From the NCBI RefSeq assembly GCF_038396675.1, contig NC_088934.1:37721001-37785000 (forward strand): a stretch of 64,000 nucleotides of DNA. Direction: 5' to 3'. Position 1 is the stretch's first letter; every line of letters begins with the position of its first letter. Below, one piece after another: positions 1 through 64,000 of the stretch. The position numbers and the translations under genes are program-made. Under the pieces are notes generated by a model, which was not told the origin of the DNA, did not search any database, and saw only the letters and a program-made list of their open reading frames with translations. Source of the stretch: Hydra vulgaris. Its lineage: Eukaryota; Cnidaria; Hydrozoa; Anthoathecata; Hydridae.

Positions 1-905
1 CTAGCTTTATGATGCTTTAGTCAATCCTCAGATTGAAGGCTAGTTTAAGGTTGCTCTCAAAACTCTAAACAAACCTGATCTTCAAAGTTTGAATCCGAAT
101 GAGTCAGAGTTTATTAGTATTTACAACATTTTACCGTTTTCGGTAGAATGTAAGCAATGTTCTGATTCCTAGTCTTTTAAAAAACAAGTGACTATGCATA
201 AAATTCAAAAAGGCATGTTAAATCTCCACTTGCTTTGCAAAATAGGCGTAAATGACTTTAAAGAGAGTGGCCATCAAGTTGCAGAGTGCCTACACAACTT
301 CATTAAAGATTTTGAGAAAGGTTTACCTAATAATGGCGCTCGAGTCAAATAACATAATGTTGGTTCACTTCTGCATCCATCTTATAGAAGATATACACCC
401 AAAAATATTGCAAATAGTGAGAAAGGAAAGAAAGCCGCTATCAAGCAATTGGTTGACAATTACCCAACCATGATCCAGTTCAACGATTTATTGGTTGATC
501 ATCATACTTTGCTAGAAACATCAGATCTTGACAAAACTATGGATCCAGTAGACCTTGAGTTTTTGAAAGACAGAAGGCAGGTTTCAGCGCTACGCCCAGG
601 GACTTCATAGTCAAACCATCAAAGCTTGAGCTACCCTTGATGCTTGAATTTGAATAGTATTAGACTATGTCCTTACCTGAAATGGATGTGGATGCTTTGA
701 AATGGTGGAAGCAAAATAAAAAATGAGTTACCTTTGCTAGCTGGTCTGGCTAGAAGTTACTTGGCTATACCTGTAACTTCTGCTTCATCAGAAAGAATGT
801 TTTCAGTAGGAGGTAGGACGGTTACTAATTTTAGGCATAATGTAAAACCAGAACACTAGCATGTTAGTTTTTGTGAGTCAAAATTACGCAAGGATTCCTT
901 CTGAC
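1..905 (+). pseudogene. hAT-superfamily transposase, C-terminal remnant
   Basis: This is a decayed DNA-transposon gene. At about 675-890 the reading frames give a tryptophan pair in an acidic context (DALKWWKQNK), then IPVTSASSERMFSVGGR followed by NFRHNVKPEH. That is the hAT dimerisation domain (LPxLAxLAxxYLxIPxTSASSERxFSxxG). Upstream pieces around 350-470 read LLHPSYRRYTPKNIA, resembling the 'LDPxYK' stretch of hAT proteins. The frame is broken by several stops (for example TAG in PEH*HVSF near 859) and by a frameshift near 722. No TIR or 8-bp target duplication can be seen because the 5' end lies outside the window. The family call is firm; the subfamily is unknown. Confidence 0.75.
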
Positions 906-1837
906 CTTTGGGATGACTTTGCTTTAACAATTGCCTCAAATATAATTATTTGTAAATTGAACCAGCGAAAATTATATTTTTTAGTTTATAATTTCTTACT
1001 TTACTAACCAATTCTTAAAGTTAACTCTTTAAATTACTAAATATTTTGAAAGTTCAAAAGCTAAATATTGTAAAACATTTTATATTTTATTTTTTTTCAT
1101 TTTCTTTGAAAATGTTATTTTAAAATAATGCATTTTTCGGGGCTTAATAATAAGGCTAATTTTGTCTTCTTATAGCCCCAGTCATGTAAATTTTTCTTTT
1201 ATTAATTACGATTGTAAAATTTTTTTTTACTATATGGCAAAATTTTTTTTTTCATACATGTTTTATTTTACAACTACAAAGTAATTACAAGTATTTTACT
1301 ACTACAAAGTAATTACCAACCACTGATTGGCAGTAAAGATATACAAATTTAAATCATAAATATTAAGTTCAAAATATACGAGGTAAATAAAAATATAGTT
1401 GCTTACAACTCCGAGACATGAATAAAATAAATACCAATTACAACAATATAATAACGTGAAAGTAAAAATAATCCGAGAAATATATCTCTATATTGCTCCA
1501 ATTAAAATAAAAAATACAATAAATAAAAATAATCTGCTGATTTTTTGGAGAAGAGTTTAGATGTTTCACTATAAGTTAATTTACCACATTTCAAGATAAT
1601 GTTAGTGTATAAATATGATAAAAACAAAATTTGTGTAAGATTGATAAAAAGAAATACTTATTTGTAGTCATAGGAAGCTCGCAGAAGACTTAAGTCAGTC
1701 TGTCATCAAGTACCTATTTCTTAGACGTGTAATACACATAAAAAATCAGTTGCATACGTGGTATATATGTACGTGTTACATATATACCTTGTTATTAATA
1801 TTATTTTTATTATCGATTTGTATTAAAAGTTAAGTTA
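906..1837. other. AT-rich intergenic stretch
   Basis: No gene is visible. The only recognisable item is the 170-bp dispersed repeat at 1056-1226, described separately. A short self-complementary motif around TATATGTACGTG (about 1763-1785) is weak. Confidence 0.5.
1056..1226 (+). repeat. 170-bp dispersed repeat, copy 1
   Basis: The segment from AAAGCTAAATATTGTAAAAC to ATTACGATTGTAAAATTT is repeated almost base for base at 60894-61066, in the same orientation. It contains a stem flanked by GGGGCTTA and TAGCCCC. In copy 2 it is joined directly to a truncated LINE reverse transcriptase, so it may be a LINE 3' end or a separate small element. Copy 1 has no RT beside it. Confidence 0.7.
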
Positions 1838-1875
1838 CATTTATTTATTTATTTATTCAAATTTAAAAAAATTCC

Positions 1876-4700
1876 TTACAGTTGTTTAATTTGATTATTG
1901 TAGATTTTAGCCTTTTTTTTCAGAGAGTGTTCGTTGTTTAAGTTTAATAGTGATTCGTTCCTGGAAACTAATTTCTTAAATAAATAGGGACCACGATATG
2001 CAATTGAGAATTTTGAGAGTCTTGTTGTTTCAAAAGGTATCTTAAAGTTGCCTGTTGCTCTTGTATTGTATTTATTTATATTGTTTTTAAAAAAGTGTGC
2101 TGTAAAATGCTCTGGAACCAGACTTAGTTTATACTTAAACATGAAAAGTATAATTTGAAAAATATTTATTTGGAATATATTTAAGGCGTTCATTTGTTCC
2201 AGTAAGGGTTGAGCATGAGTAAATTTGCTTTTGTTGTATACTAGTCTTGAAGTGTGTTTTTGACGTAAGTAAAGTGGTTATAATTTAGATTTGTGGGTAC
2301 TGCCCCATGCTATATTGGCATACATGAGATAGCTATGTATAAATGAGAAGTAGACAAGTTTGAGACTTTTTTGTGACAAAAATGGTCTTGCCTTTAAAGT
2401 AAACCTATGTTCTTTGATATTTTTGTGTTTATGTAGTTTATGTGGGGTTTCCAGGAGATGTGTTCATCAATTAGAACTCCTAAAAACTTTGTATTCAGAG
2501 CTCTTTTGATGGATATATTTTCTATATTAATTGTTGGTAGGTTCAGGGGTATTTTTTTAATTTGTTGATTAGAGTGAAATAGTATATACTTAGTTTTTTC
2601 TATATTGAGTGACAGTTTATTTGATTTAAACCATATGTTAACTTTTTTTAGTTCAGCATTTGTTATTTGTCATAGAGGTCTTTGATTGTCTTTAACAAGT
2701 AAAATAAGTTTGTATTGTCGGCAAACATTATAGTTTTAAAGATATTAGAGGCGTTTGGAAAATCGTTTATATAAATAAGAAACAAAAGAGGAGCAAGAAT
2801 GGAACCTTGGGGTACACCATATTTTGTTTTTAGTAAATTTGAGTTGCTTTTTCTATCTGTAATAACACACTGTTGTCTGTTATCAAGGTAGTTTTTAAAC
2901 CAATTTAAAGCTTGATTTTTTATACCACAGTTTTTCATTTTTGTTAGTAAAATCTCATGGTTGACGGTGTCAAATGCCTTTGACAAATCAATAAAGATCC
3001 CTAATGTGAATTTTTTTTTTTTAATGATCTACTTATTCTATTTGAGAGGTCAAGGATTGCATGCTAGTTGAGTGTAGCTTTTGAAAACCATATTGACCTT
3101 TATTGATAATTTTGTTGGTTTTTAAATATTCATTTAATTTATTGTAGATTATTCGTTCTAGAAGTTTTGAGAATACCAAAAGAATAGAGATTGGTCTATA
3201 ATTGTTTAAAGAATTGGTTTCTCCTGATTTATAGATTGGTATAATTTTAGAGATTTTTAGTTTATCAGGTACAATACCTGTTGAAATTGATGAGTTAAAT
3301 ATTTGGTAAATTGGATTACGTATCTCCTCAAAAACATCTGAAACTACTTTGCAAGAGATATCATCGATTCCTGGGGACTTAATTTTAAGTGATTTAACAG
3401 CTATTTCAAGTTCGTCCTGATTTATTTCATTGAAATTTAAAGAGCAGTGTGAGCCTGTTAAGTAACTTTTAAATGTATTATTTGGACATTGAATTTTCGA
3501 TGCAAGATCAGCACCAATGTTGGCAAAGTATTTATTAAATTCATTGGAAATATCTCGCTTGTTGTTTGATTCACTTTCATTAATTATTACTCCAGAAGGC
3601 ATTTTGTTAACATTAAATTTACTTTAACCAATAATTTCCTTCATAATGTCCCATGTCTTATTTAGGTCACCATTATATTTTTGTATTTGATTAGAATAGA
3701 ATAAAATTTTTTTATTTCTTTTTATTTTTTCAAATAGGTTTTTGTATTGCTTGTATAGGGAAAGGTTTGCTTTGCTTCTATTTTTAAGTATTTTACGGAT
3801 AGTTTTTGTTTTTGTTTTAAGGATTTTCTTATTTCTTTTGTTATCCATGGACAATTTAAATATTTTGTTTTTATTTCTTTTTCTTGAATTGGAAAACTTT
3901 TATTATATTGTAGGATAAATAAATTTATAAAGCTAATGTACGCAGAGTTTGTGTTTCTTTGATCACATTCTTGGTAGACAGTTTGCCGAGAGCAAGTCCT
4001 TAATTTTTTGAGTAGACGTTTCATCGATAATTCTTTTATAACATAAGATTTTTGAATTATTAATTTTTGTGAAATTTTGTGAGAAGAGAGAGAGAGAAGT
4101 ATATTGGAAAGTGATCTGAAATATCTGTTTTTATTATTCCTGATTTTAGAGAAGGATCTTGTATTGAGTTTGTTAATATATTGTCAATAGCAGGAATAGA
4201 TTTGGAAATTACCCTGGTAGGTTTGTTGATAATTGGGAAGATATTAAGTTGAAACATGTCGTCAAAGAAATTTTTAGTAAATAGCATGCTTGTTGTACAT
4301 TAAAATATTTATGCTTATATCTCCAATTATGAATAACTTTTTCTGTTCTCTATTTTTTGTAATTATATGGTTAATATGATTTGAAAATTCACAAGTATCA
4401 CTATCAGGTGGTCTGTAGCACGTAGAAACTAGAAAGTTCTTTGAGGCAGTGTTTATAACTTTCATTGTGAAGACCTCACTATTGCCATCAGAGTTTGAAA
4501 GGTCATTTCTTATCTTAGTGTTTAGATCATTCCGTATACAATTTACAATTTCTCCTCCTCTTTTGCAAACTGATCTTTCTTTAAAAAATAATTTATAGTT
4601 TGGAATTTGGAGGTCAGAGTTTGTTTCTGTTGCTTTGTCAGAGCACAAAGTCTCTGTAAGGCAGATCATACTGAAAGCATGTTTGCATTCAAGGAGAAAG
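1876..4700 (-). pseudogene. LINE ORF2: endonuclease-reverse transcriptase (copy A)
   Basis: The endonuclease part shows ICLTETL, CYRPPDSD, FIIGDISINI (normally GDFN) and DISDHFPI near 4110. The RT part shows NNYRPISILLVFSKLLERI, then IFIDLSKAFDTVNHEIL, YGVPQGSILAPLLFLIYIND and MFADNTNLF. The last is the catalytic box, where FADD has become FADN, so one catalytic Asp is lost. Breaks lie at about 4270, 3860, 3610 and 3025. The C-terminal connection domain reaches 1876 and ends with LKKKAKIYNNQIKQL. The gene is inactive through both lesions and the Asp change. Confidence 0.85.
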
Positions 4701-4993
4701 TTTTTTTAATTTTTTTATATTAATAAGTAAACTTCTGATGTTTATGTGTATTACCGTAAAGTTATTTATAGTGGTTTTTAGTTCAAATTTAAAATTTTGT
4801 ATATCAAAATATGCAGAATTGGAGTATTTTTCGTTTAAAAGCTAAAGTCGTCATAACGATTATGTGGTAAAAATTTATTAGCATCTTCAAAGATGTTTAA
4901 ACGCAGCGTTTCAAAGTTTATTGTTTCATAAGCCATAATGATTTTTTAGAAAATAAAAACTTGTTAGAAAATGCACTCGCTTAAAACAGCTGT

Positions 4994-5734
4994 TTATTTT
5001 TTAAAATCTCTGCAATAAATTTTATCAAATTTAATGATGGCGTACCTCCCAGCCTTACGAAGTCGTTTAACTTCCTCCCACAGTTTCTTTCCATGCTCTA
5101 TTGTTTCTTTCGCGTAGTTTTCGTTTATGTATAGGCCAGACTCTCTTAATTTTTTTGCATTGTTGAGAACTTTAATTTTATCTGAATAATTCAGCAGTTT
5201 GAAGATTATTGTTCTTGGTAACTTATCATTTCTTGCATTTCCAATGCGATGGACTCTTTCAATTTCATTTTCGTCAGATATGTTAAGTTTGTTTTTAATT
5301 ATTTCTTTTATCAAATTTCGACAATCATCCCAGCTTTCACCTTCTTTTTCCTTTACGCCATCGATACTTAAATTGTTTCTGCGTGAGCGGTTCTCTAAGT
5401 CCACTGTTTTTTTTACTAGATAGTTTATATCATACCCTAAATTTGTAGTAATTTTTTCCAATTTTTTATTTATATTTTCTTCTTGAAAGTTCAAACTCTC
5501 TTTAATTTCGTAAATTTCTCTTTCAATGATGACATCTTTTGAATTGCTTTCTTTTGCTTCATATTCAAGTTTGTCGAGTCGTTCTGCGAGAATTTTTAAG
5601 TTTCCACTTATTATTCATATAAAGTTTTGTTCTTCTTCTTTTAATAATTTGCTTGTTTCTGATAGTATAAAAGTTTTTTGTTCTTCAAGCTTTGTTGTTA
5701 TTAAATTATCGATGTTTTTTAACATTAGATCCAT
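4994..5734 (-). pseudogene. LINE ORF1p-like protein (copy A)
   Basis: This is an L1-ORF1p/Transposase_22-type protein of 246 codons, with one in-frame TGA near codon 40. The first half is a charged coiled coil (repeats of E, K and L). Then comes LENRSRRNNLSIDGVKE, the family's RRM entry motif, followed by a basic C-terminal domain with IERVHRIGNARN and YINENYAKET. Such proteins bind LINE RNA as trimers. The ATG at 5734 is chosen because it opens the coiled coil directly after the likely 5' UTR. Its counterpart in LINE copy B is at 56281-56889. Confidence 0.75.
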
Positions 5735-5744
5735 ATTTTATTTT

Positions 5745-6023
5745 TTTAATAAGATTGATAAAAACACGTCCGTCACAAACGCGTCCGTTTGCCAAAAAAT
5801 ACATAATAATGATATCAATTGGGAAAAAACTTGCGAAGAAAAGCCATATGAATTACCATATGTCACACCACTAACTAAAAAGACTTACCAACAAGGAAAA
5901 TCACTTCGTCAAACTGAAACTAAAAAAAGAGGTGCACCTGAAAAGGCTTCTCCAACTCTATCCGATACTCAAACTGGTCCTGAAATTAAAGAGCAACAAC
6001 AGCTACAGTTAAATACTCAATAG
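5745..6023 (+). other. Unrecognised open stretch next to LINE 5' end
   Basis: A plus-strand frame runs into TAG at about 6021 and ends with a polar, Gln-rich tail (KEQQQLQLNTQ). It overlaps the 5' end of the minus-strand LINE ORF1, so only the part right of about 5745 is independent. No homology is recognised. It could be a fragment of a host or element gene. A hairpin built from CAGTTAAATACT and its complement follows at 6006-6053. Confidence 0.2.
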
Positions 6024-6053
6024 AGTTAATTGACTCTATTTAGTATTTAACTG
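6006..6053. repeat. Imperfect hairpin
   Basis: CAGTTAAATACT at the left pairs with AGTATTTAACTG at the right, with an AT-rich middle that is itself partly paired (ATAGAGTTAATTGACTCTAT). It is probably a small MITE or insertion footprint. Confidence 0.5.
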
Positions 6054-6372
6054 TAACTCAAACATTAAGAGTATAAAGGGACTCAAGGTGGAGACTAAAC
6101 TCAAAGTGTCTCTTTGTTTATTCTAATGACACTCCGGTAAAAACAAAGTAGAAGCAAAAAGGCAAAATTAAGTAATATAATGAGGTCGAATTGGAAGGGG
6201 AATGAGAAAAAAAAGTACAGAGCATCTGAGCTTGCATAAATTTTATTAGAGACAGATGATGAAATATGTGATGATTAATTTTTTATTAATAATTTGTTTG
6301 TTTAAACTCTAAATTCAAATCTTACTAATAGAAATACAAATAGCAATGTAAAAAAATCCTTGTTTAGTTATT

Positions 6373-6555
6373 CGGTAACCAGCAAAAAAAGCGGTAAATT
6401 GTGACAAAAAGCGGTAAAAAGTGATAAATGCGGTAAAAAGTGTTAAATGCACTAAATTTGCGTATTACGCATTTTACGCAAAATTACCGCGGAAGTTACG
6501 CATTTTTACGCGTTTTACGCAAACTTACGCATTTTTACTGACGGTGCGGTAACGC
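6373..6555. repeat. GCGGTAA/TTACGC inverted degenerate repeat block
   Basis: The left part has tandem GCGGTAAA-AAGTG motifs (about five). The right part has their complements, TACGCATTTTTACGC and TTTTACGCAAA, so the block folds back imperfectly. This is typical of a short non-autonomous element with subterminal repeats; exact ends are not clear. Confidence 0.45.
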
Positions 6556-7441
6556 CAATGCTTAAACATAATGGGCTATTTAACTTTTTTTTTTACTAAA
6601 TTATTTTTATTTTTATTTTTTCATTTAAATTTTTTTTTTTATATTATAAATACTTTTAAATTTTTTCCATTAAATTAAGACTGCGAGGGAAAAATTTTCT
6701 TTTACTTTTACTTTAGACCTTTTTTATTTTGTTTATTTCAAACTTTATAAGCGTGACATTTTAAAATAGGCCGGAAATTTTTATCAAAATATTGTGGGAA
6801 ACTTTAAATTCATTGAAATACAAAGCGTTTTTTGAAAAATAAAAAAAAAAAAATTAAAAGCGTTTTGTAAAGCAATTCTCATTGTCGTAATGGAATACAC
6901 TGTTATTATCTTTTATCTCTAATTTTTTTTATTTTTAGACTATAATAATAATCAGTGATAAACGCAGATAATGAAGTGGTGCTGAAAACAAGGCCGACGA
7001 CACGGGTTTTGAAGTTGTGGGATACAATTGTCAATTTCTAAAAAGATTCCATTATATTTATGAAATTTCTAAAACAAAATAAAAAAAGCCCTATAATAAT
7101 ACTGTGAACTATGGATTAGTAGTGGTACTAAAGGGTATAGATCTGTGATGAGAAACTGTTGAAAGTGAAACATTTTAAGCAGCATATTGATGGGTATGGT
7201 TTCATGTCGGATGTGGGAATGTTTGAGAGGCTTAATAAAAAAATGATGAAAAGGTCATAGGAAATGACTTTGGAGGGATATGACTTTGCTTTTCATATGC
7301 TAATTGAAAACTTTCCTGATCAGTGTGTAAAATTGAAAGTATGAACAGTTCACGTTTTCCTAATGGTGGCTTTTTTGATTGGAGGATTTTTTTCCGATAG
7401 ACTGAGAGACTACTAAAAATCAATAAAACATATTAGTCAAA

Positions 7442-7490
7442 TTTTCATGTTTTTAATTAAATTAGTATAATTTAATTAAAAACATGAAAA
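7442..7490. repeat. Perfect 23-bp-arm hairpin
   Basis: TTTTCATGTTTTTAATTAAA... and its exact reverse complement are separated by GTA at 7465-7467. No gene starts or ends beside it, so a MITE remnant is more likely than a terminator. Confidence 0.8.
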
Positions 7491-8224
7491 AAGAACATCT
7501 AAAAGACATCTAAAAGAATTAAACAAAAATGACTCATAAAACTTTTTGAATCTTCTACACCTTTAGCTGAAACTTCACCTTTGTACAATGGAGAAATAGT
7601 TTAAAATCATTTTTTGGAAAACAGTTAGTATTCATCACTTAGTATTCTGTACCTACAAAGTTATTTTGTACTTCTAATATCAACCCACTTGGAGGACAAA
7701 GGGTAAGAAGTTGAATAATAGTCCTTTTGTTGGGACAAATTTGTTTTTCAATTCTATCAAGCCTATAATGTCATTAAAGTTTTTTGATGTGTTGCATCAC
7801 ACTTTTTTTAGCTTTCTTTTTTATGTATTACGTCACACTTAATTTTAAGACAACATTGACATAACTTTAAAATGGCTATTGCGTGCCAAGCCAGAAGTAT
7901 GGATGTATTCACATTTTTTTTGTCAAAATAGGTTAAGCAGGATAAGTAATATTTTTTTGGTTCGTTTTTGACTTCGTCAAAAGCTATAGGCTGAAGTCAT
8001 ATTACAATTAGAAAGCCGTTTAATTTTTTCATTTTCTTTTTTCTTTTATATTAAGATGTAAGTTAAACTTTTAGCAACTGATTGGTTGATATCTTTTTCT
8101 GCCTTTTTAACTGTTTTATTTATTGTATTTAAACTTCTAAATAACACTTCTCGGTTTAACATTCCCCTCGGTTTAACATTCCACAACGGTTTTTTTTAGG
8201 AGTTTTAGGTGTATTGGTTACAGA

Positions 8225-8870
8225 CTAAAATAAGAAATTAAAGTTCTCTTCTTCAACAACATCAAAAATTTTACCAAGCGCTGTTTTTTTAGAAGTAATT
8301 TTTGAATAATCAAGTGGAAATAAACTACCAAAGCCACTACAAGCGTTTTTAGGTATAAAATAATTTTTTTCAATAAGTTTCTTAAACAAGGTATAAAATT
8401 GTCTATTTGTTAACAATTAAAATTTATTTCTATTAAAAAATTGTTGACTGTTCGATACCATTCGTTTTTAACTGTTTTAAAAATACCTGCGCTTAAAGGC
8501 TGTAAAAAATAACTCGTCTGAGCAGGCAAGCACGAAGCTATAATATTGTTTTCAAAGGCTACTTTTTTTCAAATCTAAATTAATATGCGAGACATGACCA
8601 TCAAGAAGAAGCATTTAAGCCCATTAAGGTTATTTGCATGAAGCAAACAAACTGAAACCACTCAAGAAATTGTTTTGGCTAAATCCAACCCAATTCGCTA
8701 TTATTATAATAAACATTTCATAACATGTTTACCTTTGTAAAAATAGTTGTCTTTGATTGGAGAATTTATTTTTGGATTTTTGATACCTTTTCTGCATAGG
8801 ATTTTAACTTTAGTCCAATTGTAATCTAAAATTATCATAATTAAGGGTGGAATGCAAGAAGCGAGCTTTA
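8225..8870 (-). pseudogene. pogo/jerky-type DDE transposase remnant
   Basis: Read leftwards, frames near 8480-8600 give a Gly-His motif (LLDGHVSH), ENNIIASCLPAQTSYFLQPL and GIFKTVKNEW. This is the DDE_1 signature of Tc1/mariner-related pogo, Tigger and jerky proteins (LxxDGHxSHxxxE...LPPHxTHxLQPLDVGxFxPxK). The C-terminal tail is open at 8225-8416. The body has several frameshifts and stops, so it is a dead copy. The upstream catalytic Asp region and the ends of the element are not recognisable. Confidence 0.7.
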
Positions 8871-9075
8871 GTGAAGTTCGACTTGAACTTTGAAGTCTGA
8901 CTTTGTCAAGTTAGACTTCAAAAGAAAGCTTGAGCAAATGCATAAACGAAACTTTAAAATTTCAATATTTTACTTGAGAAAGTCAAACTTGAAAAATTTA
9001 AAAGACGTTGATTTCAAGACGCAATCGGAAAAAAAAACTTTGCAACCGAAAGCGGCAGAGTATTTAAAAAAGGAA
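8846..9075 (+). repeat. Dispersed repeat with GCAAGAAGCGA...ACTTGAA motifs, copy 1
   Basis: It begins GGGTGGAATGCAAGAAGCGA and is rich in (A)ACTTGAA/TTCAAGTT words. A related copy lies in the opposite orientation at about 61285-61665, on the other side of the viral element. The open frame here (8890-9108) is a by-product of the repeat. Confidence 0.5.
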
Positions 9076-9237
9076 AACCTTTTTATTTTTAAAATTATAT
9101 TTATATAATTTAAATTTATTTATCATATAATCAATTAATTTCGGCAAAACAAATATTTTTTTTTTTTTGAATTTTAGTAAAAGAGGGGTAAAGAAGAATG
9201 GCGAAACTGGCCTAAATAAACTCTTGTATTTTTGTAT

Positions 9238-9290
9238 TTTAGAATTTAAATTATTTAAGTTTTAAAAAACTATATATAAATATATATACA
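9238..9290 (+). repeat. PLE-associated terminal repeat, copy C
   Basis: TAGAATTTAAATTATTTAAG followed by TTTTAAAAAACTATATATAA matches the segments at 9734-9800 and 53517-53580. As in the right flank, it is followed by a TA stretch and then a minus-strand hammerhead, so it is probably the 3' terminus of a minus-oriented Penelope-like element. Confidence 0.6.
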
Positions 9291-9346
9291 CACATATACA
9301 TATAATTGATTTTTTGAAAAGATTAAATAAAAATAACTACATGATT

Positions 9347-9392
9347 TTTACTACTAAAAGTTTCATGCGGTTAGCAATCGTCAGGTAAGAAA
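9347..9392 (-). ncRNA. Type I hammerhead ribozyme (PLE-type), left flank
   Basis: On the minus strand the core reads CTGACGA (9384-9378), a stem II of TTGC/GCAT type, GAAA (9364-9361), then C-TTTTA-G and the cleavage triplet GTA. Flanking TTAC and GTAA close stem I with four pairs. Position 7 is C instead of the common T, which the HHR consensus CUGANGA allows. Stem III has only two pairs with a three-base loop, the minimal form known from Penelope-like retroelements. It looks intact. Confidence 0.75.
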
Positions 9393-9452
9393 TACATTGT
9401 TTGTTTCGTTAAAAAATATACTCAATAAACATCATGGCGTTCAATATACATT

Positions 9453-9723
<271 letters not shown>

Positions 9724-9733
9724 TATATAATTA

Positions 9734-9800
9734 AGTATAATTATAGTTATGATAGCAAATATAGAATTTATATTATTTAAGTTTCAAAAAACTATATATA
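9734..9800 (+). repeat. PLE-associated terminal repeat, copy A
   Basis: ATTATAGTTATGATAGCAAA, then TAGAATTTATATTATTTAAG and TTTCAAAAAACTATATATA. The same segment lies at 53517-53580 in direct orientation on the other side of the viral element, which therefore sits between two copies. Confidence 0.7.
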
Positions 9801-10008
<208 letters not shown>

Positions 10009-10010
10009 GA

Positions 10011-10110
10011 TGCCAAAGTGTTTCCCGTTTACCCGTTCACGCTCGCCTTTGCGTCATGAGCCATGAGCGCCAACTGGCCTTAGTGCCATTGATCGCCATC
10101 GCCATAGCGC
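10011..10110 (+). repeat. Left terminal inverted repeat of the viral element
   Basis: Starts TGCCAAAGTGTTTCCCGTTT and includes GTTCACGCTCGCC, CCATGAGCGC and CTTAGTGCCA. Each block recurs as its complement at 53303-53402 with a few substitutions and one-base indels. It is GC-rich compared with its surroundings. Confidence 0.9.
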
Positions 10111-10159
10111 CAAGGAGCAACCTGTTATAAAAATTTAAAAAAAAAACTTAATCGTTTTA

Positions 10160-10195
10160 AATGAAACGTGACCAAAACTATATAAAGATTGTAAA
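10160..10195 (+). promoter_or_regulatory. Left-end promoter 1 (TATA box)
   Basis: ATGAAACGTGACC then ACTATATAAAGATTG lies 27 bp before the ATG at 10214. The same block recurs at 10434-10466 before the next small gene (ATGAAGCGTGACC ... GTATATAAAGATTG). The shared CGTGACC box plus TATA box argues for a real promoter pair. Confidence 0.65.
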
Positions 10196-10213
10196 GAAAA
10201 AAAATTTTTAATC

Positions 10214-10419
10214 ATGAGTATTATTGATTGTGTTCATTGGTGTTGAATTGCATCCTTGTTCCTTTTATAGCATTAGGATGTTTTCTTTATGTTATTGTAG
10301 TAGAAGGATTACCAATGTTGTTTAATATAACACGTTTTGGAACAGAATTATATTTTTTTATTGTGTTATATGCAATTCTTTCTATTATTGAAAATTTTAA
10401 TAAAGATGAAGATAAATAG
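10214..10419 (+). pseudogene. Small hydrophobic (two-TM) protein
   Basis: The ATG at 10214 follows promoter 1 directly, but its frame stops after 10 codons. One base over, an open frame gives a protein of about 63 residues with two membrane-type segments (FIALGCFLYVIVV and YFFIVLYAILSII) and a charged tail (ENFNKDEDK). So one frameshift separates start and body. The function is unknown; an envelope-associated or signalling role would be speculation. Confidence 0.5.
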
Positions 10420-10433
10420 ATTTTATCTATTTG

Positions 10434-10466
10434 ATGAAGCGTGACCTAATGTATATAAAGATTGAA
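10434..10466 (+). promoter_or_regulatory. Left-end promoter 2 (TATA box)
   Basis: A second copy of the CGTGACC + TATATAAAGATTG block, 24 bp before the ATG at 10490. The duplicated promoter suggests two similarly expressed left-end genes. Confidence 0.65.
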
Positions 10467-10489
10467 AAATAAAAAAATTGTTATAATAA

Positions 10490-10636
10490 ATGGAAACAAA
10501 AAACAAACCATTACAACAATTTGAAACTCCGTCAACGGTGGCAGTATGCCAACCTTATAAACCTGACCCGCCGCTAGATCATGGTAAAACGCACGACTCG
10601 CATGGCAATTTTATTCGACCGTTTCCAGTCCGTTAA
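10490..10636 (+). CDS. Small hypothetical protein, 48 aa
   Basis: Intact frame from the ATG just after promoter 2 to TAA. The protein starts METKNKPLQQFETPS and has a Pro/Asp-rich middle (YKPDPPLDHGK) and an end FIRPFPVR. No membrane segment, Cys cluster or known domain is seen. It is supported mainly by the promoter and by being open. Confidence 0.5.
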   Translation: METKNKPLQQFETPSTVAVCQPYKPDPPLDHGKTHDSHGNFIRPFPVR

Positions 10637-10670
10637 CAAAATAAAAGAAAAAATAATGACAATGTTAACG

Positions 10671-10716
10671 CTTTCAACTCTTATTATTATCTAATAATAA
10701 TAATAAGAGTTGAAAG
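10671..10716. terminator. Hairpin between convergent genes
   Basis: 20-bp arms (CTTTCAACTCTTATTATTAT and its exact complement) with a 6-base loop. It lies between the plus-strand left-end genes and the 3' ends of the minus-strand gene block, so a bidirectional 3'-end role is possible but unproven; a MITE is the alternative. Confidence 0.4.
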
Positions 10717-10854
10717 TTGGAGGTTATTTATTTGGTTCGTTATTGGCTGCTTTTATTTTACTTGGAACAATGATGGGATTATATACTTGTGATAAAATAA
10801 TAAAAAAACATAGTAAAAATGATTTTATATATTATAATAAAAAAATTATCTTCC

Positions 10855-11046
10855 AATTTGATTGATTCCGTAAGAAATTCCACCTGAACTAGCTCCACCC
10901 AAAACAGCTTTACCAATGGTAGGTAAAAGACATATATGCGAAATCGGGATGCAAGTGTTCCTAACAAGGGTGAAAATTTTCCACGCATTCGTCTTGTTCT
11001 TTTATAACGTCTTTTAAAATGTCTTTTTTAAGTCTTTTTTTTATGC
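10855..11046 (-). pseudogene. pX-like basic core protein, copy 1
   Basis: Read leftwards: a Lys/Arg-rich lead (KRHFKRRYKRTRRMRGKF), then PLLGTLA, then in a shifted frame a Gly/Ala-rich hydrophobic end (KAVLGGASSGGISYGINQIG). The basic-then-hydrophobic, Gly-rich layout resembles the adenovirus mu/pX precursors and their Maverick/adintovirus counterparts. The start codon looks lost (GTG in place of ATG), and the frame is broken about 60 bases in. A second, similar gene is adjacent. Confidence 0.45.
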
Positions 11047-11064
11047 ACTTTTTTACCGTGGTAT

Positions 11065-11203
11065 TAGAGAAGATAACAAAGTTGGAGCTACAAGTGCTGC
11101 TAACAAAGGTAGAAATTTACCACGCATTCGTCTTCTTAAACGTTTCTACCTGCGCTATTTAAGGTAGGTAAATAAACTCTTCCTCTTCCTCTTTTTTTAT
11201 GCA
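11065..11203 (-). pseudogene. pX-like basic core protein, copy 2
   Basis: The ATG at 11203 starts MHKKRGRGR, then a frame break, then RRMRGKFLPLLAALVAPTLL. The RRMRGKF(S/L)PLL core is shared with copy 1, so the pair arose by tandem duplication. The predicted role, by analogy with pX/mu, is condensing DNA in the particle. The family call rests on composition and layout, not on a strong motif. Confidence 0.45.
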
Positions 11204-11304
11204 TTACATTGAGTTTTACCTTAAGTAATGTTTTTATATACAACAACTCACTTTTTTAACGCGTGTAAATTTACTCTTTTATATTTGTTTTTTATGTTAA
11301 TCTG

Positions 11305-11638
11305 TTAGGATTCCAAAGAACCAGGAGGAACAGCTTTAGCTAAAAGTCTAAATTGAGGTGAATTGTTAAACCAGTATAGAGCTGAAAGTGTATTTAGAAA
11401 GTCTCCTGTTCCGCAAATTTTTTTACGATTTTTGATCTTTTTTTTTCTTTTGCATGAGGTTTTTTTTAATTTTTTACGCATTACGTTGTTTTTGTAGATA
11501 ATCGAGTGCATAACCTCCTACGTCTGATCTAAGTAAACGCTTGGCAAAATTTTTAACTCGCGTTATAAATTTTCATTTATTTCTATAATGTCGATGTCTA
11601 CGACGATGTACTTTTCTCCTTATACGCCTGCGAGCCAT
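11305..11638 (-). pseudogene. Arg/Lys-rich virion core-like protein
   Basis: The ATG at 11638 opens MARRRIRRKVHRRRHRHYR. The frame then stops after 21 codons and resumes in other frames with further basic stretches (RKKLKKTSCKRKKKIKNRKK) and a C-terminal segment LLAKAVPPGSLES. The protamine-like N-terminus resembles adenovirus pVII/pX-type core proteins and the intact gene at 44815-45051. It has at least two lesions. Confidence 0.5.
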
Positions 11639-11767
11639 TAACAACAAGATTAAAAAAACAAACTTGATTTTTTTAACAACTTTTTAGAAATAAATATTCG
11701 TTAGCTCATAAAAATGACAATTCAAGTACGGTTCGTTTAATAAAAAATGAAAATATCATAAAGCTAG

Positions 11768-13422
11768 TTAAGATGCTTTAAATTTATTACGAACATAAGT
11801 TAAATTTTCTGATACTCCAGTTTGAACAACTGCAGCTGGATATTGAAGATACAAAGTAAGTATACCTCTAAATTGTTCCAAAAATTTCACGGTGATTTGA
11901 AACGAATTATTTCACGCAGTAACGGCTGGAGGTTTATTATTGACATAATTGTAATCGCTGGTATTGTCAATAACTAAAAGTTCTGTAATATTATTAGTGC
12001 TAAAATAACAACCTGGACTTTTCAAAAAAGTGTTGTCGTTGTTAGTGTAATAATCGACGAAATTATTAATGTTTAAAGTATGGTGATGGTATATTTCCTT
12101 TACACCGAGAAACATAACTTCTCCAAACTTGATTTTGATCGTCGACTTTAGTCATATCAAATTCAACAGTGTCACCTGGCGAATTAACAAATGTTCTTCA
12201 ATAATTATAAAGAGTTACTATTTTAATAATATTACATGCCATTTCACATGGTGTTAAACAATTTTTGTTTCAATGATCACTTTCTTTTTTAGAATTGACG
12301 CAAAATATAATGCAATGTGGCACAATGTCTGCTGTTTTTATACTTCCCAAATTGACAGTGGCTTCGGTGACATTTTCTACGTTGGTCACAATTTGTTCGT
12401 AATGAGCCAATCGTAGTAAGGTGTAAGCTTCATCTTTTTTACTGTTGATATATAAAGATCTTTTTAATGGTAGACTCGGTTTGAATCTGTAGGCATTGTT
12501 ATAAATTATAGGGTTTTTAATAGCTAAACCCACATTGGCAAGAGCTGTAATGTTATAGTTGGTACATGTCATTTTCAACATAAATATCCAATCTGATTTG
12601 TTTATTTTTTCCAAAATAGGATTTAATTTAATAAATTTTACACATTAGACTCAAAGGAACTCTAAATTTACAACCTTTATCTCCAGTTAATAGAGCATTA
12701 TATCTATCTTTTAGTGCAGTTTGATAACCAGGAGTGGCTGGAGCAGCTCCATTTCCTATTGCAGCGAGCGGTTTAATGAGTCCATTAGGATCGGCAGATT
12801 GTACAAGCGCTTTGGTTTCAGCAAAACTAGCGTTATTAGCGAGATCATATTCTTCAACTAATCCTAAATTAGGGTTAAGGATTAAATCTCTAAAAAATTT
12901 TTAAATAACTTTTTAATCAGTAGTGCTCTAAAGCGATTAAAAGCGCAAGTAGTATTGTTTTTTTGATAATTGGGATAAAATCTTATAGCTTTAAATAAAT
13001 TTTGAATGAGGTTTGCAGCTACGCACACTCTTGCTAATAAAGCGTCGTCAGTTCCAGCTACAAATCTTGATTGCGTGCTTAAATTTTTAAAAAGAAATAA
13101 ATCAAAATCCAAAATCCAACCTTGTGGATTTGTCCATTCATTAAGTATTGTAGTAAAAGTAATTAAATTAGCCATATCTGAAGTAAGATCGTAAGAAAAT
13201 TTTTGATAATTGACAGACATCTTGAGGTAGAGCTGTTTGAAAACCAGGATATTTTTCATTTAAAGCAGCATTATATACTGCGCTTATATTACCACTAGTT
13301 GCTTCTTGCAATAAACGATTTTCATCTTCTGCTTTTGCAAAAACATATTCAAGAATAACATGACCGTCTGTATTTGGTGTATAACGATTACCATCGCCCG
13401 CTTTCATATATTTAATCATCAA
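11768..13422 (-). pseudogene. Probable capsid protein A (hexon-like candidate)
   Basis: About 550 codons in successive frames, starting MMIKYMKAGDGNRY. Features: an Ala-rich segment with GNGAAPATPGYQTALKDRY, then GCKFRVPLSLM, then LKMTCTNYNITAL and ADIVPHCIIFCVNSKK, ending with VRNKFKAS before TAA. 'KFRVPL' followed by beta-rich segments and 'VPHxIxFxxV' recalls double-jelly-roll major capsid proteins of Polinton/adinto-like viruses. The position beside core proteins and upstream of a second capsid-like gene fits. At least five frameshifts or stops break it. Hexon versus penton cannot be decided by eye. Confidence 0.45.
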
Positions 13423-13463
13423 ACCTATTTTTTTTTTTTAAATATAAACATTTTCTCTACTAT

Positions 13464-14056
13464 TTATTCATCATCTGACTCTGAAGTGTTTTTTTTAACT
13501 GGTAATTTTTTCTTTTTAACGCCTTTTAAAGCTTGAGAGTAACCAAGTTCAATTTAACTTTTTTTATTCAATTTTTTTTCATTGGTATTCTGCATAAACG
13601 GACTCGATAAAATAGCTCTTTGTTGAATAATACAGTTTCTACATAACCCCTGAATTTTGTCTACAGCATTTACTTCTTGAAAACATTGTGAACATACGTG
13701 TGATGGTGTCATTTTATTTTTAGGTTTTTTTTCAACAATTTCTTCTTCTGAATTTTCGCTTCTTAGGCTTGGGTTTGACTATTTGTACATTTTTTTCCAT
13801 TTTTTGGGAGGTTTTTCATCTTGTATTTCTTCTTTTTGTTTTGCTTTTTTAAATGTTTACATTTTTTATCCAATTCTGATTGATGATTAACAAATCAGAT
13901 TTGGTAGAATATTGAGTTAGTTGGTTTTGTAAAGGTTGAATATGATTTTTAATTTGATTGAATTGTTCTTTATGATTCATTTTTGAATCTTTTAAAATTT
14001 TTTGTTCTAAATTCACTAAATTATTATCATATCTTCCTTTGACACAAGAGACTCAT
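13464..14056 (-). pseudogene. Coiled-coil/zinc-ribbon protein
   Basis: The N-terminal part is a coiled coil (KEQFNQIKNHIQPLQNQ). A basic stretch that could be a nuclear signal (KPKPKKRKF) follows in the middle. Then comes a four-Cys zinc-binding motif, VCSQCF...GLCRNCI, and an end rich in Lys then Ser/Asp (KKNTSESDDE). One frameshift lies in the linker and one nonsense codon follows the zinc motif. The gene sits between the two capsid-like genes. No specific family recognised; a nucleic-acid-binding role is a guess. Confidence 0.5.
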
Positions 14057-14156
14057 TTTTAAAAAAAATTGAAATAAAAAAACGCATTCTTTTCTTTTTA
14101 TATTTTTTTTATAATAAATAAAAATAAGTGACATTATTTTATACTAATCCAACAAG

Positions 14157-16320
14157 TTAATTGTAAAACGGAACCATATGAATTTTCAATGTGGGATTAA
14201 AAAAAACGGTACTACTGAGATTGCTAAAGGTGAGAAGTTCAGCTTTTGAAATGAGAAACGACCATCTTGTTTGTTTTCAATCTTCTACATTGTTTATATC
14301 AAAGGTTGTTAATTGCCCTTGAATAACAGTGTTACGATTTTTTGTAAAATCAATATTGATGGTGACCTGAGTAGGATTTGTGTACTCTAATAACTTAAAA
14401 AAAGCAACAATTCCAGGAACATAAGTGCTATTCATATACATTCCACAATTGACAGCTTGATTGCATTTGATAAAAATGTAAGCGTCAGTAGTTGTAAGAA
14501 AATGGGAAACGTTGTTATTAAAATTACTAATTTGACTCAGAGTACATCTTAAAAAAGCCAATCTTTTTTTTTAGTTTTAAAATCTTGAGTCATGGCGTTT
14601 GTCATATTGTGATCTAGTTGCATAGTAAAAGGATTAATTTCTTGAGTTAAACTGTATTGCTCTCTTGTAAAAGCAAAGTATAAGGTAAAGGATTATTTCC
14701 AATGGGTTGATACATTTTTAAAATGATATTTTTTAATGGTAAACTGTCAGTCCAAGTTTGTACAATAGCTCCGTCACTCTTTTTTGATAAATAAACTGTC
14801 CGTTGAGCGAAGTGCAATAAAATATTAATTCTGTTGGATTATTTCCTTGTAATATAGCTTTGACACTGTTTAACTATGTTTTATGACTCGATGTAGTAGC
14901 TCTTTCAAAAGTAGTTGTAGTCACAAGAGGAACTTTGATGGTATTTGAAAACATGGGTTTGGCTTGCTCGCCATATAATAAGACTTCAATAAAGGTTTCT
15001 GCGTTATATATAGTAATTAAAGAGAGATCGTTTGTTATTATTTTATAAACATCTTCAGGTAAGTTAGAAGGTAAAACTTGAAATAGACTACCATTAATCT
15101 TAGGAGTACCTATGGGTACATTATTCCATGTATAACTGCTATCATAATCTGGATAGGAATAATTGTTCATTTGATGTTTTATTTGACCTTTCATAAGTAA
15201 TGTGCTAATTTTAATTGGAGATGATAATTTTCTTTGGAATGATGGTAAAGAAAAAAAGGAAAATAATTTGTAACTTTGTCTATAGGTTCAGCAATACATG
15301 AAGGTACACCTTTTGCTTTACTTGTAAGAAATTTATATAATATGGTAAAATCTGTTCCTGTAGAAGTATGATCGCTCAAGGTCAAGTTGTTTAAATCTAA
15401 ATTGAGCAAATTGTTTATCATGTTTAAACTTTCGGTAAAAACATCCATCATTTTTAATTCTCGTTCAGGCCATATCACTTGATCAACGTTAAAAATAGGT
15501 AAAGGTAAAGAAGCTAAAGGTACATTTTTTTAAGCATAACGATAATATTTTCTTTTGTTTGTTAAAGGAAAATCAAGTTGATAAAACTTGTCATTAACTC
15601 TGTAGGTTCTGCGATTTTTTAAATCGGTCGATCTAAAAGTGAGAAATTTTGTTAAGAGAGTTTTAGGTCCACTTGTAAAAGCTGTTTTAATAACATCTAC
15701 AAATTGTGGTAAAACTGTTTTAGTTGGTATAAACTCCGGGATAAAAAGGACTTTTAACGTCAACATGATCGTTCCAAATTTTCCATAAAGCATTGATATA
15801 TTTATTAACATTGTAGGGTATGTTGTAATCGTTAAGATTAGTTTCTACGTTATAAATGTTTCCCTCTACTGGTATTGTGTTGGTGTTGCTTATTATTTTT
15901 AATTAAAAAAAAGCAACTTGCCATGGTACAATATGTTTCATTTTTGTTTTAATACTTCCTAAAATAGGTAAAAGGTTATTAACATAAACATCTAAATCGA
16001 CACTAAGAATAATATCATCTGTAGTTAGCGCTGTTCCAGTTAAAGCTGGATTTTTGTAATTAGGTGTGAGCATAATATGAATAAAAGGTCGAACAAAGGT
16101 TTCTTCTATACCGTTTATTATCACTTCTCTTTCAGGTGAAATATTAGGTAGTAATGCCGGGTTTATAAGTGGATATTTTTTGCCGGGATTAAAAGTGGAT
16201 AGCGAGAGTATTTAATGATAAATTGTATATGTTTTCGTAAGTAGAACTAGTACTATTAGAGGTGTATTGTAATAATTTTGTAAAATCTTCTACAACGTAT
16301 GCACTTGAAGTTGTTCTGTT
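14157..16320 (-). pseudogene. Probable capsid protein B (large structural protein)
   Basis: About 720 codons that continue through single lesions: an in-frame TAA near 15903 and frameshifts near 16200, 15735, 15190 and 14700. It is polar and beta-rich with few charges and many Thr/Asn, for example ILSVDLDVYVNNLLPILG, RSTDLKNRRTYRVNDKFYQ and VTINIDFTKN. Its length and composition suit a major capsid (double jelly-roll) protein, making it a rival of gene A for that role. It ends with LKIHMVPFYN. There is no diagnostic motif; a structure prediction would settle it. Confidence 0.4.
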
Positions 16321-16372
16321 TGAAAAAAAAAAAAATAAGATTAACTTCTTTTGTTTAAACTTGTAAATATAA

Positions 16373-16624
16373 TCAAGCAGATCGAATAGGTTGTAAAAAA
16401 GAAGGATTCTTTATGTATTCGTTTCCTTTTCTGTAATACCATAACAAATTATAGTTAAGTCTATTACCACCAAACGCTAATGTATTGACGTTAAATTAAT
16501 TTAGTTAAACGTTGTTGTTATTTTTTATAGCGAATTTTATCATGGGTAAATTTACTAAACTGGTAACGCATCGAAGTTCAGTAAAAGGATCAAATAAATA
16601 TTTAGGAATAAAATATTTTGACAT
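16373..16624 (-). pseudogene. Small protein, 83 codons
   Basis: Starts MSKYFIPKYLFDPFTELR and ends with NPSFLQPIRSA. Two nonsense codons lie close together in the middle, without a frameshift. It sits between the large capsid-like gene and the 195-aa gene. No known domain; virion location is inferred only from neighbours. Confidence 0.4.
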
Positions 16625-16689
16625 TGAAATTCTACTCTCTTTATTATAATAACTTGAAAAAAAGTCTGAAAAGTCAAAACTCTATTTAA

Positions 16690-17277
16690 TTATGAATTAT
16701 AAAGTTTCAACCTTCTAATAAAAAAATTGTCTTGATTAACGTTGGAAATTGGAGCACCACCAAAGAGTTTACTTGTACCCGAATTGAGAGAATAATAGCT
16801 TGACATATTAGACAGGTGATCATTGTGTATGTTTTCCATATCTAATATGTCGTAACAAGGAAACGTATCACCTGGTAACGGTATATGATTTGCATACAAA
16901 ACAACATTTTTGGTGACAAGATAAAATTGATTTACTAATCTGGTAGGATTAGCAATCATGTTGTTTTGCATATCTGTTAACATTTGTTTTATAGCAGGTT
17001 TGGATTCCATTCTTAAACCATAATTGTTTTTTAAGAACGATAAGTTTTCGTCTACTCGACTTAAATTGGTAGGAACGTTCATGCTCATTAAATGCATAAT
17101 GGCATTATTTTTAAATGTAGGTTTGTTTATATCATTAGAGGTCAAGGATAGACTAAAGTCGTTCAACACATTATAATGCACGCTAGCTTCATTTTTATTT
17201 TTAGTTTCGTTAAAATAATACGTACTACAATCATATTTATTTACATCTAATACATCGTCAAATGTTATATTGTTCAT
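16690..17277 (-). CDS. Hypothetical protein, 195 aa, intact
   Basis: Opens MNNITFDDVLDVNKYDCST and ends FFIRRLKLYNS. It is polar, Asn-rich and has no signal peptide, membrane segment or Cys cluster. A stretch NNYGLRMESKPAIKQMLTDM could be helical. It is the longest undamaged frame of the structural block. It starts 7 bp after the stop of the integrase gene upstream on the same strand, so it may be co-transcribed. Possibly a minor virion protein; function unknown. Confidence 0.6.
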   Translation of the reverse strand: MNNITFDDVLDVNKYDCSTYYFNETKNKNEASVHYNVLNDFSLSLTSNDINKPTFKNNAIMHLMSMNVPTNLSRVDENLSFLKNNYGLRMESKPAIKQMLTDMQNNMIANPTRLVNQFYLVTKNVVLYANHIPLPGDTFPCYDILDMENIHNDHLSNMSSYYSLNSGTSKLFGGAPISNVNQDNFFIRRLKLYNS

Positions 17278-17283
17278 TTTTCC

Positions 17284-18572
17284 TTATTTTCTTTTTTTCT
17301 TGCAGTTTTTTTTCAAAGGTTTTAAAAAAGTATCAACATACTCGTTAAAGTTTTTATAATAAATGTCTTTATCTTCTTTGTTAATAGGTAATAAATCTTC
17401 TCGTTTGACTTTGTGTCGTATTTAAATCGCCTACTTGTCCAACTTTATAAATATAAGCGGGTAAGTAACCTTCTACTGAAGGGTTGGAGCATTCAGAGAC
17501 TTTCATAATAATTACTTTTTTTGTAGTGTCCCAATACGTATGATTACGAGTAGTGGATTTACTAAAGGTATCTTTGGCGTCTATTATATATTTTTTCAAA
17601 TAATATTCAGTTCCAATAGATAAAGGTTTCAATATTTTTAGTTTTTCGTTTTTGTATTCTTTTTCTACACGATGTAACATATTGGATGAAAAATTATGTC
17701 CTCGTCTTTTAGCGTTGCGGTATTGATCAATTAAACGAAGTGCTTTACCTTTAGCGTTGTCGGCGTCCGAATCTTTAGGACTGATTCCACTGGTTATTTT
17801 TTTCTTTTTCGTTTAATTTTTGTTCAATATCTTCGATATAAAAACTCCAATTGTTTTTTTGAAGTTCGTCTTGCTTTCTTAATTTTTGATAAAGTAATTT
17901 TAAACGTCCTATCGCTGATTCAGCCAAATAAGCTTTTCCATAAACTTTAGAATTAAAATGATAAATATTTTGCTCTTCACACCATTGGTTCATTTTATTA
18001 TTAAAAAATTCACCACCTTGATCTGTTTGTTGGTAAATAAAAGTTTTAAGTCTCTTTTAATATCTTCAAAAATATGTTTAAAACTACTAAGTACTTTGTC
18101 TGCGCTTTTTTTACTGGTCACTCTCAAATAAACTTTCCCCGAAACTCCATCAACTACAACTAAGCAAAATTCAGGTCGATGAGGAGCAAAATTTAAATTA
18201 AAACTGTCCATATCAGCCAAATCAGCTTGAAAATATTGACGAGCTGCGTCAAATAAAAATTGATGAGTCTCGTTGACCTAGGGTTTTCTAGGAGCTTGTT
18301 TTTAACGTTGACATCGGTTGTTTTTTTAAAGAGTAAAGTTTAATGTGATCAAGCCGTTATTAATCCATTCCATTTGGCATAGGTGGAACTTTCTAAAAGT
18401 GTTTTTAATTGTTCATAAAATTTTAAATCTGTTGAATTTTTTTTAAAGTGTCATATTGAATCAAAATTTTTTTAAGTTTAGGTACGTCTGTCAAACTAAA
18501 CAAACGACTTGATAATTTGGTAAGTTGGTCTTCTACAATGTTATCAATAGCATCTCTCAAGACGTAATTCAT
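17284..18572 (-). pseudogene. DDE integrase (retroviral/Maverick type)
   Basis: The rve catalytic core is clear: first Asp in YFQADLADMDSF, second Asp in QQTDQGGEF, Glu in KAYLAESAIGRLK, with VVDGVSGKVYLRVTSKK between. A C-terminal small barrel (KVGQVGDL) and a basic end (KPLKKNCKKKRK) follow. The N-terminus starts MNYVLRDAIDN at 18572. It would cut and join the viral DNA ends, using the TIRs of the element. Frameshifts lie near 18420, 18290, 18040, 17770 and 17420, so it is inactive here. All three catalytic residues are still encoded. Confidence 0.85.
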
Positions 18573-18609
18573 TTTTTTTTAAAAGTCGGAATATTTTGTT
18601 TGAGTAGTT

Positions 18610-18963
18610 TTTTCTTTTAATTTTGATCTTGTACCTATTGTTTTTTTTCTTAATCCTTAACGAGCTTTTGTAGTTAATATTTGAGTTTCAGTAGTATCAG
18701 TTGAAGCAGTTGCACTTGATGGTTCTACTGTACTAACTAATATTTCAGGTAAAGCAGTTTGTGCCTAATAATTTAGTAGGAGTTTCAATTTCAGTGGATT
18801 CTTCTTCTTTTTTAGTTTCTAATGGAGGAGATGAACGTTTTTTTGGGGCGTAGGAATATGTAATAATGAAGCGATTGTCATCGGATAAATAAATTTCGTT
18901 TTTTAAAATTGGTAAGTAACTTTAAATTGGTGGTAAAATTTTTAATGATTTTAGAATCCATTT
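18610..18963 (-). pseudogene. Pro/Ser/Thr-rich protein upstream of integrase
   Basis: Starts MDSKIIKNFTTNLKLL. It then gives, in shifted frames, a low-complexity acidic/Pro/Thr-rich part (PPLETKKEEESTEIETP) and a basic end (GLRKKTIGTRSKLKEKTT). At least two frameshifts and one stop. It may be a separate gene or the N-terminal extension of the integrase, whose ATG lies about 40 bp further on. Confidence 0.35.
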
Positions 18964-19090
18964 TAAAACATTATTTATAAGATAATAAAAGAGAATTTAA
19001 ACGAACAAATTGAGAATTATACATTGCACCTACTATCATTAACATTTCAAGTAAAGCTTTTTCTTTAGTTGTATTATCCGTGTTGTTAAA

Positions 19091-20616
19091 TTAATTTGAA
19101 TTGGATTTAATACTTTCTAAAAATGCAGATAAACCTCCTTTAGCACAAGTTTGTTCTACATCTTCTTTTAAAATAGCTACTTCTTTTACATATCTAAAAG
19201 GTAGCGTTAGAACATTATTAAAAACAGTTTTAAATGTCAAGTAGAGCATATTTTCACTAACAGCTCTCCTAGATACAGCGTTCATGTCATAATTATTTTT
19301 CATTCGATTGTAAATGTCTTTGTTTGATAATAAAGAACTATTATTTTGATTATATTCTTTTAATATATTGTATTTAAATCCTCGAAACATTTCACCATAT
19401 TGTATTCATCTTTGATTAATAATGTCTTTTGTTTCTAATATTATTTCATGAGCTCTCTCTCCTGCAAAACTTTTATCGGATAGCGATTCACTTTCTAAAA
19501 AACCAGAAGTCACAAAAGTGTAAGGAACACTAGATAGCGCACGAGTATAAACACCTTCAGCTGTTAATTTAGTTTCATTGCGAAAGGGATGTTGTATTTT
19601 TTAATAAAATTCCATAATATGGCAAAAGTGAGTTGTCTTATTTGATAATAATCGGCTATAATTCTCATGTTGCCAACAGAGTAAGAAGAGGTAAGTAAAG
19701 TTAAAAATTCGTTAGCATAAAAAGAATATTGTTTAGGATCATTTATTTTTTCCAAAGCAAAGTTAGTTACGTTATTGATAATACTAGCTAACGATTCATC
19801 CACATCTGCAACATTGGATAAGTATAAAATATATACTTTTAAATTATTCAAAATCACTCTTTCATTTCTCGATTTATAAACGCGTAAAGAAATTTGATTA
19901 GATCCAAATTAACAATTGACTTGATTTTTACACATATCAAGTAATTGTTTACCTAAATTGGGAATCTTTTTTACTTGTTCATTTTTATAAAGTTTTCGTA
20001 AAACTTCAGCTGTATTGGGTACTTCGTTAAAAATTAAAAGTTTACTGAGAGGTGTCAAAACATAAACTTTTTTTAGGTCGTGTTTAAAATGGCAGAGCGT
20101 GGTAAAGCGTTTAATGCAGATTGAATAGAGGAAGAAGGTGTTGTATCCTAGAGTATTATCTTGAGTAGGAAACTTTTTTAAATTTCTCATCATTCTTAAT
20201 GATTCGCTTATACTTCTTTGATCTATTTGATTATTAAATTCGCTTTGTTTATTTAAATTTATAATGCTTTTAAAAACACAAGAATCTCCTCCAACGTTGA
20301 GGTAAGTTTTCCATTTTTTTTGATCGCTTATAAAACTAGTAGCCGTATCACTATTAAGTAAAGTATCTAGAGGTAGCAAACTATTCAAATTTTTTTGAAA
20401 GCTGATTTTGCCTGCAATATGATTTTCAACATTGATGGGATCTGCATGAATAAGAGAGGATGGCAAATCATATCTTTCTATGAGTTGAGACAAATCTGTT
20501 ATGTTTGTTTCTTCAGATTCAGGGTTAGTTTCTGCGTTTTCTTGTTCATCCAATTGCAATAATTTTTTATTATAAATATCGATATTATAAGCATTTTGGA
20601 ATAACACTTTTCGCAA
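19091..20616 (-). pseudogene. Large unrecognised viral protein
   Basis: About 500 codons. The first 235 are open (start MRKVLFQNAYNIDIYNKK, acidic linker ENAETNPESEE). The same frame continues after one nonsense codon at 19909 to 19564, and a last piece (19091-19390) is in another frame. It looks mainly helical (for example RSISESLRMMRNLKKF), has no membrane segment or Cys motif, and sits between integrase and ATPase. Candidates are a minor capsid or a replication accessory protein; nothing decides it. Confidence 0.5.
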
Positions 20617-20769
20617 AGTTTATAAAGGAGAATCGTTTAAATTATAAGGCCTATATCTTTTCATGTTTCATAAAAATAAAAACTATTTTGATAATACAAA
20701 TCTTTTTTACAATAATCAATATCAAATTGTTGTCTTACAAATCAATAACAGTTTTTAAAGGTTGTAAAG

Positions 20770-21400
20770 TATCAAATGAGATTAATTTATTAGGATAACA
20801 ATTTATAATTTCGTGATAAAGTTTAAACGAGTAGAGCTGAAATATTCTTTTAAAACGTCGTAATTATTATAAACAAAGTCTGATATAGCTTGATTTTTAT
20901 CTTTCATTTTTTCTTTTTTTATGATGACTTTACCGTTTTCGTTGAATTTTGGATATGGGTATAAATTTTCTTTAACAAAGAGTTTAATTTCTATACAAAC
21001 TTATTCTTCGAAAGCGTTTTTTATTTGTAATCTTTCGTGATCCGATAAAAGATCACATTTTAACATTTTAAAGCTTTAAAACGCGTCAAAATTTCTTTGA
21101 TCCATATTTTAATTTCGTTTTCGTCAATGCCTTTTCTTCTGTTTATTTGAGGTATAAAAATATCCCTTCGCACAGCCAACTTTCGTCTCATAGCTTGACG
21201 TTTTTGTTTTTGTTTGTCTCATAGCTTGACGTACTTGTTTTGTTTGTTTGATTACATATTTCGTAATCGTTTTGTAAAATGCGTAAAAATTCTTCGCTTT
21301 CCCAATCATTCAGAATTTGAACTGGATTCTCTTGCGCTATCTGAATATTCGTCTGAAGATTTGCACAATCCATATCGTTTCCTTTATTTAATTTCTTCAA
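20770..21400 (-). pseudogene. Unrecognised protein, degraded
   Basis: The first part is around DWESEEFLRILQNDYEI. Later frames give DENEIKIWIKEILTRFKAL, LLSDHERLQIKNAFEE and KMKDKNQAISDFVYNNYDVL. It is helical and charged with no known motif. A short tandem duplication with CATAGCTTGACGT (about 21190 and 21220) lies inside it. Several frameshifts and stops. Confidence 0.35.
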
Positions 21401-21644
21401 GTAAAAGTGTAACTATTTCGCCTTCACTCCATTTTCTTTTTTTTTAACGGATTTTCTTTTTCATAATTTATATTGTTTTTATCTTCTTCGTTGGGTATAT
21501 TCTCCTTCTCTTGATTTTAATTGTTATGATGTGATTTCAGATAAAAATGATTTTTTAAATTTTGAGCTTTGACAAAGGGAAACAATTGAAAACAAACAAT
21601 TTTTTGTTAACGCTTATGTCTTTATAATCAAAGTCCAATTTACC

Positions 21645-22390
21645 TTAAGCGTCTACTGGGATAAATGCTTTTTGTTCTTTACTTGTAATCTGAGTTCTTA
21701 AGCGTACTTCCGTACAGTTTCTTATAAATAAAGCCAAATGACCGTGTTGATTAGATGTTTCTTTGTTTAACAAATCACTTATGATGTGATGCATTTTACC
21801 AGCAGAAAGAAAATCACTTTTAAATATTTTTTCAATTTCGCTATTGTTATCAAAAGAAATAATACATTTGTAATGGGATACTAAATTGTTCCAACATTGA
21901 CTCAATTTAGAAGGAACCGAATGAAAGATGGTAATGGTACCCACTCCGTGATGTGATCCGCTAGAACATGCGCTAGTATATTGTTGACTTTTTAAACAAA
22001 AAGAGCTAATGTCATCAAACAAAAGTATTGTTTTAATAATCAATGATCGCTGTTTTGAATACCATATTTATCTTTTGAGAAACTAATAGCTCTCTGTATA
22101 ACTGAATCTAAATTTTCTGGACTATTTACTGTTAATATATCATAAGCTTCTAAATTATTTTTAGTTGAATTAATAATATCACTGGGCTCTCTGATTTGTA
22201 TAACAAATAACATTTCAGCGTCAGGAAATTTACCATATTGTAACATTTCCCTCGCCATGGTAGATTTTACATTGTTAGTAGGACCAGTAATAATTGTATT
22301 TTCAGGATACACATCTTTGGTAGGTTTAAAAATATTAAATTTAACTTGAGAATTGCTTTGTTCATCTTTTAGTTCAGGTTCGTCTATTTT
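21645..22390 (-). pseudogene. A32-like genome-packaging ATPase
   Basis: An FtsK/HerA-type ATPase that would pump viral DNA into the capsid. Walker A is TIITGPTNNVKSTMA, Walker B is TILLFDDIS, and GVGTITIFHSVPS matches the family's third motif. Ser-His-rich residues around SGSHHG precede it. A frameshift at about 22040 splits the Walker A half from the Walker B half, and another lies near 22380 in the N-terminal lead. In Walker A the usual Gly before Lys is Val (NNVKS), an extra sign of decay. The length suits the roughly 250-aa adintovirus ATPases. Confidence 0.8.
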
Positions 22391-22444
22391 TCCTTTTATA
22401 TAAAAACTATGAAACCTTTTTCAATTAATATTTCAGTTATAGAT

Positions 22445-25400
22445 CTATAATCTTTTTTTTTCTAAAAGTTTCTCTAAAGGTTTTTCCAATTTATATCTTT
22501 TGGGTTCAACGCCAATATACATTTGTCCGTTGTATAATAAGTTTTGAAAATGAAAAGGGAGTAATAATTTTATACTTTCATCACTTTGCCCTTCACGAAA
22601 TAAAACGTTGCAAATATTTTGAAAATTTACAATGACGTTTTGAAAAGGTTTTTCTTCGTGATTCATAAAAACAGTATTTAGCTTTTGTGCAATTTGCTGA
22701 CTTAATTTTCCGTAATGCCTGCTAATTTGTAACTTACAAGAAGCGTCTACTACTTTGTCTCCCTTTTTAATAGTTTCTTTTCTTTTTACCATATTTTCTT
22801 TTACCATTTATCGAGCTAATGGATATTGCCAAAGAGGTAACATTTTATAAATTTTATCAATAATACACCCACAACATGTGGTTAACGATATTAACGTGTC
22901 TAAAAATTCACACGTTTTATGTGATCTTAATTTCATGACTAATTTAATAGTTTTGTCTTTTTCTATATTATATTTTCCATTATTTTTCAAATAACATTTA
23001 GATACAATTTCAGTAGGAGAATAATCTTGTAATGATATTATTTCTTTTTCTACCATAGGTGAAAAGCCTCCCACTTGATCTTGGTATTCTGGTCTCATGG
23101 TTATTTGACAATGAACTAAAGCGCTAGTTGAAAAACCGTTTAAATTCACGCGATAATATTTTCCAATAACATCGTCCAAAGTGAAACATTCCAAATCAAA
23201 AGAATATTTCATACGAAAAGGTAAAGGTTTTAATTTAGCTCCACCATATTGACCATTTTATCCATAAAAAATAAACAATCTCTTAATATGTCATTATTTA
23301 ATTCAAGTTCTTTTATTTTAAGTTCAAAGTAATCTGTATCAATGGCGTATTTTTGTGTACCGTAGGTTGTCATACCATCTCGAATACTTTTTTCAATCAT
23401 TTTTTGATGTTCATCTGTTGAAAGATATTCAATTTTAATTAAACTTTAAGTAGAATTTAATTTACTTGTATAACTAAAAATACTAACATAATGATATGAA
23501 ATTTAGTAAATTCAAATGTTCTTTCGTCAAAATCCAACATCACAAATCCCAAAACTACTATATCTAACATAGTGTAAATATGTAATAAAAATTTGAAAGT
23601 TTTTAAATTAAAAAAGTTCCACAACTTTTGAAAACCTTCATAAGCATTTTTTATTTTTTTAATTTCCTCTTGTAAATTTTTAGATTTCATTATATCATTT
23701 TGAACAAATAATTCAATTGGTGGAATAATTTTATATTCAATGTTTAAAAGTTCATCCGTTATTTGCGAGTAAGGAAATAATGTTTTTTTAATAAAACAGT
23801 TTTTAAATTCTTGATTGTCAGTTAAATTATTAATTTCAGGATGAAACGGACGTAAATAGTCCAACATGGTGTTGACAATTTGAGTTTGAGCTTTTTTAGA
23901 CAACAAGCTACTTGCTTGTTCTAAAGAACAATTTAAAATTTTCAAACTGTCTACAATTTTAATATGTTTACCTATACAAATAATATTAACTTTGCAGACA
24001 TTTTTAGATATAGCAAAAACATCTTCCATACTGCTATATTTTATGAAAGCGTTAAAAGATGTTTCTTCAGATTCAGCCAAGCGACCGTCAAAGGGAATAT
24101 TTAAATTTTTTTTTAAACCTTCTACAATCACAATAGGTTGTCAAGAGAAGCATTGTGAGCAAAAGCAGAACAAGAAAAATGATGACTATATTTTCCTGAA
24201 TTTTTATTTGAAAAATTGTGAGCTAAACCATTTATTTTTCCTGAAAAATGATCATGGTCAATAACTAGATAATCTTCAAAAGAATTGAGTAAAGCGTGAA
24301 ATTATTTTAAAAGTTCTTGTCTATTTTTTCCATCTTGAAAAATGTCTTTTAACAATTGCTTATTTTCAAATTTTTTATTAATGGAGACCAACATGCAATG
24401 AAACCATAATTTGTGTGAAGGTTGTTTAAATTTTTTCATTAGATACAAAAAAGTAATGGTATCATTGATTTGACCATATTATTATTGACTAGGTATTGAT
24501 ACTCCGTTGATGCATTTCCGAAATATTTTTATTAAAAAACAATGATATTCTAACAATTCAATGTTATCATTTTTAAACCATATTTCTAATTGATTTTCAG
24601 TCATGACAAGTGAAGCTAATTGTTTCATATAATCAACAAGATCATCACTGTTTATTCTGACATAATCGCTTAATAAACCATTTAAAGCCGGCATGTGCCC
24701 AAAATTTTCCCACCATTTACAAGAAATACAATATAAACTGGAAACTTTCAATAAATCTTGTTTTATTTTTTCAGAATCATTTGTAAGTAAATAATTTTGT
24801 ACGTCGGGGGGTAGCATGAACAATTCCAATTGACACACTCTTTGAAACATCATGCTGATGAGTTGAATTAGTCTATCATTGTATTCATAAGAAAATTAAT
24901 TATGCTTTAATCTTTCAATTTCTTTAGGAGTCATACAAGAAAATTTACTTTTATAAATATCAGAATAGCGATTTTTATCTGCTGGATATCTACAAATGTT
25001 ATATAATGGGTTTTCTTCTTCCAATATTAAATATTTTTCTTCTGTGGTCATTTTAAATTGTGAAAACGAGGTAAACATATTTCATAAGTAAAGCGAACCA
25101 AAGTATCTGCTAATGCAATCAAATCATAAACTCTCAACTCCATTTTAAGTATTTCTATATTTTCATTATTTGCATTTAATTTTTCCCATAAAACACGTCT
25201 ATGTGTTTTGTGAAGTAAAAAACGCCAGCTTGAAAATATTCTGGTAAATAGGTTAAAAGATTTCTTTCTAAACTTTTAATTGTATTTTCATAATAAAAAA
25301 TCAATTGAGTATCCACTGTCCTTGATCATCCAAACCAAAACATACTCTAGCTAATTTTTTATTGGTACATTGAATAACAATGCTATGACAATAATAAGCA

Positions 25401-25920
25401 AGTTCAGATAATGGTTTACTCTTAAAGTAACATTTGTTTCTGATTTTGTAATACTCGTTTCACAATCAAAAGTAATCAGAAAAGGAAATATATTTCTACT
25501 AGCGTTCATAAATGATTTTGTGGATTATAATGCGTAATGCAATCTCCATACGTAAATTTATCAGGTTTATAATAACCTTCACATTGGTGTTTGTTAGTAG
25601 CAAATTTTTGTCCACATTCTGAACATTAAAAAAAGCAAACGTGAGCTAGATGAAAAAGAATGTACGGTAGAAAACTTTTCATCCAACATGGTTACAGCGT
25701 GAAAAGAATGGTATTTTTGAAAAATACATATTTTTATAGTGTTGTTAGTTTTTCTACGTTGATTAGCTTTATTTCTAACTTCCTCGTTGATAAAATCTCT
25801 TTGCAAATCTTGATCGTCTTTAGTAAGTTTGCACTTTTATATACTACTTTTATTAATTCATTTAGGCTACTTTTATATTGAAATTTTAATTTAGAATGTA
25901 ATAAACGACTTTTCAATTAT
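22445..25920 (-). pseudogene. polB: Protein-primed DNA polymerase B (Maverick type)
   Basis: Replicative polymerase. In order: Cys/His finger (CSECGQKF...HQC) near 25610, Exo I FLITFDCETS near 25470, the family-specific DHDHFSGKINGLAHN near 24240, the Exo region with CIGKHIKIVDSLKIL near 23940, palm motif A MDK.NGQYGG near 23270 and a motif-B-like KLQISRHYGKL near 22730. The region before motif B shows the usual NxxKR. Many frameshifts; one in-frame stop separates 22808 from 22807. No DTDS motif C is seen before the ATPase begins, so the C-terminal palm seems deleted or unrecognisable. The N-terminus is not fixed. Confidence 0.85.
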
Positions 25921-26588
25921 TTTTGTTATTTAAAAAAATTTTAATATTGAAACGCTCAAAAGTATTTTCATAAGCAAAAGTTTGATACAAATCTAATAAA
26001 GTTTAGAAAGACATATTTTTAGTTTTTTCTTTTAAATCTTGTAAAACATTTTTCCACGCTATAATATTTTATTCATCTAGATTTTTAAAGAGAAGTTGTA
26101 AAATATTTGCTTCAGATTGCAAATCAATATTATTTTTGTCCAAAATTTTTTGATTCCATTCTTTAATCGTACATACGTTCCATTCTCGAGCCAAAAAAGA
26201 TACAAGAAAAGCAGAATAAAAGCATAAACCAGGCTAAAAAAAACACTATAATCTAGAAACATTTTTTTTTGTTCATAAGACAAAAGTGTATAAAAATACC
26301 TTTTTCTGACTTTTACCATTGCGTTATTAAGTGAGGTCTATACCATTCTCCAAACCATTCGTCGACATTAATTTCTTTGACGTTTTTTTGTTCTTTTTTG
26401 TTATGAATTTTTCTTTGATTTATTTCATTACTTTTTTGATCTTGATTTTTTTTTGTAACCTTTCCTCGTTGTTTTTAAGTTTTTCATATCTCTTTTTATC
26501 ATTTTCTCTCTTTTTTTTAATTTCGTCTTCAGTCATTTCCATTTTTCTTTTATAACCAGACAATTCGTAATAACGTAATTTCATCATT
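25921..26588 (-). pseudogene. Degraded coding segment upstream of polB
   Basis: Starts MMKLRYYELSGYKRKMEM with a highly charged helix (DEIKKKRENDKKRYEKLKNN). It runs into frameshifts, then an INVDEWFGEWYRPHL piece and AT-rich frames. It may be the N-terminal part of PolB or a separate small coiled-coil gene. Confidence 0.35.
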
Positions 26589-26593
26589 GATCT

Positions 26594-27080
26594 TTCAGTT
26601 TAATTGCTTAGAGACTTGACTTTAAAATTATATAAACGTATCAGTCTCCAACCGCTATCGTTTGCCAAAATATTAAAATCACCTCGAAGGTTGCCATCTT
26701 GAATAAAACGTAAATTTGTTAGTCCTTCTAAAGGTTCTATAAAATAAACAGGAGAATTGCAACAACGTTTCATTATTTTAGAATAACCATCTTCAATAGA
26801 TTTGGAACATAAAGTAACAATGTTATAAGCAATTAAAAAATTTAACCCCTAACCCCTGACAAATCATTTAAAGTAGTAGCATTTTTCATTTCTATTTCAA
26901 ACGCTTCTAACGTTTTTTGTTCCACATGATAAACAATTTCATCAGGACTTTGAATTTCTGCATTGAGTTCCAATTCTTTAACTACATCTTCATCTTTTAA
27001 TCATCTTCGATATAATAAAAATGTTCTTTATAAACGCTGTTGTTGCTAAATTTACTTTCCTCAGTTTTAAACCTGAAATT
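26594..27080 (-). pseudogene. Unrecognised degraded gene between polB and helicase
   Basis: Pieces such as VVKELELNAEIQSPDEIVYH and FIQDGNLRGDFNILANDSGW are coding-like but in two frames, with a stop after SGVRG. It ends FKVKSLSN before the 26588 start. No family recognised. Confidence 0.35.
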
Positions 27081-27266
27081 TATTTTTTTTACTGAAAAAA
27101 AAGTTAAATGTATTTTTTATGAACTTCTTTTACATTTGGATTAATAGTTATTTTTATAATAATTTTTCGAAATTCTGTTTTATTTTTATGAATAACATAA
27201 ACATCGTTAATATTACAAACTCGTGATAAAGATACATAATAAAGCGAATTAATAAAAGCATTAGAA

Positions 27267-28400
27267 TTAAAATTTGTTCATTGTACTTTCTTGAGCTTTA
27301 TGAACTGTAACAGAAAAAGCTACTCGTAAAGGTAAACCCACTCTTGAAGCTACAATAGCGTGAGAACAATCTAAAATATCTTCTTTCTCGGGTTCAATTT
27401 TGAATTCTCTCCTATTCATATTAACCCAAACAGCATTGTTTTCTATTAAAGTGACTATACCAACTATACCATTACATAGTTCTTCTTCTACATTGATATT
27501 TCTCACTAGCATAACAACAGCATTTATTTTAAGATGAATAGCTACAGGAATTTGAAATATAAATTGATTGTTTGGATTTATAATAACGTCTTTAGCATGA
27601 AACCAACGTCCTTTATCGTTTATTTCGTTCATTTTCATAGCATTATTAAAATCTACTTCTGCAATTTAAAAAAATAATCTTGTTTATTTAACATTGATAC
27701 TTTCATCTTTTTCAAAATGACGAGTCATTAAATAATTAACAGTTTGATCTGAAACTTTACCAAAACGTATTTCATTTAAAGCTTCAAAAAGTTTTTCATC
27801 TTCTTTATGTCTCAAACATTTTATTAAAACAAGAACATCTTTCATGTATTGTTGCCATATTAACGATCTAAAAACAAATATCCTTTGACTGGTAATAATT
27901 GAAGAAAATCTCCACAAGCAATAACTTGTATACCTCCAAAAAGTTCATCATCACATTGTTTAATTTTACAAGCTATTAAATGTAACAAATCAAATGTTTG
28001 CGCGTTAATCTTGAAAAAAATAAAATTAAAATTTCATCAATAATTAAAACATCAGTTTCTAACCAACGTTTTTTAACATCAGGATGCATATGTTGCATAT
28101 AATAATCTAAACCTTTTACTCCTGTTTCTATACCTGCAAAAGCATGTATAGTCATACCATTTAATAAATGACCTGCTTTTCTGTACTCGCTTTATTATGT
28201 ATTGTTTTATATATTTGTCCACTATGAGCAATTTCTTTTACTAAATAACTTTTTCCACAACCAGCACCTCCAGTAATAAAAAAATTAAGTCCTTTGTTAA
28301 GCCATTGAAAAGCTTTTTGTTGTTGTAAAGATAACACTTTTTTATTTTTGGTAAAAAAAAAATTACTAAAAAATTTTTTAATCTGAATATAAATACAAAT
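27267..28400 (-). pseudogene. Pif1-like SF1B helicase
   Basis: Walker A FFITGGAGCGKSYLVKEI follows a Q-motif-like LSLQQQKAFQWL. Walker B is TDVLIIDEI. The C-terminal part has IHLKINAVVMLVRNINVEEE, NGIVGIV and AFSVTVHKAQESTM (normally HKSQG). The order and motifs are those of Pif1/RecD2-type helicases carried by several Polinton-like and large DNA viruses, which unwind DNA in replication. At least four frameshifts lie between 27640 and 28200. Inactive in this copy. Confidence 0.85.
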
Positions 28401-28635
28401 AGGCACACTTGATAAAAAACATCATAAAAATAAGTTTTGCATCAATGTTCATTCTTAATTTAAACATAAAGTCATTATTATCATCATCGTCCGATAAAAG
28501 TTTCAACGTTGTCATTTCATCATTGTTCAAAGTTTCCATTTCATTAACTTGATTAAATACCATCATAGTCCGATTCATTTTTACCATTTTTAATAATAAT
28601 TGCGTATTGCGTGTTTGTCTTATTATATCCATCAA
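28378..28635 (-). CDS. Hypothetical protein, 85 aa
   Basis: Starts MMDIIRQTRNTQLLLKMV, with an acidic middle (LLSDDDDNND) and a hydrophobic C-terminus (LIFMMFFIKCAYLYLY) that may be a membrane anchor. Its end overlaps the helicase start. TTTTTTTTGATGGATATAAT at the start resembles the oligo(T) start element of its neighbours. Confidence 0.4.
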   Translation of the reverse strand: MMDIIRQTRNTQLLLKMVKMNRTMMVFNQVNEMETLNNDEMTTLKLLSDDDDNNDFMFKLRMNIDAKLIFMMFFIKCAYLYLYSD

Positions 28636-28660
28636 AAAAAAATTACATTTAAATTTATAT

Positions 28661-28996
28661 TCATCTAAAATTACATTTATCTTGTTCTAAACATCTATCA
28701 CAATATTTAAAAGAACAATTTCGTTTCAAAACATCTGAATATTTAAATTCATTACAATTTTTACATTCGTTTAAAAATTGTTTCCAATTTTCAATCTCTA
28801 AACATTTTTCTTTTACATGATTTAATAAATTTTCTTTAGATAAATCTTGATGAAAATAATAAAACGAATCAAAATTCAAATTAACGTGATAATCTTTTAT
28901 AATACATTGAAACACCATCAAAATAAGAACAAGTGGTGTAATTAAACATTTGAATTTAATAAAAAAACCATCCCAATTGTATTTCAAATAGTGCAA
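28661..28996 (-). CDS. Cys-rich small protein, 111 aa
   Basis: Intact. A hydrophobic stretch (ITPLVLILMVFQCII) is followed by a helical part. The C-terminal Cys cluster is ECKNCNEF...KRNCSFKYCDRCLEQDKC, which could bind two zinc ions. It is the first of a run of small Cys-rich minus-strand genes. Family unknown. Confidence 0.55.
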   Translation of the reverse strand: MHYLKYNWDGFFIKFKCLITPLVLILMVFQCIIKDYHVNLNFDSFYYFHQDLSKENLLNHVKEKCLEIENWKQFLNECKNCNEFKYSDVLKRNCSFKYCDRCLEQDKCNFR

Positions 28997-29185
28997 TCTA
29001 CATCTTTGATGTAAAGTTTGTCGAGATGTAATCGCATGTTTTCTAATGTTTTCTAAAGTTTCAGTATTTTTTTGGTTAAATTTATGTAGCTTCTATCAAT
29101 AAATCCAAAACAATTTCTGTTAGTTGCATTTTTTTACTATTTAATCTAAAAAAAAAAACCTTTATTCATTCTAAAAAAATTTATT

Positions 29186-29422
29186 CTATTCAAACAAATT
29201 ATATTTGTTCTTATAATTGGATTGTCTCAATTCTGAAATATGAATCTTTTGCATTTTCTGTGAACAATTTAAACATAAATTGTTCGCTTGGCTTTTGCAA
29301 CAAGCCAAGCAATAAATGTTGTATATAAGATTATCGTAAATTTCGAATATCGCTTCAGAAAAACCAATTTTATTTGCTGCTTTCGAAATAATATTATTTA
29401 TTTCTTCTTGTTTTGTTTCCAT
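29186..29422 (-). CDS. Cys-rich small protein, 78 aa
   Basis: Intact from METKQEEINNIISKAANK to KYNLFE. The Cys cluster CLACCKSQANNLCLNC follows an amphipathic helix. The start is preceded by TTTTTTTTAGGTTATATAATAA, the recurrent start element. It resembles neighbours at 29463-29788 and 30897-31055 in having a helix followed by a Cys cluster. Confidence 0.6.
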   Translation of the reverse strand: METKQEEINNIISKAANKIGFSEAIFEIYDNLIYNIYCLACCKSQANNLCLNCSQKMQKIHISELRQSNYKNKYNLFE

Positions 29423-29462
29423 TTTTTATTATATAACCTAAAAAAAACTTTATATATACATA

Positions 29463-29788
29463 TCAAACATCATATTGATTTTTTATAATTTCATAAATAA
29501 AATAAGCATGAAACAAACAAGTTATACGTTTATCATTTGATTTACATTTACAATTAGCAAAATCATATATGCTATCACGAAAATTTTTAAAAATAACATA
29601 TAATATGTCTTCTGGATAGCCTAGTTTCTCTTCAGCTTTTTTACAAATTTTAGAACCAGTTTAGTCCATATCAATCCAATCAATTTCATCAAACGGTACA
29701 AATATTTCTTCTTGATTCTTTAAAACATTTATTTCTTTTGGTTTAATTTAACCCATTTCTTTTACAAAATTTAAAAATTCCTTCTCAT
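29463..29788 (-). pseudogene. Cys-rich small protein, degraded
   Basis: Frame fragments read VPFDEIDWIDMD, KKAEEKLGYPEDILYVIFKN and FANCKCKSNDKRITCLFHAYF. Two nonsense codons and at least one frameshift. The helix plus C-x-C...C layout matches the neighbouring Cys-rich family. Confidence 0.45.
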
Positions 29789-29880
29789 ACATTTCCAATT
29801 TTTTGATTCTAAAATCTAAAAGAAATTTAACGTTTTTTTTTTTTATAAAAAAGTTTAATATGCAAAAAAAGACAATAATT

Positions 29881-30099
29881 TCATTTGAAATTTTCTTTGA
29901 GATCGTTATCACGTATGAATTTGCCCACTTTATCAAAATTTTTTTGACAACGTAAGCAAGGTTGTCCAGTTTCACAATCATTTAGATTACATAAATCCAG
30001 AGATTGTAAAAGCAAATTCATTTCTCCAGTTGTATCAAAACGAGCAGTGTAATTTAATAACATTTTGATAAAAGTTTCGTTGGCGTCTTCATTACTCAT
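29881..30099 (-). CDS. Cys-rich small protein (paralogue group), 72 aa
   Basis: Intact. Core: SLDLCNLNDCETGQPCLRCQ then KVGKFIRDND. The gene at 30279-30505 has the same arrangement (DLCTLENC...LCPCCK...VVQYIRKND), so they are tandem duplicates. The start is preceded by TTTTTTTTAGATAACATAATAA. Four Cys suggest one zinc site. Function unknown. Confidence 0.65.
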   Translation of the reverse strand: MSNEDANETFIKMLLNYTARFDTTGEMNLLLQSLDLCNLNDCETGQPCLRCQKNFDKVGKFIRDNDLKENFK

Positions 30100-30278
30100 T
30101 GCTTTTTTTTTATTATGTTATCTAAAAAAAACACAAATATTTTTTATAACATGTAAAAAAATATATATATTTTTAATTGAAAAAAATTTTGTAAATTAAG
30201 AATACTGTTATTATATATTTTATTTATTCTCAAAAATTATTTTACAATGTTTTTTTATAAAATTATAAAATCTTTAGG

Positions 30279-30505
30279 TTAATTGAGAACTATTACTCTT
30301 ATATCGTTTTTACGTATGTATTGAACTACATGATCAGAACTACTTTTACAACATGGACAAAGATTAAATCCATTACAATTCTCGAGAGTACATAAATCCA
30401 TATTTTTCATTAACAAACGTAATCCTTGATTCTCATCATGGCAAACAGCTGTTTTCATCAAAAGAAAGTTAAAAGATTATCAAGTTGACATTTGAAATCT
30501 GACAT
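30279..30505 (-). pseudogene. Cys-rich small protein (paralogue group)
   Basis: The ATG at 30505 (MSDFKCQLDNL) follows TTTTTTAGATTATATAATAAC. A frameshift after about 15 codons leads to an open body with NMDLCTLENCNGFNLCPCCK and VVQYIRKNDIR. It is the closest relative of the gene at 29881-30099. Confidence 0.6.
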
Positions 30506-30557
30506 TTTTGTTATTATATAATCTAAAAAATAAAATTACAATAAAAAATTACAATGT

Positions 30558-30760
30558 TTATTTGATGAGTTTAAATGTATTAGTCATTATTTTTTGAATA
30601 TTAGACACAACAGTCATTATTTCTTGAATATATTTTTCACATTGAAAACATAGATCTTCACATTCACAAAGTTCTAAATAATCACAAGCTGAAAGTATTT
30701 CTGTTGTTTTAAGTTTGTTAGTATCCTATATTACAATTTTACTGTTTTCAATTTTTTATT
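30558..30760 (-). pseudogene. Cys-rich small protein (paralogue group)
   Basis: Core ACDYLELCECEDLCFQCEKY then IQEIMTVV, clearly related to the gene at 30897-31055 (ACDFVGLCKCNS...LQCNEYIEEI). One nonsense codon lies near the N-terminus and no good ATG is left. It is preceded by TTTTTTTTAGATTACATAATAA. Confidence 0.5.
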
Positions 30761-30896
30761 ATGTAATCTAAAAAAAAAATACAATAAAAAAACTTACAAT
30801 ACAATACTTTATTTATTTTTATTACAATACTTTATTTATTTTTTCTTAAAACCACATACAAGTTGAAATTTCAAAAAGTTTAGTTTCGATGTCACT

Positions 30897-31055
30897 TTAA
30901 ATTAAAACTTGACAAATTTCTTCAATATATTCATTACACTGTAAACGAGGATTGTCAGAATTACATTTACAAAGCCCTACAAAATCACAAGCTGAAAGTG
31001 TTTCTGGTGATAAATTAAGTTTGTTAGCAGCTTTTAATACAATTCCACTTTTTTT
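30897..31055 (-). pseudogene. Cys-rich small protein (paralogue group)
   Basis: Core LSACDFVGLCKCNSDNPRLQ, then CNEYIEEICQVLI before TAA, with an upstream helix (LKAANKLNLSPETL). ATG is not visible after the start element TTTTTTTTTAGATTACATAAT, so the start is probably mutated. Confidence 0.5.
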
Positions 31056-31210
31056 TATTATGTAATCTAAAAAAAAAATTACTTTTTTTACTCTTTTTTC
31101 TCTCAGTCAAATAATTTTCTTTTGCACATAACTTGACAAAATTATCCATAGTAATTCCAATTTTTTGATTTAGAGATACATTTTGTTAAAAACCAATCAT
31201 AATTAAAAAA

Positions 31211-31648
31211 CTATGTTTTAATATGCCTTTTAAACTTAAGAGTTTTGCTTTGAAATTTAAACCCATACATTATTTCTTTACAAAGCTTAGGATAAGTTTT
31301 TTCTATATTCTCAAACATCGCCGTTTCTCTTCTTTTTTGTATTTCTTTTTCTTCTATCAGTTTTTCAAGATTTTTTACACCACTATTAGCTTTAGTAAGT
31401 AATTTTGTAAGTGCTTTCATATAAATATTCAAAGTTTCGCTTCTTTCTCTAAAACGATCAGTTTTAGCATCTCGTATTAATTAGTCTAATTTATGAAGAG
31501 CTTCTTTTGCTTGATCAGGATGACGATCGTATTTAACAAAATCTCTCACTATTTCAAATTGCTTGCTAATATCAGAATAATATTGTTTGAGTTTTAATCA
31601 AACATTGTCAACATATTTTCCATGTTTAGATGATTCTAGGAAATCCAT
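31211..31648 (-). pseudogene. Coiled-coil protein, 145 codons
   Basis: Starts MDFLESSKHGKYVDNV. A long helical body follows (KQYYSDISKQFEIVRDFVKY; NLEKLIEEKEIQKRRETAMF) and a basic end. Two in-frame stops (TGA, then TAA) and no frameshift. The start is preceded by TTTAGATTAGCTAATAATAATGG. The function is unknown. Confidence 0.55.
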
Positions 31649-31748
31649 TATTATTAGCTAATCTAAATTACAAAAACAAATTAATATACAACGGAATTAA
31701 AAATAAAAATTATTTCTTATAATTTTTTTCAAATTTAAACGTTCCTCA

Positions 31749-31949
31749 TTAGGAGTCGAGTAAAAAAAACTCTTTCAATTCTTTTTCAAAATCTGGATAT
31801 TGCAATTTAAAAAAGAAAACCATGGGCTCATCTCTTTTATTAAGTTCTTCTTTTACTTTTTTAAAAACCATTTCATCTTCTTCAATGCCAATATTAGCCA
31901 TGATAATCATGCGAGCAATTAATTCTGTCAAAAGATTTCGTGTATTCAT
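31749..31949 (-). CDS. Hypothetical protein, 66 aa
   Basis: Intact, starting MNTRNLLTELIARMIIMANI; the rest is charged (VFKKVKEELNKRDEP). It begins 3 bp after the stop of the gene at 31953-32219, so the two are probably on one transcript. Confidence 0.5.
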   Translation of the reverse strand: MNTRNLLTELIARMIIMANIGIEEDEMVFKKVKEELNKRDEPMVFFFKLQYPDFEKELKEFFLLDS

Positions 31950-31952
31950 TCT

Positions 31953-32219
31953 TTACTTAAATCGATCGCTAACATTTTCAATAATCATCTTTTTTACTTT
32001 TTCCATCACAATTAAAATTCCTTCTTGTTTTTCGTCGTACTGTATAAATTCACGCAAAGTAAGAAAATGACCATGTAATTCTGAAGAAAATTTATATAAC
32101 GTATCCCAATTATCTTGATCACTTGTAAAGCCAGTATTACAATTTGAACAACCTCGATTTGGTATTCGATGAAAGTTGTCTTTTTCATTAATTTTATAAT
32201 AAGCTTCATTTTGATCCAT
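31953..32219 (-). CDS. Hypothetical protein, 88 aa
   Basis: Intact, starting MDQNEAYYKINEKDN. A small GCSNCN motif lies near residue 23, followed by helices (LREFIQYDEKQEGILIVMEK). No oligo(T)-TAG immediately precedes it, but TTTTTTAAAAACTAATTTAA does. Unknown function. Confidence 0.5.
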   Translation of the reverse strand: MDQNEAYYKINEKDNFHRIPNRGCSNCNTGFTSDQDNWDTLYKFSSELHGHFLTLREFIQYDEKQEGILIVMEKVKKMIIENVSDRFK

Positions 32220-32323
32220 TTTTTAAATTAGTTTTTAAAAAATATTACAATAACATAATAATAAAATTAATTACAAAACCATATTATCATTATGAAAATT
32301 TATAGATATATTTAAAATGATCT

Positions 32324-32686
32324 TTAAAAAACTTTTCTCAATTTTTCTCTACATCGTAAAACTTGAATATCAGCTGATGTAATTATCATTTCACCCTTTT
32401 GCTAAGTATAAAAAATTTCAGTTAAATTGTTACACTTGACAATCATTTTTGAAATTGCTTTTATAAACATATTATGTTTTTCTATATCATCCCATTCCAT
32501 TGATATTATACCAAATTCTACATCGTCAAATCATCTCAGCATTTCTTTTAGTTTTTCTTTACTTAACGGAATAATATGAAAATCGCAATTCTTTAAAATA
32601 TGGATCTAAGTTTGAAATAATTCATGTAAACCACCACACTCTTCTTTAATTTGATCCCAAATCTTGACTTTTGCTATATTTTCCAT
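32324..32686 (-). pseudogene. Hypothetical protein, 120 codons with three nonsense codons
   Basis: Starts MENIAKVKIWDQIKEECGGL and ends VLRCREKLRKVF. In-frame TAG, TGA and TAG, but no frameshift over 363 bases. Helical; no known domain. Confidence 0.5.
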
Positions 32687-32847
32687 ATTTTTTATTTAGT
32701 TAAAAAAATAATAGTGAAATGTTCACACTTCCTATATTGACAAATCGTCAAACGTATTTTCCAAATTGTTATTATGTGTAAAAGTTAATGAAGCTGTAAA
32801 TTTTTCTATAAAAATATTTAAGTTTTATAATTTTAAGTGGATTTTTT

Positions 32848-33109
32848 TTAATTTCGCGATTCTTGGTGATTTCTTTTAATTCCATCAATCGAATTATTAC
32901 ATTGGTTAATAATCACGTTGAAAATGTATATGTATGCTTCTATTTCATGTGATTTTTTTTCCATATATAAATAAATTTTTCATATTATTATAATCAGCAA
33001 CTATATTATTAGATCAAAAAGAAATAAGCGTGACTACAAAACCATATATTATCTTTAACGGTTGATACTGTGCTCGATCTATTAATAAAATAACATCCCA
33101 TGCTTTCAT
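32848..33109 (-). pseudogene. Hypothetical small protein
   Basis: Starts MKAWDVILLIDRAQYQPL directly after TTTTTTTTAGATATTTAATTAAA. It has one stop after about 32 codons and a frameshift near 32935. Possibly one membrane segment (IIYGFVVTLISF). Confidence 0.4.
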
Positions 33110-33139
33110 TTTAATTAAATATCTAAAAAAAATTACAAA

Positions 33140-33345
33140 CTAATTTTTACATTTTTCAAATAAACAGTCATTGTTATATTCTTTAACTTGTAGTAGACAA
33201 ACATAGATAAAAGTAAGATTAAGACAACCAGAAACATACCAATATCTTCTTAAATTTCACATCTTGTAAAAGACTTGTCGTTGAATATATAAACCATATA
33301 AGAAGTAGTATGAACAATATATCTATTTTTTATTAGTTTGCTAAA
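33140..33345 (-). pseudogene. Small membrane protein, start codon lost
   Basis: Downstream of TTTTTTAGCAAACTAATAAAAAA the first codon is now AT-rich non-ATG (ATAG). The frame reads HTTSYMVYIFNDKSFTRC, one stop, then a clear membrane segment (IGMFLVVLILLLSMFVYYKL) and an end VYLKNVKISL. Confidence 0.4.
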
Positions 33346-33365
33346 AAAGTAAAAAAAATTACCTA

Positions 33366-33990
33366 ATTTTACATTTAGTAAATAAACTATTTTCCAAGAT
33401 ATATTTACTCAAATCTGATTTTTTCATAACATCACAAAATCCATAACTTTAATTCATGCCAGCTTTCGGTGGTCGTTGAAAACAATCACCATCATTAGTA
33501 ATTAAACTTTTTTCAATTTTAAAACCTTCAGGACCATATATTATAAATTTTACTGATCTTCCTGAAACATGCCATTTTAAAACTGCATCACATTATGTAG
33601 AAGTCATAACAATAAACAAACCAGTTTCATCCTTTTTATCAACTATAATTAATTTCATCATAAACATGTGAGTAGTGGACTTGCAAAACCCGATAATTCA
33701 CTTTTTTGTCATTTCGAGATAATTGGCAAAAACTGTTTTCAGAAAATCTGTTTGTTATGCAGTTTTGCATGGACTACTTAATTTTAACCACTGAATTTGT
33801 GATAGAAATATTGGATTCTGCATGTCCTGAATTATTTTCCTGATGCAAAATTACATGAGCTATCTAGTGGTGTGTGCAAGTCAGATTTTTTGAAAAAGTG
33901 AATTTTCAGGTTTTGCAAGTCCATTCCTCATGTATTCTTTAAAATAAAATGGAGCACAATAATAAGCTTTACTCTAAATCTGTTTAATCT
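33366..33990 (-). pseudogene. Hypothetical gene split by a MITE
   Basis: The coding pieces YYCAPFYFKEYM (right of the MITE) and MMKLIIVDKKDETGLFIV (left of it) are in a plausible single gene interrupted at 33669-33931. The left piece goes on to VLKWHVSGRSVKFIIYGPEG and ends KYILENSLFTKCKIR, with two nonsense codons. Function unknown. Confidence 0.45.
33669..33931. mobile_element. MITE inside a viral gene
   Basis: The ends are inverted copies: TGGACTTGCAAAACC...AATTCACTTTTT at the left, and the complement at 33893-33929. No coding capacity. Length about 260 bp. It inserted after the virus integrated, or into the viral genome before. Confidence 0.75.
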
Positions 33991-34012
33991 TGTCATCAAA
34001 ATTTGTTAAAGT

Positions 34013-34336
34013 TCACAGTTTTTGAGCTGTTCTTTCTTTAAAATTTGTTTCTTCCAAATATGAAATTCGAAATTCAAAATCTTTCATTTTTTCAATATCA
34101 AAAAATATATTACTCAATACACCTGCAGCGTTATTACTTTGAATAATAACAGTCGGTTTCATTCTATTTTCTTCATTCTCTTCTTTCTGATAGTCCACAT
34201 TATTAATAATATTGCCAGATTTAATATTATTTTTGATTATCTTGCTAACAGTTTGAACACTCGAATTGCTATCACCTTGATAATAATCATTGATTTGAAC
34301 ACCATTATCAGTTTCAATGCTATCATTATCTGCCAT
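34013..34336 (-). CDS. Hypothetical protein, 107 aa
   Basis: Intact; Asn/Asp/Ser-rich N-terminus (MADNDSIETDNGVQINDYYQ) and a helical C-terminal part (MKDFEFRISYLEETNFKERT). The start is preceded by TTTTAGATAAATAAAAAAAATA. Likely disordered at the front; no family recognised. Confidence 0.5.
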   Translation of the reverse strand: MADNDSIETDNGVQINDYYQGDSNSSVQTVSKIIKNNIKSGNIINNVDYQKEENEENRMKPTVIIQSNNAAGVLSNIFFDIEKMKDFEFRISYLEETNFKERTAQKL

Positions 34337-34384
34337 ATTATTTTTTTTATTTATCTAAAAGAATTACAAAAAAAATTAAAAAAA

Positions 34385-34837
34385 TTATTTTCCCGTTGAA
34401 CCAAAACCACCATTTCTAACTTCTTCTTTAATCATCGAAGTGGTAACTTCACGACAAGAACATTCTACAAATTCTGTAACTATTTTGTACGGCTTTAATG
34501 TTTTTATAAACCCCATCTGTGCAACAGCTTCTCCTCGTTTAATATAATAATCTTTCTTTGAAGTATTATAAAGTAACACTTTAATTTCATCTTTATAATC
34601 TGAGTCTATTATTCCTGGAGAATTTAAAACTATAACACTATATGTAAGAGCAATACCCGATTTGGAATATATTTTTCCATGTATATCTTCATCTATTTTA
34701 TCAATATATACACCGGTGGATACTAAAATACGTTCTTTTGGAAGAAGTATATGATCTTTTCTACTTCTCAAGTCAAAACAAGCACTCTCTTTTGTAGCAT
34801 AAAATGTCCATTCTTCTACATCTCTTATTTTAATCAT
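34385..34837 (-). CDS. dut: dUTPase (trimeric type)
   Basis: Splits dUTP into dUMP and pyrophosphate, keeping uracil out of viral DNA. All five motifs are present in 150 aa: 1 ESACFDLRS, 2 GKIYSKSGIAL, 3 PGIIDSDYKDEIKVLLYN, 4 IKRGEAVAQMGF, 5 RNGGFGSTGK. The catalytic Asp of motif 3 and the motif 5 P-loop-like Gly/Ser are intact. The ATG follows TTTTTTTAG with no spacer. It is the only enzyme gene of the element with no lesion, and its length is normal for the family. Confidence 0.95.
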   Translation of the reverse strand: MIKIRDVEEWTFYATKESACFDLRSRKDHILLPKERILVSTGVYIDKIDEDIHGKIYSKSGIALTYSVIVLNSPGIIDSDYKDEIKVLLYNTSKKDYYIKRGEAVAQMGFIKTLKPYKIVTEFVECSCREVTTSMIKEEVRNGGFGSTGK

Positions 34838-34895
34838 CTAAAAAAAATTAACCAAAGTTATACAAATTTAAAAAAATATATACATAAAAAAAACA

Positions 34896-35327
34896 TTATT
34901 TACAAACATAATCTTTTTCATTTAAACAATAAACGACATGTTCTCTTTTTTGTTTATGAATAACAATACAATTTTTACAATAACTCACTTTACAAAAATA
35001 ACAATTATAACAAAATAAAAACTTATTTTCAAAATGATTGCAATATCCAAACCATTTATAATAATAATCGTAACGAGATAAATTGTCTTTATTTAAAGGT
35101 CTCTGAAAAAGTTCATTATTATACGGTAATAAAGAAATGTTTTTATGAAAATCAGTATCAATCCATAGTTGATAAAACAGATTATCTACTTCTTTCACGA
35201 GTTCTTTATCGTATTCTTCTTCGATAGTACTTTTTTCAAATTTAATGTCTGCATCAAAATGTTTATACTTTAATTTCACAATCTTAAGCCTTGTTCTTTT
35301 ATAATATCGATTTTCTTCATCTGGCAT
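34896..35327 (-). CDS. Zinc-binding protein with B-box-like C-terminus, 143 aa
   Basis: Intact. The basic N-terminus is YYKRTRLKIVKLKYKHF. The C-terminal Cys/His cluster is YCNHFENKFLFCYNCYFC then SYCKNCIVIHKQKREHVVYC, whose C..C..C..C..H..H order recalls B-box/treble-clef zinc fingers. TTTTTTAGATTATAAAAAATG precedes the start. It is the first gene of the minus-strand block next to the nested insertion. The B-box comparison is only a resemblance. Confidence 0.6.
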   Translation of the reverse strand: MPDEENRYYKRTRLKIVKLKYKHFDADIKFEKSTIEEEYDKELVKEVDNLFYQLWIDTDFHKNISLLPYNNELFQRPLNKDNLSRYDYYYKWFGYCNHFENKFLFCYNCYFCKVSYCKNCIVIHKQKREHVVYCLNEKDYVCK

Positions 35328-35345
35328 TTTTTATAATCTAAAAAA

Positions 35346-35471
35346 ATAACAAGTCTTTTAGCAAAGAATTAAATATTACATAAGTAATATTTAGTTTTTT
35401 ACTAAAAGAATTGTTTTATTTTCTTTTAACAAGGAAAATAAAATACTACAAGAGTACTATTTCATTTCCTT
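35346..35471. other. Short non-coding spacer
   Basis: AT-rich, no frame. A short inverted pair (AACAAGTCTTTTAG / CTAAAAGAATTGTTTT) may be incidental. Confidence 0.3.
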
Positions 35472-35541
35472 CCCAGTCGGCAAAATTAGTTGTAAATGCG
35501 CATTAGAAACTCGTTTAAATACGTATCGATGTGGTATGTAT

Positions 35542-35908
35542 GTTAGCCATTTTATCGTGTCGAATACGCATTAGAAATACGCATTAGATGCGTATAAAAA
35601 CAGGTACACAATACGACGCCTACTGATTATCAAACTCGCATTTAAAACTCTTGTAAACACGCATTAAACACGATAACCAGAGAATATTCAATACGATATT
35701 TTCCTGGTATTACATGCGCATTTAAAACTTTCCAAAAAACGCATTATTTACGAATATTTGTTAGCCGTTTTATCGTGTCAAACGCGCATTAAAAATAGAC
35801 ATCTGATGCGTATAAAGACAGGTATACAATACGACGCCAACTGAGTATCAAACTCGCATTTAAACACGTAGAAAAAACGATAACCAGAGAATATTCAATA
35901 CAATTTTA
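35542..35908. repeat. Two diverged ~150-bp units in the nested element
   Basis: Unit 1 starts GTTAGCCATTTTATCGTGTC at 35542 and unit 2 starts GTTAGCCGTTTTATCGTGTC at 35760. Both continue through GACGCC and end ACGATAACCAGAGAATATTC. They are about 218 bp apart. Confidence 0.8.
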
Positions 35909-36968
35909 TTAACTAATATGAATTCATAACATAATGACAATGACTAGCAGTAAGCAACCCGTAATACGGGTTATGAGTTATTAAATCATTAATAACAATA
36001 AAAACACATTAATAACTTGATGTATTATCTAAAAAATTAAATACAAATTTATCTATAAATATTTTAACTTTGACTCCCTATCAGCAACGCCATTGCTTAT
36101 AGTTAACGACGAAGACCGCATTAACATCAGTTGAGTTCTTTTTAAAATCTGTCACAACACAGGTACCAGAAACGGAAAGTCAAGTAAAGCCTGCAAATAC
36201 CTAAAAAATGAAATTAAAAAACAAAATTACAATTTTTAATTACAAAAGTGCTATTTGCATTTTATTGTTAGTAGAATTAGGATAATAATAACAGAAAATA
36301 TATTTTCTGTGACTACAGAATAATTAAAAAAGATTATAAAAAGCTAGACAACACAATGTAGTAACACGGGCAAATAACACTGCAACTTAATAAAATATTT
36401 TATTAACTTAAATACTTGGACAGAAAAGATTTTATTTATTACAATATTTGAACAATCGGGGGACAATTATAGTTAAACAATTTAAACAATTATACCATGA
36501 AATAGCAAGCAAATCGTAAAATATTTCTTAGAAATGATCTATTTATTTCATTTGACTACTATTTTCAAGTTGCCTATAAGCATTTACATTAATAACTTTG
36601 TTGAGCCTAATACTATCTATTTCAATTTAACAATAATCATTAAACATATTACCAGAAATCTTACTATTACTGCAACTGAATAAATGAACGTAAAAGAATC
36701 TTACAAATTGTGATCTTTCTAATCAAAGACTTTATTTAAACCTAAGATTTATTGAAATCCATATCTTTTTATATGTTTACATACATTAGTCGTTTGTCAA
36801 AAATATTAAACAACATTTATTTACATCAATTATTTTTAATTAAAAAAGAATCTAGACTACAATGCACAAAATTATTTTTACCTTAATGCACAAAAATAAT
36901 AAATGCACAATCTTGTATAAAAAAATGAAGCAATGTCAATCAGTATATTTTACTCTAAATTAATTATT

Positions 36969-36975
36969 TAAATAA

Positions 36976-37047
<72 letters not shown>
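36969..37047. repeat. (TA)n microsatellite
   Basis: About 78 bases of TA inside the nested element, directly left of the MITE at 37054. Confidence 0.95.
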
Positions 37048-37053
<6 letters not shown>

Positions 37054-37054
<1 letters not shown>

Positions 37055-37383
37055 GGGGAACATGGGGTAAAATGACAAATGGGGCAAGATGACGACCTAC
37101 AGTTATCTCTTAAGCAAAACTAAATATAACAGTTGACTTTAGCTGAAAGGGAAGTTGATTAATTTTACTAGATTTATCAATGGTTTCTTTTTAAATATTA
37201 TTTTTGTGACGAAAGCTAAGTATTAAAAAAGTTTTTCCAACATTAAGAAAAAAATTTTTTATCTTTGTTTGACTTGATTTATTACATCGCTACATCACCA
37301 GATAAAGGTAAGTTTTAATTTTTGGGACAGACTAAGATACAGGCATTTTTCGAAACAGTTGTCATCTTGCCCCATGTTCCCCT
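37054..37383. mobile_element. 330-bp MITE with GGGGAACATGGGG ends
   Basis: Left end AGGGGAACATGGGGTAAAAT, right end the complement of AGGGGAACATGGGGCAAGAT. It is flanked by TAT(A) on both sides, compatible with a TA target. No coding capacity. A third-level insertion: MITE in nested element in virus. Confidence 0.85.
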
Positions 37384-38597
37384 ATATATCTATTCACATA
37401 CCTTTAAAAAGTGATATTACACTTTACACAATGAAATATGGAAAAACATCATCATTTTTTTCAACTACTTTCAAAAGGAATTTATTTATTTTTTCTAGTC
37501 TGTTATTTTTTCTAAGAAAGAATATTTATATAGATACAGAGAAATATAAAATATACTGAAATATAGGCAGATTTATGTTTATAAACTTTTGTGTCAACAA
37601 ATTACAGTCAGTTTTCCATGTTAAATACATAAAATATATATCTAATATAACGTAAACCAAATCTCAAATAAATCAAATATAAAATAAAACAAAATAGTAA
37701 ACTTACTCAAATCAGGATCAGTTATACCGTGTGAAGTAACTAAAAAACACTTCAGTTCTTTTCAATTGCTCTAAAAAATAACTTTCAGCTCTTTCCAATT
37801 GCACTAAAAAGAAAAAAAAAACTTACTTAGATAAGTTGCCAAGTTTTTAAGAATCTGAAAACAAATAAGTAAAAAAACAAAGAACAAACAAACATTTATT
37901 TGTTAAAACTACTATATTTAAACAAATTAAATTTAAAAAAGTGTAACACCAATTCTCCTTAAAAGCTAAAAAATTTTCAGCTCAAATTTGCTTGTATACC
38001 TTGCTTGTAAAACCATGTGAATAAGAAACACATTTAGAAAAGCCTAGAAACTACTTAAAGATGACATATGCAAAATTGAAGTTTGAACGTTGACTGGACT
38101 AATTATTAGCAGATGTTTTTAAAAAATTCATAAAGATTTACATATATTCGTTCTTTTATATCGCATAAATCCATCATATGAAAAATCTGAAATGAAAAAA
38201 TGTAATGGATAAGTAAATATAAAGAAAAACATCATATATGAATCGCAAATCAAAATATCAGATAGAGATAAGATGTCATGATAAGAGAGTAGTAGTTGTT
38301 AAATATTGTTATTTCATGTTAGCTTTTAGAAAACAATTCATGTTGGTACGTCATGGTTCTAAAAATTTAGATTAAGATATAAACAAAATATATATATAGC
38401 AAAACGATTTTTCTTGAGTGGCTTTTAGTGAATGATTAAAAGCAGTGACTTTCAATAATAAAACCACTTATAATTTTTAACAATAGACACCAACATAAAG
38501 GTAAGCCAAATGTAACAACATTAGTAACATAAATAACAACTTTATGCAAAATCTTGCTCAACACGTTTGCTAAGTCACACACTTTGAAAACATGATC

Positions 38598-38790
38598 CAT
38601 AAATATTATAAGAAGTGTTTATATATGTTATATAAATTTAAATAAATATATTGTGTTTTATAGTTAGTATATATGTTTATATTATGTTGTTTCCATGACA
38701 TGGAAACAACATAATCTAAACATATATACTAACTATAAAACACAATTTAAATTTATATAACATATATAAACACTTCTTATAATATTTATG
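38598..38790. repeat. Long near-perfect palindrome (~190 bp)
   Basis: CATAAATATTATAAGAAGTG at 38598 returns as its complement ending at 38790, with the axis near 38697 (GTTTCCATGACATGGAAAC). The left arm has a few extra TA bases. It would form a hairpin of about 90 bp. A fold-back MITE is likely. Confidence 0.85.
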
Positions 38791-39985
38791 TACGCAATAG
38801 ATACATTTTACACTATTTTAAAAATACATTTAGAAAACAATTATATAACACATATTACCACATACATATATTCATCAAAAATATTTTAATTTTGATCATA
38901 ATATAAACATATATGCAAACTATAAGCATATATAAATTGACTTGCGTGAACAAAAAACTTAAAAATAACATGAAAAAATCTAAAAAGATTTATATTAATT
39001 TATAAATAAAGACAAATATCTCGTAATAAAATATCAAGTTATAATCGTATTTAATTTAAATCAAATACTTATTGAATAAAGAACAAAAAACAGATAAAAG
39101 AACTGCAATCCTAATAACAAAATTTAACGTTTAGCAACAATTAAAATGTCAGTGTTGGCTCAAAAATTTTAACTTATTTTTCAAAATTTTTCTAAAACAG
39201 AACAAAAAAAGGTAATAGCAGAACAGAAATAATAATAATAAAATAATAATCAACAGAATAAAATAAGCAAGGTATGAAATGATAGGATTTAACGTATATT
39301 TGAATTATATTAATTTAGGACTTCATAAATCTAAATTAATAAATTTAAAAGTAGTAATGAATATTTTTATGATAAAGTTTTAGTAACTCTTTTAGTGCAA
39401 TAAAGTACTGTAACTGTACTGGAGATAATTTACTAAATTTCTCAAGAGAAATCTTTTTAATTTAAATTTTGTTTTCGCAATTTCAGTTTAAGCATGCGCT
39501 TTAAAAGCAAAGATTTTCGTTTTTCCATTTTTTGTTAATATTTGATCAAAATTGTTTTCGATATCATATCCGATTTTGATCAAATATTATAAATACGTAT
39601 TTTTGATAAATAAGTGGTATTGAACTCGAATTCGAAACTTAAAACTAAATGCGTATTTTTCTGGTATCAACGGCGGTATGTTATACGTGATCAATACTCC
39701 GAGTATTTACAATACTAGATATGCCGACTGGGTTGCTAGAAGAAATTGTTTTGATATTTGAGCAAGTGATTTTTCCACCTTTTATTTCAAAAGGTTTACT
39801 AAAGTAGTCACAACAACTTATCTTACCTCATTAAAACAGAATTAAAGTATCAAAGTAAAGAGTTTAAAGTTCAATGGTGTTATCATGCTACATTTGAACT
39901 TTAAACTTTATGACATCAAGATTGCACAATTCATAAAAAAACTTGTTTAAATCTGGGTTTTTAATCTCTCTTTTCAAAAGAAAAC

Positions 39986-39996
39986 AGTATAAAAGG
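39986..39996 (+). promoter_or_regulatory. TATA box of right-arm first gene
   Basis: CAGTATAAAAGGAAC lies about 50 bp before the ATG at 40039, the distance expected for a TATA promoter with a short 5' leader. Confidence 0.55.
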
Positions 39997-40038
39997 AACA
40001 AATTTTTATTTTGAATTTATTCAAAGCCAAGTGAAAAA

Positions 40039-40443
40039 ATGGAAACAACTGATTTTGAAGTTGTTTATTGCAACAATAACAACTATGTAAAATTTGCAGA
40101 TTTAGCTGGTGCTACTTTGTGGCTTATAGATTTTAAAGAAGAAAAAAATGTTAAAGATAAACAATACTCTACAGTGTCTCTTAAACCTGTTGCTCAATTT
40201 AATTATACAAAAAAGGAATTGATTTACAATCCTAAAAGTGAAGGATGCGAAAATCTTTTTCCGTGGAAATTTAGAGATATGTGCGATCTCAATAAAACAA
40301 ATTATTTGTTCAGAGGTGAAATTAAAATAAATATAGATGATACAAAATTCAAAATTCCTAAAGGTGAAAGAACTTTTATTGTGATTCTTAAATTGAATCA
40401 TAATAAATTAACCAAAAAAGGTTTTGGAATCTTTGATGAGTAA
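40039..40443 (+). CDS. Hypothetical protein, 134 aa
   Basis: Intact. Starts METTDFEVVYCNNNNYVKF; mixed alpha/beta character with alternating hydrophobics (TFIVILKLNHNK), no membrane segment. First gene of the plus-strand arm, with a TATA box upstream. The next gene starts inside its last codons (ATG at 40436), so the two are tightly coupled. Confidence 0.6.
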   Translation: METTDFEVVYCNNNNYVKFADLAGATLWLIDFKEEKNVKDKQYSTVSLKPVAQFNYTKKELIYNPKSEGCENLFPWKFRDMCDLNKTNYLFRGEIKINIDDTKFKIPKGERTFIVILKLNHNKLTKKGFGIFDE

Positions 40444-40696
40444 ATTAGAAAACGCTCAAAACAAAACATATCAGTTTGCTTATCCTAAAACTGGAATAAT
40501 AAAAAACATTGTTATTAATGGTTATATTAATCGATTGGCAAAAGAAGACGATGACATTTATCTAACAGAATAAGAAAGACTTTTTTCTCTAGAACCTTTT
40601 CTCATTACTGCATTAAATAAAAATGGACAATTTAGAAATTTTAATCAAAACTTGAAACGTGTTGCTCAAGATCTAGCCGACAAAGAAACGAAATGA
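40436..40696 (+). pseudogene. Hypothetical protein, 86 codons with one stop
   Basis: The ATG overlaps the end of the previous gene by 8 bases. Starts MSKLENAQNKTYQFAYPK; TAA at codon 46; then continues to RVAQDLADKETK. No frameshift. Unknown function. Confidence 0.5.
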
Positions 40697-40871
40697 AAAA
40701 ATTAAATGCAGAAAAAGACGAAGAACAATTTTTTGTAAACTTTTTAATGAATTAAAAACACCTGTTTAATTATAAAAAGCTAGTTTTTATATAAATAATT
40801 TCTATATAAAGAGTTAAAAAAAATTCTATTTAAAGAGTAAAAAAAATTCTAGTTCAATTTTGAAAGATGAA

Positions 40872-41247
40872 ATGACTAGCAAACAACTCGATGAAAGTCT
40901 GCTAAAAGCAATTCAACTTTTTTATCCTGATAATGAATTACATTCTATGTTATACGAATTTCATCATTTAAGTAATACGTACGAAGAGCGGCAAGATATT
41001 ATGTTTTCCTATTTAAAAAATTGGAATTAAACTTGCCTGAAGAAAAACTTATTGATTTGCATTATATTTTCATAGCTAAAGACTATGAAAATCATCTTCA
41101 TTTATTTGAAAAATTGACTCGTGAATATGTAAGTTTTGCAAAACAATCACCATCATGGAAAAAAGTATGCTTGAAACATGTCAAATGATCAATGCTGATT
41201 ATTTAAATATAACAAAAACAACCGTGGAAAAACAATACGAAGACTAA
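40872..41247 (+). pseudogene. Hypothetical helical protein
   Basis: Starts MTSKQLDESLLKAIQLFY. A frameshift near 41020 leads to LPEEKLIDLHYIFIAKDY, and another near 41165 to INADYLNITKTTVEKQYED. Helical with a regular hydrophobic pattern. No known domain. Confidence 0.45.
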
Positions 41248-41256
41248 AGAAAAAAA

Positions 41257-41649
41257 ATGGATGGCTTTATTAAAATTTATAAACTCTATTACAAAACAAC
41301 AAGAAGAAATCAAAATAAATGCTATTTGTGGAAAAGTAAACTCAAATTATCTTTAAAATACTATTTTTTGTTTCCTTATATAACCAACAAATGGGAATGC
41401 GACGAGTGGAAGAATAATTGTAAAATGTTAGAGAATCAGTACACTTCGTGTGTACAAAAACCTTATTTTTCATATCAAGACAAACTTTTTCATAATGGAT
41501 ATTACACCATTTATACACCTACACCTATTTATAGTTATTTTATAAATAAAAAAGTCAAAGGAGAAGGAGATGTAGTTTATATTTATAAAGCTTTTGATCG
41601 CTGCAATTTTCATGATAAAAGTTTAATAGAATTATTTCCTACAACTTAA
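41257..41649 (+). CDS. Hypothetical protein, 130 aa
   Basis: Intact, starting MDGFIKIYKLYYKTTRR. It is Tyr/Phe/Lys-rich with four Cys (WECDEWKNNCKM; TSCVQK; DRCNFHD). A GYYTIYTPTPIYSYF stretch suggests a beta-rich fold. The 250 bases that follow (41650-41900) show no usable frame. Confidence 0.55.
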   Translation: MDGFIKIYKLYYKTTRRNQNKCYLWKSKLKLSLKYYFLFPYITNKWECDEWKNNCKMLENQYTSCVQKPYFSYQDKLFHNGYYTIYTPTPIYSYFINKKVKGEGDVVYIYKAFDRCNFHDKSLIELFPTT

Positions 41650-41900
41650 TGGATTTATTTCTTTAAAAGAAACTTTAGCGTGTCAATGATTTTATACAGA
41701 AAAGAAGACGAATTTTATAATTACTAAAACGATAAAGTGGATCAAATTAACCTATACACAAAAACTGTCATTTCACCAATTATTATATTACGGAAAAGGA
41801 AGAATTATAAACAAGATATTTTTTTTTTCCAAAACAAAAAGTTGATACACAAGATTTTGTATTTTAAATATATTATCAAAACATTCGCACTTGTTTTTTT

Positions 41901-42533
41901 TTAAATTGCCATGCATTGCGTATTATCTCTAATCAATTTGATAAACTCTCTGTACTGTTCAACACATAGCTTTGTATTTACAAAACCGTTAACAAAATCT
42001 TCGAAAAAACAAGAATATATTAAAGTTTCATAATGAGGACAATGTTCAAAGTTATGTACTTTTGTTAAATAGTTTAGGAAATGTTCCATACATAACAGTT
42101 TGGTGTTCGCGTATATAGGTAATTTACATATTTTAGGAAATATATAACGGTTTAAATCGAAAATATGAATTTTGCTTTCCGTTTTTATTGAGTTCAAAAC
42201 ATTTTTTTCAATGTAACCTCCTTTGTAAAATACGATATTCAATTCATATTTATTTAATTGTCTTCTAAGTAATTGATTACAGAATAACAAAAAATAATTT
42301 CACCAGTAAATTTAAATGCGGGATAATAGTTCAAACCATGAATGTTGTTATATCAAAAATAATAAGTTTTTTTTATATTTTTCATTCAAACTTTCATACT
42401 TTGCGCAAGGAATGACCTGCACATGAAAAAATACTTTATCAGCAATTGATCTTAGACAAAGTTCTCTTATACAATGTCTTTCCCATTCATATTGCTCCTG
42501 GTTATTAATGAATTCGATATCCAGTATCCACAA
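41901..42533 (-). pseudogene. DEDD exonuclease-like protein
   Basis: The N-terminal WILDIEFINNQEQ has the Asp-x-Glu of DnaQ/DEDD exonucleases in a hydrophobic strand. Later parts are VFYKGGYIEKNVL, IHIFDLNRYIFPKICKLP and an EHFLNYL...HCPHYE segment. Two frameshifts (about 42350 and 42290) split it. It is antisense to its neighbours in the right arm. The exonuclease reading rests on the DIE motif and the Lys-Gly-Gly/Asn-Val-Leu segment; it could equally be a domesticated host-type protein of the same fold. Confidence 0.4.
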
Positions 42534-42650
42534 CTAAATAAAAAAAAATTTTTTTTTTAAAAAAAGAAGCGCATTCTTTTAATAAAATGAATAAAAAAGT
42601 ATAAAAACAGTTAAAAAAATTAAATTTTTTTAAACTAATTTTTATTAAAA

Positions 42651-43226
42651 ATGAATCGCATTGATAGCATCATTAAAAAAATCTATCACGATTGCGCTAT
42701 TTGCGCGCTAGATGAAATATCTAAAAGATATAAGCATCACGAAAATAAATCAGGAAATTCTTCACCCTGATCTGTTCAAGTAGAAGAAGAACATTATACA
42801 GATATAAAATAAATTGAATTTCTACAAAATGTACTCGATTCAAAAAGAATAACATTAAATTCTTATTCTATTGAAAAATGTTTTAAAAACTGTCAATTTA
42901 AAAATTTGTTAGAGAATCCACGACTCTGTCACATTCATCTTGATCAATTTGTCAAATTGAAAAAAGAGCATGTAAACGATAACTATATAGCTGAATACTA
43001 TAAATCCAAGCTTACTGTTATACTACTAGAAAGAGATATTAGGCCGACTTTGGATCAAACAGATGGATTTGTAAATACTTTTACAACAAAAATAATACCT
43101 ACCGTCTCATCATTAATAGAAAAACTAAATGGTGCTTTAAAAAAGAATTCTGTTAAAAGAAACATTGAAGGAATTATAAAGAATGGAACAAAAAACTTCT
43201 TTTGTGAATATATTACGCGCTATTGA
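42651..43226 (+). pseudogene. Hypothetical protein, 191 codons with two stops
   Basis: Starts MNRIDSIIKKIYHDCAIC and stays in one frame to ITRY, with TGA near codon 40 and TAA near codon 54. The second half is open and helical (LIEKLNGALKKNSVKRNIEG). Its stop is 50 bp before the protease start, so they may be co-expressed. Confidence 0.5.
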
Positions 43227-43276
43227 AACTTTATTTATTACAAGTTTTTTTAGTTTAGAAAAAGAAGAATAAAAAT

Positions 43277-43860
43277 ATGTGCACTAATAAATCTTTGTCT
43301 CATTGTTTTAAAAACTCTGAATTTAAAAATTATTTTTATAGGAGTATATGCCTTTGATGACCTCAGTCAAACCCAAACCCATATTTATATTATTATAAAT
43401 ATGAAAAAAATGGTTCTTTTATCATTTACAATAACGAAACTTCAAAAGAAGCAGGTCAACATTGGAGAGTGTTAATCAAAGTAGACAATGCTTCTTTTTT
43501 CTGCTTTGATAGTTTAGGAGAAGAAAGTGTACTACAACAAATTCAAAATTATTTAAGATATAATAGACATTTGTTTAAAGCTGTAGAAGTAAATTAAAAC
43601 TAATGTACAAATCAACACTATTAATATCAAATATAACGAAATTGAAATTAATTCCCATATTCGACAAACACACCATTTCCCAACAGAATGGACCGCAGAT
43701 AACCACGAATTTTATTGGTTTACTAAATTTATTTCAAAATATAGCGCTATAACTGGAAATCAAAATGTTTTTTTTCATATATCAAATTTCCTTTTCAAAA
43801 TGAATAATAGCAGTTTATGTGGAGCATTTGCTGCCTATTTTTGTAGCCCTTTTATTTCGT
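43277..43860 (+). pseudogene. Adenain-like cysteine protease (Ulp1/C5 fold)
   Basis: Matures virion proteins in adenoviruses and Mavericks. Visible pieces in order: GVYAFDDL, EAGQHWRVLIKVDN (catalytic His in QHW), FFCFDSLGEE (acidic partner), PFQN and then SSLCGAFAAYF (catalytic Cys in LCG). The order His, Asp, Gln, Cys is that of adenain. At least four frameshifts (near 43335, 43400, 43600 and 43795) break it. The N-terminus is set by ATG 43277. Confidence 0.8.
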
Positions 43861-44415
43861 ACTGAAAATGTTTTATATACTGATCAAATTTATTTACCTT
43901 CACTGTGCAGATTGCTTAATGATTACTTCTTCGAAGTGACATCTCTGCATGCTTCTGACATAATTCAAATAAATCTTTATATATTTTTTCAGTTTATTAA
44001 ATTGGAATTGTTAAAATATCTTGATGCTGCTGCCAAACACTTGTTTAAAAAAGGCATACATTTGCCTTCATATATGAGAAAACAAGAAAGACTGGATCGA
44101 AAACTGTTATCTATGAAAACAAAACAAATTTCTTTGGATCATGATATTTTTAAAAAACAAGTATTGGCTCAAAATAAAATTAGAAGTTATTTATTAGATG
44201 CTCGTTTCTTAAGAACTAATAACGAATGCACTTGGGATAAATTACCCATATTAGATAATAGTACTATTCCTTCTGCATTAAACGAAGAAAATATTTATTA
44301 CATGCAACAAGAAGAAATGAATAGAATTTACTTGAACAATTATTCTCGATTAAAGACCATAAATCAATTTTTAGATAATCCTATTGATGATGTCATGACT
44401 AAAAAAGAAATATAA
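43861..44415 (+). pseudogene. Helical protein after the protease
   Basis: An open frame overlaps the protease end and runs to 44415. It has no early ATG, so its N-terminus is uncertain. Clear parts are LLKYLDAAAKHLFKKG and RKQERLDRKLLSMKTKQ, ending PIDDVMTKKEI. It could be a minor capsid or pVI-like protein, as these often lie near the protease, but no motif shows it. Confidence 0.4.
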
Positions 44416-44447
44416 ACGCAAGTGGCACTGAATTTATTATAACAAAC

Positions 44448-44558
44448 ATGAAACGAACATCGCACACGCTGCTAGAAGAAGTAATTAGAAGAAAATTTCT
44501 CAACATGCAGAGGTTATGGAGAGCTTTTTATTATTTTCAGAGAAAAGAAAAACATTGA
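44448..44558 (+). CDS. Small basic protein, 36 aa
   Basis: ATG to TGA, starting MKRTSHTLLEEVIRRKF and ending YYFQRKEKH. An amphipathic basic helix. Open and well placed between two genes, but short. Confidence 0.3.
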   Translation: MKRTSHTLLEEVIRRKFLNMQRLWRAFYYFQRKEKH

Positions 44559-44814
44559 ACTACTAAAAAACTGTACTGTACATGTTTTTAATAAATAATT
44601 GTGGATTTTCAATACGAACACAAAAAGAGGAGCAAAAATAAACTTTTATAAAGTAATTTGTTTAAATTGCAATGGCAAAAAGACGCTAATGATAAAACGA
44701 AATAAAAAGAAAAAACTAGAAGAAAAACAAGAAAACAGTAAATTTATTGTACGTAAGTCTTTAGAAAATTTTATATAACATTTTTTTACAAAAATGTATT
44801 TTTTTTTAATAAAC

Positions 44815-45051
44815 TTAAAATACTTTATCAGGTGGCATATAAGGGTTGACAGGTTTTGTAACAGTGGGTTTTGTAACAACATTTAATTTTTTGCCTTTCC
44901 ATACTTTTTTTAAACTGAGTAACAGCAAACCCACTTGTAATGCGTTAAATACATTTTTAGGAGATATATATTTGGCTATTCCTCTTCCGCGTCGTGTTTT
45001 TTTAGTTTTCTTACGTCTATAACGTCTTTGCCTTCTTTGTCGATAAGCCAT
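44815..45051 (-). CDS. Arg-rich core-like protein with hydrophobic segment, 78 aa
   Basis: Intact. Very basic N-terminus MAYRQRRQRRYRRKKTKKTR, then ALQVGLLLLSLKKVW, then a Thr/Pro/Val end. The basic-plus-hydrophobic layout resembles the pX-like genes at 10.9-11.6 kb. Likely a DNA-condensing virion peptide. Confidence 0.55.
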   Translation of the reverse strand: MAYRQRRQRRYRRKKTKKTRRGRGIAKYISPKNVFNALQVGLLLLSLKKVWKGKKLNVVTKPTVTKPVNPYMPPDKVF

Positions 45052-45089
45052 GTTCCATAAAATTTTATAACAAAATGTAAAAAATTTTT

Positions 45090-45308
45090 TTATGAGATTT
45101 CGAATTGTTTTTCTTGTTCGTCGTCATATATAAAAACAATATTCAATGTATTATTTGATCGAGTTACTTTCATAAGATGACTATGTTTCAAACGACATAA
45201 TAATGAATAATCGTTTCGCATTGTTTTGCAAGTATCAAGTTTAAAACCAAAAAAAGAAGTTAAACGTGGAAACGAATAAAACTCTTCTACATAGGTTTCA
45301 AAATCCAT
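45090..45308 (-). CDS. Small protein, KVTRSN paralogue 1, 72 aa
   Basis: Intact. Starts MDFETYVEEFYSFPRL; C-terminal part LMKVTRSNNTLNIVFIYDDE then QEKQFEIS. The next gene upstream has the same pattern, so they are duplicates. Beta-strand-rich. Unknown function. Confidence 0.55.
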   Translation of the reverse strand: MDFETYVEEFYSFPRLTSFFGFKLDTCKTMRNDYSLLCRLKHSHLMKVTRSNNTLNIVFIYDDEQEKQFEIS

Positions 45309-45309
45309 T

Positions 45310-45597
45310 TTATATTAGGCTTTCTTCTTCGAGAAACCAAATATCAAAAGAGTCTTTGATTACATCAACAAAATCCTCATATAACATTTCAAATTCGTGT
45401 TTATTTTCATCATAAATAAAATCAATATGAGCGTTATCATTAGAACGAGTTACTTTAATTTGTTTACCACCATCCAATCAAAAAAATAATTTAAAATTAC
45501 CATGGACTTTTTTTAAATTATCATTGCCTGTAAAGTTAGAAGTTTCTATATTAACGATTGAATTAAAAAATTCTTGTAAACAAGTTTTAAAATCCAT
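45310..45597 (-). pseudogene. Small protein, KVTRSN paralogue 2, one stop
   Basis: Starts MDFKTCLQEFFNSIVNI. One in-frame TGA, then QIKVTRSNDNAHIDFIYDEN and HEFEM, matching paralogue 1, plus a longer acidic end (DIWFLEEESLI). Its stop lies 2 bp before the ATG of paralogue 1. Confidence 0.55.
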
Positions 45598-45724
45598 TTT
45601 TTTCAAATGAAATTTTTTATATGAAAAAAACTATATTTATAGTTTTTTTTTAAAAAAAACACCATTAAATATTTTTTTTGACATTATACTTTTGGTAATT
45701 CTTTGCCATGATAAAACACTCCGT

Positions 45725-46021
45725 TCAGACACGACTTATTGTATATAATTTATTTACAATATCATATTCTAATACAAGTCCACCTAAAAAAGTGGATATT
45801 TTTGTGTGTCCGTGACCTTTATTCCCACTTATGATTTTAGCTATTCCGTCTTTGTATTCGTATATCAATATATATTCTCCACGTTCGCTCGTATGTGTTC
45901 TTAAATTCTTCATTCTGTTTCTGTATCGACTGTATTTATTTATTTCTTTTAACAACAACATATAATCGTTCCAATTTTCTTTCACATGTTTAAAAATGAT
46001 TGTCCAAAACAACTTTTGCAA
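45725..46021 (-). CDS. Hypothetical protein, 98 aa
   Basis: Intact. Helical basic N-terminus (KHVKENWNDYMLLLKEINKY). The second half is strand-rich (GEYILIYEYKDGIAKIISGN), a pattern loosely like the KVTRSN paralogues next door. The perfect hairpin at 46036-46091 lies 15 bp before its ATG. Confidence 0.5.
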   Translation of the reverse strand: MQKLFWTIIFKHVKENWNDYMLLLKEINKYSRYRNRMKNLRTHTSERGEYILIYEYKDGIAKIISGNKGHGHTKISTFLGGLVLEYDIVNKLYTISRV

Positions 46022-46035
46022 TATTTTTTATTATG

Positions 46036-46091
46036 AATTCAAAACAACGAGAAACATCACGTTTACGTGATGTTTCTCGTTGTTTTGAATT
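46036..46091. repeat. Perfect 27-bp-arm hairpin in a divergent intergenic region
   Basis: AATTCAAAACAACGAGAAAC... and its exact complement are separated by only TT at 46063-46064. It lies between a minus-strand gene (start 46021) and plus-strand genes. It could be a regulatory or replication site, a small-RNA precursor or a MITE footprint. Confidence 0.85.
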
Positions 46092-46167
46092 TATTTAAAA
46101 TGCTGTTTTAACATTTATCGCAGAGTTTTTAAAAAGTTGTTTACTCCATTTTTTAATCTCTTTAATT

Positions 46168-46182
46168 TTATATATAAAAGCG
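46168..46182 (+). promoter_or_regulatory. TATA-like sequence
   Basis: TTATATATAAAAGCG, about 185 bp before the ATG at 46362. Plausible TAT-A box but not tightly placed. Confidence 0.3.
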
Positions 46183-46361
46183 TTATTAAAAGTTCCTAAA
46201 TTTAACTACCATGACACAGCATTCTCTTTTCATTGAATAAAGTTACATCACTTTGTTTTTTAAACAAACTAATCTGTAGAGATTGAATTTTTTTACATTA
46301 AAAGCGTGTTTTTTGCTAACAAAACCAAAGGGCGACAACAAGACTAGTGAAAAGATTAAAA

Positions 46362-46691
46362 ATGAAAAATAATAAAACCGAAGTAGTAGTAGAGTTAAAG
46401 TTTCCTTAATCGGACATCATAGCTACTGAAGATGATGCAGAAATTTACGAACGTTTGTTTAAAACAAAAACAATAGAAGAGGAAGATGAGAAAAAAAGTA
46501 AAGAAATAATATGAAATAATAAGATGAAAAAAAAACTCATTTTAATATCGAAAAAGTAAGTAGATTTTTTAAAATATATTTTCTTATAAATAAACATAAG
46601 TTTTTTTTGCGAGTTTTTTTATTTTTTTTAGAAAAAAAAAAAGACCAAAAACCGATAAAAGTACGACGCAAAGCGTTATCACAATTATTTA
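46362..46691 (+). pseudogene. Acidic/basic small protein with one intron
   Basis: Exon 1 starts MKNNKTEVVVELKFP, has a TAA at codon 16, then an acidic helix (TEDDAEIYERLF; IEEEDEKKSKE). A consensus donor AAAAAGTAAGTAG at 46556 and an acceptor TTTTTTTTAG ending at 46631 bound a 76-bp intron. The second exon has a basic end (KPIKVRRKALSQLFM) before TAA. One frameshift near 46514 is needed to connect exon 1 to the donor. Confidence 0.5.
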
Positions 46692-46779
46692 TGTAAAAAA
46701 ATAATAGGCATTTCTGCGAAATTATAACTTTTTTATTATATTATATTATTTCTATTTTTTCGTCTAATGTTTGCTTTTT

Positions 46780-47036
46780 TTAATTGTTGTTTAGTATCGA
46801 CATATGATTAAGCTGTATAAGCCCAATGTTTTCTTCTTGTACCCACTCTTCTAAGTTTACGGTTTGTTTTTTATCTTTATATCTATTATTTGTTCTTCGT
46901 AAACATGATAATATTTTTTTACAATTACTCGGTAAATACTCGCTATCGGTCTGTGTCAATGTTGAACTCTGTTTGGACCAGTTTATGTTTGAATTGATTT
47001 TTTTGTTCTAGAAACTGTTGTTTTTGTACGTGCCAT
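46780..47036 (-). pseudogene. Protein with histone-H3-like N-terminus
   Basis: The ATG at 47036 opens MARTKTTVSRTKKSIQT, and TAA follows. One base over, a coding-like frame continues: LTQTDSEYLPSNCKKILSC, then NLEEWVQEENIGLIQLN. The N-terminus matches the H3 tail start (ARTK at residues 2-5 after Met removal) followed by Thr/Lys/Arg. The body is not a histone fold. CTAGATCACTAAATAATG upstream resembles the element's start motif. Confidence 0.4.
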
Positions 47037-47201
47037 ATTTACATTATTTAGTGATCTAGGAGTATACCTTATTTTGGGCAATATTGTTAAAAAAAATGAT
47101 ATTTTTATTTTAAAGTTTATATATACTTTTTATTTATTACAAAACAACATAGCATTTATATATAAATTAACTAACTTGAAAATATTCTTTTTTAGTAAAA
47201 A

Positions 47202-47588
47202 ATGAGATACATATTTATTAATAAAATTAAATACGAAATACATAGCCATGTTTTCTTTAATAATTTTTATATCATTTGCGATGAAAAAAACAACCAGTTA
47301 TTCATGTATTTCCATACAGTTACAAAAGAGGTATTTTTTTTTCACTTTTTACATTAAAAATAAAAAAATTTTTTTATAAAATCTATTCTATTTTCTTATA
47401 GATCAAGAATTAGAAAAACTTGATTAGTTTCTAGAAAAAGTACAAGAAAGACATAAGATTACACAAAATAAAGAAATAGATCCCACACATTGGGATTATT
47501 CCCCACGTAGGTTTAACTTTATTATTTTATATTGTTTATAAAAAATACTTCTTTAATAGTCTATCTCTTTTGTTTAGAGAGCCCTAAA
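47202..47588 (+). pseudogene. Small three-exon gene
   Basis: ATG 47202 comes 6 bp after CTTTTTTAG. Exon 1 (43 codons, MRYIFINKIKYEIHSH...) ends AAAGAG|GTATTT. Intron 1 ends TTCTTATAG at 47401. Exon 2 has ELEKL...FLEKVQERHKITQ and DPTHWDYSPR. Intron 2 runs 47511-47577 (CGTAG|GTTTAA to TTTGTTTAG), and exon 3 ends after RREP. A 1-nt indel and a stop in exon 2 mean it is broken. The short introns (71 and 67 bp) are predicted from signals only. Confidence 0.45.
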
Positions 47589-47665
47589 CCGGGATAAATA
47601 TATTTATTTTTTACATTGTATATATTTTTTAAGAAATAAATTTTTTATTAGTTTTTTATGTGTGT

Positions 47666-47971
<306 letters not shown>

Positions 47972-47986
47972 TATAATAGAAAAAAA

Positions 47987-48301
47987 ATGATAAAACAATT
48001 AATAAATAATGTGGCTATTCAACTTGAAAATCATTGGCAGCAATTGGCCATTTTTTAAAATTTTAAGAGTAAAGATATCAAAGCAATTGACTTTAAATAT
48101 GTTAGACAAAGCGAAAAAATTAAAAGAATTTTAATGTTATATTTGTTACAAAACGTATCCAGAAAAAGAGCTTTAAAACGATTATTTTATATTTTATCAT
48201 GGTGGATAGATTATGATAACAATAAAGAACTATTGCTTATTTTATATAACTCGAAAATATATGTAGAAAATTATATTGTAAAACACTATATATATTTTTA
48301 G
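47987..48301 (+). pseudogene. Death-domain-like protein 1
   Basis: 104 codons with one TAA at codon 24. The order of hydrophobics fits a death domain: [15 protein letters not shown] (helices 1-2 with the typical W-x2-LA), KDIKAID, QSEKIKRILMLYLLQN (helices 4-5) and RALKRLFYIL (helix 6), then a 30-residue tail. Death domains mediate assembly of apoptosis and NF-kB complexes. Gene 2, right after it, repeats the pattern. This is a judgement from pattern, not from a search. Confidence 0.5.
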
Positions 48302-48305
48302 CATA

Positions 48306-48840
48306 ATGAATATTTCAAAAATTAAATTAAAAATAACAGAACGTTTTAAAAGTCGATGGGAAACAATGGCAGAATACCTTGATTATAAAAAACATCAAAT
48401 TGAAACTATCAAGCACGATTATCATAACACAAACGAAAGAATGTATAGACTTTTAACTTAATTATTTTAAAAACACTATTCAGAAAGTGACGCAGTAAGA
48501 GCTTTGTAGGACGCGTTTTGATGTTGGTCGTTAGATGTATTAACAAAAGAAAAAAAATAAGGAGCTTATCAACGACATAAGAGAAACTATGGAAGTGTTA
48601 AAAAATTTATTTTATAATAGTTTTTTTATGCTTGTGTTTTTTTTATATTTGTAAATTTTTTTCAGCTAACAAATATACTGACTAATAAAAATAAAACAAC
48701 TTATAAAGAGCTGTGGCTGGTAAGAGCATTTTTTATCTTATGTTTTTTACCAAACATTTTTTTTTACCAAACATTTTTTTATATGAAATATTTTTTTGTA
48801 TTAATATTTTTTATATAGCTCTGGAGAAATTATAAATGAA
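48306..48840 (+). pseudogene. Death-domain-like protein 2, with introns
   Basis: Starts 4 bp after gene 1. LKITERFKSRWETMAEYLDY, then HQIETIKHDYHNTNERMYRL, then KHYSESDAVRAL: again W-x2-MA, I-x2-I and a terminal Ala-Leu helix. Several stops follow. Further on, splice signals frame a small exon (TTTTTTTCAG at 48665 to CTGTGGCTG|GTAAGAG at 48720), and an acceptor ATATAG near 48819 leads to LWRNYK and a stop. Confidence 0.45.
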
Positions 48841-48861
48841 TTCTTTATTTGTCTTCATGAT

Positions 48862-49164
48862 TTGTTTTATTTATCGTCGGAAGAAGAGATGGATTCAGAA
48901 GAAGAAATGACTGAAGAAGATTTTGAAGAATATATAGAGTTTGAAATGCAAATGCTAGAAGACGAAGCAAACGAAACGGATGACGAAGAATATATAGAAG
49001 AATTAAAAAGACAAATGTTAGAAGAAGAAATGATAGAAGATATAGAAAATATAGACAATATAGTCAATATAGATATAGACAATATAGAAGAATATATAAA
49101 TAGTGTGTTAAATAATATGGAAGATATACCTGAATTAGATTTTTATAACTTTTGTTTTTTTTAA
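48862..49164 (+). CDS. Highly acidic protein, 100 aa
   Basis: Intact. Glu/Asp-dominated helical repeats (SEEEMDSEEEMTEEDFEEYI; MLEEEMIEDIENID). Could mimic DNA or bind basic proteins; such acidic proteins are common in large DNA viruses but not diagnostic. Confidence 0.5.
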   Translation: MFYLSSEEEMDSEEEMTEEDFEEYIEFEMQMLEDEANETDDEEYIEELKRQMLEEEMIEDIENIDNIVNIDIDNIEEYINSVLNNMEDIPELDFYNFCFF

Positions 49165-49209
49165 ATATGTTTTTTTTTAGGTAACTAAAAAATAGTTTTC
49201 TTTAATATA

Positions 49210-49509
49210 ATGGAAGAAATCGAAAATAATATAATTGTTCAACCAAATTTCTTCTTAGCATTAGAAGAAAACGAAATTAATGATGATGATGACGATGATG
49301 ATAATGATAATGATGAAGAGCTCGAAATAGACTATGATGAAATAGAAGATAATATGTATCCAGGATTTGGACAACTTTATGATGATGTTGAAGAAAAAAT
49401 AGAAACTATAACTTTTAAAGAACAAGAAGTTTATAATGATAAAATTAATATAGAAAATTTTTTTTATCACTCATTATATTTTTATATTTTTTATTTTTAT
49501 ACATGTTAA
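49210..49509 (+). CDS. Acidic protein, 99 aa
   Basis: Intact. Starts MEEIENNIIVQPNFFLAL, has a poly-Asp run (NDDDDDDDNDNDEELE), then YPGFGQLYDDVEEKIE; the hydrophobic end may be read-through into intergenic DNA. TTTTTTTTTAGGTAACTAA lies 15 bp upstream. Confidence 0.5.
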   Translation: MEEIENNIIVQPNFFLALEENEINDDDDDDDNDNDEELEIDYDEIEDNMYPGFGQLYDDVEEKIETITFKEQEVYNDKINIENFFYHSLYFYIFYFYTC

Positions 49510-49544
49510 ATAATTATTGTATAGTTTAGCAATTAATAAAAGAA

Positions 49545-49850
49545 AATGGCTCATCTGATGGCTTTTTTGAATTTTTTTTGAAAATTTGAATAAAGATAAA
49601 AGGTATCAGTTATTATGCGCTTTCAATAAAGTGGACGAAGCAATACAGGAACTTCAACAAGAAGATGTTATTGACCCTGAAAAGTTGAAAGAAAAATTTA
49701 AATTTATTTACGATGAAATTTTAAAAATAAAAGAACTTAGACAAATCATATATAAAGATACAGCAGATAAAGAAATAGAAGAAGCTACAAAAAAAGTCGA
49801 CTTTACTTTAGCAGAAATAAATAAAGTTTATCATTTTTATACGATTTATT
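49545..49850 (+). pseudogene. Coiled-coil protein
   Basis: ATG 49545 (MAHLMAFLNF) is followed by a frameshift near 49580. Then comes a helical body: YQLLCAFNKVDEAIQELQQ, KLKEKFKFIYDEILKIKELR, KEIEEATKKVDFTLAEINK. Downstream the frame runs into a hydrophobic AT-rich tail. A possible donor after NK (AAA|GTTTATC) could splice to the TTTTTTTAG at 49926 and give an early stop. Confidence 0.45.
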
Positions 49851-49941
49851 TTTTTGTTAAAGACTTGTTCTTTTTTTCATGTTTTATAATCCTTTTTTTA
49901 TATAAATATATCATTTCTTTTTTTAGCAACTAATATAAAAA

Positions 49942-50901
49942 ATGTCTAGCAACATGTATCCATGCTGTTTTTGCGAAGTACCATTTCCTATGGAACAACT
50001 ATTGATACATCAACAAGAATGTGCCGACGATAAATTTACTCACGAATGTTTCATATGTAAAAAAAAAGTCAAAGACCTTTTAAATCATAAATGTGAATAT
50101 GAATTTGAAGAGCAAGAGAAAAATATACTGTTTTTTTTGCAATACGACTACTGATAAGAAAGACTATGAGGAACACAGTATCATTTGTTTTCATCATTAC
50201 AAAGATACTCAGAACCAATACTACGAGGAACAAAAGAAAAGTTTAAATTATATGAATCTTTCCATTAACAATTGATGTTTACAATGAAAATTTAAATGAA
50301 AAATTAAATGCTTTAGCTAAACAACTAGTAGATAACAAAGAAATCAAAAAACTCAACGATGAAATTACAAAACTACATCAAATCTTCGAAGAAAACAACA
50401 CTGAATTCTGAGAATTAAAAGGAGTCGTTTTTCAAAACGTATTTAACAAAGAAAAAAAAGGTAACACAACATCCATTTAAAGATTTAAAAATCATAAAAT
50501 TAGATCAAATGGATCTGAGACTTTTATTCAACGAGCCTTATTATTCGCTACCAGTTTACACTACTGAAGGTTATCTCTATCGTACGAAAATTTATGGACA
50601 CGATGTTAAAGAAGAGCACATGTCAATTTATTTTCAATTAATTCAAACCGAACATGATCGCGCTTTAGAATGGCCATTTACTAAAAAAGTGGTATGTAGT
50701 TTTAGAAACAACAAGAAATATTATGCTCACACCATTTCATTAGAAAATCATACTCAATTTTCTAATTATGGAACTAGAAGTTTTGATAAGCCCAAAGAAG
50801 CATACAACGAACCAGTTGGTTTTCAAAGTTTTATTAACCATCAAGAACTTAAAAACTTTATAATAAACAATACTTTATACATTACTATTTCTATTCAATA
50901 A
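49942..50901 (+). pseudogene. TRAF-like protein: zinc fingers, coiled coil, MATH domain
   Basis: The N-terminus has TRAF-type C-x2-C-x11-H-x4-C fingers: YPCCFCEVPFPMEQLLIHQQ, HECFICKKKVKDLLNHKC and, after a frameshift near 50120, CFFCNTTTDKKDYEEHSIIC. A coiled coil (NEKLNALAKQLVDNKEIKKL) follows. The C-terminal MATH/TRAF-C domain is in an open frame: EPYYSLPVYTTEGYLYRTKI, HMSIYFQLIQTEHDRALEWP (the typical EhD-LxWPF), GFQSFINHQELKNF and NNTLYITISI. TRAF proteins link TNF/IL-1 receptors to NF-kB. No RING is seen. It starts 16 bp after TTTTTTTAGCAACTAATA. Three lesions split the gene, but the MATH part is whole. Confidence 0.75.
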
Positions 50902-51010
50902 ATGAATTTTGTAACACTTGTATTACTTTTTTGTATTCTATTTTATATATACATTTTTATGTAATCATTTTATATAATAAAAATTTATTTTTTTAGATTA
51001 ACTAAAAAAA

Positions 51011-51433
51011 ATGAATCCATCAGATATTTTAAGACAAATGACAAACGAGTTTACTAGAGACAATGTTAGAAATATCAGATATATATTGAAAGTTCTACTT
51101 GGTGTAAAAAAAAAATTAAAAGAAGCTATCGACATTATGGATTATATAAAAAAAAACGCTGTTGAAGATGATAATGGAAACGTTTATGAAAGTATGGAAA
51201 GTAAATTATATTATATACTGCAAATTTCCAATGTTATTGGTCGAAAAGATATATACAAGAAATTTTAAAATAAAATCCCTCGTTTACCTACATATAAAGA
51301 AACCATAAATTTAGCAATGAGCTGCGAACAAAGTAAAAAATTACCTCCTGTATACTCATCTGAAGGACAATATTACCCTAGTCAAGTTGTTAATGTTAAA
51401 CAAGAAAAACTCTGTGAATTTTGTAAACGCTAA
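51011..51433 (+). pseudogene. Death-effector-like helical protein
   Basis: 140 codons in one frame with a TAA at codon 86. Features: ILRQMTNEFTRDNVRNIRYI, LKEAIDIMDYIKKNAVEDDN and LYYILQISNVIGRKDIYKKF. The last resembles the end of a death effector domain (LxxLLxxIxRxDL). The C-terminus has Pro-rich and Cys parts (LPPVYSSEGQYYPSQ; CEFCKR). It follows the TRAF gene and is preceded by TTTTTTTAGATTAACTAA. The fold is tentative. Confidence 0.4.
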
Positions 51434-51498
51434 TATTTTTTTTATATTTTTAATTGTTATTTAATTTGTTATACTTTTTTAGATAACTAATTAATAAA

Positions 51499-52001
51499 AT
51501 GCATTACATCTTCTACAGTGCTATTCCAATCGAAACGTATCATGATTTAACGATTATACCAAAAGACCTTCAAGAAGAAACTAAACGTCATTTAGATTAT
51601 GTTATAAGCCTTACTCCTGGTATTAAAAAACCTAAAAAAACAACACTAATTTGGTTTAAAAAAGAGGAACCACATTTTTACATTGTTATTATTATGATGC
51701 TTATCATTTGCAAGTTTACGATGATACCTTTGATAAAGAAATTCAAACCAAATTAACCTTAAAAGATCTCTGCAAAAGATTATTAGCTCAAAAAAGAATA
51801 TTATACGAATTCAATATTTTACGAGAAAATATTATTACCCTATTTGACAAAACCAAAACTCCTAATAGCAAATGGAAAGATGGAGTCAATATTAGAGAGT
51901 TCTTTTATAATAGCGAGAAAGATCATTATTTTAAACCCATGTTGGAAGAAAAAAAACATTTATTTTTTTTCTATCTTCAAAGACGTTTACTATATATTTA
52001 A
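51499..52001 (+). pseudogene. Hypothetical protein, one frameshift
   Basis: Starts MHYIFYSAIPIETYHDL after CTTTTTTAGATAACTAATTA. A frameshift near 51690 leads to TFDKEIQTKLTLKDLCKRLL, FNILRENIITLFDKTK and KWKDGVNIREFFYNSEK. Mainly helical. Downstream GTTTTTACAG at about 52012 may be an acceptor. Function unknown. Confidence 0.5.
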
Positions 52002-52416
52002 TTTGGTTTTTACAGAAAATAGTTGTTTCTCTTAACAATATTGAAGACTCAAACTGGATTTAATTGAACAATTACATTCTTTAATATTAAAATATATATA
52101 ATGGTCAAAAGAACAATTTTATTTTGTAATAGACAATTATTTTATACACATCAATAATATTAATAAGTTTTTATAATTTTATAAATCAATATAATTTTGC
52201 AATGCATCAAAATTTTAACATGAAAAAATATATTTTTTTTACATCTATAGCTAAAAATAATGAAATATTATAAAATTATGAAAGAAAACAAAGAAAAAAA
52301 AAAAAAGAGCAGATATATATTAGGAGGTATATTTATTTTTTTATTTATTTTTTAATTTTTCTAAAAAAAACTCTTTTTTCTCTTTTTTTATAGATACGAA
52401 AAAATATTTTAATAAA

Positions 52417-52521
52417 ATGAACATAGAAAATCGAATAAAAACAAAAACAATCAATCAAAGATATTTCTGTGTCAAACAGTGTAATATTTGTGAAGCTTGT
52501 TTGCTTCAAAAAAGAAAATAA
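52417..52521 (+). CDS. Small Cys-containing protein, 34 aa
   Basis: ATG comes after TTTTTTTATAG and an AT stretch. Ends RYFCVKQCNICEACLLQKRK, a C-x3-C-x2-C-x2-C cluster. Short but set up like the other small genes. Confidence 0.4.
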   Translation: MNIENRIKTKTINQRYFCVKQCNICEACLLQKRK

Positions 52522-52655
52522 CTTTTTTGTTTAATTTTTATATAGAATATATTTTTTATTAAATATTGTCTCTTTTTTCTTTTTAACTATTTATTTTTTT
52601 ATATTACACTTTAATCTTTTTTATATTACACTTTTATTCATTTTTTTTAGAAAAA

Positions 52656-52903
52656 ATGACAAATTTAAATAATAATAATAAGATGGAAGAAATATTGGAA
52701 AGTACAGATGAAAAACCATTTGAAATTGTAACTAATAAAAAAAAACAAAGAGTGAAAAGAGAAAAGAAAGACTGTTCTTTGGAAGAGGGTTTACATTTGA
52801 CAAATGCTTTAAAGATGAAGACATAAAAATAGAACCAAAACCACCTATCCACACTTCTATAAATGAATTCAATAAAATAGTATTTGTCAATAAAAAGATG
52901 TAA
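52656..52903 (+). pseudogene. Charged small protein, one frameshift
   Basis: ATG comes 6 bp after TTTTTTTTAG. Starts MTNLNNNNKMEEILESTDEK, then basic KKKQRVKREKKDCSLEEG. A frameshift near 52795 leads to DEDIKIEPKPPIHTSINEFN. Likely disordered. Confidence 0.45.
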
Positions 52904-52979
52904 TATAAAATTGTAATTTTTTAAATATTTTTTTATACTTATTAATAATTTATTTTTTTATAAACAGCTAACTAATACA

Positions 52980-53222
52980 ATGTCTGGAAATTGTTTATGT
53001 AACAATGGTTTATGTGGAACAAAGATTGAACTAACAGCTGAAGAAGTCTTATTTGTAATGGATCACCCAAAAAAAATATCAAAAGAGATTTCTCGATGAA
53101 GTAGTCATCTATCATCATTTTTTTCATCTAGGAAAAAAATTGGATTCCTCTAGAACATTCGATATCATAAAATTGGAATATCCATTGTTTAGAAAATACT
53201 TGCACGATAACGATGGCATTTG
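52980..53222 (+). pseudogene. Last right-arm gene, Cys at N-terminus
   Basis: ATG comes after AAACAGCTAACTAATACA. Starts MSGNCLCNNGLCGTKIEL (three Cys close together). A frameshift near 53080 leads to KRFLDEVVIYHHFFHLGKKL and IIKLEYPLFRKYLHDNDG before TGA. It ends about 80 bp from the right TIR. Confidence 0.45.
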
Positions 53223-53302
53223 AAACAATGACATTTTAAACAATACTTGTAAAAAATTGTTTAATGAAAATTAAAATATGTCATAACATTTTTTTATTAC
53301 CG

Positions 53303-53402
53303 ATGGCGTGTTGGCGATAAGATGTTGGCGCTAAGGTCAGTTAGCGCTCATGGTTCAGGCGCAAGGGCGAGCGTGAACAGGTGAACGGGAAACACTTTGG
53401 CA
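53303..53402 (-). repeat. Right terminal inverted repeat of the viral element
   Basis: Complement of the left TIR, ending AACGGGAAACACTTTGGCA at 53402. Shared blocks are GGCGAGCGTGAAC, GCGCTCATGG and TTGGCGCTAAGG. Differences are scattered single bases and short indels. Confidence 0.9.
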
Positions 53403-53415
53403 ACATTCATATATT

Positions 53416-53417
<2 letters not shown>

Positions 53418-53501
<84 letters not shown>

Positions 53502-53510
53502 TATATATAT
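53418..53510. repeat. (TA)n microsatellite right of the virus
   Basis: TA repeat beginning 15 bp after the TIR end. Confidence 0.95.
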
Positions 53511-53516
53511 AATAAA

Positions 53517-53580
53517 GTGTAATTATAGTTATGATAGCAATTTTAGAATTTGAAATATTTAAGTTTCAAAAAAAAATATA
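53517..53580 (+). repeat. PLE-associated terminal repeat, copy B
   Basis: AATTATAGTTATGATAGCAA, TTTTAGAATTTGAAATATTT and AAGTTTCAAAAAA; direct repeat of 9734-9800. It is followed by TA repeats and a hammerhead. Confidence 0.7.
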
Positions 53581-53589
53581 TATATATAC

Positions 53590-53750
<161 letters not shown>

Positions 53751-53783
53751 AATTAGTAAAAACACTTATCTAACTTTTGATTA

Positions 53784-53824
53784 CTTCAACACTGTGTTTC
53801 ACCATCAGTAGTTTCATCAGGAAG
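53784..53824 (-). ncRNA. Type I hammerhead ribozyme (PLE-type), right flank
   Basis: Minus strand: CTTC (stem I), CTGATGA (53820-53814), stem II of ACTA/TGGT type, GAAA (53800-53797), C-ACAGT-G, cleavage triplet GTT, then GAAG closing stem I. Stem III is again two pairs with a three-base loop. It lies downstream of the minus-strand PLE endonuclease remnant at 54000-54250, the expected place in a PLE. Confidence 0.75.
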
Positions 53825-53989
53825 AATGTCTAAACATAAAAAAATTTTGAAATTATAGAAAAATTGTTTCACAGGAAGTTGGGAATTGTTTGAATTAATT
53901 ATTTAATAACTGTAGTATTTTGCAACCAGGAAGTTGCATCAATTACATTAGATAATTAAAAAATCATGAAAAGAATTCTTTAAAGTTAG

Positions 53990-54255
53990 GATAAATTTGG
54001 ACTAGTCATTTGTTTTTATAATTTTTTAAAAGGAACTTATTTTCATGTCTGCATTTAGAAATTAATTTTGATTTTTTATTCAGTAAATTTTCTTGATCTA
54101 AATGAGTGATAATTTCAAACTTTTCTTGTAAAAATAGTATACATTTTTTGGAAATGTTGTTATAGGCAGGCGCAGTTTTTAGGATAGACCAGTTTAATTT
54201 AAAATTAATATTTTTTTCTTTTAGTTGCCAAATATATTTAGACAGCATAGTCTCT
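53990..54255 (-). pseudogene. Penelope-like element: GIY-YIG endonuclease C-terminus
   Basis: Reads LSKYIWQLKEKNINFKLNWS, KCILFLQEKFEII, LLNKKSKLISKCRHENKFLL. This is the conserved C-terminal part of PLE GIY-YIG endonucleases (ExSKxxW...CxLCxxEK...LNxxxExxxxCRHxxK), here with the first Cys pair partly lost. Oriented opposite to the PLE pieces that start at 54313. Confidence 0.75.
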
Positions 54256-54312
54256 TTTGAGTATTTTTATGTTTGAAAAATTGTTTGTGATTGGCATAAC
54301 GTTTTTTTCTAT

Positions 54313-54830
54313 TTGCCGACGGTTTTTCATTTTGGAAATGTTCCGGAATATAAAGAAAAAGTGTATTTTGGAATTAGCGAAACACCTTTTAAAGTTCGGT
54401 ATGCAAGCCACTTAAAATCTTTTAATGCAGTTAGGTACAAAAATGATACAGAGCTATCAAAAGAAGCATGGAGTTTAAAAGTTAATTTTAAAGCTGTTAG
54501 ACTAATTAATCCTGCTAAAAGTGATATTGGAAGAATTTCAAAATCTATTGTATCCAACATTAATTCCGAGCTGAGAAAGAAGCTATTTTTGAACCAATGG
54601 CGAAACACTCAAAATGTTATACATTGGTTTCAAACCATAAAAGAAAAGCAATTCTGTAAGTTCTTAGTCTTTGATGTTAATGATTTTTATCGATCGATTA
54701 ATGAGAACGTACTAAAAAATGCAATGACTTTTGCAGAGCAACATCTACCAATAAATAGCGAACAAGAGTTTTATACACCATGCAAGAAAATCATTATTAT
54801 TTAGCAATCAAACTGCTTGGATTAAGAAAA
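54313..54830 (+). pseudogene. Penelope-like element: EN piece joined to RT N-terminus
   Basis: First the GIY-YIG start (VYFGISETPFKVRYASHLKS ... NDTELSKEAWSLK). Then, in the same frame and without a gap, the N-terminal RT region: NPAKSDIGRISKSIVSNINS, LNQWRNTQNVIHWFQTI and CKFLVFDVNDFYRSINENVL (RT motif A area, where FDVxDFYxSI is typical). In a normal PLE the RT comes first, so this is a head-to-tail junction or deletion product. The frame ends at 54802. Confidence 0.8.
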
Positions 54831-55560
54831 TGGTAGGAAATAGGTTTACAATTGCAAACTGGCATATCATCCAAGTATAAAATCAACAAACGGCAACCAT
54901 AAACGCAAGATAATTTGGTATAATAGTCCTTTCAGTGCAAATGTTGTTACAAAAATAGGTAAATGTTTTTTAAACTTCATCGACCTCCACTTTCCAGTTA
55001 ACCACAGACTTCGTAAAATATTTAATAGAAACACCATTAAAATAAGTTACTCCTGCATGCCAAACATAAAATCCATTATCAACTCTCACAACAAAAGCAT
55101 TTTACATAAGGAGGCAAAAACTAATGAAATGAAATGCATTGAAAAAACCAAATGTTCCATGAACAACCATTGCTTTTCCAACGACATTGTTTATCAGGCC
55201 ACCATCTATTCAAATAATCCAGAATATAAATAAAAAATGTATTTTGGAATTAGCAAAACACCTTTTAAAGTTCGGTATGCAAACCACTTAAAATCTTTTA
55301 ATGCAGTTAGGTACAAGAATAATACAGACCTATCAAAAGAAGTATGGAATTTAAAAGATAATAACTCCACACCTTTTGTCAGATGAAGGGTTGTTAAAAA
55401 ATGCAAACTATACAATCCAACATCAAGAGTTTGTAACCTTTGTTTGAACGAGAAGTTCCAAATTTTGATGTATAAAGGAGAAAACCTACTAAATACAAGA
55501 AGCGAAATAATGTCGAAGTGCAGGCACAAAAATAAGTTCCTTATCTCCTCTTTTGATACC
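54831..55560 (+). pseudogene. Penelope-like element: RT C-terminus, linker and endonuclease
   Basis: Frames give IIWYNSPFSANVVTKIGKCF, HRLRKIFNRNTIKISYSCMP and IINSHNKSILHKEA (RT thumb). Then comes the Cys linker KTKCSMNNHCFSNDIVYQAT, then GIY-YIG (YFGISKTPFKVRYANHLKSF) and its end (LCLNEKFQILMY ... SEIMSKCRHKNKFLI). The central RT is missing between this piece and the one before. Stops at 55231 and 55386. Dead copy. Confidence 0.8.
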
Positions 55561-55710
55561 GAAGATTGATCCTGGTTGGTTTACGTCACGTTTACGTCAC
55601 GTTATACTAAATTTACATATGCGTTAAAATTTAGTTTCCATGAAGTCATTAGAACTCACGCAACCGTAATTCTAATTGTAATTTAACGTTTAATTTTTAA
55701 TTTTGTTTTA

Positions 55711-55754
55711 TATGGCTGATGATTGCCGTTCGGCGTGAAACTTAAAGTTCCATA
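55711..55754 (+). ncRNA. Type I hammerhead ribozyme (PLE-type), downstream of the plus-strand PLE
   Basis: TATGG (stem I), CTGATGA (55716-55722), TTGCC-GTTC-GGCGT (stem II), GAAA (55737-55740), C-TTAAA-G, GTT, CCATA closing stem I with five pairs. All core bases are present. It lies about 150 bp after the endonuclease end, in the PLE 3' region. Confidence 0.85.
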
Positions 55755-56064
55755 ATAAAAGTTTTCTCTTTATTGTTTTTAATTATAATTATAAATCGCT
55801 CTGTTTTGAAATTTATATATAACCAAAATAAATTTCCTAAATATTGAGCACTTTTAAACGAACAAGAGTGTTGTATTATTTTAATACAACACTAAATCAA
55901 ACGATATATATATATATATATATAGTTTTTTTTTTTTTTTACGCAAAAACTTTTGACGTGGACGGACGCGCTTTTGTAAACTAAATTAAAAATGGCTAAA
56001 TTTACCGTTTAGACCTATTAGATATTCATGAGAACACTTTATTAAAAATATTTAACGAGAAGTT
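55755..56064. other. Non-coding AT-rich spacer with a short (TA)n
   Basis: No gene. (TA)10 at 55904-55923 and a poly-T run at 55926-55940. Confidence 0.5.
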
Positions 56065-56277
56065 AGCAGCCATTGCGCAGTGGTTAGAGCTCTGGCTTAA
56101 AACCCAGAGGTCCATGGTTCGACGCCGGCTCTAGCTCAATAAGCAACATTGGTAAGAAAGGAGGCATCATGTTAAATGCTTGAACATCTAGTTAAATGCT
56201 CTTCCACGGTGTTCCGTGATAAGACCGTAAGGACTTCTGGGAGCACCTAAATAACCTAAAAAAAAAAAAAAAAAAAG
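56065..56277 (+). mobile_element. tRNA-derived SINE
   Basis: The head is tRNA-like: box A TTGCGCAGTGGTTAGAGC, an anticodon-type stem CTCTGG/CCAGAG, box B GGTTCGACGCC at 56116-56126. A non-tRNA body follows (TGAACATCTAG ... AGACCGTAAGGACTTC) and an A19 tail ending at 56277. The internal pol III boxes, body and A-tail make it a SINE rather than a tRNA gene. Confidence 0.85.
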
Positions 56278-56280
56278 TTT

Positions 56281-56889
56281 GATAAAATAGAAATTAAGCT
56301 ATTAAATCTTCAAGAAGAAAATATAAAACTGAGAAAAGAAACTAATGAACTAAGGAAATCAGTGGATTTTCTTATGAGAAATATGAAACAATTGTTCAAG
56401 AACTTTCTAAAATGAAAAAAATAGCCAAACTTAACCTCAAACCAAAATGATATTACAAACGTTGAAGTCAAAGACAAACTATCTGAATTGGAAGACAGGA
56501 GCAGATGAAATAACCTAAGGTTTACGGAAATTGAGGAAGATAAAAACGAAACGTGGAAATTAGGCAAGGAAAAGGTTAAAAATGTTTTAAAGAGAAAACT
56601 TGGATTTAAAAGTAATGTTGAAATTGAATGGGCGCACAGGGCGAGGAAAAAAAGTAGCGATGGAAAAAAGTTCAACAGAACCATAATAGTAAAATTTCTA
56701 AACTACAAAGACAAAAAAACTGCGTTGGATAACTATGTTCAGTTAAGATTGTGGAACGATCGACTTTACGTAAACGAAGACTACAGCAAAAGAACTTTAG
56801 AATTGCGAAAGTTATTTAAAGAAGCAAAAGATTTGAGAGCCAAATATGCTAAAGTTGTATATAATAAACTTGTAACGCGCGACTTTTAA
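56281..56889 (+). pseudogene. LINE ORF1p-like protein (copy B)
   Basis: Coiled-coil start (KIEIKLLNLQEENIKLRKET), then LEDRSR with TGA in place of the next Arg codon, NNLRFTEIEEDKNE, EWAHRARKKSSDGKKFNR, TIIVKFLNYKDKK, RLYVNEDYSKRTLELRKLF. It matches copy A's ORF1 in order and spacing. One nonsense codon and at least two frameshifts in the first half. Confidence 0.75.
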
Positions 56890-56969
56890 GAAATTCTTTT
56901 ATCTTAGAGTTAATAATTTTATCTTTGTTATTTATTTTTTTTTAATTTTTATTGTTTTTAAATACAAAA

Positions 56970-59518
56970 ATGGATTCAAATCGCTCTAAGAAATTTGATA
57001 TTTTCAAATTTAATGACTTTATACTTAACAAAGAGTCCGATCCGGATCAAAGTTATTTTAGTGAAACAGATGCTTTACAAAGCAATTGCAGCTATGTTTA
57101 TACTTTTGAAATAATTGAATTTCTTGAGTGTGATAAATTTAATGCAATTTGTTTAAATACAAGAAGTTTAAAAAAAATTTTGAAAATCTTTGCAATAGTT
57201 TTAGGAAAATCTAACTATTTTGAGTGTAATTTGCCTAACTGAAACCTGGTGTAGTTCTGATGACTCAAATTTAGATAATAATTTTAAAATACCGGGCTAA
57301 AATTTAATTTCATTGGGGCGGAAAACAAATAAACGCGACCGTGGTTTAATTATTTATGTAAAAGAAAACCTACAGAATTTTGTTAGACATGACATGAGTA
57401 TTTTGACCTCAATATAGAGGTTTTAACAATTGAAATATTGATTAAGAAAACTAAAAACATTGTAATTAGCTGTAGTTTATGACATCAATTTTCCCAAAGT
57501 AGAAATAAATTACAAACATAAAAAAATTGAATCGTCATTGATTACTAAGGGTATTCTAACATCTTCTAAAATTAAACAAAGACTTTGTATTAAATATTTA
57601 AAATCAAAAACAATTGAGAGTAAGACCATTTATAAAAATTGCGTAAGACCATTTGAACGCCTTAGGAAAAATTCAAAATCCATATACTATCCTAATTTAC
57701 TTGAAAAATACAAACTAAACTTAAAACGCACTTGACAATTAATAAACGAAATTACGGGTAGCACTAAAAAAATATCGCATTCTTTGCCCTCATTTATTAA
57801 AGCAGATGATAATTTTTTTCTTGATCAAAAAACAATTGCTTCCGAATTTAATAAATATTTTGTATCTGTAGGACAAAATCTAGCCGAAAAAATTCCAAGC
57901 ACTAAAAAATTAATAAAGGCAACATATGACCTTCTAAACTCGTATCTAAATTTTTTTGATTTGTCTTTTAAGGAGTTTGAAAGTGCCAGTAAATTGCTAA
58001 AGTCAAATAAAGCATTTGGTCCAGATGATATCAATAGGAATGTTATTATAAACTGTTTTGACGTTTTAAAAGACATACTTTTTCAAATTTTTAAATACTC
58101 TATTAATCAGGGAGTTTTTCCTGATGATTTAAAAATAGAAAAAATTATTTCTATATTTAAAGAAGGAGAAAAAACGAATGTAAAACACTATCGTCCAATT
58201 TCTATACTCTCTGTTTTGTCTAAAATTTTAGAAAGAATTTTGTACAACAGATTATACAATCACCTTTTATCAAACAATTTAACATGCAATATGGATTTAA
58301 AAAAAATAATTCAACAGAGCATGCTATTTTTTAGCTTACAAGAAGTATATCAGACTCATTTAGTAATTCTAAATTCATATTGGGGATATTTATTGATTTA
58401 GCGAAAGCGTTTGATACCATTAATCATTAAATTCTTGCTAAAAAATTAAAATGTTATGGTATAAAAGGCAATGTTCTAAAACGGTTAAAAGATTATTTAA
58501 CTAATCGTAAACAATTTGTTTACGCCAATGAAACATTATCATCAAACTTGTTAAATATTACATGTGGAGTTCCTCAAGGATCCATATTAGAACCTCTTCT
58601 TTTCCTTAATTATATTAATGATTTATGCGAAGCCTCGGATTTAATAACAATTATGTTTGCTGGCGACACTAATTTATTTATGTCTCACAAAAGCATTCCT
58701 ACTTTATTTAATTGCGTGACACCGAGTTAATCAAAACATCTAACTGGTTTAAGACTAACAAATTATCTCTTAACATTGATAACACTAAATGGGTTCTTTT
58801 CCATCTTCTTATCAAAAAACATAAACTGCCAATTAACATGCCTCATCTTCTTATTGACAATATACAAATTAAACAAGTAACAGTAACCAACTTTCTAGGT
58901 GTTTGTATAGATGAAAATCTTACATGGAAAAGTCACATTATAAACTTATCAGGTAAAACCTCAAAAAGTATAGAAATATTGTACAAAGCAAGAAATGTTT
59001 TAAATAAACGTACTTTTGTACAATTATATCACTCATTTGTTCATTGTCACATAAACTATGCAAACATTGCTTGGGGTAGTGCAAAGAAAATTAAACTTAA
59101 CCCTCTTTATTGTCAGCAGAAGCATGTAGCGTGTCATATATTTTAAAGACCGTTATACTCATGCCAAGCCTCTATTATTTGAAATGAAAGTTTTTAATAA
59201 TGTGATCTTAACATTTTTAATATTCTTTGTTTTATGTTTAAATGTAAAACCAATTCATCCCCGATTTCTTTCCACAATTTATATTCATTGAAAGATAAAA
59301 ATAAATACATTTTACGCAATGATATTTTTATTAAGCAGCCCATTTTTCAAACAAATCTTTTTAAGTTTTGTATTGATTATCGCGGACCTTTCTTATGGAA
59401 TAAAACAGTTTTGAAAAATTTTACTAAGGATTTTATTCATCAAAGTAACTACTTTTCTTTTAAACGAAAGCTCAAAGAACTCATTTTTACAATCGAAGAT
59501 GTAACAATACACTTTTGA
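56970..59518 (+). pseudogene. LINE ORF2: endonuclease-RT (copy B)
   Basis: The ORF2 start is MDSNRSKKFDIFKF. The endonuclease is mostly deleted: after a short fragment (CNLPN, then TWCSSDDSN) the text jumps to the RT linker at 57500. RT: KHYRPISILSVLSKILERIL, DLAKAFDTINH, CGVPQGSILEPLLFLNYIND and MFAGDTNLFM, where catalytic FADD is FAGD. The C-terminal connection domain shows FLGVCIDENLTWKSHI. Stops and frameshifts at about 57240, 57735, 58400, 58730 and 59146. Inactive. Confidence 0.85.
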
Positions 59519-59590
59519 TATTTTTTTTTAGTGATCTTTCTTTTTACCCCCTATTTAATCTCAATAATCTCAACATATTAGATTACGAAA

Positions 59591-60897
59591 AAAAACAATT
59601 ACATTATAAATGTCTTTAATATCATTTTTCAAAATAACTATATTCCAATAATCAATAAACTAACACGAATAACTAGGGAAAGTGCAACTTTTTTAGATCA
59701 AATTATTACAAATGAATTTATAAATAAAAAAATAAGGACGGGAATATTTAAGTCTGAGATTTCTGATCACTTTCCGATTTTTATTTTATCCCCAAAAAGC
59801 AGAAATGACGATCAAAATATGAGAAAAAAATAGTTAAAACACGTTTAGTAAACGAACCTTCCATTAGTCATTTTCATAATCTTCTATCCTATGTTAACTG
59901 GAATACCCTTCAATTTAATCTAAAGACTAATAAAGCGTATAATATATTTCTCACTGAATTTCTTAATTTTTATAGCAAGGCATTTCCAGTAGTTACTAAA
60001 GTAATCAAGACTAAAACACTTCTAGACCCCTGGATAACAAGGGGTATTCTTAAATCTTCTAAAAAAACAACGTTTATATAATAAGTTTCTTAAAAAAAGA
60101 ACTCTCAAAAAAGAAAACAATTACAAAAATAATAAACGGCTGTTTAAATCAATTTTAAAGCGCTCAAAAAAACATTACTATTCTGATCAATTATTAAAAC
60201 ACAAAATTGATTCCAAAAAAACGTGGAATATTATTAATGAGGTAATCGGAAAAAAAAAATTATACAGAAATTTACTTCCTAAAAGTCTTAAAATAAATAA
60301 TATTCGTATTATAAATAAATCCTTAGTAACTGAAGCTTTAAATCAGTTTTTTGTAAATATAGGGCCTACTTTATCATAAAATATAAAAACTACTCAAGTA
60401 AGTTTCGATTCATACTTAATCTCAACCAACACTAGATCTATGTCTAATTATAAACTTACAGAAAAAGAATTATTAGACGCAGTCTCTTTATAAAAGCCTT
60501 ATAAATCTTTCGGATTTGATAATATAAGTAGTAACGTCATTATCAAATCAATTAAACATACACAATTCCACTATTGCACATTTTTAATTTATCTTTACAA
60601 CAAGGTGTTTTTCCTGATAACCTAAAAATTGCAAAAGTCATTCCAATATTAAAATTAGGTGATCCTTCTGATATTGCCAATTATAGACCAATCTCAATAC
60701 TTTCTCGTTTTTCTAAAATATTAGAGCGGGTTATGTATAATAGACTATATTCTTTTTTAAATGTTAATAATATTCTTTATCATAAACAGTTTGGGTTTAA
60801 ATCTGGTCATCCCACAGAGCATGCAATCACTCATCTTGTTCATTATATATATAAACCAATTAAAAAAGACAAGTATACCCTGGGGGTGTTCATAAAA
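59591..60897 (+). pseudogene. Third CR1-like LINE, truncated (copy C)
   Basis: 5'-truncated: starts inside the endonuclease (INKLTRITRESATFLDQIIT; EISDHFPIFIL), then the linker and RT fingers (IANYRPISILSRFSKILERV; QFGFKSGHPTEHAITHLVHY). It ends at TLGVFI, exactly where the catalytic D motif should follow, and runs into the 170-bp repeat. So the RT core is missing. Confidence 0.8.
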
Positions 60898-61066
60898 AGC
60901 TAAATATTGTAAAACATTTTATATTTTATTTATATTTTGCATTTTCTTTGAAAATGTTATTTTATAATGATGCGTTTTTCGGGGCTTAATGATAAGACTA
61001 ATTTTGTCTTCTTCTAGCCCCAGTCATGTAAATTTTTCTTTTATTAATTACGATTGTAAAATTTTT
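60894..61066 (+). repeat. 170-bp dispersed repeat, copy 2
   Basis: AAAAGCTAAATATTGTAAAA to ATTACGATTGTAAAATTTTT, matching 1056-1226. The junction with the LINE is at the AAAAGC where RT similarity ends. Confidence 0.7.
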
Positions 61067-62265
61067 AATCAAGACGTTTTTTTCAAGAATTAAATATAAT
61101 TATAGTTATGATAATATAGTTATGATGATAATATATATAATTTATCCGAACCGAAATACAATTGACAGTTGTTGTACTGTTGAAATGTATTTGTTTAGTA
61201 TATAAACAATGACTCAATATTAATTCACTTATGAAATAAGTAATTTACAAAAATTTAATATATTTTTTTACCACATATTTACAAAATGATAATAGCGATT
61301 GGTTTTTTAACTTCAAGTTTGCTTTCAAGACTGGCTTTACCTAACTACAAAAAACGACTTGAAACCTGATTTCTCATGAACGATATCATTTAAGGTTTGT
61401 TTCTTGCATTACACTTTAGTCAGATTTCAGATATGAAGTATAACTTGAAAATTCAAGTTCGCTTCTTGCATCCGGAAAAGATTTTTGCTTTTTCAAGTTG
61501 GCTTTTCTAGTCTAACTTGAGTTTCAAGTTGAGTAAACTTGAAAACGGCCAGTTTTTAAGTATAGCTAAAGTTTAAGTTCGCTCTTTGCATTTGCTCAAG
61601 TCAAGTTTCAGCCTTGAAGTATGACTTCAAATTTCAAGTTTGCTTCTTGCCTTCCTCCCTAACAATATTAAATGGCTTCTTATTGAAATTGCGCTTAAGA
61701 CAAATGGCGCTGAAAATAAATGGCGTCAAACCATTTATCAGTCATCAATTAATTTCGACTGAGTAAAAACTGCTCTAGGGTAGAGCGGAGCATATCGGGA
61801 CAGTGGGCATAACGGGACTGTTATGCCTGAAGCCTTATATCTAAGCTAAGAATTTTTTTTTTTCAAATATTTTTTTTGGTAAAACTTGTAATAAATTTTT
61901 GTTTAAATTTACTGTTGAAATATTATTATTATCATTATTATTATTAAAATTATTATTAAATTTTAAATTTACTGTTAAATTATTGTTACTATTATTATTA
62001 TTAAAATTACGAATTTGCTTTATATATGAAAAGTTTATATTTGCAAGCAATATTTGTTATACTCTTTCAGAATAAAGTTTTAAAAAACTGAATTTTTTGA
62101 AAGTATTATTTTCAATAAAATGACTTTCGTGCGGAATCAAATGCAGTTTTAGCTGTGAGTAAAAAGGAACTTAGAATTAGAAAAGCTGCTGGTACTTATG
62201 GCATGTTTAAGTTTGCTCTACATGGGCAAATTGCTAATAGACCAGCTCATCCCAGATAGCATGAA
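61067..62265. other. Non-coding; second copy of the GCAAGAAGCGA repeat
   Basis: 61285-61665 carries the inverted counterpart of the repeat at 8846 (AAGTTCGCTTCTTGC, CTTCAAATTTCAAGTTTGC). 61090-61135 repeats ATTATAGTTATGATA, a word of the PLE-associated repeat. 61915-62005 is ATT/TTA trinucleotide-rich. No gene seen; the minus-strand frame at 61841-62050 is Asn-rich low complexity. Confidence 0.45.
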
Positions 62266-62507
62266 CACGTTGGCCCGACGTCGGGCCAACGTGTTTTATA
62301 TCAGCTAGAAAAATTACGTCGGTATAACGTAGGAAAAACAACGTTTTAAATGTGCGTTGTGGTTTTCTGCGCTTAGGATGCTCAATAATTGAGTAAACAA
62401 AACGCAGAAAACCACAATGCACATTTAAAACATAGTATTTCCTACGTTATGCTGACGTAAATATTTTAGCCAAATATAACACGTCGGCCCGACGTCGGGC
62501 CAACGTG
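62266..62507. mobile_element. 242-bp MITE with GC-rich palindromic ends
   Basis: Begins with the self-complementary 28-mer CACGTTGGCCCGAC/GTCGGGCCAACGTG and ends with nearly the same sequence (one change). The two halves are inverted copies over about 100 bp (TTACGTCGGTATAACGTAGG on one side, CCTACGTTATGCTGACGTAA on the other). No coding capacity. Confidence 0.9.
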
Positions 62508-62620
62508 CGCTAATTTTTCTAGTTTTCTCATTATTGTGTTAATTTTTAAACAACTGAACAATTATTGTTCCGTTGTTCAATTATTTGTAGTTTTTTTATT
62601 ATTATTATTATTTTTTGTTT

Positions 62621-62720
62621 CAAAAACTTACTTCTATACTTAATAAATAGTGTACACAATTAAAATATTTAAATATTTTAATTGTGTACACTATTTATTA
62701 AGTATAGAAGTAAGTTTTTG
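62621..62720. repeat. Perfect 100-bp palindrome
   Basis: CAAAAACTTACTTCTATACT at the start, exact complement at the end, axis between 62670 and 62671 (ATATTT|AAATAT). I checked all 50 pairs by eye and found no mismatch. No loop. Confidence 0.95.
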
Positions 62721-62752
62721 TAGTATTGTATGGAAAAGGTTGTAGTAGTAAA

Positions 62753-62891
62753 AGTATGGAAAAAGTTTGCCAATGTTATATGTTTAATTAAACATAGTAT
62801 TTAAATACAAAAATGACCGTAATTACGGTCATTTTTGCATTTTTAATAAAAACTGTAAAAGAAAAATTCTTGGCAAATTTTTTCCATACTT
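62753..62891. mobile_element. 139-bp MITE with inner palindrome
   Basis: Ends AGTATGGAAAAAGTTTGCC and its complement GGCAAATTTTTTCCATACT. Inside lies the perfect 30-bp palindrome CAAAAATGACCGTAA/TTACGGTCATTTTTG at 62808-62837. Confidence 0.8.
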
Positions 62892-63254
62892 TTGGCATAC
62901 TTAATTTGTTACTTTTTTTTATTACGTTTTTTTTACGTTTACATATAATTTTTTGTAGTTTTTTTTTTTACGTTTTTTACTTTTTTTAAAACTTTTTATT
63001 ACGTTTATGCATTGAGTATAAAGGTATAAAAAATGGAAGCGAAACTGGTTATTTTTGCGAACTGTTTATTTTTAATTAAGTTTACGTTTATACGTTGTTT
63101 TTTTTTCATTGTTTTTATTGTATTTTTTTATTATGTTTAGGCGTTGTAAATATGAGATATGGAAATAAACCATGCTCAATAATTTTGCGAGCACGTTGTT
63201 AATAATGTTTTAATAGTTTTACAAAACAGTTAATTATAAGTTTTGTATAAAAGT

Positions 63255-63472
63255 TATAATTAAATGTTATAAAAGTATTAATATATTATATATATGTTAT
63301 AAAAGTATTATTATGTTAAATATATGTTATAAAAGTATTAATATATTATATATATGTTATAAAAGTATTAATATATTATATATATGTTATAAAAGTATTA
63401 ATATATTATATATATGCAATAAAAGTATTAATATATATTATTATATATTTTATAAAAGTATTAATATAAGTG
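63255..63472. repeat. Tandem repeat, ~28-30-bp units
   Basis: About seven units of GTTATAAAAGTATTAATATA + TTATATAT. The frame at 63313-63537 is a by-product. Confidence 0.85.
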
Positions 63473-63738
63473 GTTTTACGATAAACAAAACAGTTTGTAT
63501 CACGCGAAGAAGTGGACGAAAGATTGATTTAAGTTAAAATAGTCAACACAAACAAATTGTAAGTTTCTTGAAATGTTTTTATACATTTTACTTTAATTGT
63601 ACTATTTACAAAATAGTTATTTAAGGATTATTTTAATTATTATATAAAAATCTCAAACAATACGCTTTTGTAATTATGTATTTGATTTATTAATTTATAA
63701 ATTAATAAATCCAAAACAAAATTACAAAAGCATATTCA

Positions 63739-63950
63739 GGCCCGTACCGTGAATTTTTTTTAATGAAGGAGGGGGGGGGGGGGGGGGGGGCGTTTTTGAA
63801 ACAAGAGGCAGTTTTTGGTAGCAAATAAATATATTGTTTGATTTTATAACAAAATTTATGTAAAACAGAGGGCAATTGGTAGAAAAAAAGGGCAATTGCA
63901 AAAAAGGGGGGTCGATAGCACCCGACCCCCCCCCCCCTCACGGTACGGCC
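63739..63950. mobile_element. MITE with GGCCGTACCGTGA ends
   Basis: Left GGCCCGTACCGTGA at 63739-63752, right TCACGGTACGGCC at 63938-63950. A long G-run (about 63770-63790) near the left end is mirrored by a C-run (about 63925-63937) near the right. No gene; the minus-strand frame inside is low complexity. Confidence 0.8.
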
Positions 63951-64000
63951 ATGGTATTGGTTAAAAGTTTTTTTAACAAAAATAGTCTTTCTTGCGTTTA

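What the first reader, a model, noticed from the sequence alone, without database searches (positions are those of the whole stretch)
49942..50901. Virus-carried TRAF homologue
Zinc fingers with TRAF spacing, a coiled coil and an open MATH domain with the EhD...LxWPF signature lie in one direction between viral genes and share the viral start motif. A TRAF gene in a Maverick-like virus would be a striking captured signalling gene, able to divert TNF-receptor/IL-1-type pathways that cnidarians have.
Basis: partly seen in the sequence, partly recalled or inferred. Interest (0 to 1): 0.9.

Follow-up and report, generated by a model that had tools for sequence, protein, structure and literature searches.

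The report
Hydra Maverick-like element carrying TRAF genes
A young, high-copy, virus-like mobile element in the Hydra genome carries genes resembling the animal's own immune and cell-death signalling parts (TRAF-like proteins and a death-effector-like protein), which suggests that it manipulates host defence; the copy in this window is broken.

Summary
The TRAF-like gene is real: 50509-50898 hits Pfam TRAF-mep_MATH at E 2.2e-17. The window's copy is broken into frame pieces; relatives with open frames exist. The window lies in a Hydra vulgaris genome where all 150 scored MATH matches (of 543 candidates) pass, on all 15 contigs. In 6 of 6 copies examined the gene accompanies a Pif1 helicase, dUTPase and protease-like genes, in the window's order in 5. 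A young subfamily is a 42.4-kb element: inverted end pairs, a 70-bp terminal repeat, exact 6-bp target duplications in 9 of 11 copies, TRAF about 3.1 kb from one end in 13 of 14. Copies encode an integrase-like domain and a packaging-ATPase-type P-loop; no PolB or capsid was recognised. The next gene matches the death effector domain (E 7.5e-7, below Pfam's cut-off); a second MATH gene sits by the dUTPase. The shared 'start motif' resembles Hydra's spliced-leader acceptor. Best reading: a Maverick/Polinton-like element carrying a RING-less TRAF/DED module that interferes with host TNFR-type signalling. Carriage is shown; function and virion formation are inferred.

The parts
49917..49941 (+). 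T-run, TTTAG and CAACTAATATAAAAA just before the TRAF start codon; splice-acceptor-like
   Evidence: the same arrangement stands before this gene in 8 of the 14 plus-strand loci, the window's own included (the 6 minus-strand loci were not scanned on their coding strand)
49942..50151 (+). TRAF-like gene, piece 1: zinc-finger units 1 and 2
   Evidence: blastp hits 17 of 32 Hydra relatives, collinear with P0009 residues 1-55; pattern test
50093..50272 (+). TRAF-like gene, piece 2 (another frame): zinc-finger unit 3
   Evidence: hits 19 of 32 relatives, P0009 residues 62-112
50277..50405 (+). TRAF-like gene, piece 3 (third frame): coiled-coil segment, followed by an in-frame stop
   Evidence: hits 30 of 32 relatives
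50419..50901 (+). TRAF-like gene, piece 4: MATH (TRAF-C) domain
   Evidence: Pfam PF21355 E 2.2e-17 for 50509-50898; hits 29 of 32 relatives; 150 of 150 scored places in own genome
51011..51268 (+). next gene, death-effector-domain-like; homology continues to about 51412 past a stop
   Evidence: window piece alone DED E 0.089; relatives in two other copies DED E 7.5e-7 and 3.8e-6, below the curated cut-off; homologue in 19 of 20 loci, L001 being the window itself, and in 6 of 6 copies
51499..51998 (+). further small gene of the cluster, in two frames, unknown function
   Evidence: the 51660 piece matches 18 of 20 loci, the 51499 piece 10 of 20, window included; no Pfam hit in L029:1062-1799
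48862..49164 (+). acidic small gene of the cluster
   Evidence: homologue in 11 of 20 loci, window included, some weak
49210..49509 (+). small acidic gene with a MYPGFG-type motif; acceptor-like motif from 49175
   Evidence: 9 of 20 loci, window included; matches the N-terminal part of 5 of 32 NCBI proteins
49586..49933 (+). small gene of the cluster, unknown function
   Evidence: 8 of 20 loci, window included
33362..34144 (-). second MATH gene, broken (pieces 33362-33673 and 33932-34144)
   Evidence: tblastn with L024:7822-8436; that relative hits PF21355 E 3.3e-19
34388..34837 (-). dUTPase
   Evidence: PF00692 E 1.5e-20
27270..28421 (-). Pif1-type helicase, broken here
   Evidence: Pif1_2B E 4e-8; relative L024:1235-2311 PIF1 E 1.5e-36
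17384..18277 (-). rve integrase-like gene, broken here
   Evidence: adjacent pieces match rve 20-61 and 71-100 weakly; relative L039:3-671 rve E 2.6e-5, 24.9 bits against a cut-off of 32.6
21648..22420 (-). packaging-ATPase-like gene, broken here
   Evidence: P-loop GPTNSGKST in a relative's open frame; weak ATPase/AAA hits, best E 0.0013
43361..44412 (+). cysteine-protease-like gene (HW, FDSLGEE, SLCGAF), broken here
   Evidence: motifs in relatives; SidE_DUB E 0.0048; SENP8 E 0.42, behind a caspase-7 entry at 0.35; an intact relative gave no Pfam or PDB hit
14280..17283 (-). unidentified large gene, possible structural protein
   Evidence: single 1064-aa frame in relative L060:4048-7239, no significant Pfam hit

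Best explanation
The finding is one gene of a large Maverick/Polinton-like element of Hydra vulgaris. One recently multiplied subfamily is 42.4 kb long with terminal inverted repeats and 6-bp target duplications. SHOWN: the gene encodes a TRAF-type MATH domain behind a coiled-coil-like segment and three zinc-finger-like units; none of 32 relatives shows a RING pattern. It travels with the element, is present in at least 150 places, and is followed by a gene related to the death effector domain; some copies carry a second MATH gene next to the dUTPase. INFERRED: many of the small genes are preceded by a Hydra-type splice acceptor, so the cluster is probably transcribed together and cut into capped mRNAs by the host's spliced-leader machinery. 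The RING-less TRAF-like protein would trimerise, occupy receptor or adaptor tails through its MATH groove without ubiquitin-ligase output, and with the DED-like protein would block or divert TNFR/TLR-type signalling and caspase activation while the element replicates. The window's copy is a decayed member.
For: MATH; Foldseek of a relative's model: all 26 PDB matches at E<=1e-3 are TRAF domains. Copy number and spread: 150 of 150 scored places, 15 of 15 contigs. Conserved neighbours: 6 of 6 copies, window's order in 5; DED-like gene in 19 of 20 loci, window included. Element: terminal 24-mer 20 forward and 19 reverse, control 0/0; 70-bp perfect TIR, 9 of 11 exact 6-bp TSDs, TRAF 3.06-3.14 kb from one end in 13 of 14 elements of 42.4-42.8 kb. 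Copies on C10 and C14 are identical over 3,524 bases at the TRAF end and 99.0% alike over another 10 kb. rve E 2.6e-5, PIF1 E 1.5e-36 and dUTPase E 5.5e-22, ATPase and protease motifs. DED E 7.5e-7 and 3.8e-6; second MATH E 3.3e-19. Acceptor; Hydra trans-splicing from T-rich plus AG sites (PMC3273482, passages); about 30% of Hydra TE Iso-Seq reads start with a spliced leader and Maverick is among the putatively active families (PMC12220107, passages).
Against: No PolB or capsid recognised. DED and rve scores are below Pfam's curated cut-offs (29.7 and 27.5 against 35.9; 24.9 against 32.6 bits), and the model of the window's DED-like piece gave no match at E<=1e-3. The zinc-finger pieces hit no TRAF zinc-finger profile, and the nearest solved structures of the first piece are C2H2 proteins (ZBTB20 E 0.002). 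Many of the 32 relatives are incomplete at the N-terminus, so absence of a RING is tested only in those that reach it. The AlphaFold model of P0009 is weak (pLDDT 57.8), and VIA-align does not separate TRAF from SPOP and SIAH MATH folds. The acceptor-like motif is missing before the TRAF start in 6 of 14 plus-strand loci. Maverick is not among the most expressed Hydra TE types (PMC12220107). No splicing or binding data were seen. The element ends are not found in the window itself.
Confidence: 0.7

Rival explanations
1. A host-derived Hydra TRAF-like multigene family that expanded on its own, with viral genes nearby by chance.
For: NCBI names most of the relatives TRAF5-like or TRAF3-like.
Against: The same neighbours over 20 kb accompany the gene in 6 of 6 copies on 5 contigs, in the window's order in 5, and 13 of 14 long elements hold it at the same distance from the end; 9 of 11 end pairs read have target duplications.
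Confidence: 0.03
2. The TRAF/DED cluster is element-borne, but serves the element's own structure or assembly (a scaffold or adaptor) rather than host signalling.
For: Coiled coil plus MATH can serve as a generic adaptor; a weak Phage_scaffold match in P0018 (E 0.0032), probably coiled-coil noise.
Against: TRAF-type MATH, DED-like gene and second MATH gene together point to death-receptor and innate pathways; the cluster shares its acceptor motif with the dUTPase cluster and not with the integrase-, ATPase- and protease-like genes.
Confidence: 0.15
3. The protein stimulates rather than blocks signalling, as reported for the ISKNV viral TRAF, which promotes caspase-8-mediated apoptosis.
For: PMC3352826 passages.
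Against: ISKNV ORF111L has a RING; none of 32 relatives here shows a RING pattern.
Confidence: 0.15
4. The start motif is a viral promoter, not a splice acceptor.
For: It recurs at a short distance before element genes.
Against: It has the form T-run plus AG; in several NCBI gene models the reading frame runs from the preceding small gene through the bases after this AG into the TRAF protein, as if spliced there (own reading); Hydra acceptors look like this.
Confidence: 0.2

Closest known systems
Megalocytivirus viral TRAF (ISKNV ORF111L and relatives)
   Different: ORF111L has a RING and no DED partner is described in the passages seen; here zinc-finger-like units, no RING pattern, a DED-like neighbour, and an integrating element of an invertebrate.
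Maverick/Polinton elements (polintoviruses, adintoviruses)
   Same: rve integrase-like domain, packaging-ATPase-type P-loop, adenovirus-type protease motif, TIRs, 6-bp TSD (last point recalled for the family), size near the reported upper limit of 40 kb (PMC6431247, passages).
   Different: No PolB or capsid recognised; 70-bp perfect TIR beginning TGATGA; Pif1 helicase, dUTPase and a spliced-leader-like accessory cluster with TRAF and DED genes.
Planarian Burro giant Gypsy retrotransposons
   Same: A mobile element carrying MATH_TRAF_C with other apoptosis domains (BIR, BCL2-like) (PMC6431247, passages).
   Different: LTR retrotransposon polyprotein; here a DNA element with separate genes.
vFLIPs of herpes- and poxviruses (recalled)
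   Same: Virus-borne DED proteins acting in death-receptor pathways.
   Different: vFLIPs have two DEDs (recalled); here one DED-like domain in 131-139-aa frames.
Giant-virus TRAF4-like proteins (Hyperionvirus, Harvfovirus)
   Same: Viral proteins annotated TRAF-like, weak structural match (E 3.5e-3 and 1.6e-2).
   Different: Giant viruses from metagenomes; no element context compared.

Membership tests
TRAF family | C-terminal MATH (TRAF-C) domain of TRAF type | tested here: met
TRAF family | Coiled coil (TRAF-N) before MATH | tested here: inconclusive
   long helix about 74-208 in the P0009 model, but low confidence
TRAF family | TRAF-type CCHC zinc fingers | tested here: inconclusive
   spacing pattern present; no TRAF zinc-finger Pfam hit; nearest solved structures of piece 1 are C2H2 proteins
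TRAF family | N-terminal RING (all but TRAF1, recalled) | tested here: not met
   RING pattern in 0 of 32 proteins, many of them N-terminally incomplete; no RING Pfam hit in the 7 proteins scanned
TRAF family | Binding of TNFR/TLR-pathway proteins | not testable with these tools
   needs assay
Maverick/Polinton | rve (DDE) integrase | tested here: inconclusive
   rve E 2.6e-5 in L039:3-671, cut by the locus end, 24.9 bits against a cut-off of 32.6; concordant weak pieces in the window; read as met
Maverick/Polinton | 6-bp target site duplication (recalled) | tested here: met
   9 of 11 exact 6 bp; 2 of 11 in TA repeats
Maverick/Polinton | Terminal inverted repeats | tested here: met
   70 bp at 100% in the one copy measured; inverted 24-mer pairs
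Maverick/Polinton | Termini AG...CT (recalled) | tested here: not met
   ends read TGATGA...TCATCA
Maverick/Polinton | Protein-primed PolB | tested here: inconclusive
   no Pfam or motif hit in the pieces scanned; the genome-wide profile search did not complete
Maverick/Polinton | Packaging ATPase and adenovirus-type protease | tested here: inconclusive
   motifs GPTNSGKST; HW/FDSLGEE/SLCGAF; only weak or no profile hits
Maverick/Polinton | Double-jelly-roll capsid | tested here: inconclusive
   1064-aa and 583-aa open frames in L060 without significant Pfam hits; not folded
DED proteins | Death effector domain | tested here: inconclusive
   E 7.5e-7 and 3.8e-6 but below the curated cut-off; R-x-D-I kept in 3 of 3 aligned sequences; fold search of the window piece negative
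Hydra spliced-leader genes | T-rich tract plus AG acceptor shortly before ATG | tested here: met
   before the TRAF start in 8 of 14 plus-strand loci
Hydra spliced-leader genes | Transcripts starting with a spliced leader | not testable with these tools
   no reads available

The most novel reading that the evidence does not exclude
A live or very recently live 42-kb dsDNA virus-transposon of Hydra carries a complete death-receptor interference kit, two RING-less TRAF-like proteins and a DED protein, expressed as a host-style spliced-leader operon: animal-virus immune subversion, cell-death control and theft of host trans-splicing in one genomic element at the base of Metazoa.
Probability: 0.4. 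Interest if true: 0.92.

Novelty: new variant of a known kind. Interest (0 to 1): 0.82.

Why it matters
A 2012 paper knew virus-encoded TRAFs only from four fish megalocytiviruses (passages); giant-virus proteins with TRAF names also appear. TRAF- and DED-type genes carried by a multiplying integrated element of a cnidarian would give a natural record of a host-virus conflict over TNFR-type signalling outside bilaterians, in a laboratory animal with transgenesis. It would also suggest that virus-like elements use spliced-leader trans-splicing to express gene clusters, and it warns that some 30 Hydra 'TRAF5-like' and 'TRAF3-like' proteins in public annotation are probably mobile-element genes.

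Tried and rejected
Searches of IMG/VR with MATH (single sequence and profiles), integrase, ATPase and large-gene pieces gave nothing. TIR search by the repeat finder in the window showed only TA-type repeats among the 25 longest pairs; a masked self-blast gave no element ends. Rfam gave 0 matches in the window. DED was first set aside after a thin-alignment fold gave no match, then taken up again when relatives with open frames hit the DED profile. Homology of the acidic ORF 48862 to NCBI protein P0028 was not significant (E 0.072), but genomic copies support that gene. The third protein search, with 51011, found nothing. A phylogeny with host TRAFs was not made, because host Hydra TRAF sequences were not retrieved; the tree (23 of the 32 proteins, those with enough MATH sequence, plus the window) only shows that window and P0001 pair (100/99), P0001 being flagged as a long row. 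The VIA comparison lists several MATH families at tied Z. Paper searches for TRAF in Hydra, Polinton, Maverick or adintovirus elements listed no report of this gene.

Full report
WHAT WAS CLAIMED AND WHAT IS THERE. The MATH domain is secure: the 130-aa frame 50509-50898 hits Pfam TRAF-mep_MATH at E 2.2e-17 and MATH_2 at 4.5e-15. Of the 26 solved-structure sequences at E<=0.01, 23 are TRAFs and the last three are meprins. Two zinc-finger units have the spacing C-x2-C-x11-H-x3-C; the window holds no other in six frames and 30 simulations gave none. By profile they are not TRAF zinc fingers: no Pfam hit, and the nearest solved structures of the first piece are C2H2 proteins (ZBTB20 E 0.002). The gene is broken here: its pieces lie in three frames, with at least three frame changes and an in-frame stop. 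The coiled-coil piece is supported by homology (30 of 32 relatives).

RELATIVES. A protein search gave 3 and a profile search 32 proteins, the 3 among them, all named Hydra vulgaris, most called TRAF5-like or TRAF3-like. Several are complete zinc finger - coiled coil - MATH proteins of 356-365 aa (P0009, P0016, P0017, P0018). None of the 32 shows a RING pattern, though many are incomplete at the N-terminus. A model of P0009 is of low confidence (mean pLDDT 57.8), yet all 26 PDB matches at E<=1e-3 are TRAF domains. In a second comparison TRAF6, SPOP and SIAH MATH folds are tied. Window and P0001 pair in a tree of 24 rows (100/99; P0001 is flagged as a long row), so at least two lineages of the gene are likely.

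THE GENOME. After nine unanswered requests the own-genome search gave the setting: the window is C15:37721001-37785000 of a 911.5-Mb genome in 15 contigs. Two contig lengths equal those listed for Hydra vulgaris proteins (60,989,097 and 61,145,917); several others are close but not equal. Of 543 candidate places 150 were scored; all 150 matched at E<=3e-32, on all 15 contigs. Counting the rows by eye, 58 of 150 have an open frame of at least 320 aa with no stop in the match.

SAME NEIGHBOURS IN OTHER COPIES. In the 20 best loci (3.3-3.4 kb each, chosen by the MATH match; L001 is the window itself) the gene after TRAF (51011) is in 19, the 51660 gene in 18, the acidic 48862 gene in 11, 49210 in 9 and 49586 in 8. 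For six copies on C1, C5, C10, C14 (two) and C15 I fetched separate stretches of -21 to -1 kb and 0 to +10 kb. In 6 of 6, homologues of the Pif1 helicase, dUTPase, 40-45-kb genes (protease-like among them), TRAF and DED-like genes are present. In 5 they stand in the window's order; in the sixth (C14:26.87M) the block from helicase to about 45.7 kb is inverted. The window's 35.5-40.0 kb is missing between the same neighbours in the six copies, so it is probably an insertion.

THE ELEMENT. Two copies, on C10 and C14, are identical for 3,524 bases from the start of the MATH match and then part abruptly; another 10 kb of the two is 99.0% alike. The last 24 bases, reversed, occur 20 times forward and 19 times reverse in the genome, control 0 and 0. 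They form 18 inverted pairs and three single ends: 14 pairs are 42.40-42.81 kb apart, two 12-13 kb and two 5.9 kb. In 13 of the 14 long ones a listed TRAF match lies 3.06-3.14 kb from one end; the fourteenth (C1:28.98M) has none among the 150 scored. One 12-kb element also holds a match, 7.7 kb from one end. Of 11 end pairs read, 9 carry an exact 6-bp target duplication and 2 lie in TA repeats. In the one copy measured, the first 70 bp of the two ends are identical. The TRAF gene is therefore part of an integrating element that, by the identical copies, moved recently. The 24-base ends were not found in the window's older copy.

WHAT KIND OF ELEMENT. Open frames in other copies give rve at E 2.6e-5 and endonuclease VII at 1.1e-4 (both below Pfam's curated cut-offs), a P-loop GPTNSGKST protein, PIF1 at 1.5e-36 and dUTPase at 5.5e-22. 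A protein with HW...FDSLGEE...SLCGAF resembles adenovirus-type proteases by motif only; the relative's whole frame hit nothing in Pfam or PDB. No PolB and no capsid was recognised; large open frames of 1064, 583, 712 and at least 895 aa remain unnamed. Integrase-, ATPase- and protease-type genes, TIRs, 6-bp duplications and length point to the Maverick/Polinton group, described as 15-25 kb and up to 40 kb (PMC6431247, passages). The terminal dinucleotides differ from what I recall for that group. Maverick is listed among putatively active families in Hydra, though not among the most expressed (PMC12220107, passages).

THE GENE'S COMPANY. The next gene gave a weak DED match in the window (E 0.089). 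Its relatives in two other copies give DED at 7.5e-7 and 3.8e-6, under Pfam's curated cut-off; R-x-D-I, similar to the R-x-D-L of DEDs (recalled), is kept in the three sequences aligned. A fold search with the window piece (two-row alignment, pLDDT 70.5) gave no match at E<=1e-3. A second MATH gene lies beside the dUTPase (L024:7822-8436, PF21355 E 3.3e-19). It is found in 3 of the 6 copies and, broken, in the window at 33362-34144, and is about 30% identical to the first.

THE START MOTIF. T[CT]TTTAG lies within 45 nt upstream of 9 of 75 window ORFs against 78 of 2170 ATGs: four in the TRAF cluster, four in the dUTPase cluster, one alone. In L029 it precedes the 5 ATG-started ORFs after the TRAF gene (8 ORFs were listed: one is the TRAF end, two start with TTG or GTG). 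Before the TRAF start it stands in 8 of the 14 plus-strand loci, the window included; the 6 minus-strand loci were not scanned on the coding strand. A T-tract, AG and a nearby ATG match the trans-splicing acceptor described in a Hydra operon (PMC3273482, passages). About 30% of Hydra TE Iso-Seq reads begin with a spliced leader (PMC12220107). I therefore read the motif as an RNA-processing site; this is inference.

MECHANISM. Shown: a TRAF-like protein without a recognisable RING and a DED-like protein are encoded side by side in a multiplying element. Inferred: they act on the host's receptor and caspase pathways, most likely by occupying binding sites without passing on the ubiquitin signal. 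A stimulating role, as for the RING-bearing ISKNV viral TRAF (PMC3352826, passages), or a structural role, are the main rivals.

CONFIDENCE. Carriage by the element: about 0.97. Maverick/Polinton-like: about 0.8. DED homology: about 0.8. Interference with host signalling: about 0.65.

Noticed in passing
window 33362-34144 (-); L024:7822-8436; L037:2969-3493; L021:8504-9028: A second MATH gene next to the dUTPase, broken in the window, not found by tblastn in 3 of the 6 copies fetched.
   Followed up: partly
window 35500-40000: Stretch missing between the dUTPase and 40015 genes in other copies, so probably a later insertion; it holds a direct repeat 35541-35702/35759-35907.
   Followed up: no
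window 2666-4705 (-) and 57736-60900 (+): Non-LTR retrotransposon remains (RVT_1 on both sides, Exo_endo_phos_2 on the left) flank the element.
   Followed up: partly
G000 C15:25278284-25284210 and C15:25765103-25771029; C1:54861529-54873494; C1:64706645-64719723: Short elements (5.9 kb twice, 12-13 kb twice) bounded by the same 24-base ends, probably internally deleted derivatives.
   Followed up: no
L021-L022: In the copy at C14:26.87M the block from helicase to about the 45.7-kb gene is inverted relative to the window.
   Followed up: no
L033:1027-3504 (-): 826-aa open frame with an endonuclease VII match (E 1.1e-4, just below the curated cut-off), homologous to the window's 22.4-24.3 kb region.
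   Followed up: no
window 34899-35330 (-): Small cysteine-rich protein beside the dUTPase with the same acceptor motif; no Pfam hit.
   Followed up: no
L025:4986-5429 (-): Weak TENA_THI-4 match (E 0.0035) in a small frame homologous to window 45728-46027.
   Followed up: no
window 54277-54801 (+): Possible Penelope-like reverse transcriptase remains by eye; no Pfam hit at E 0.01.
   Followed up: no
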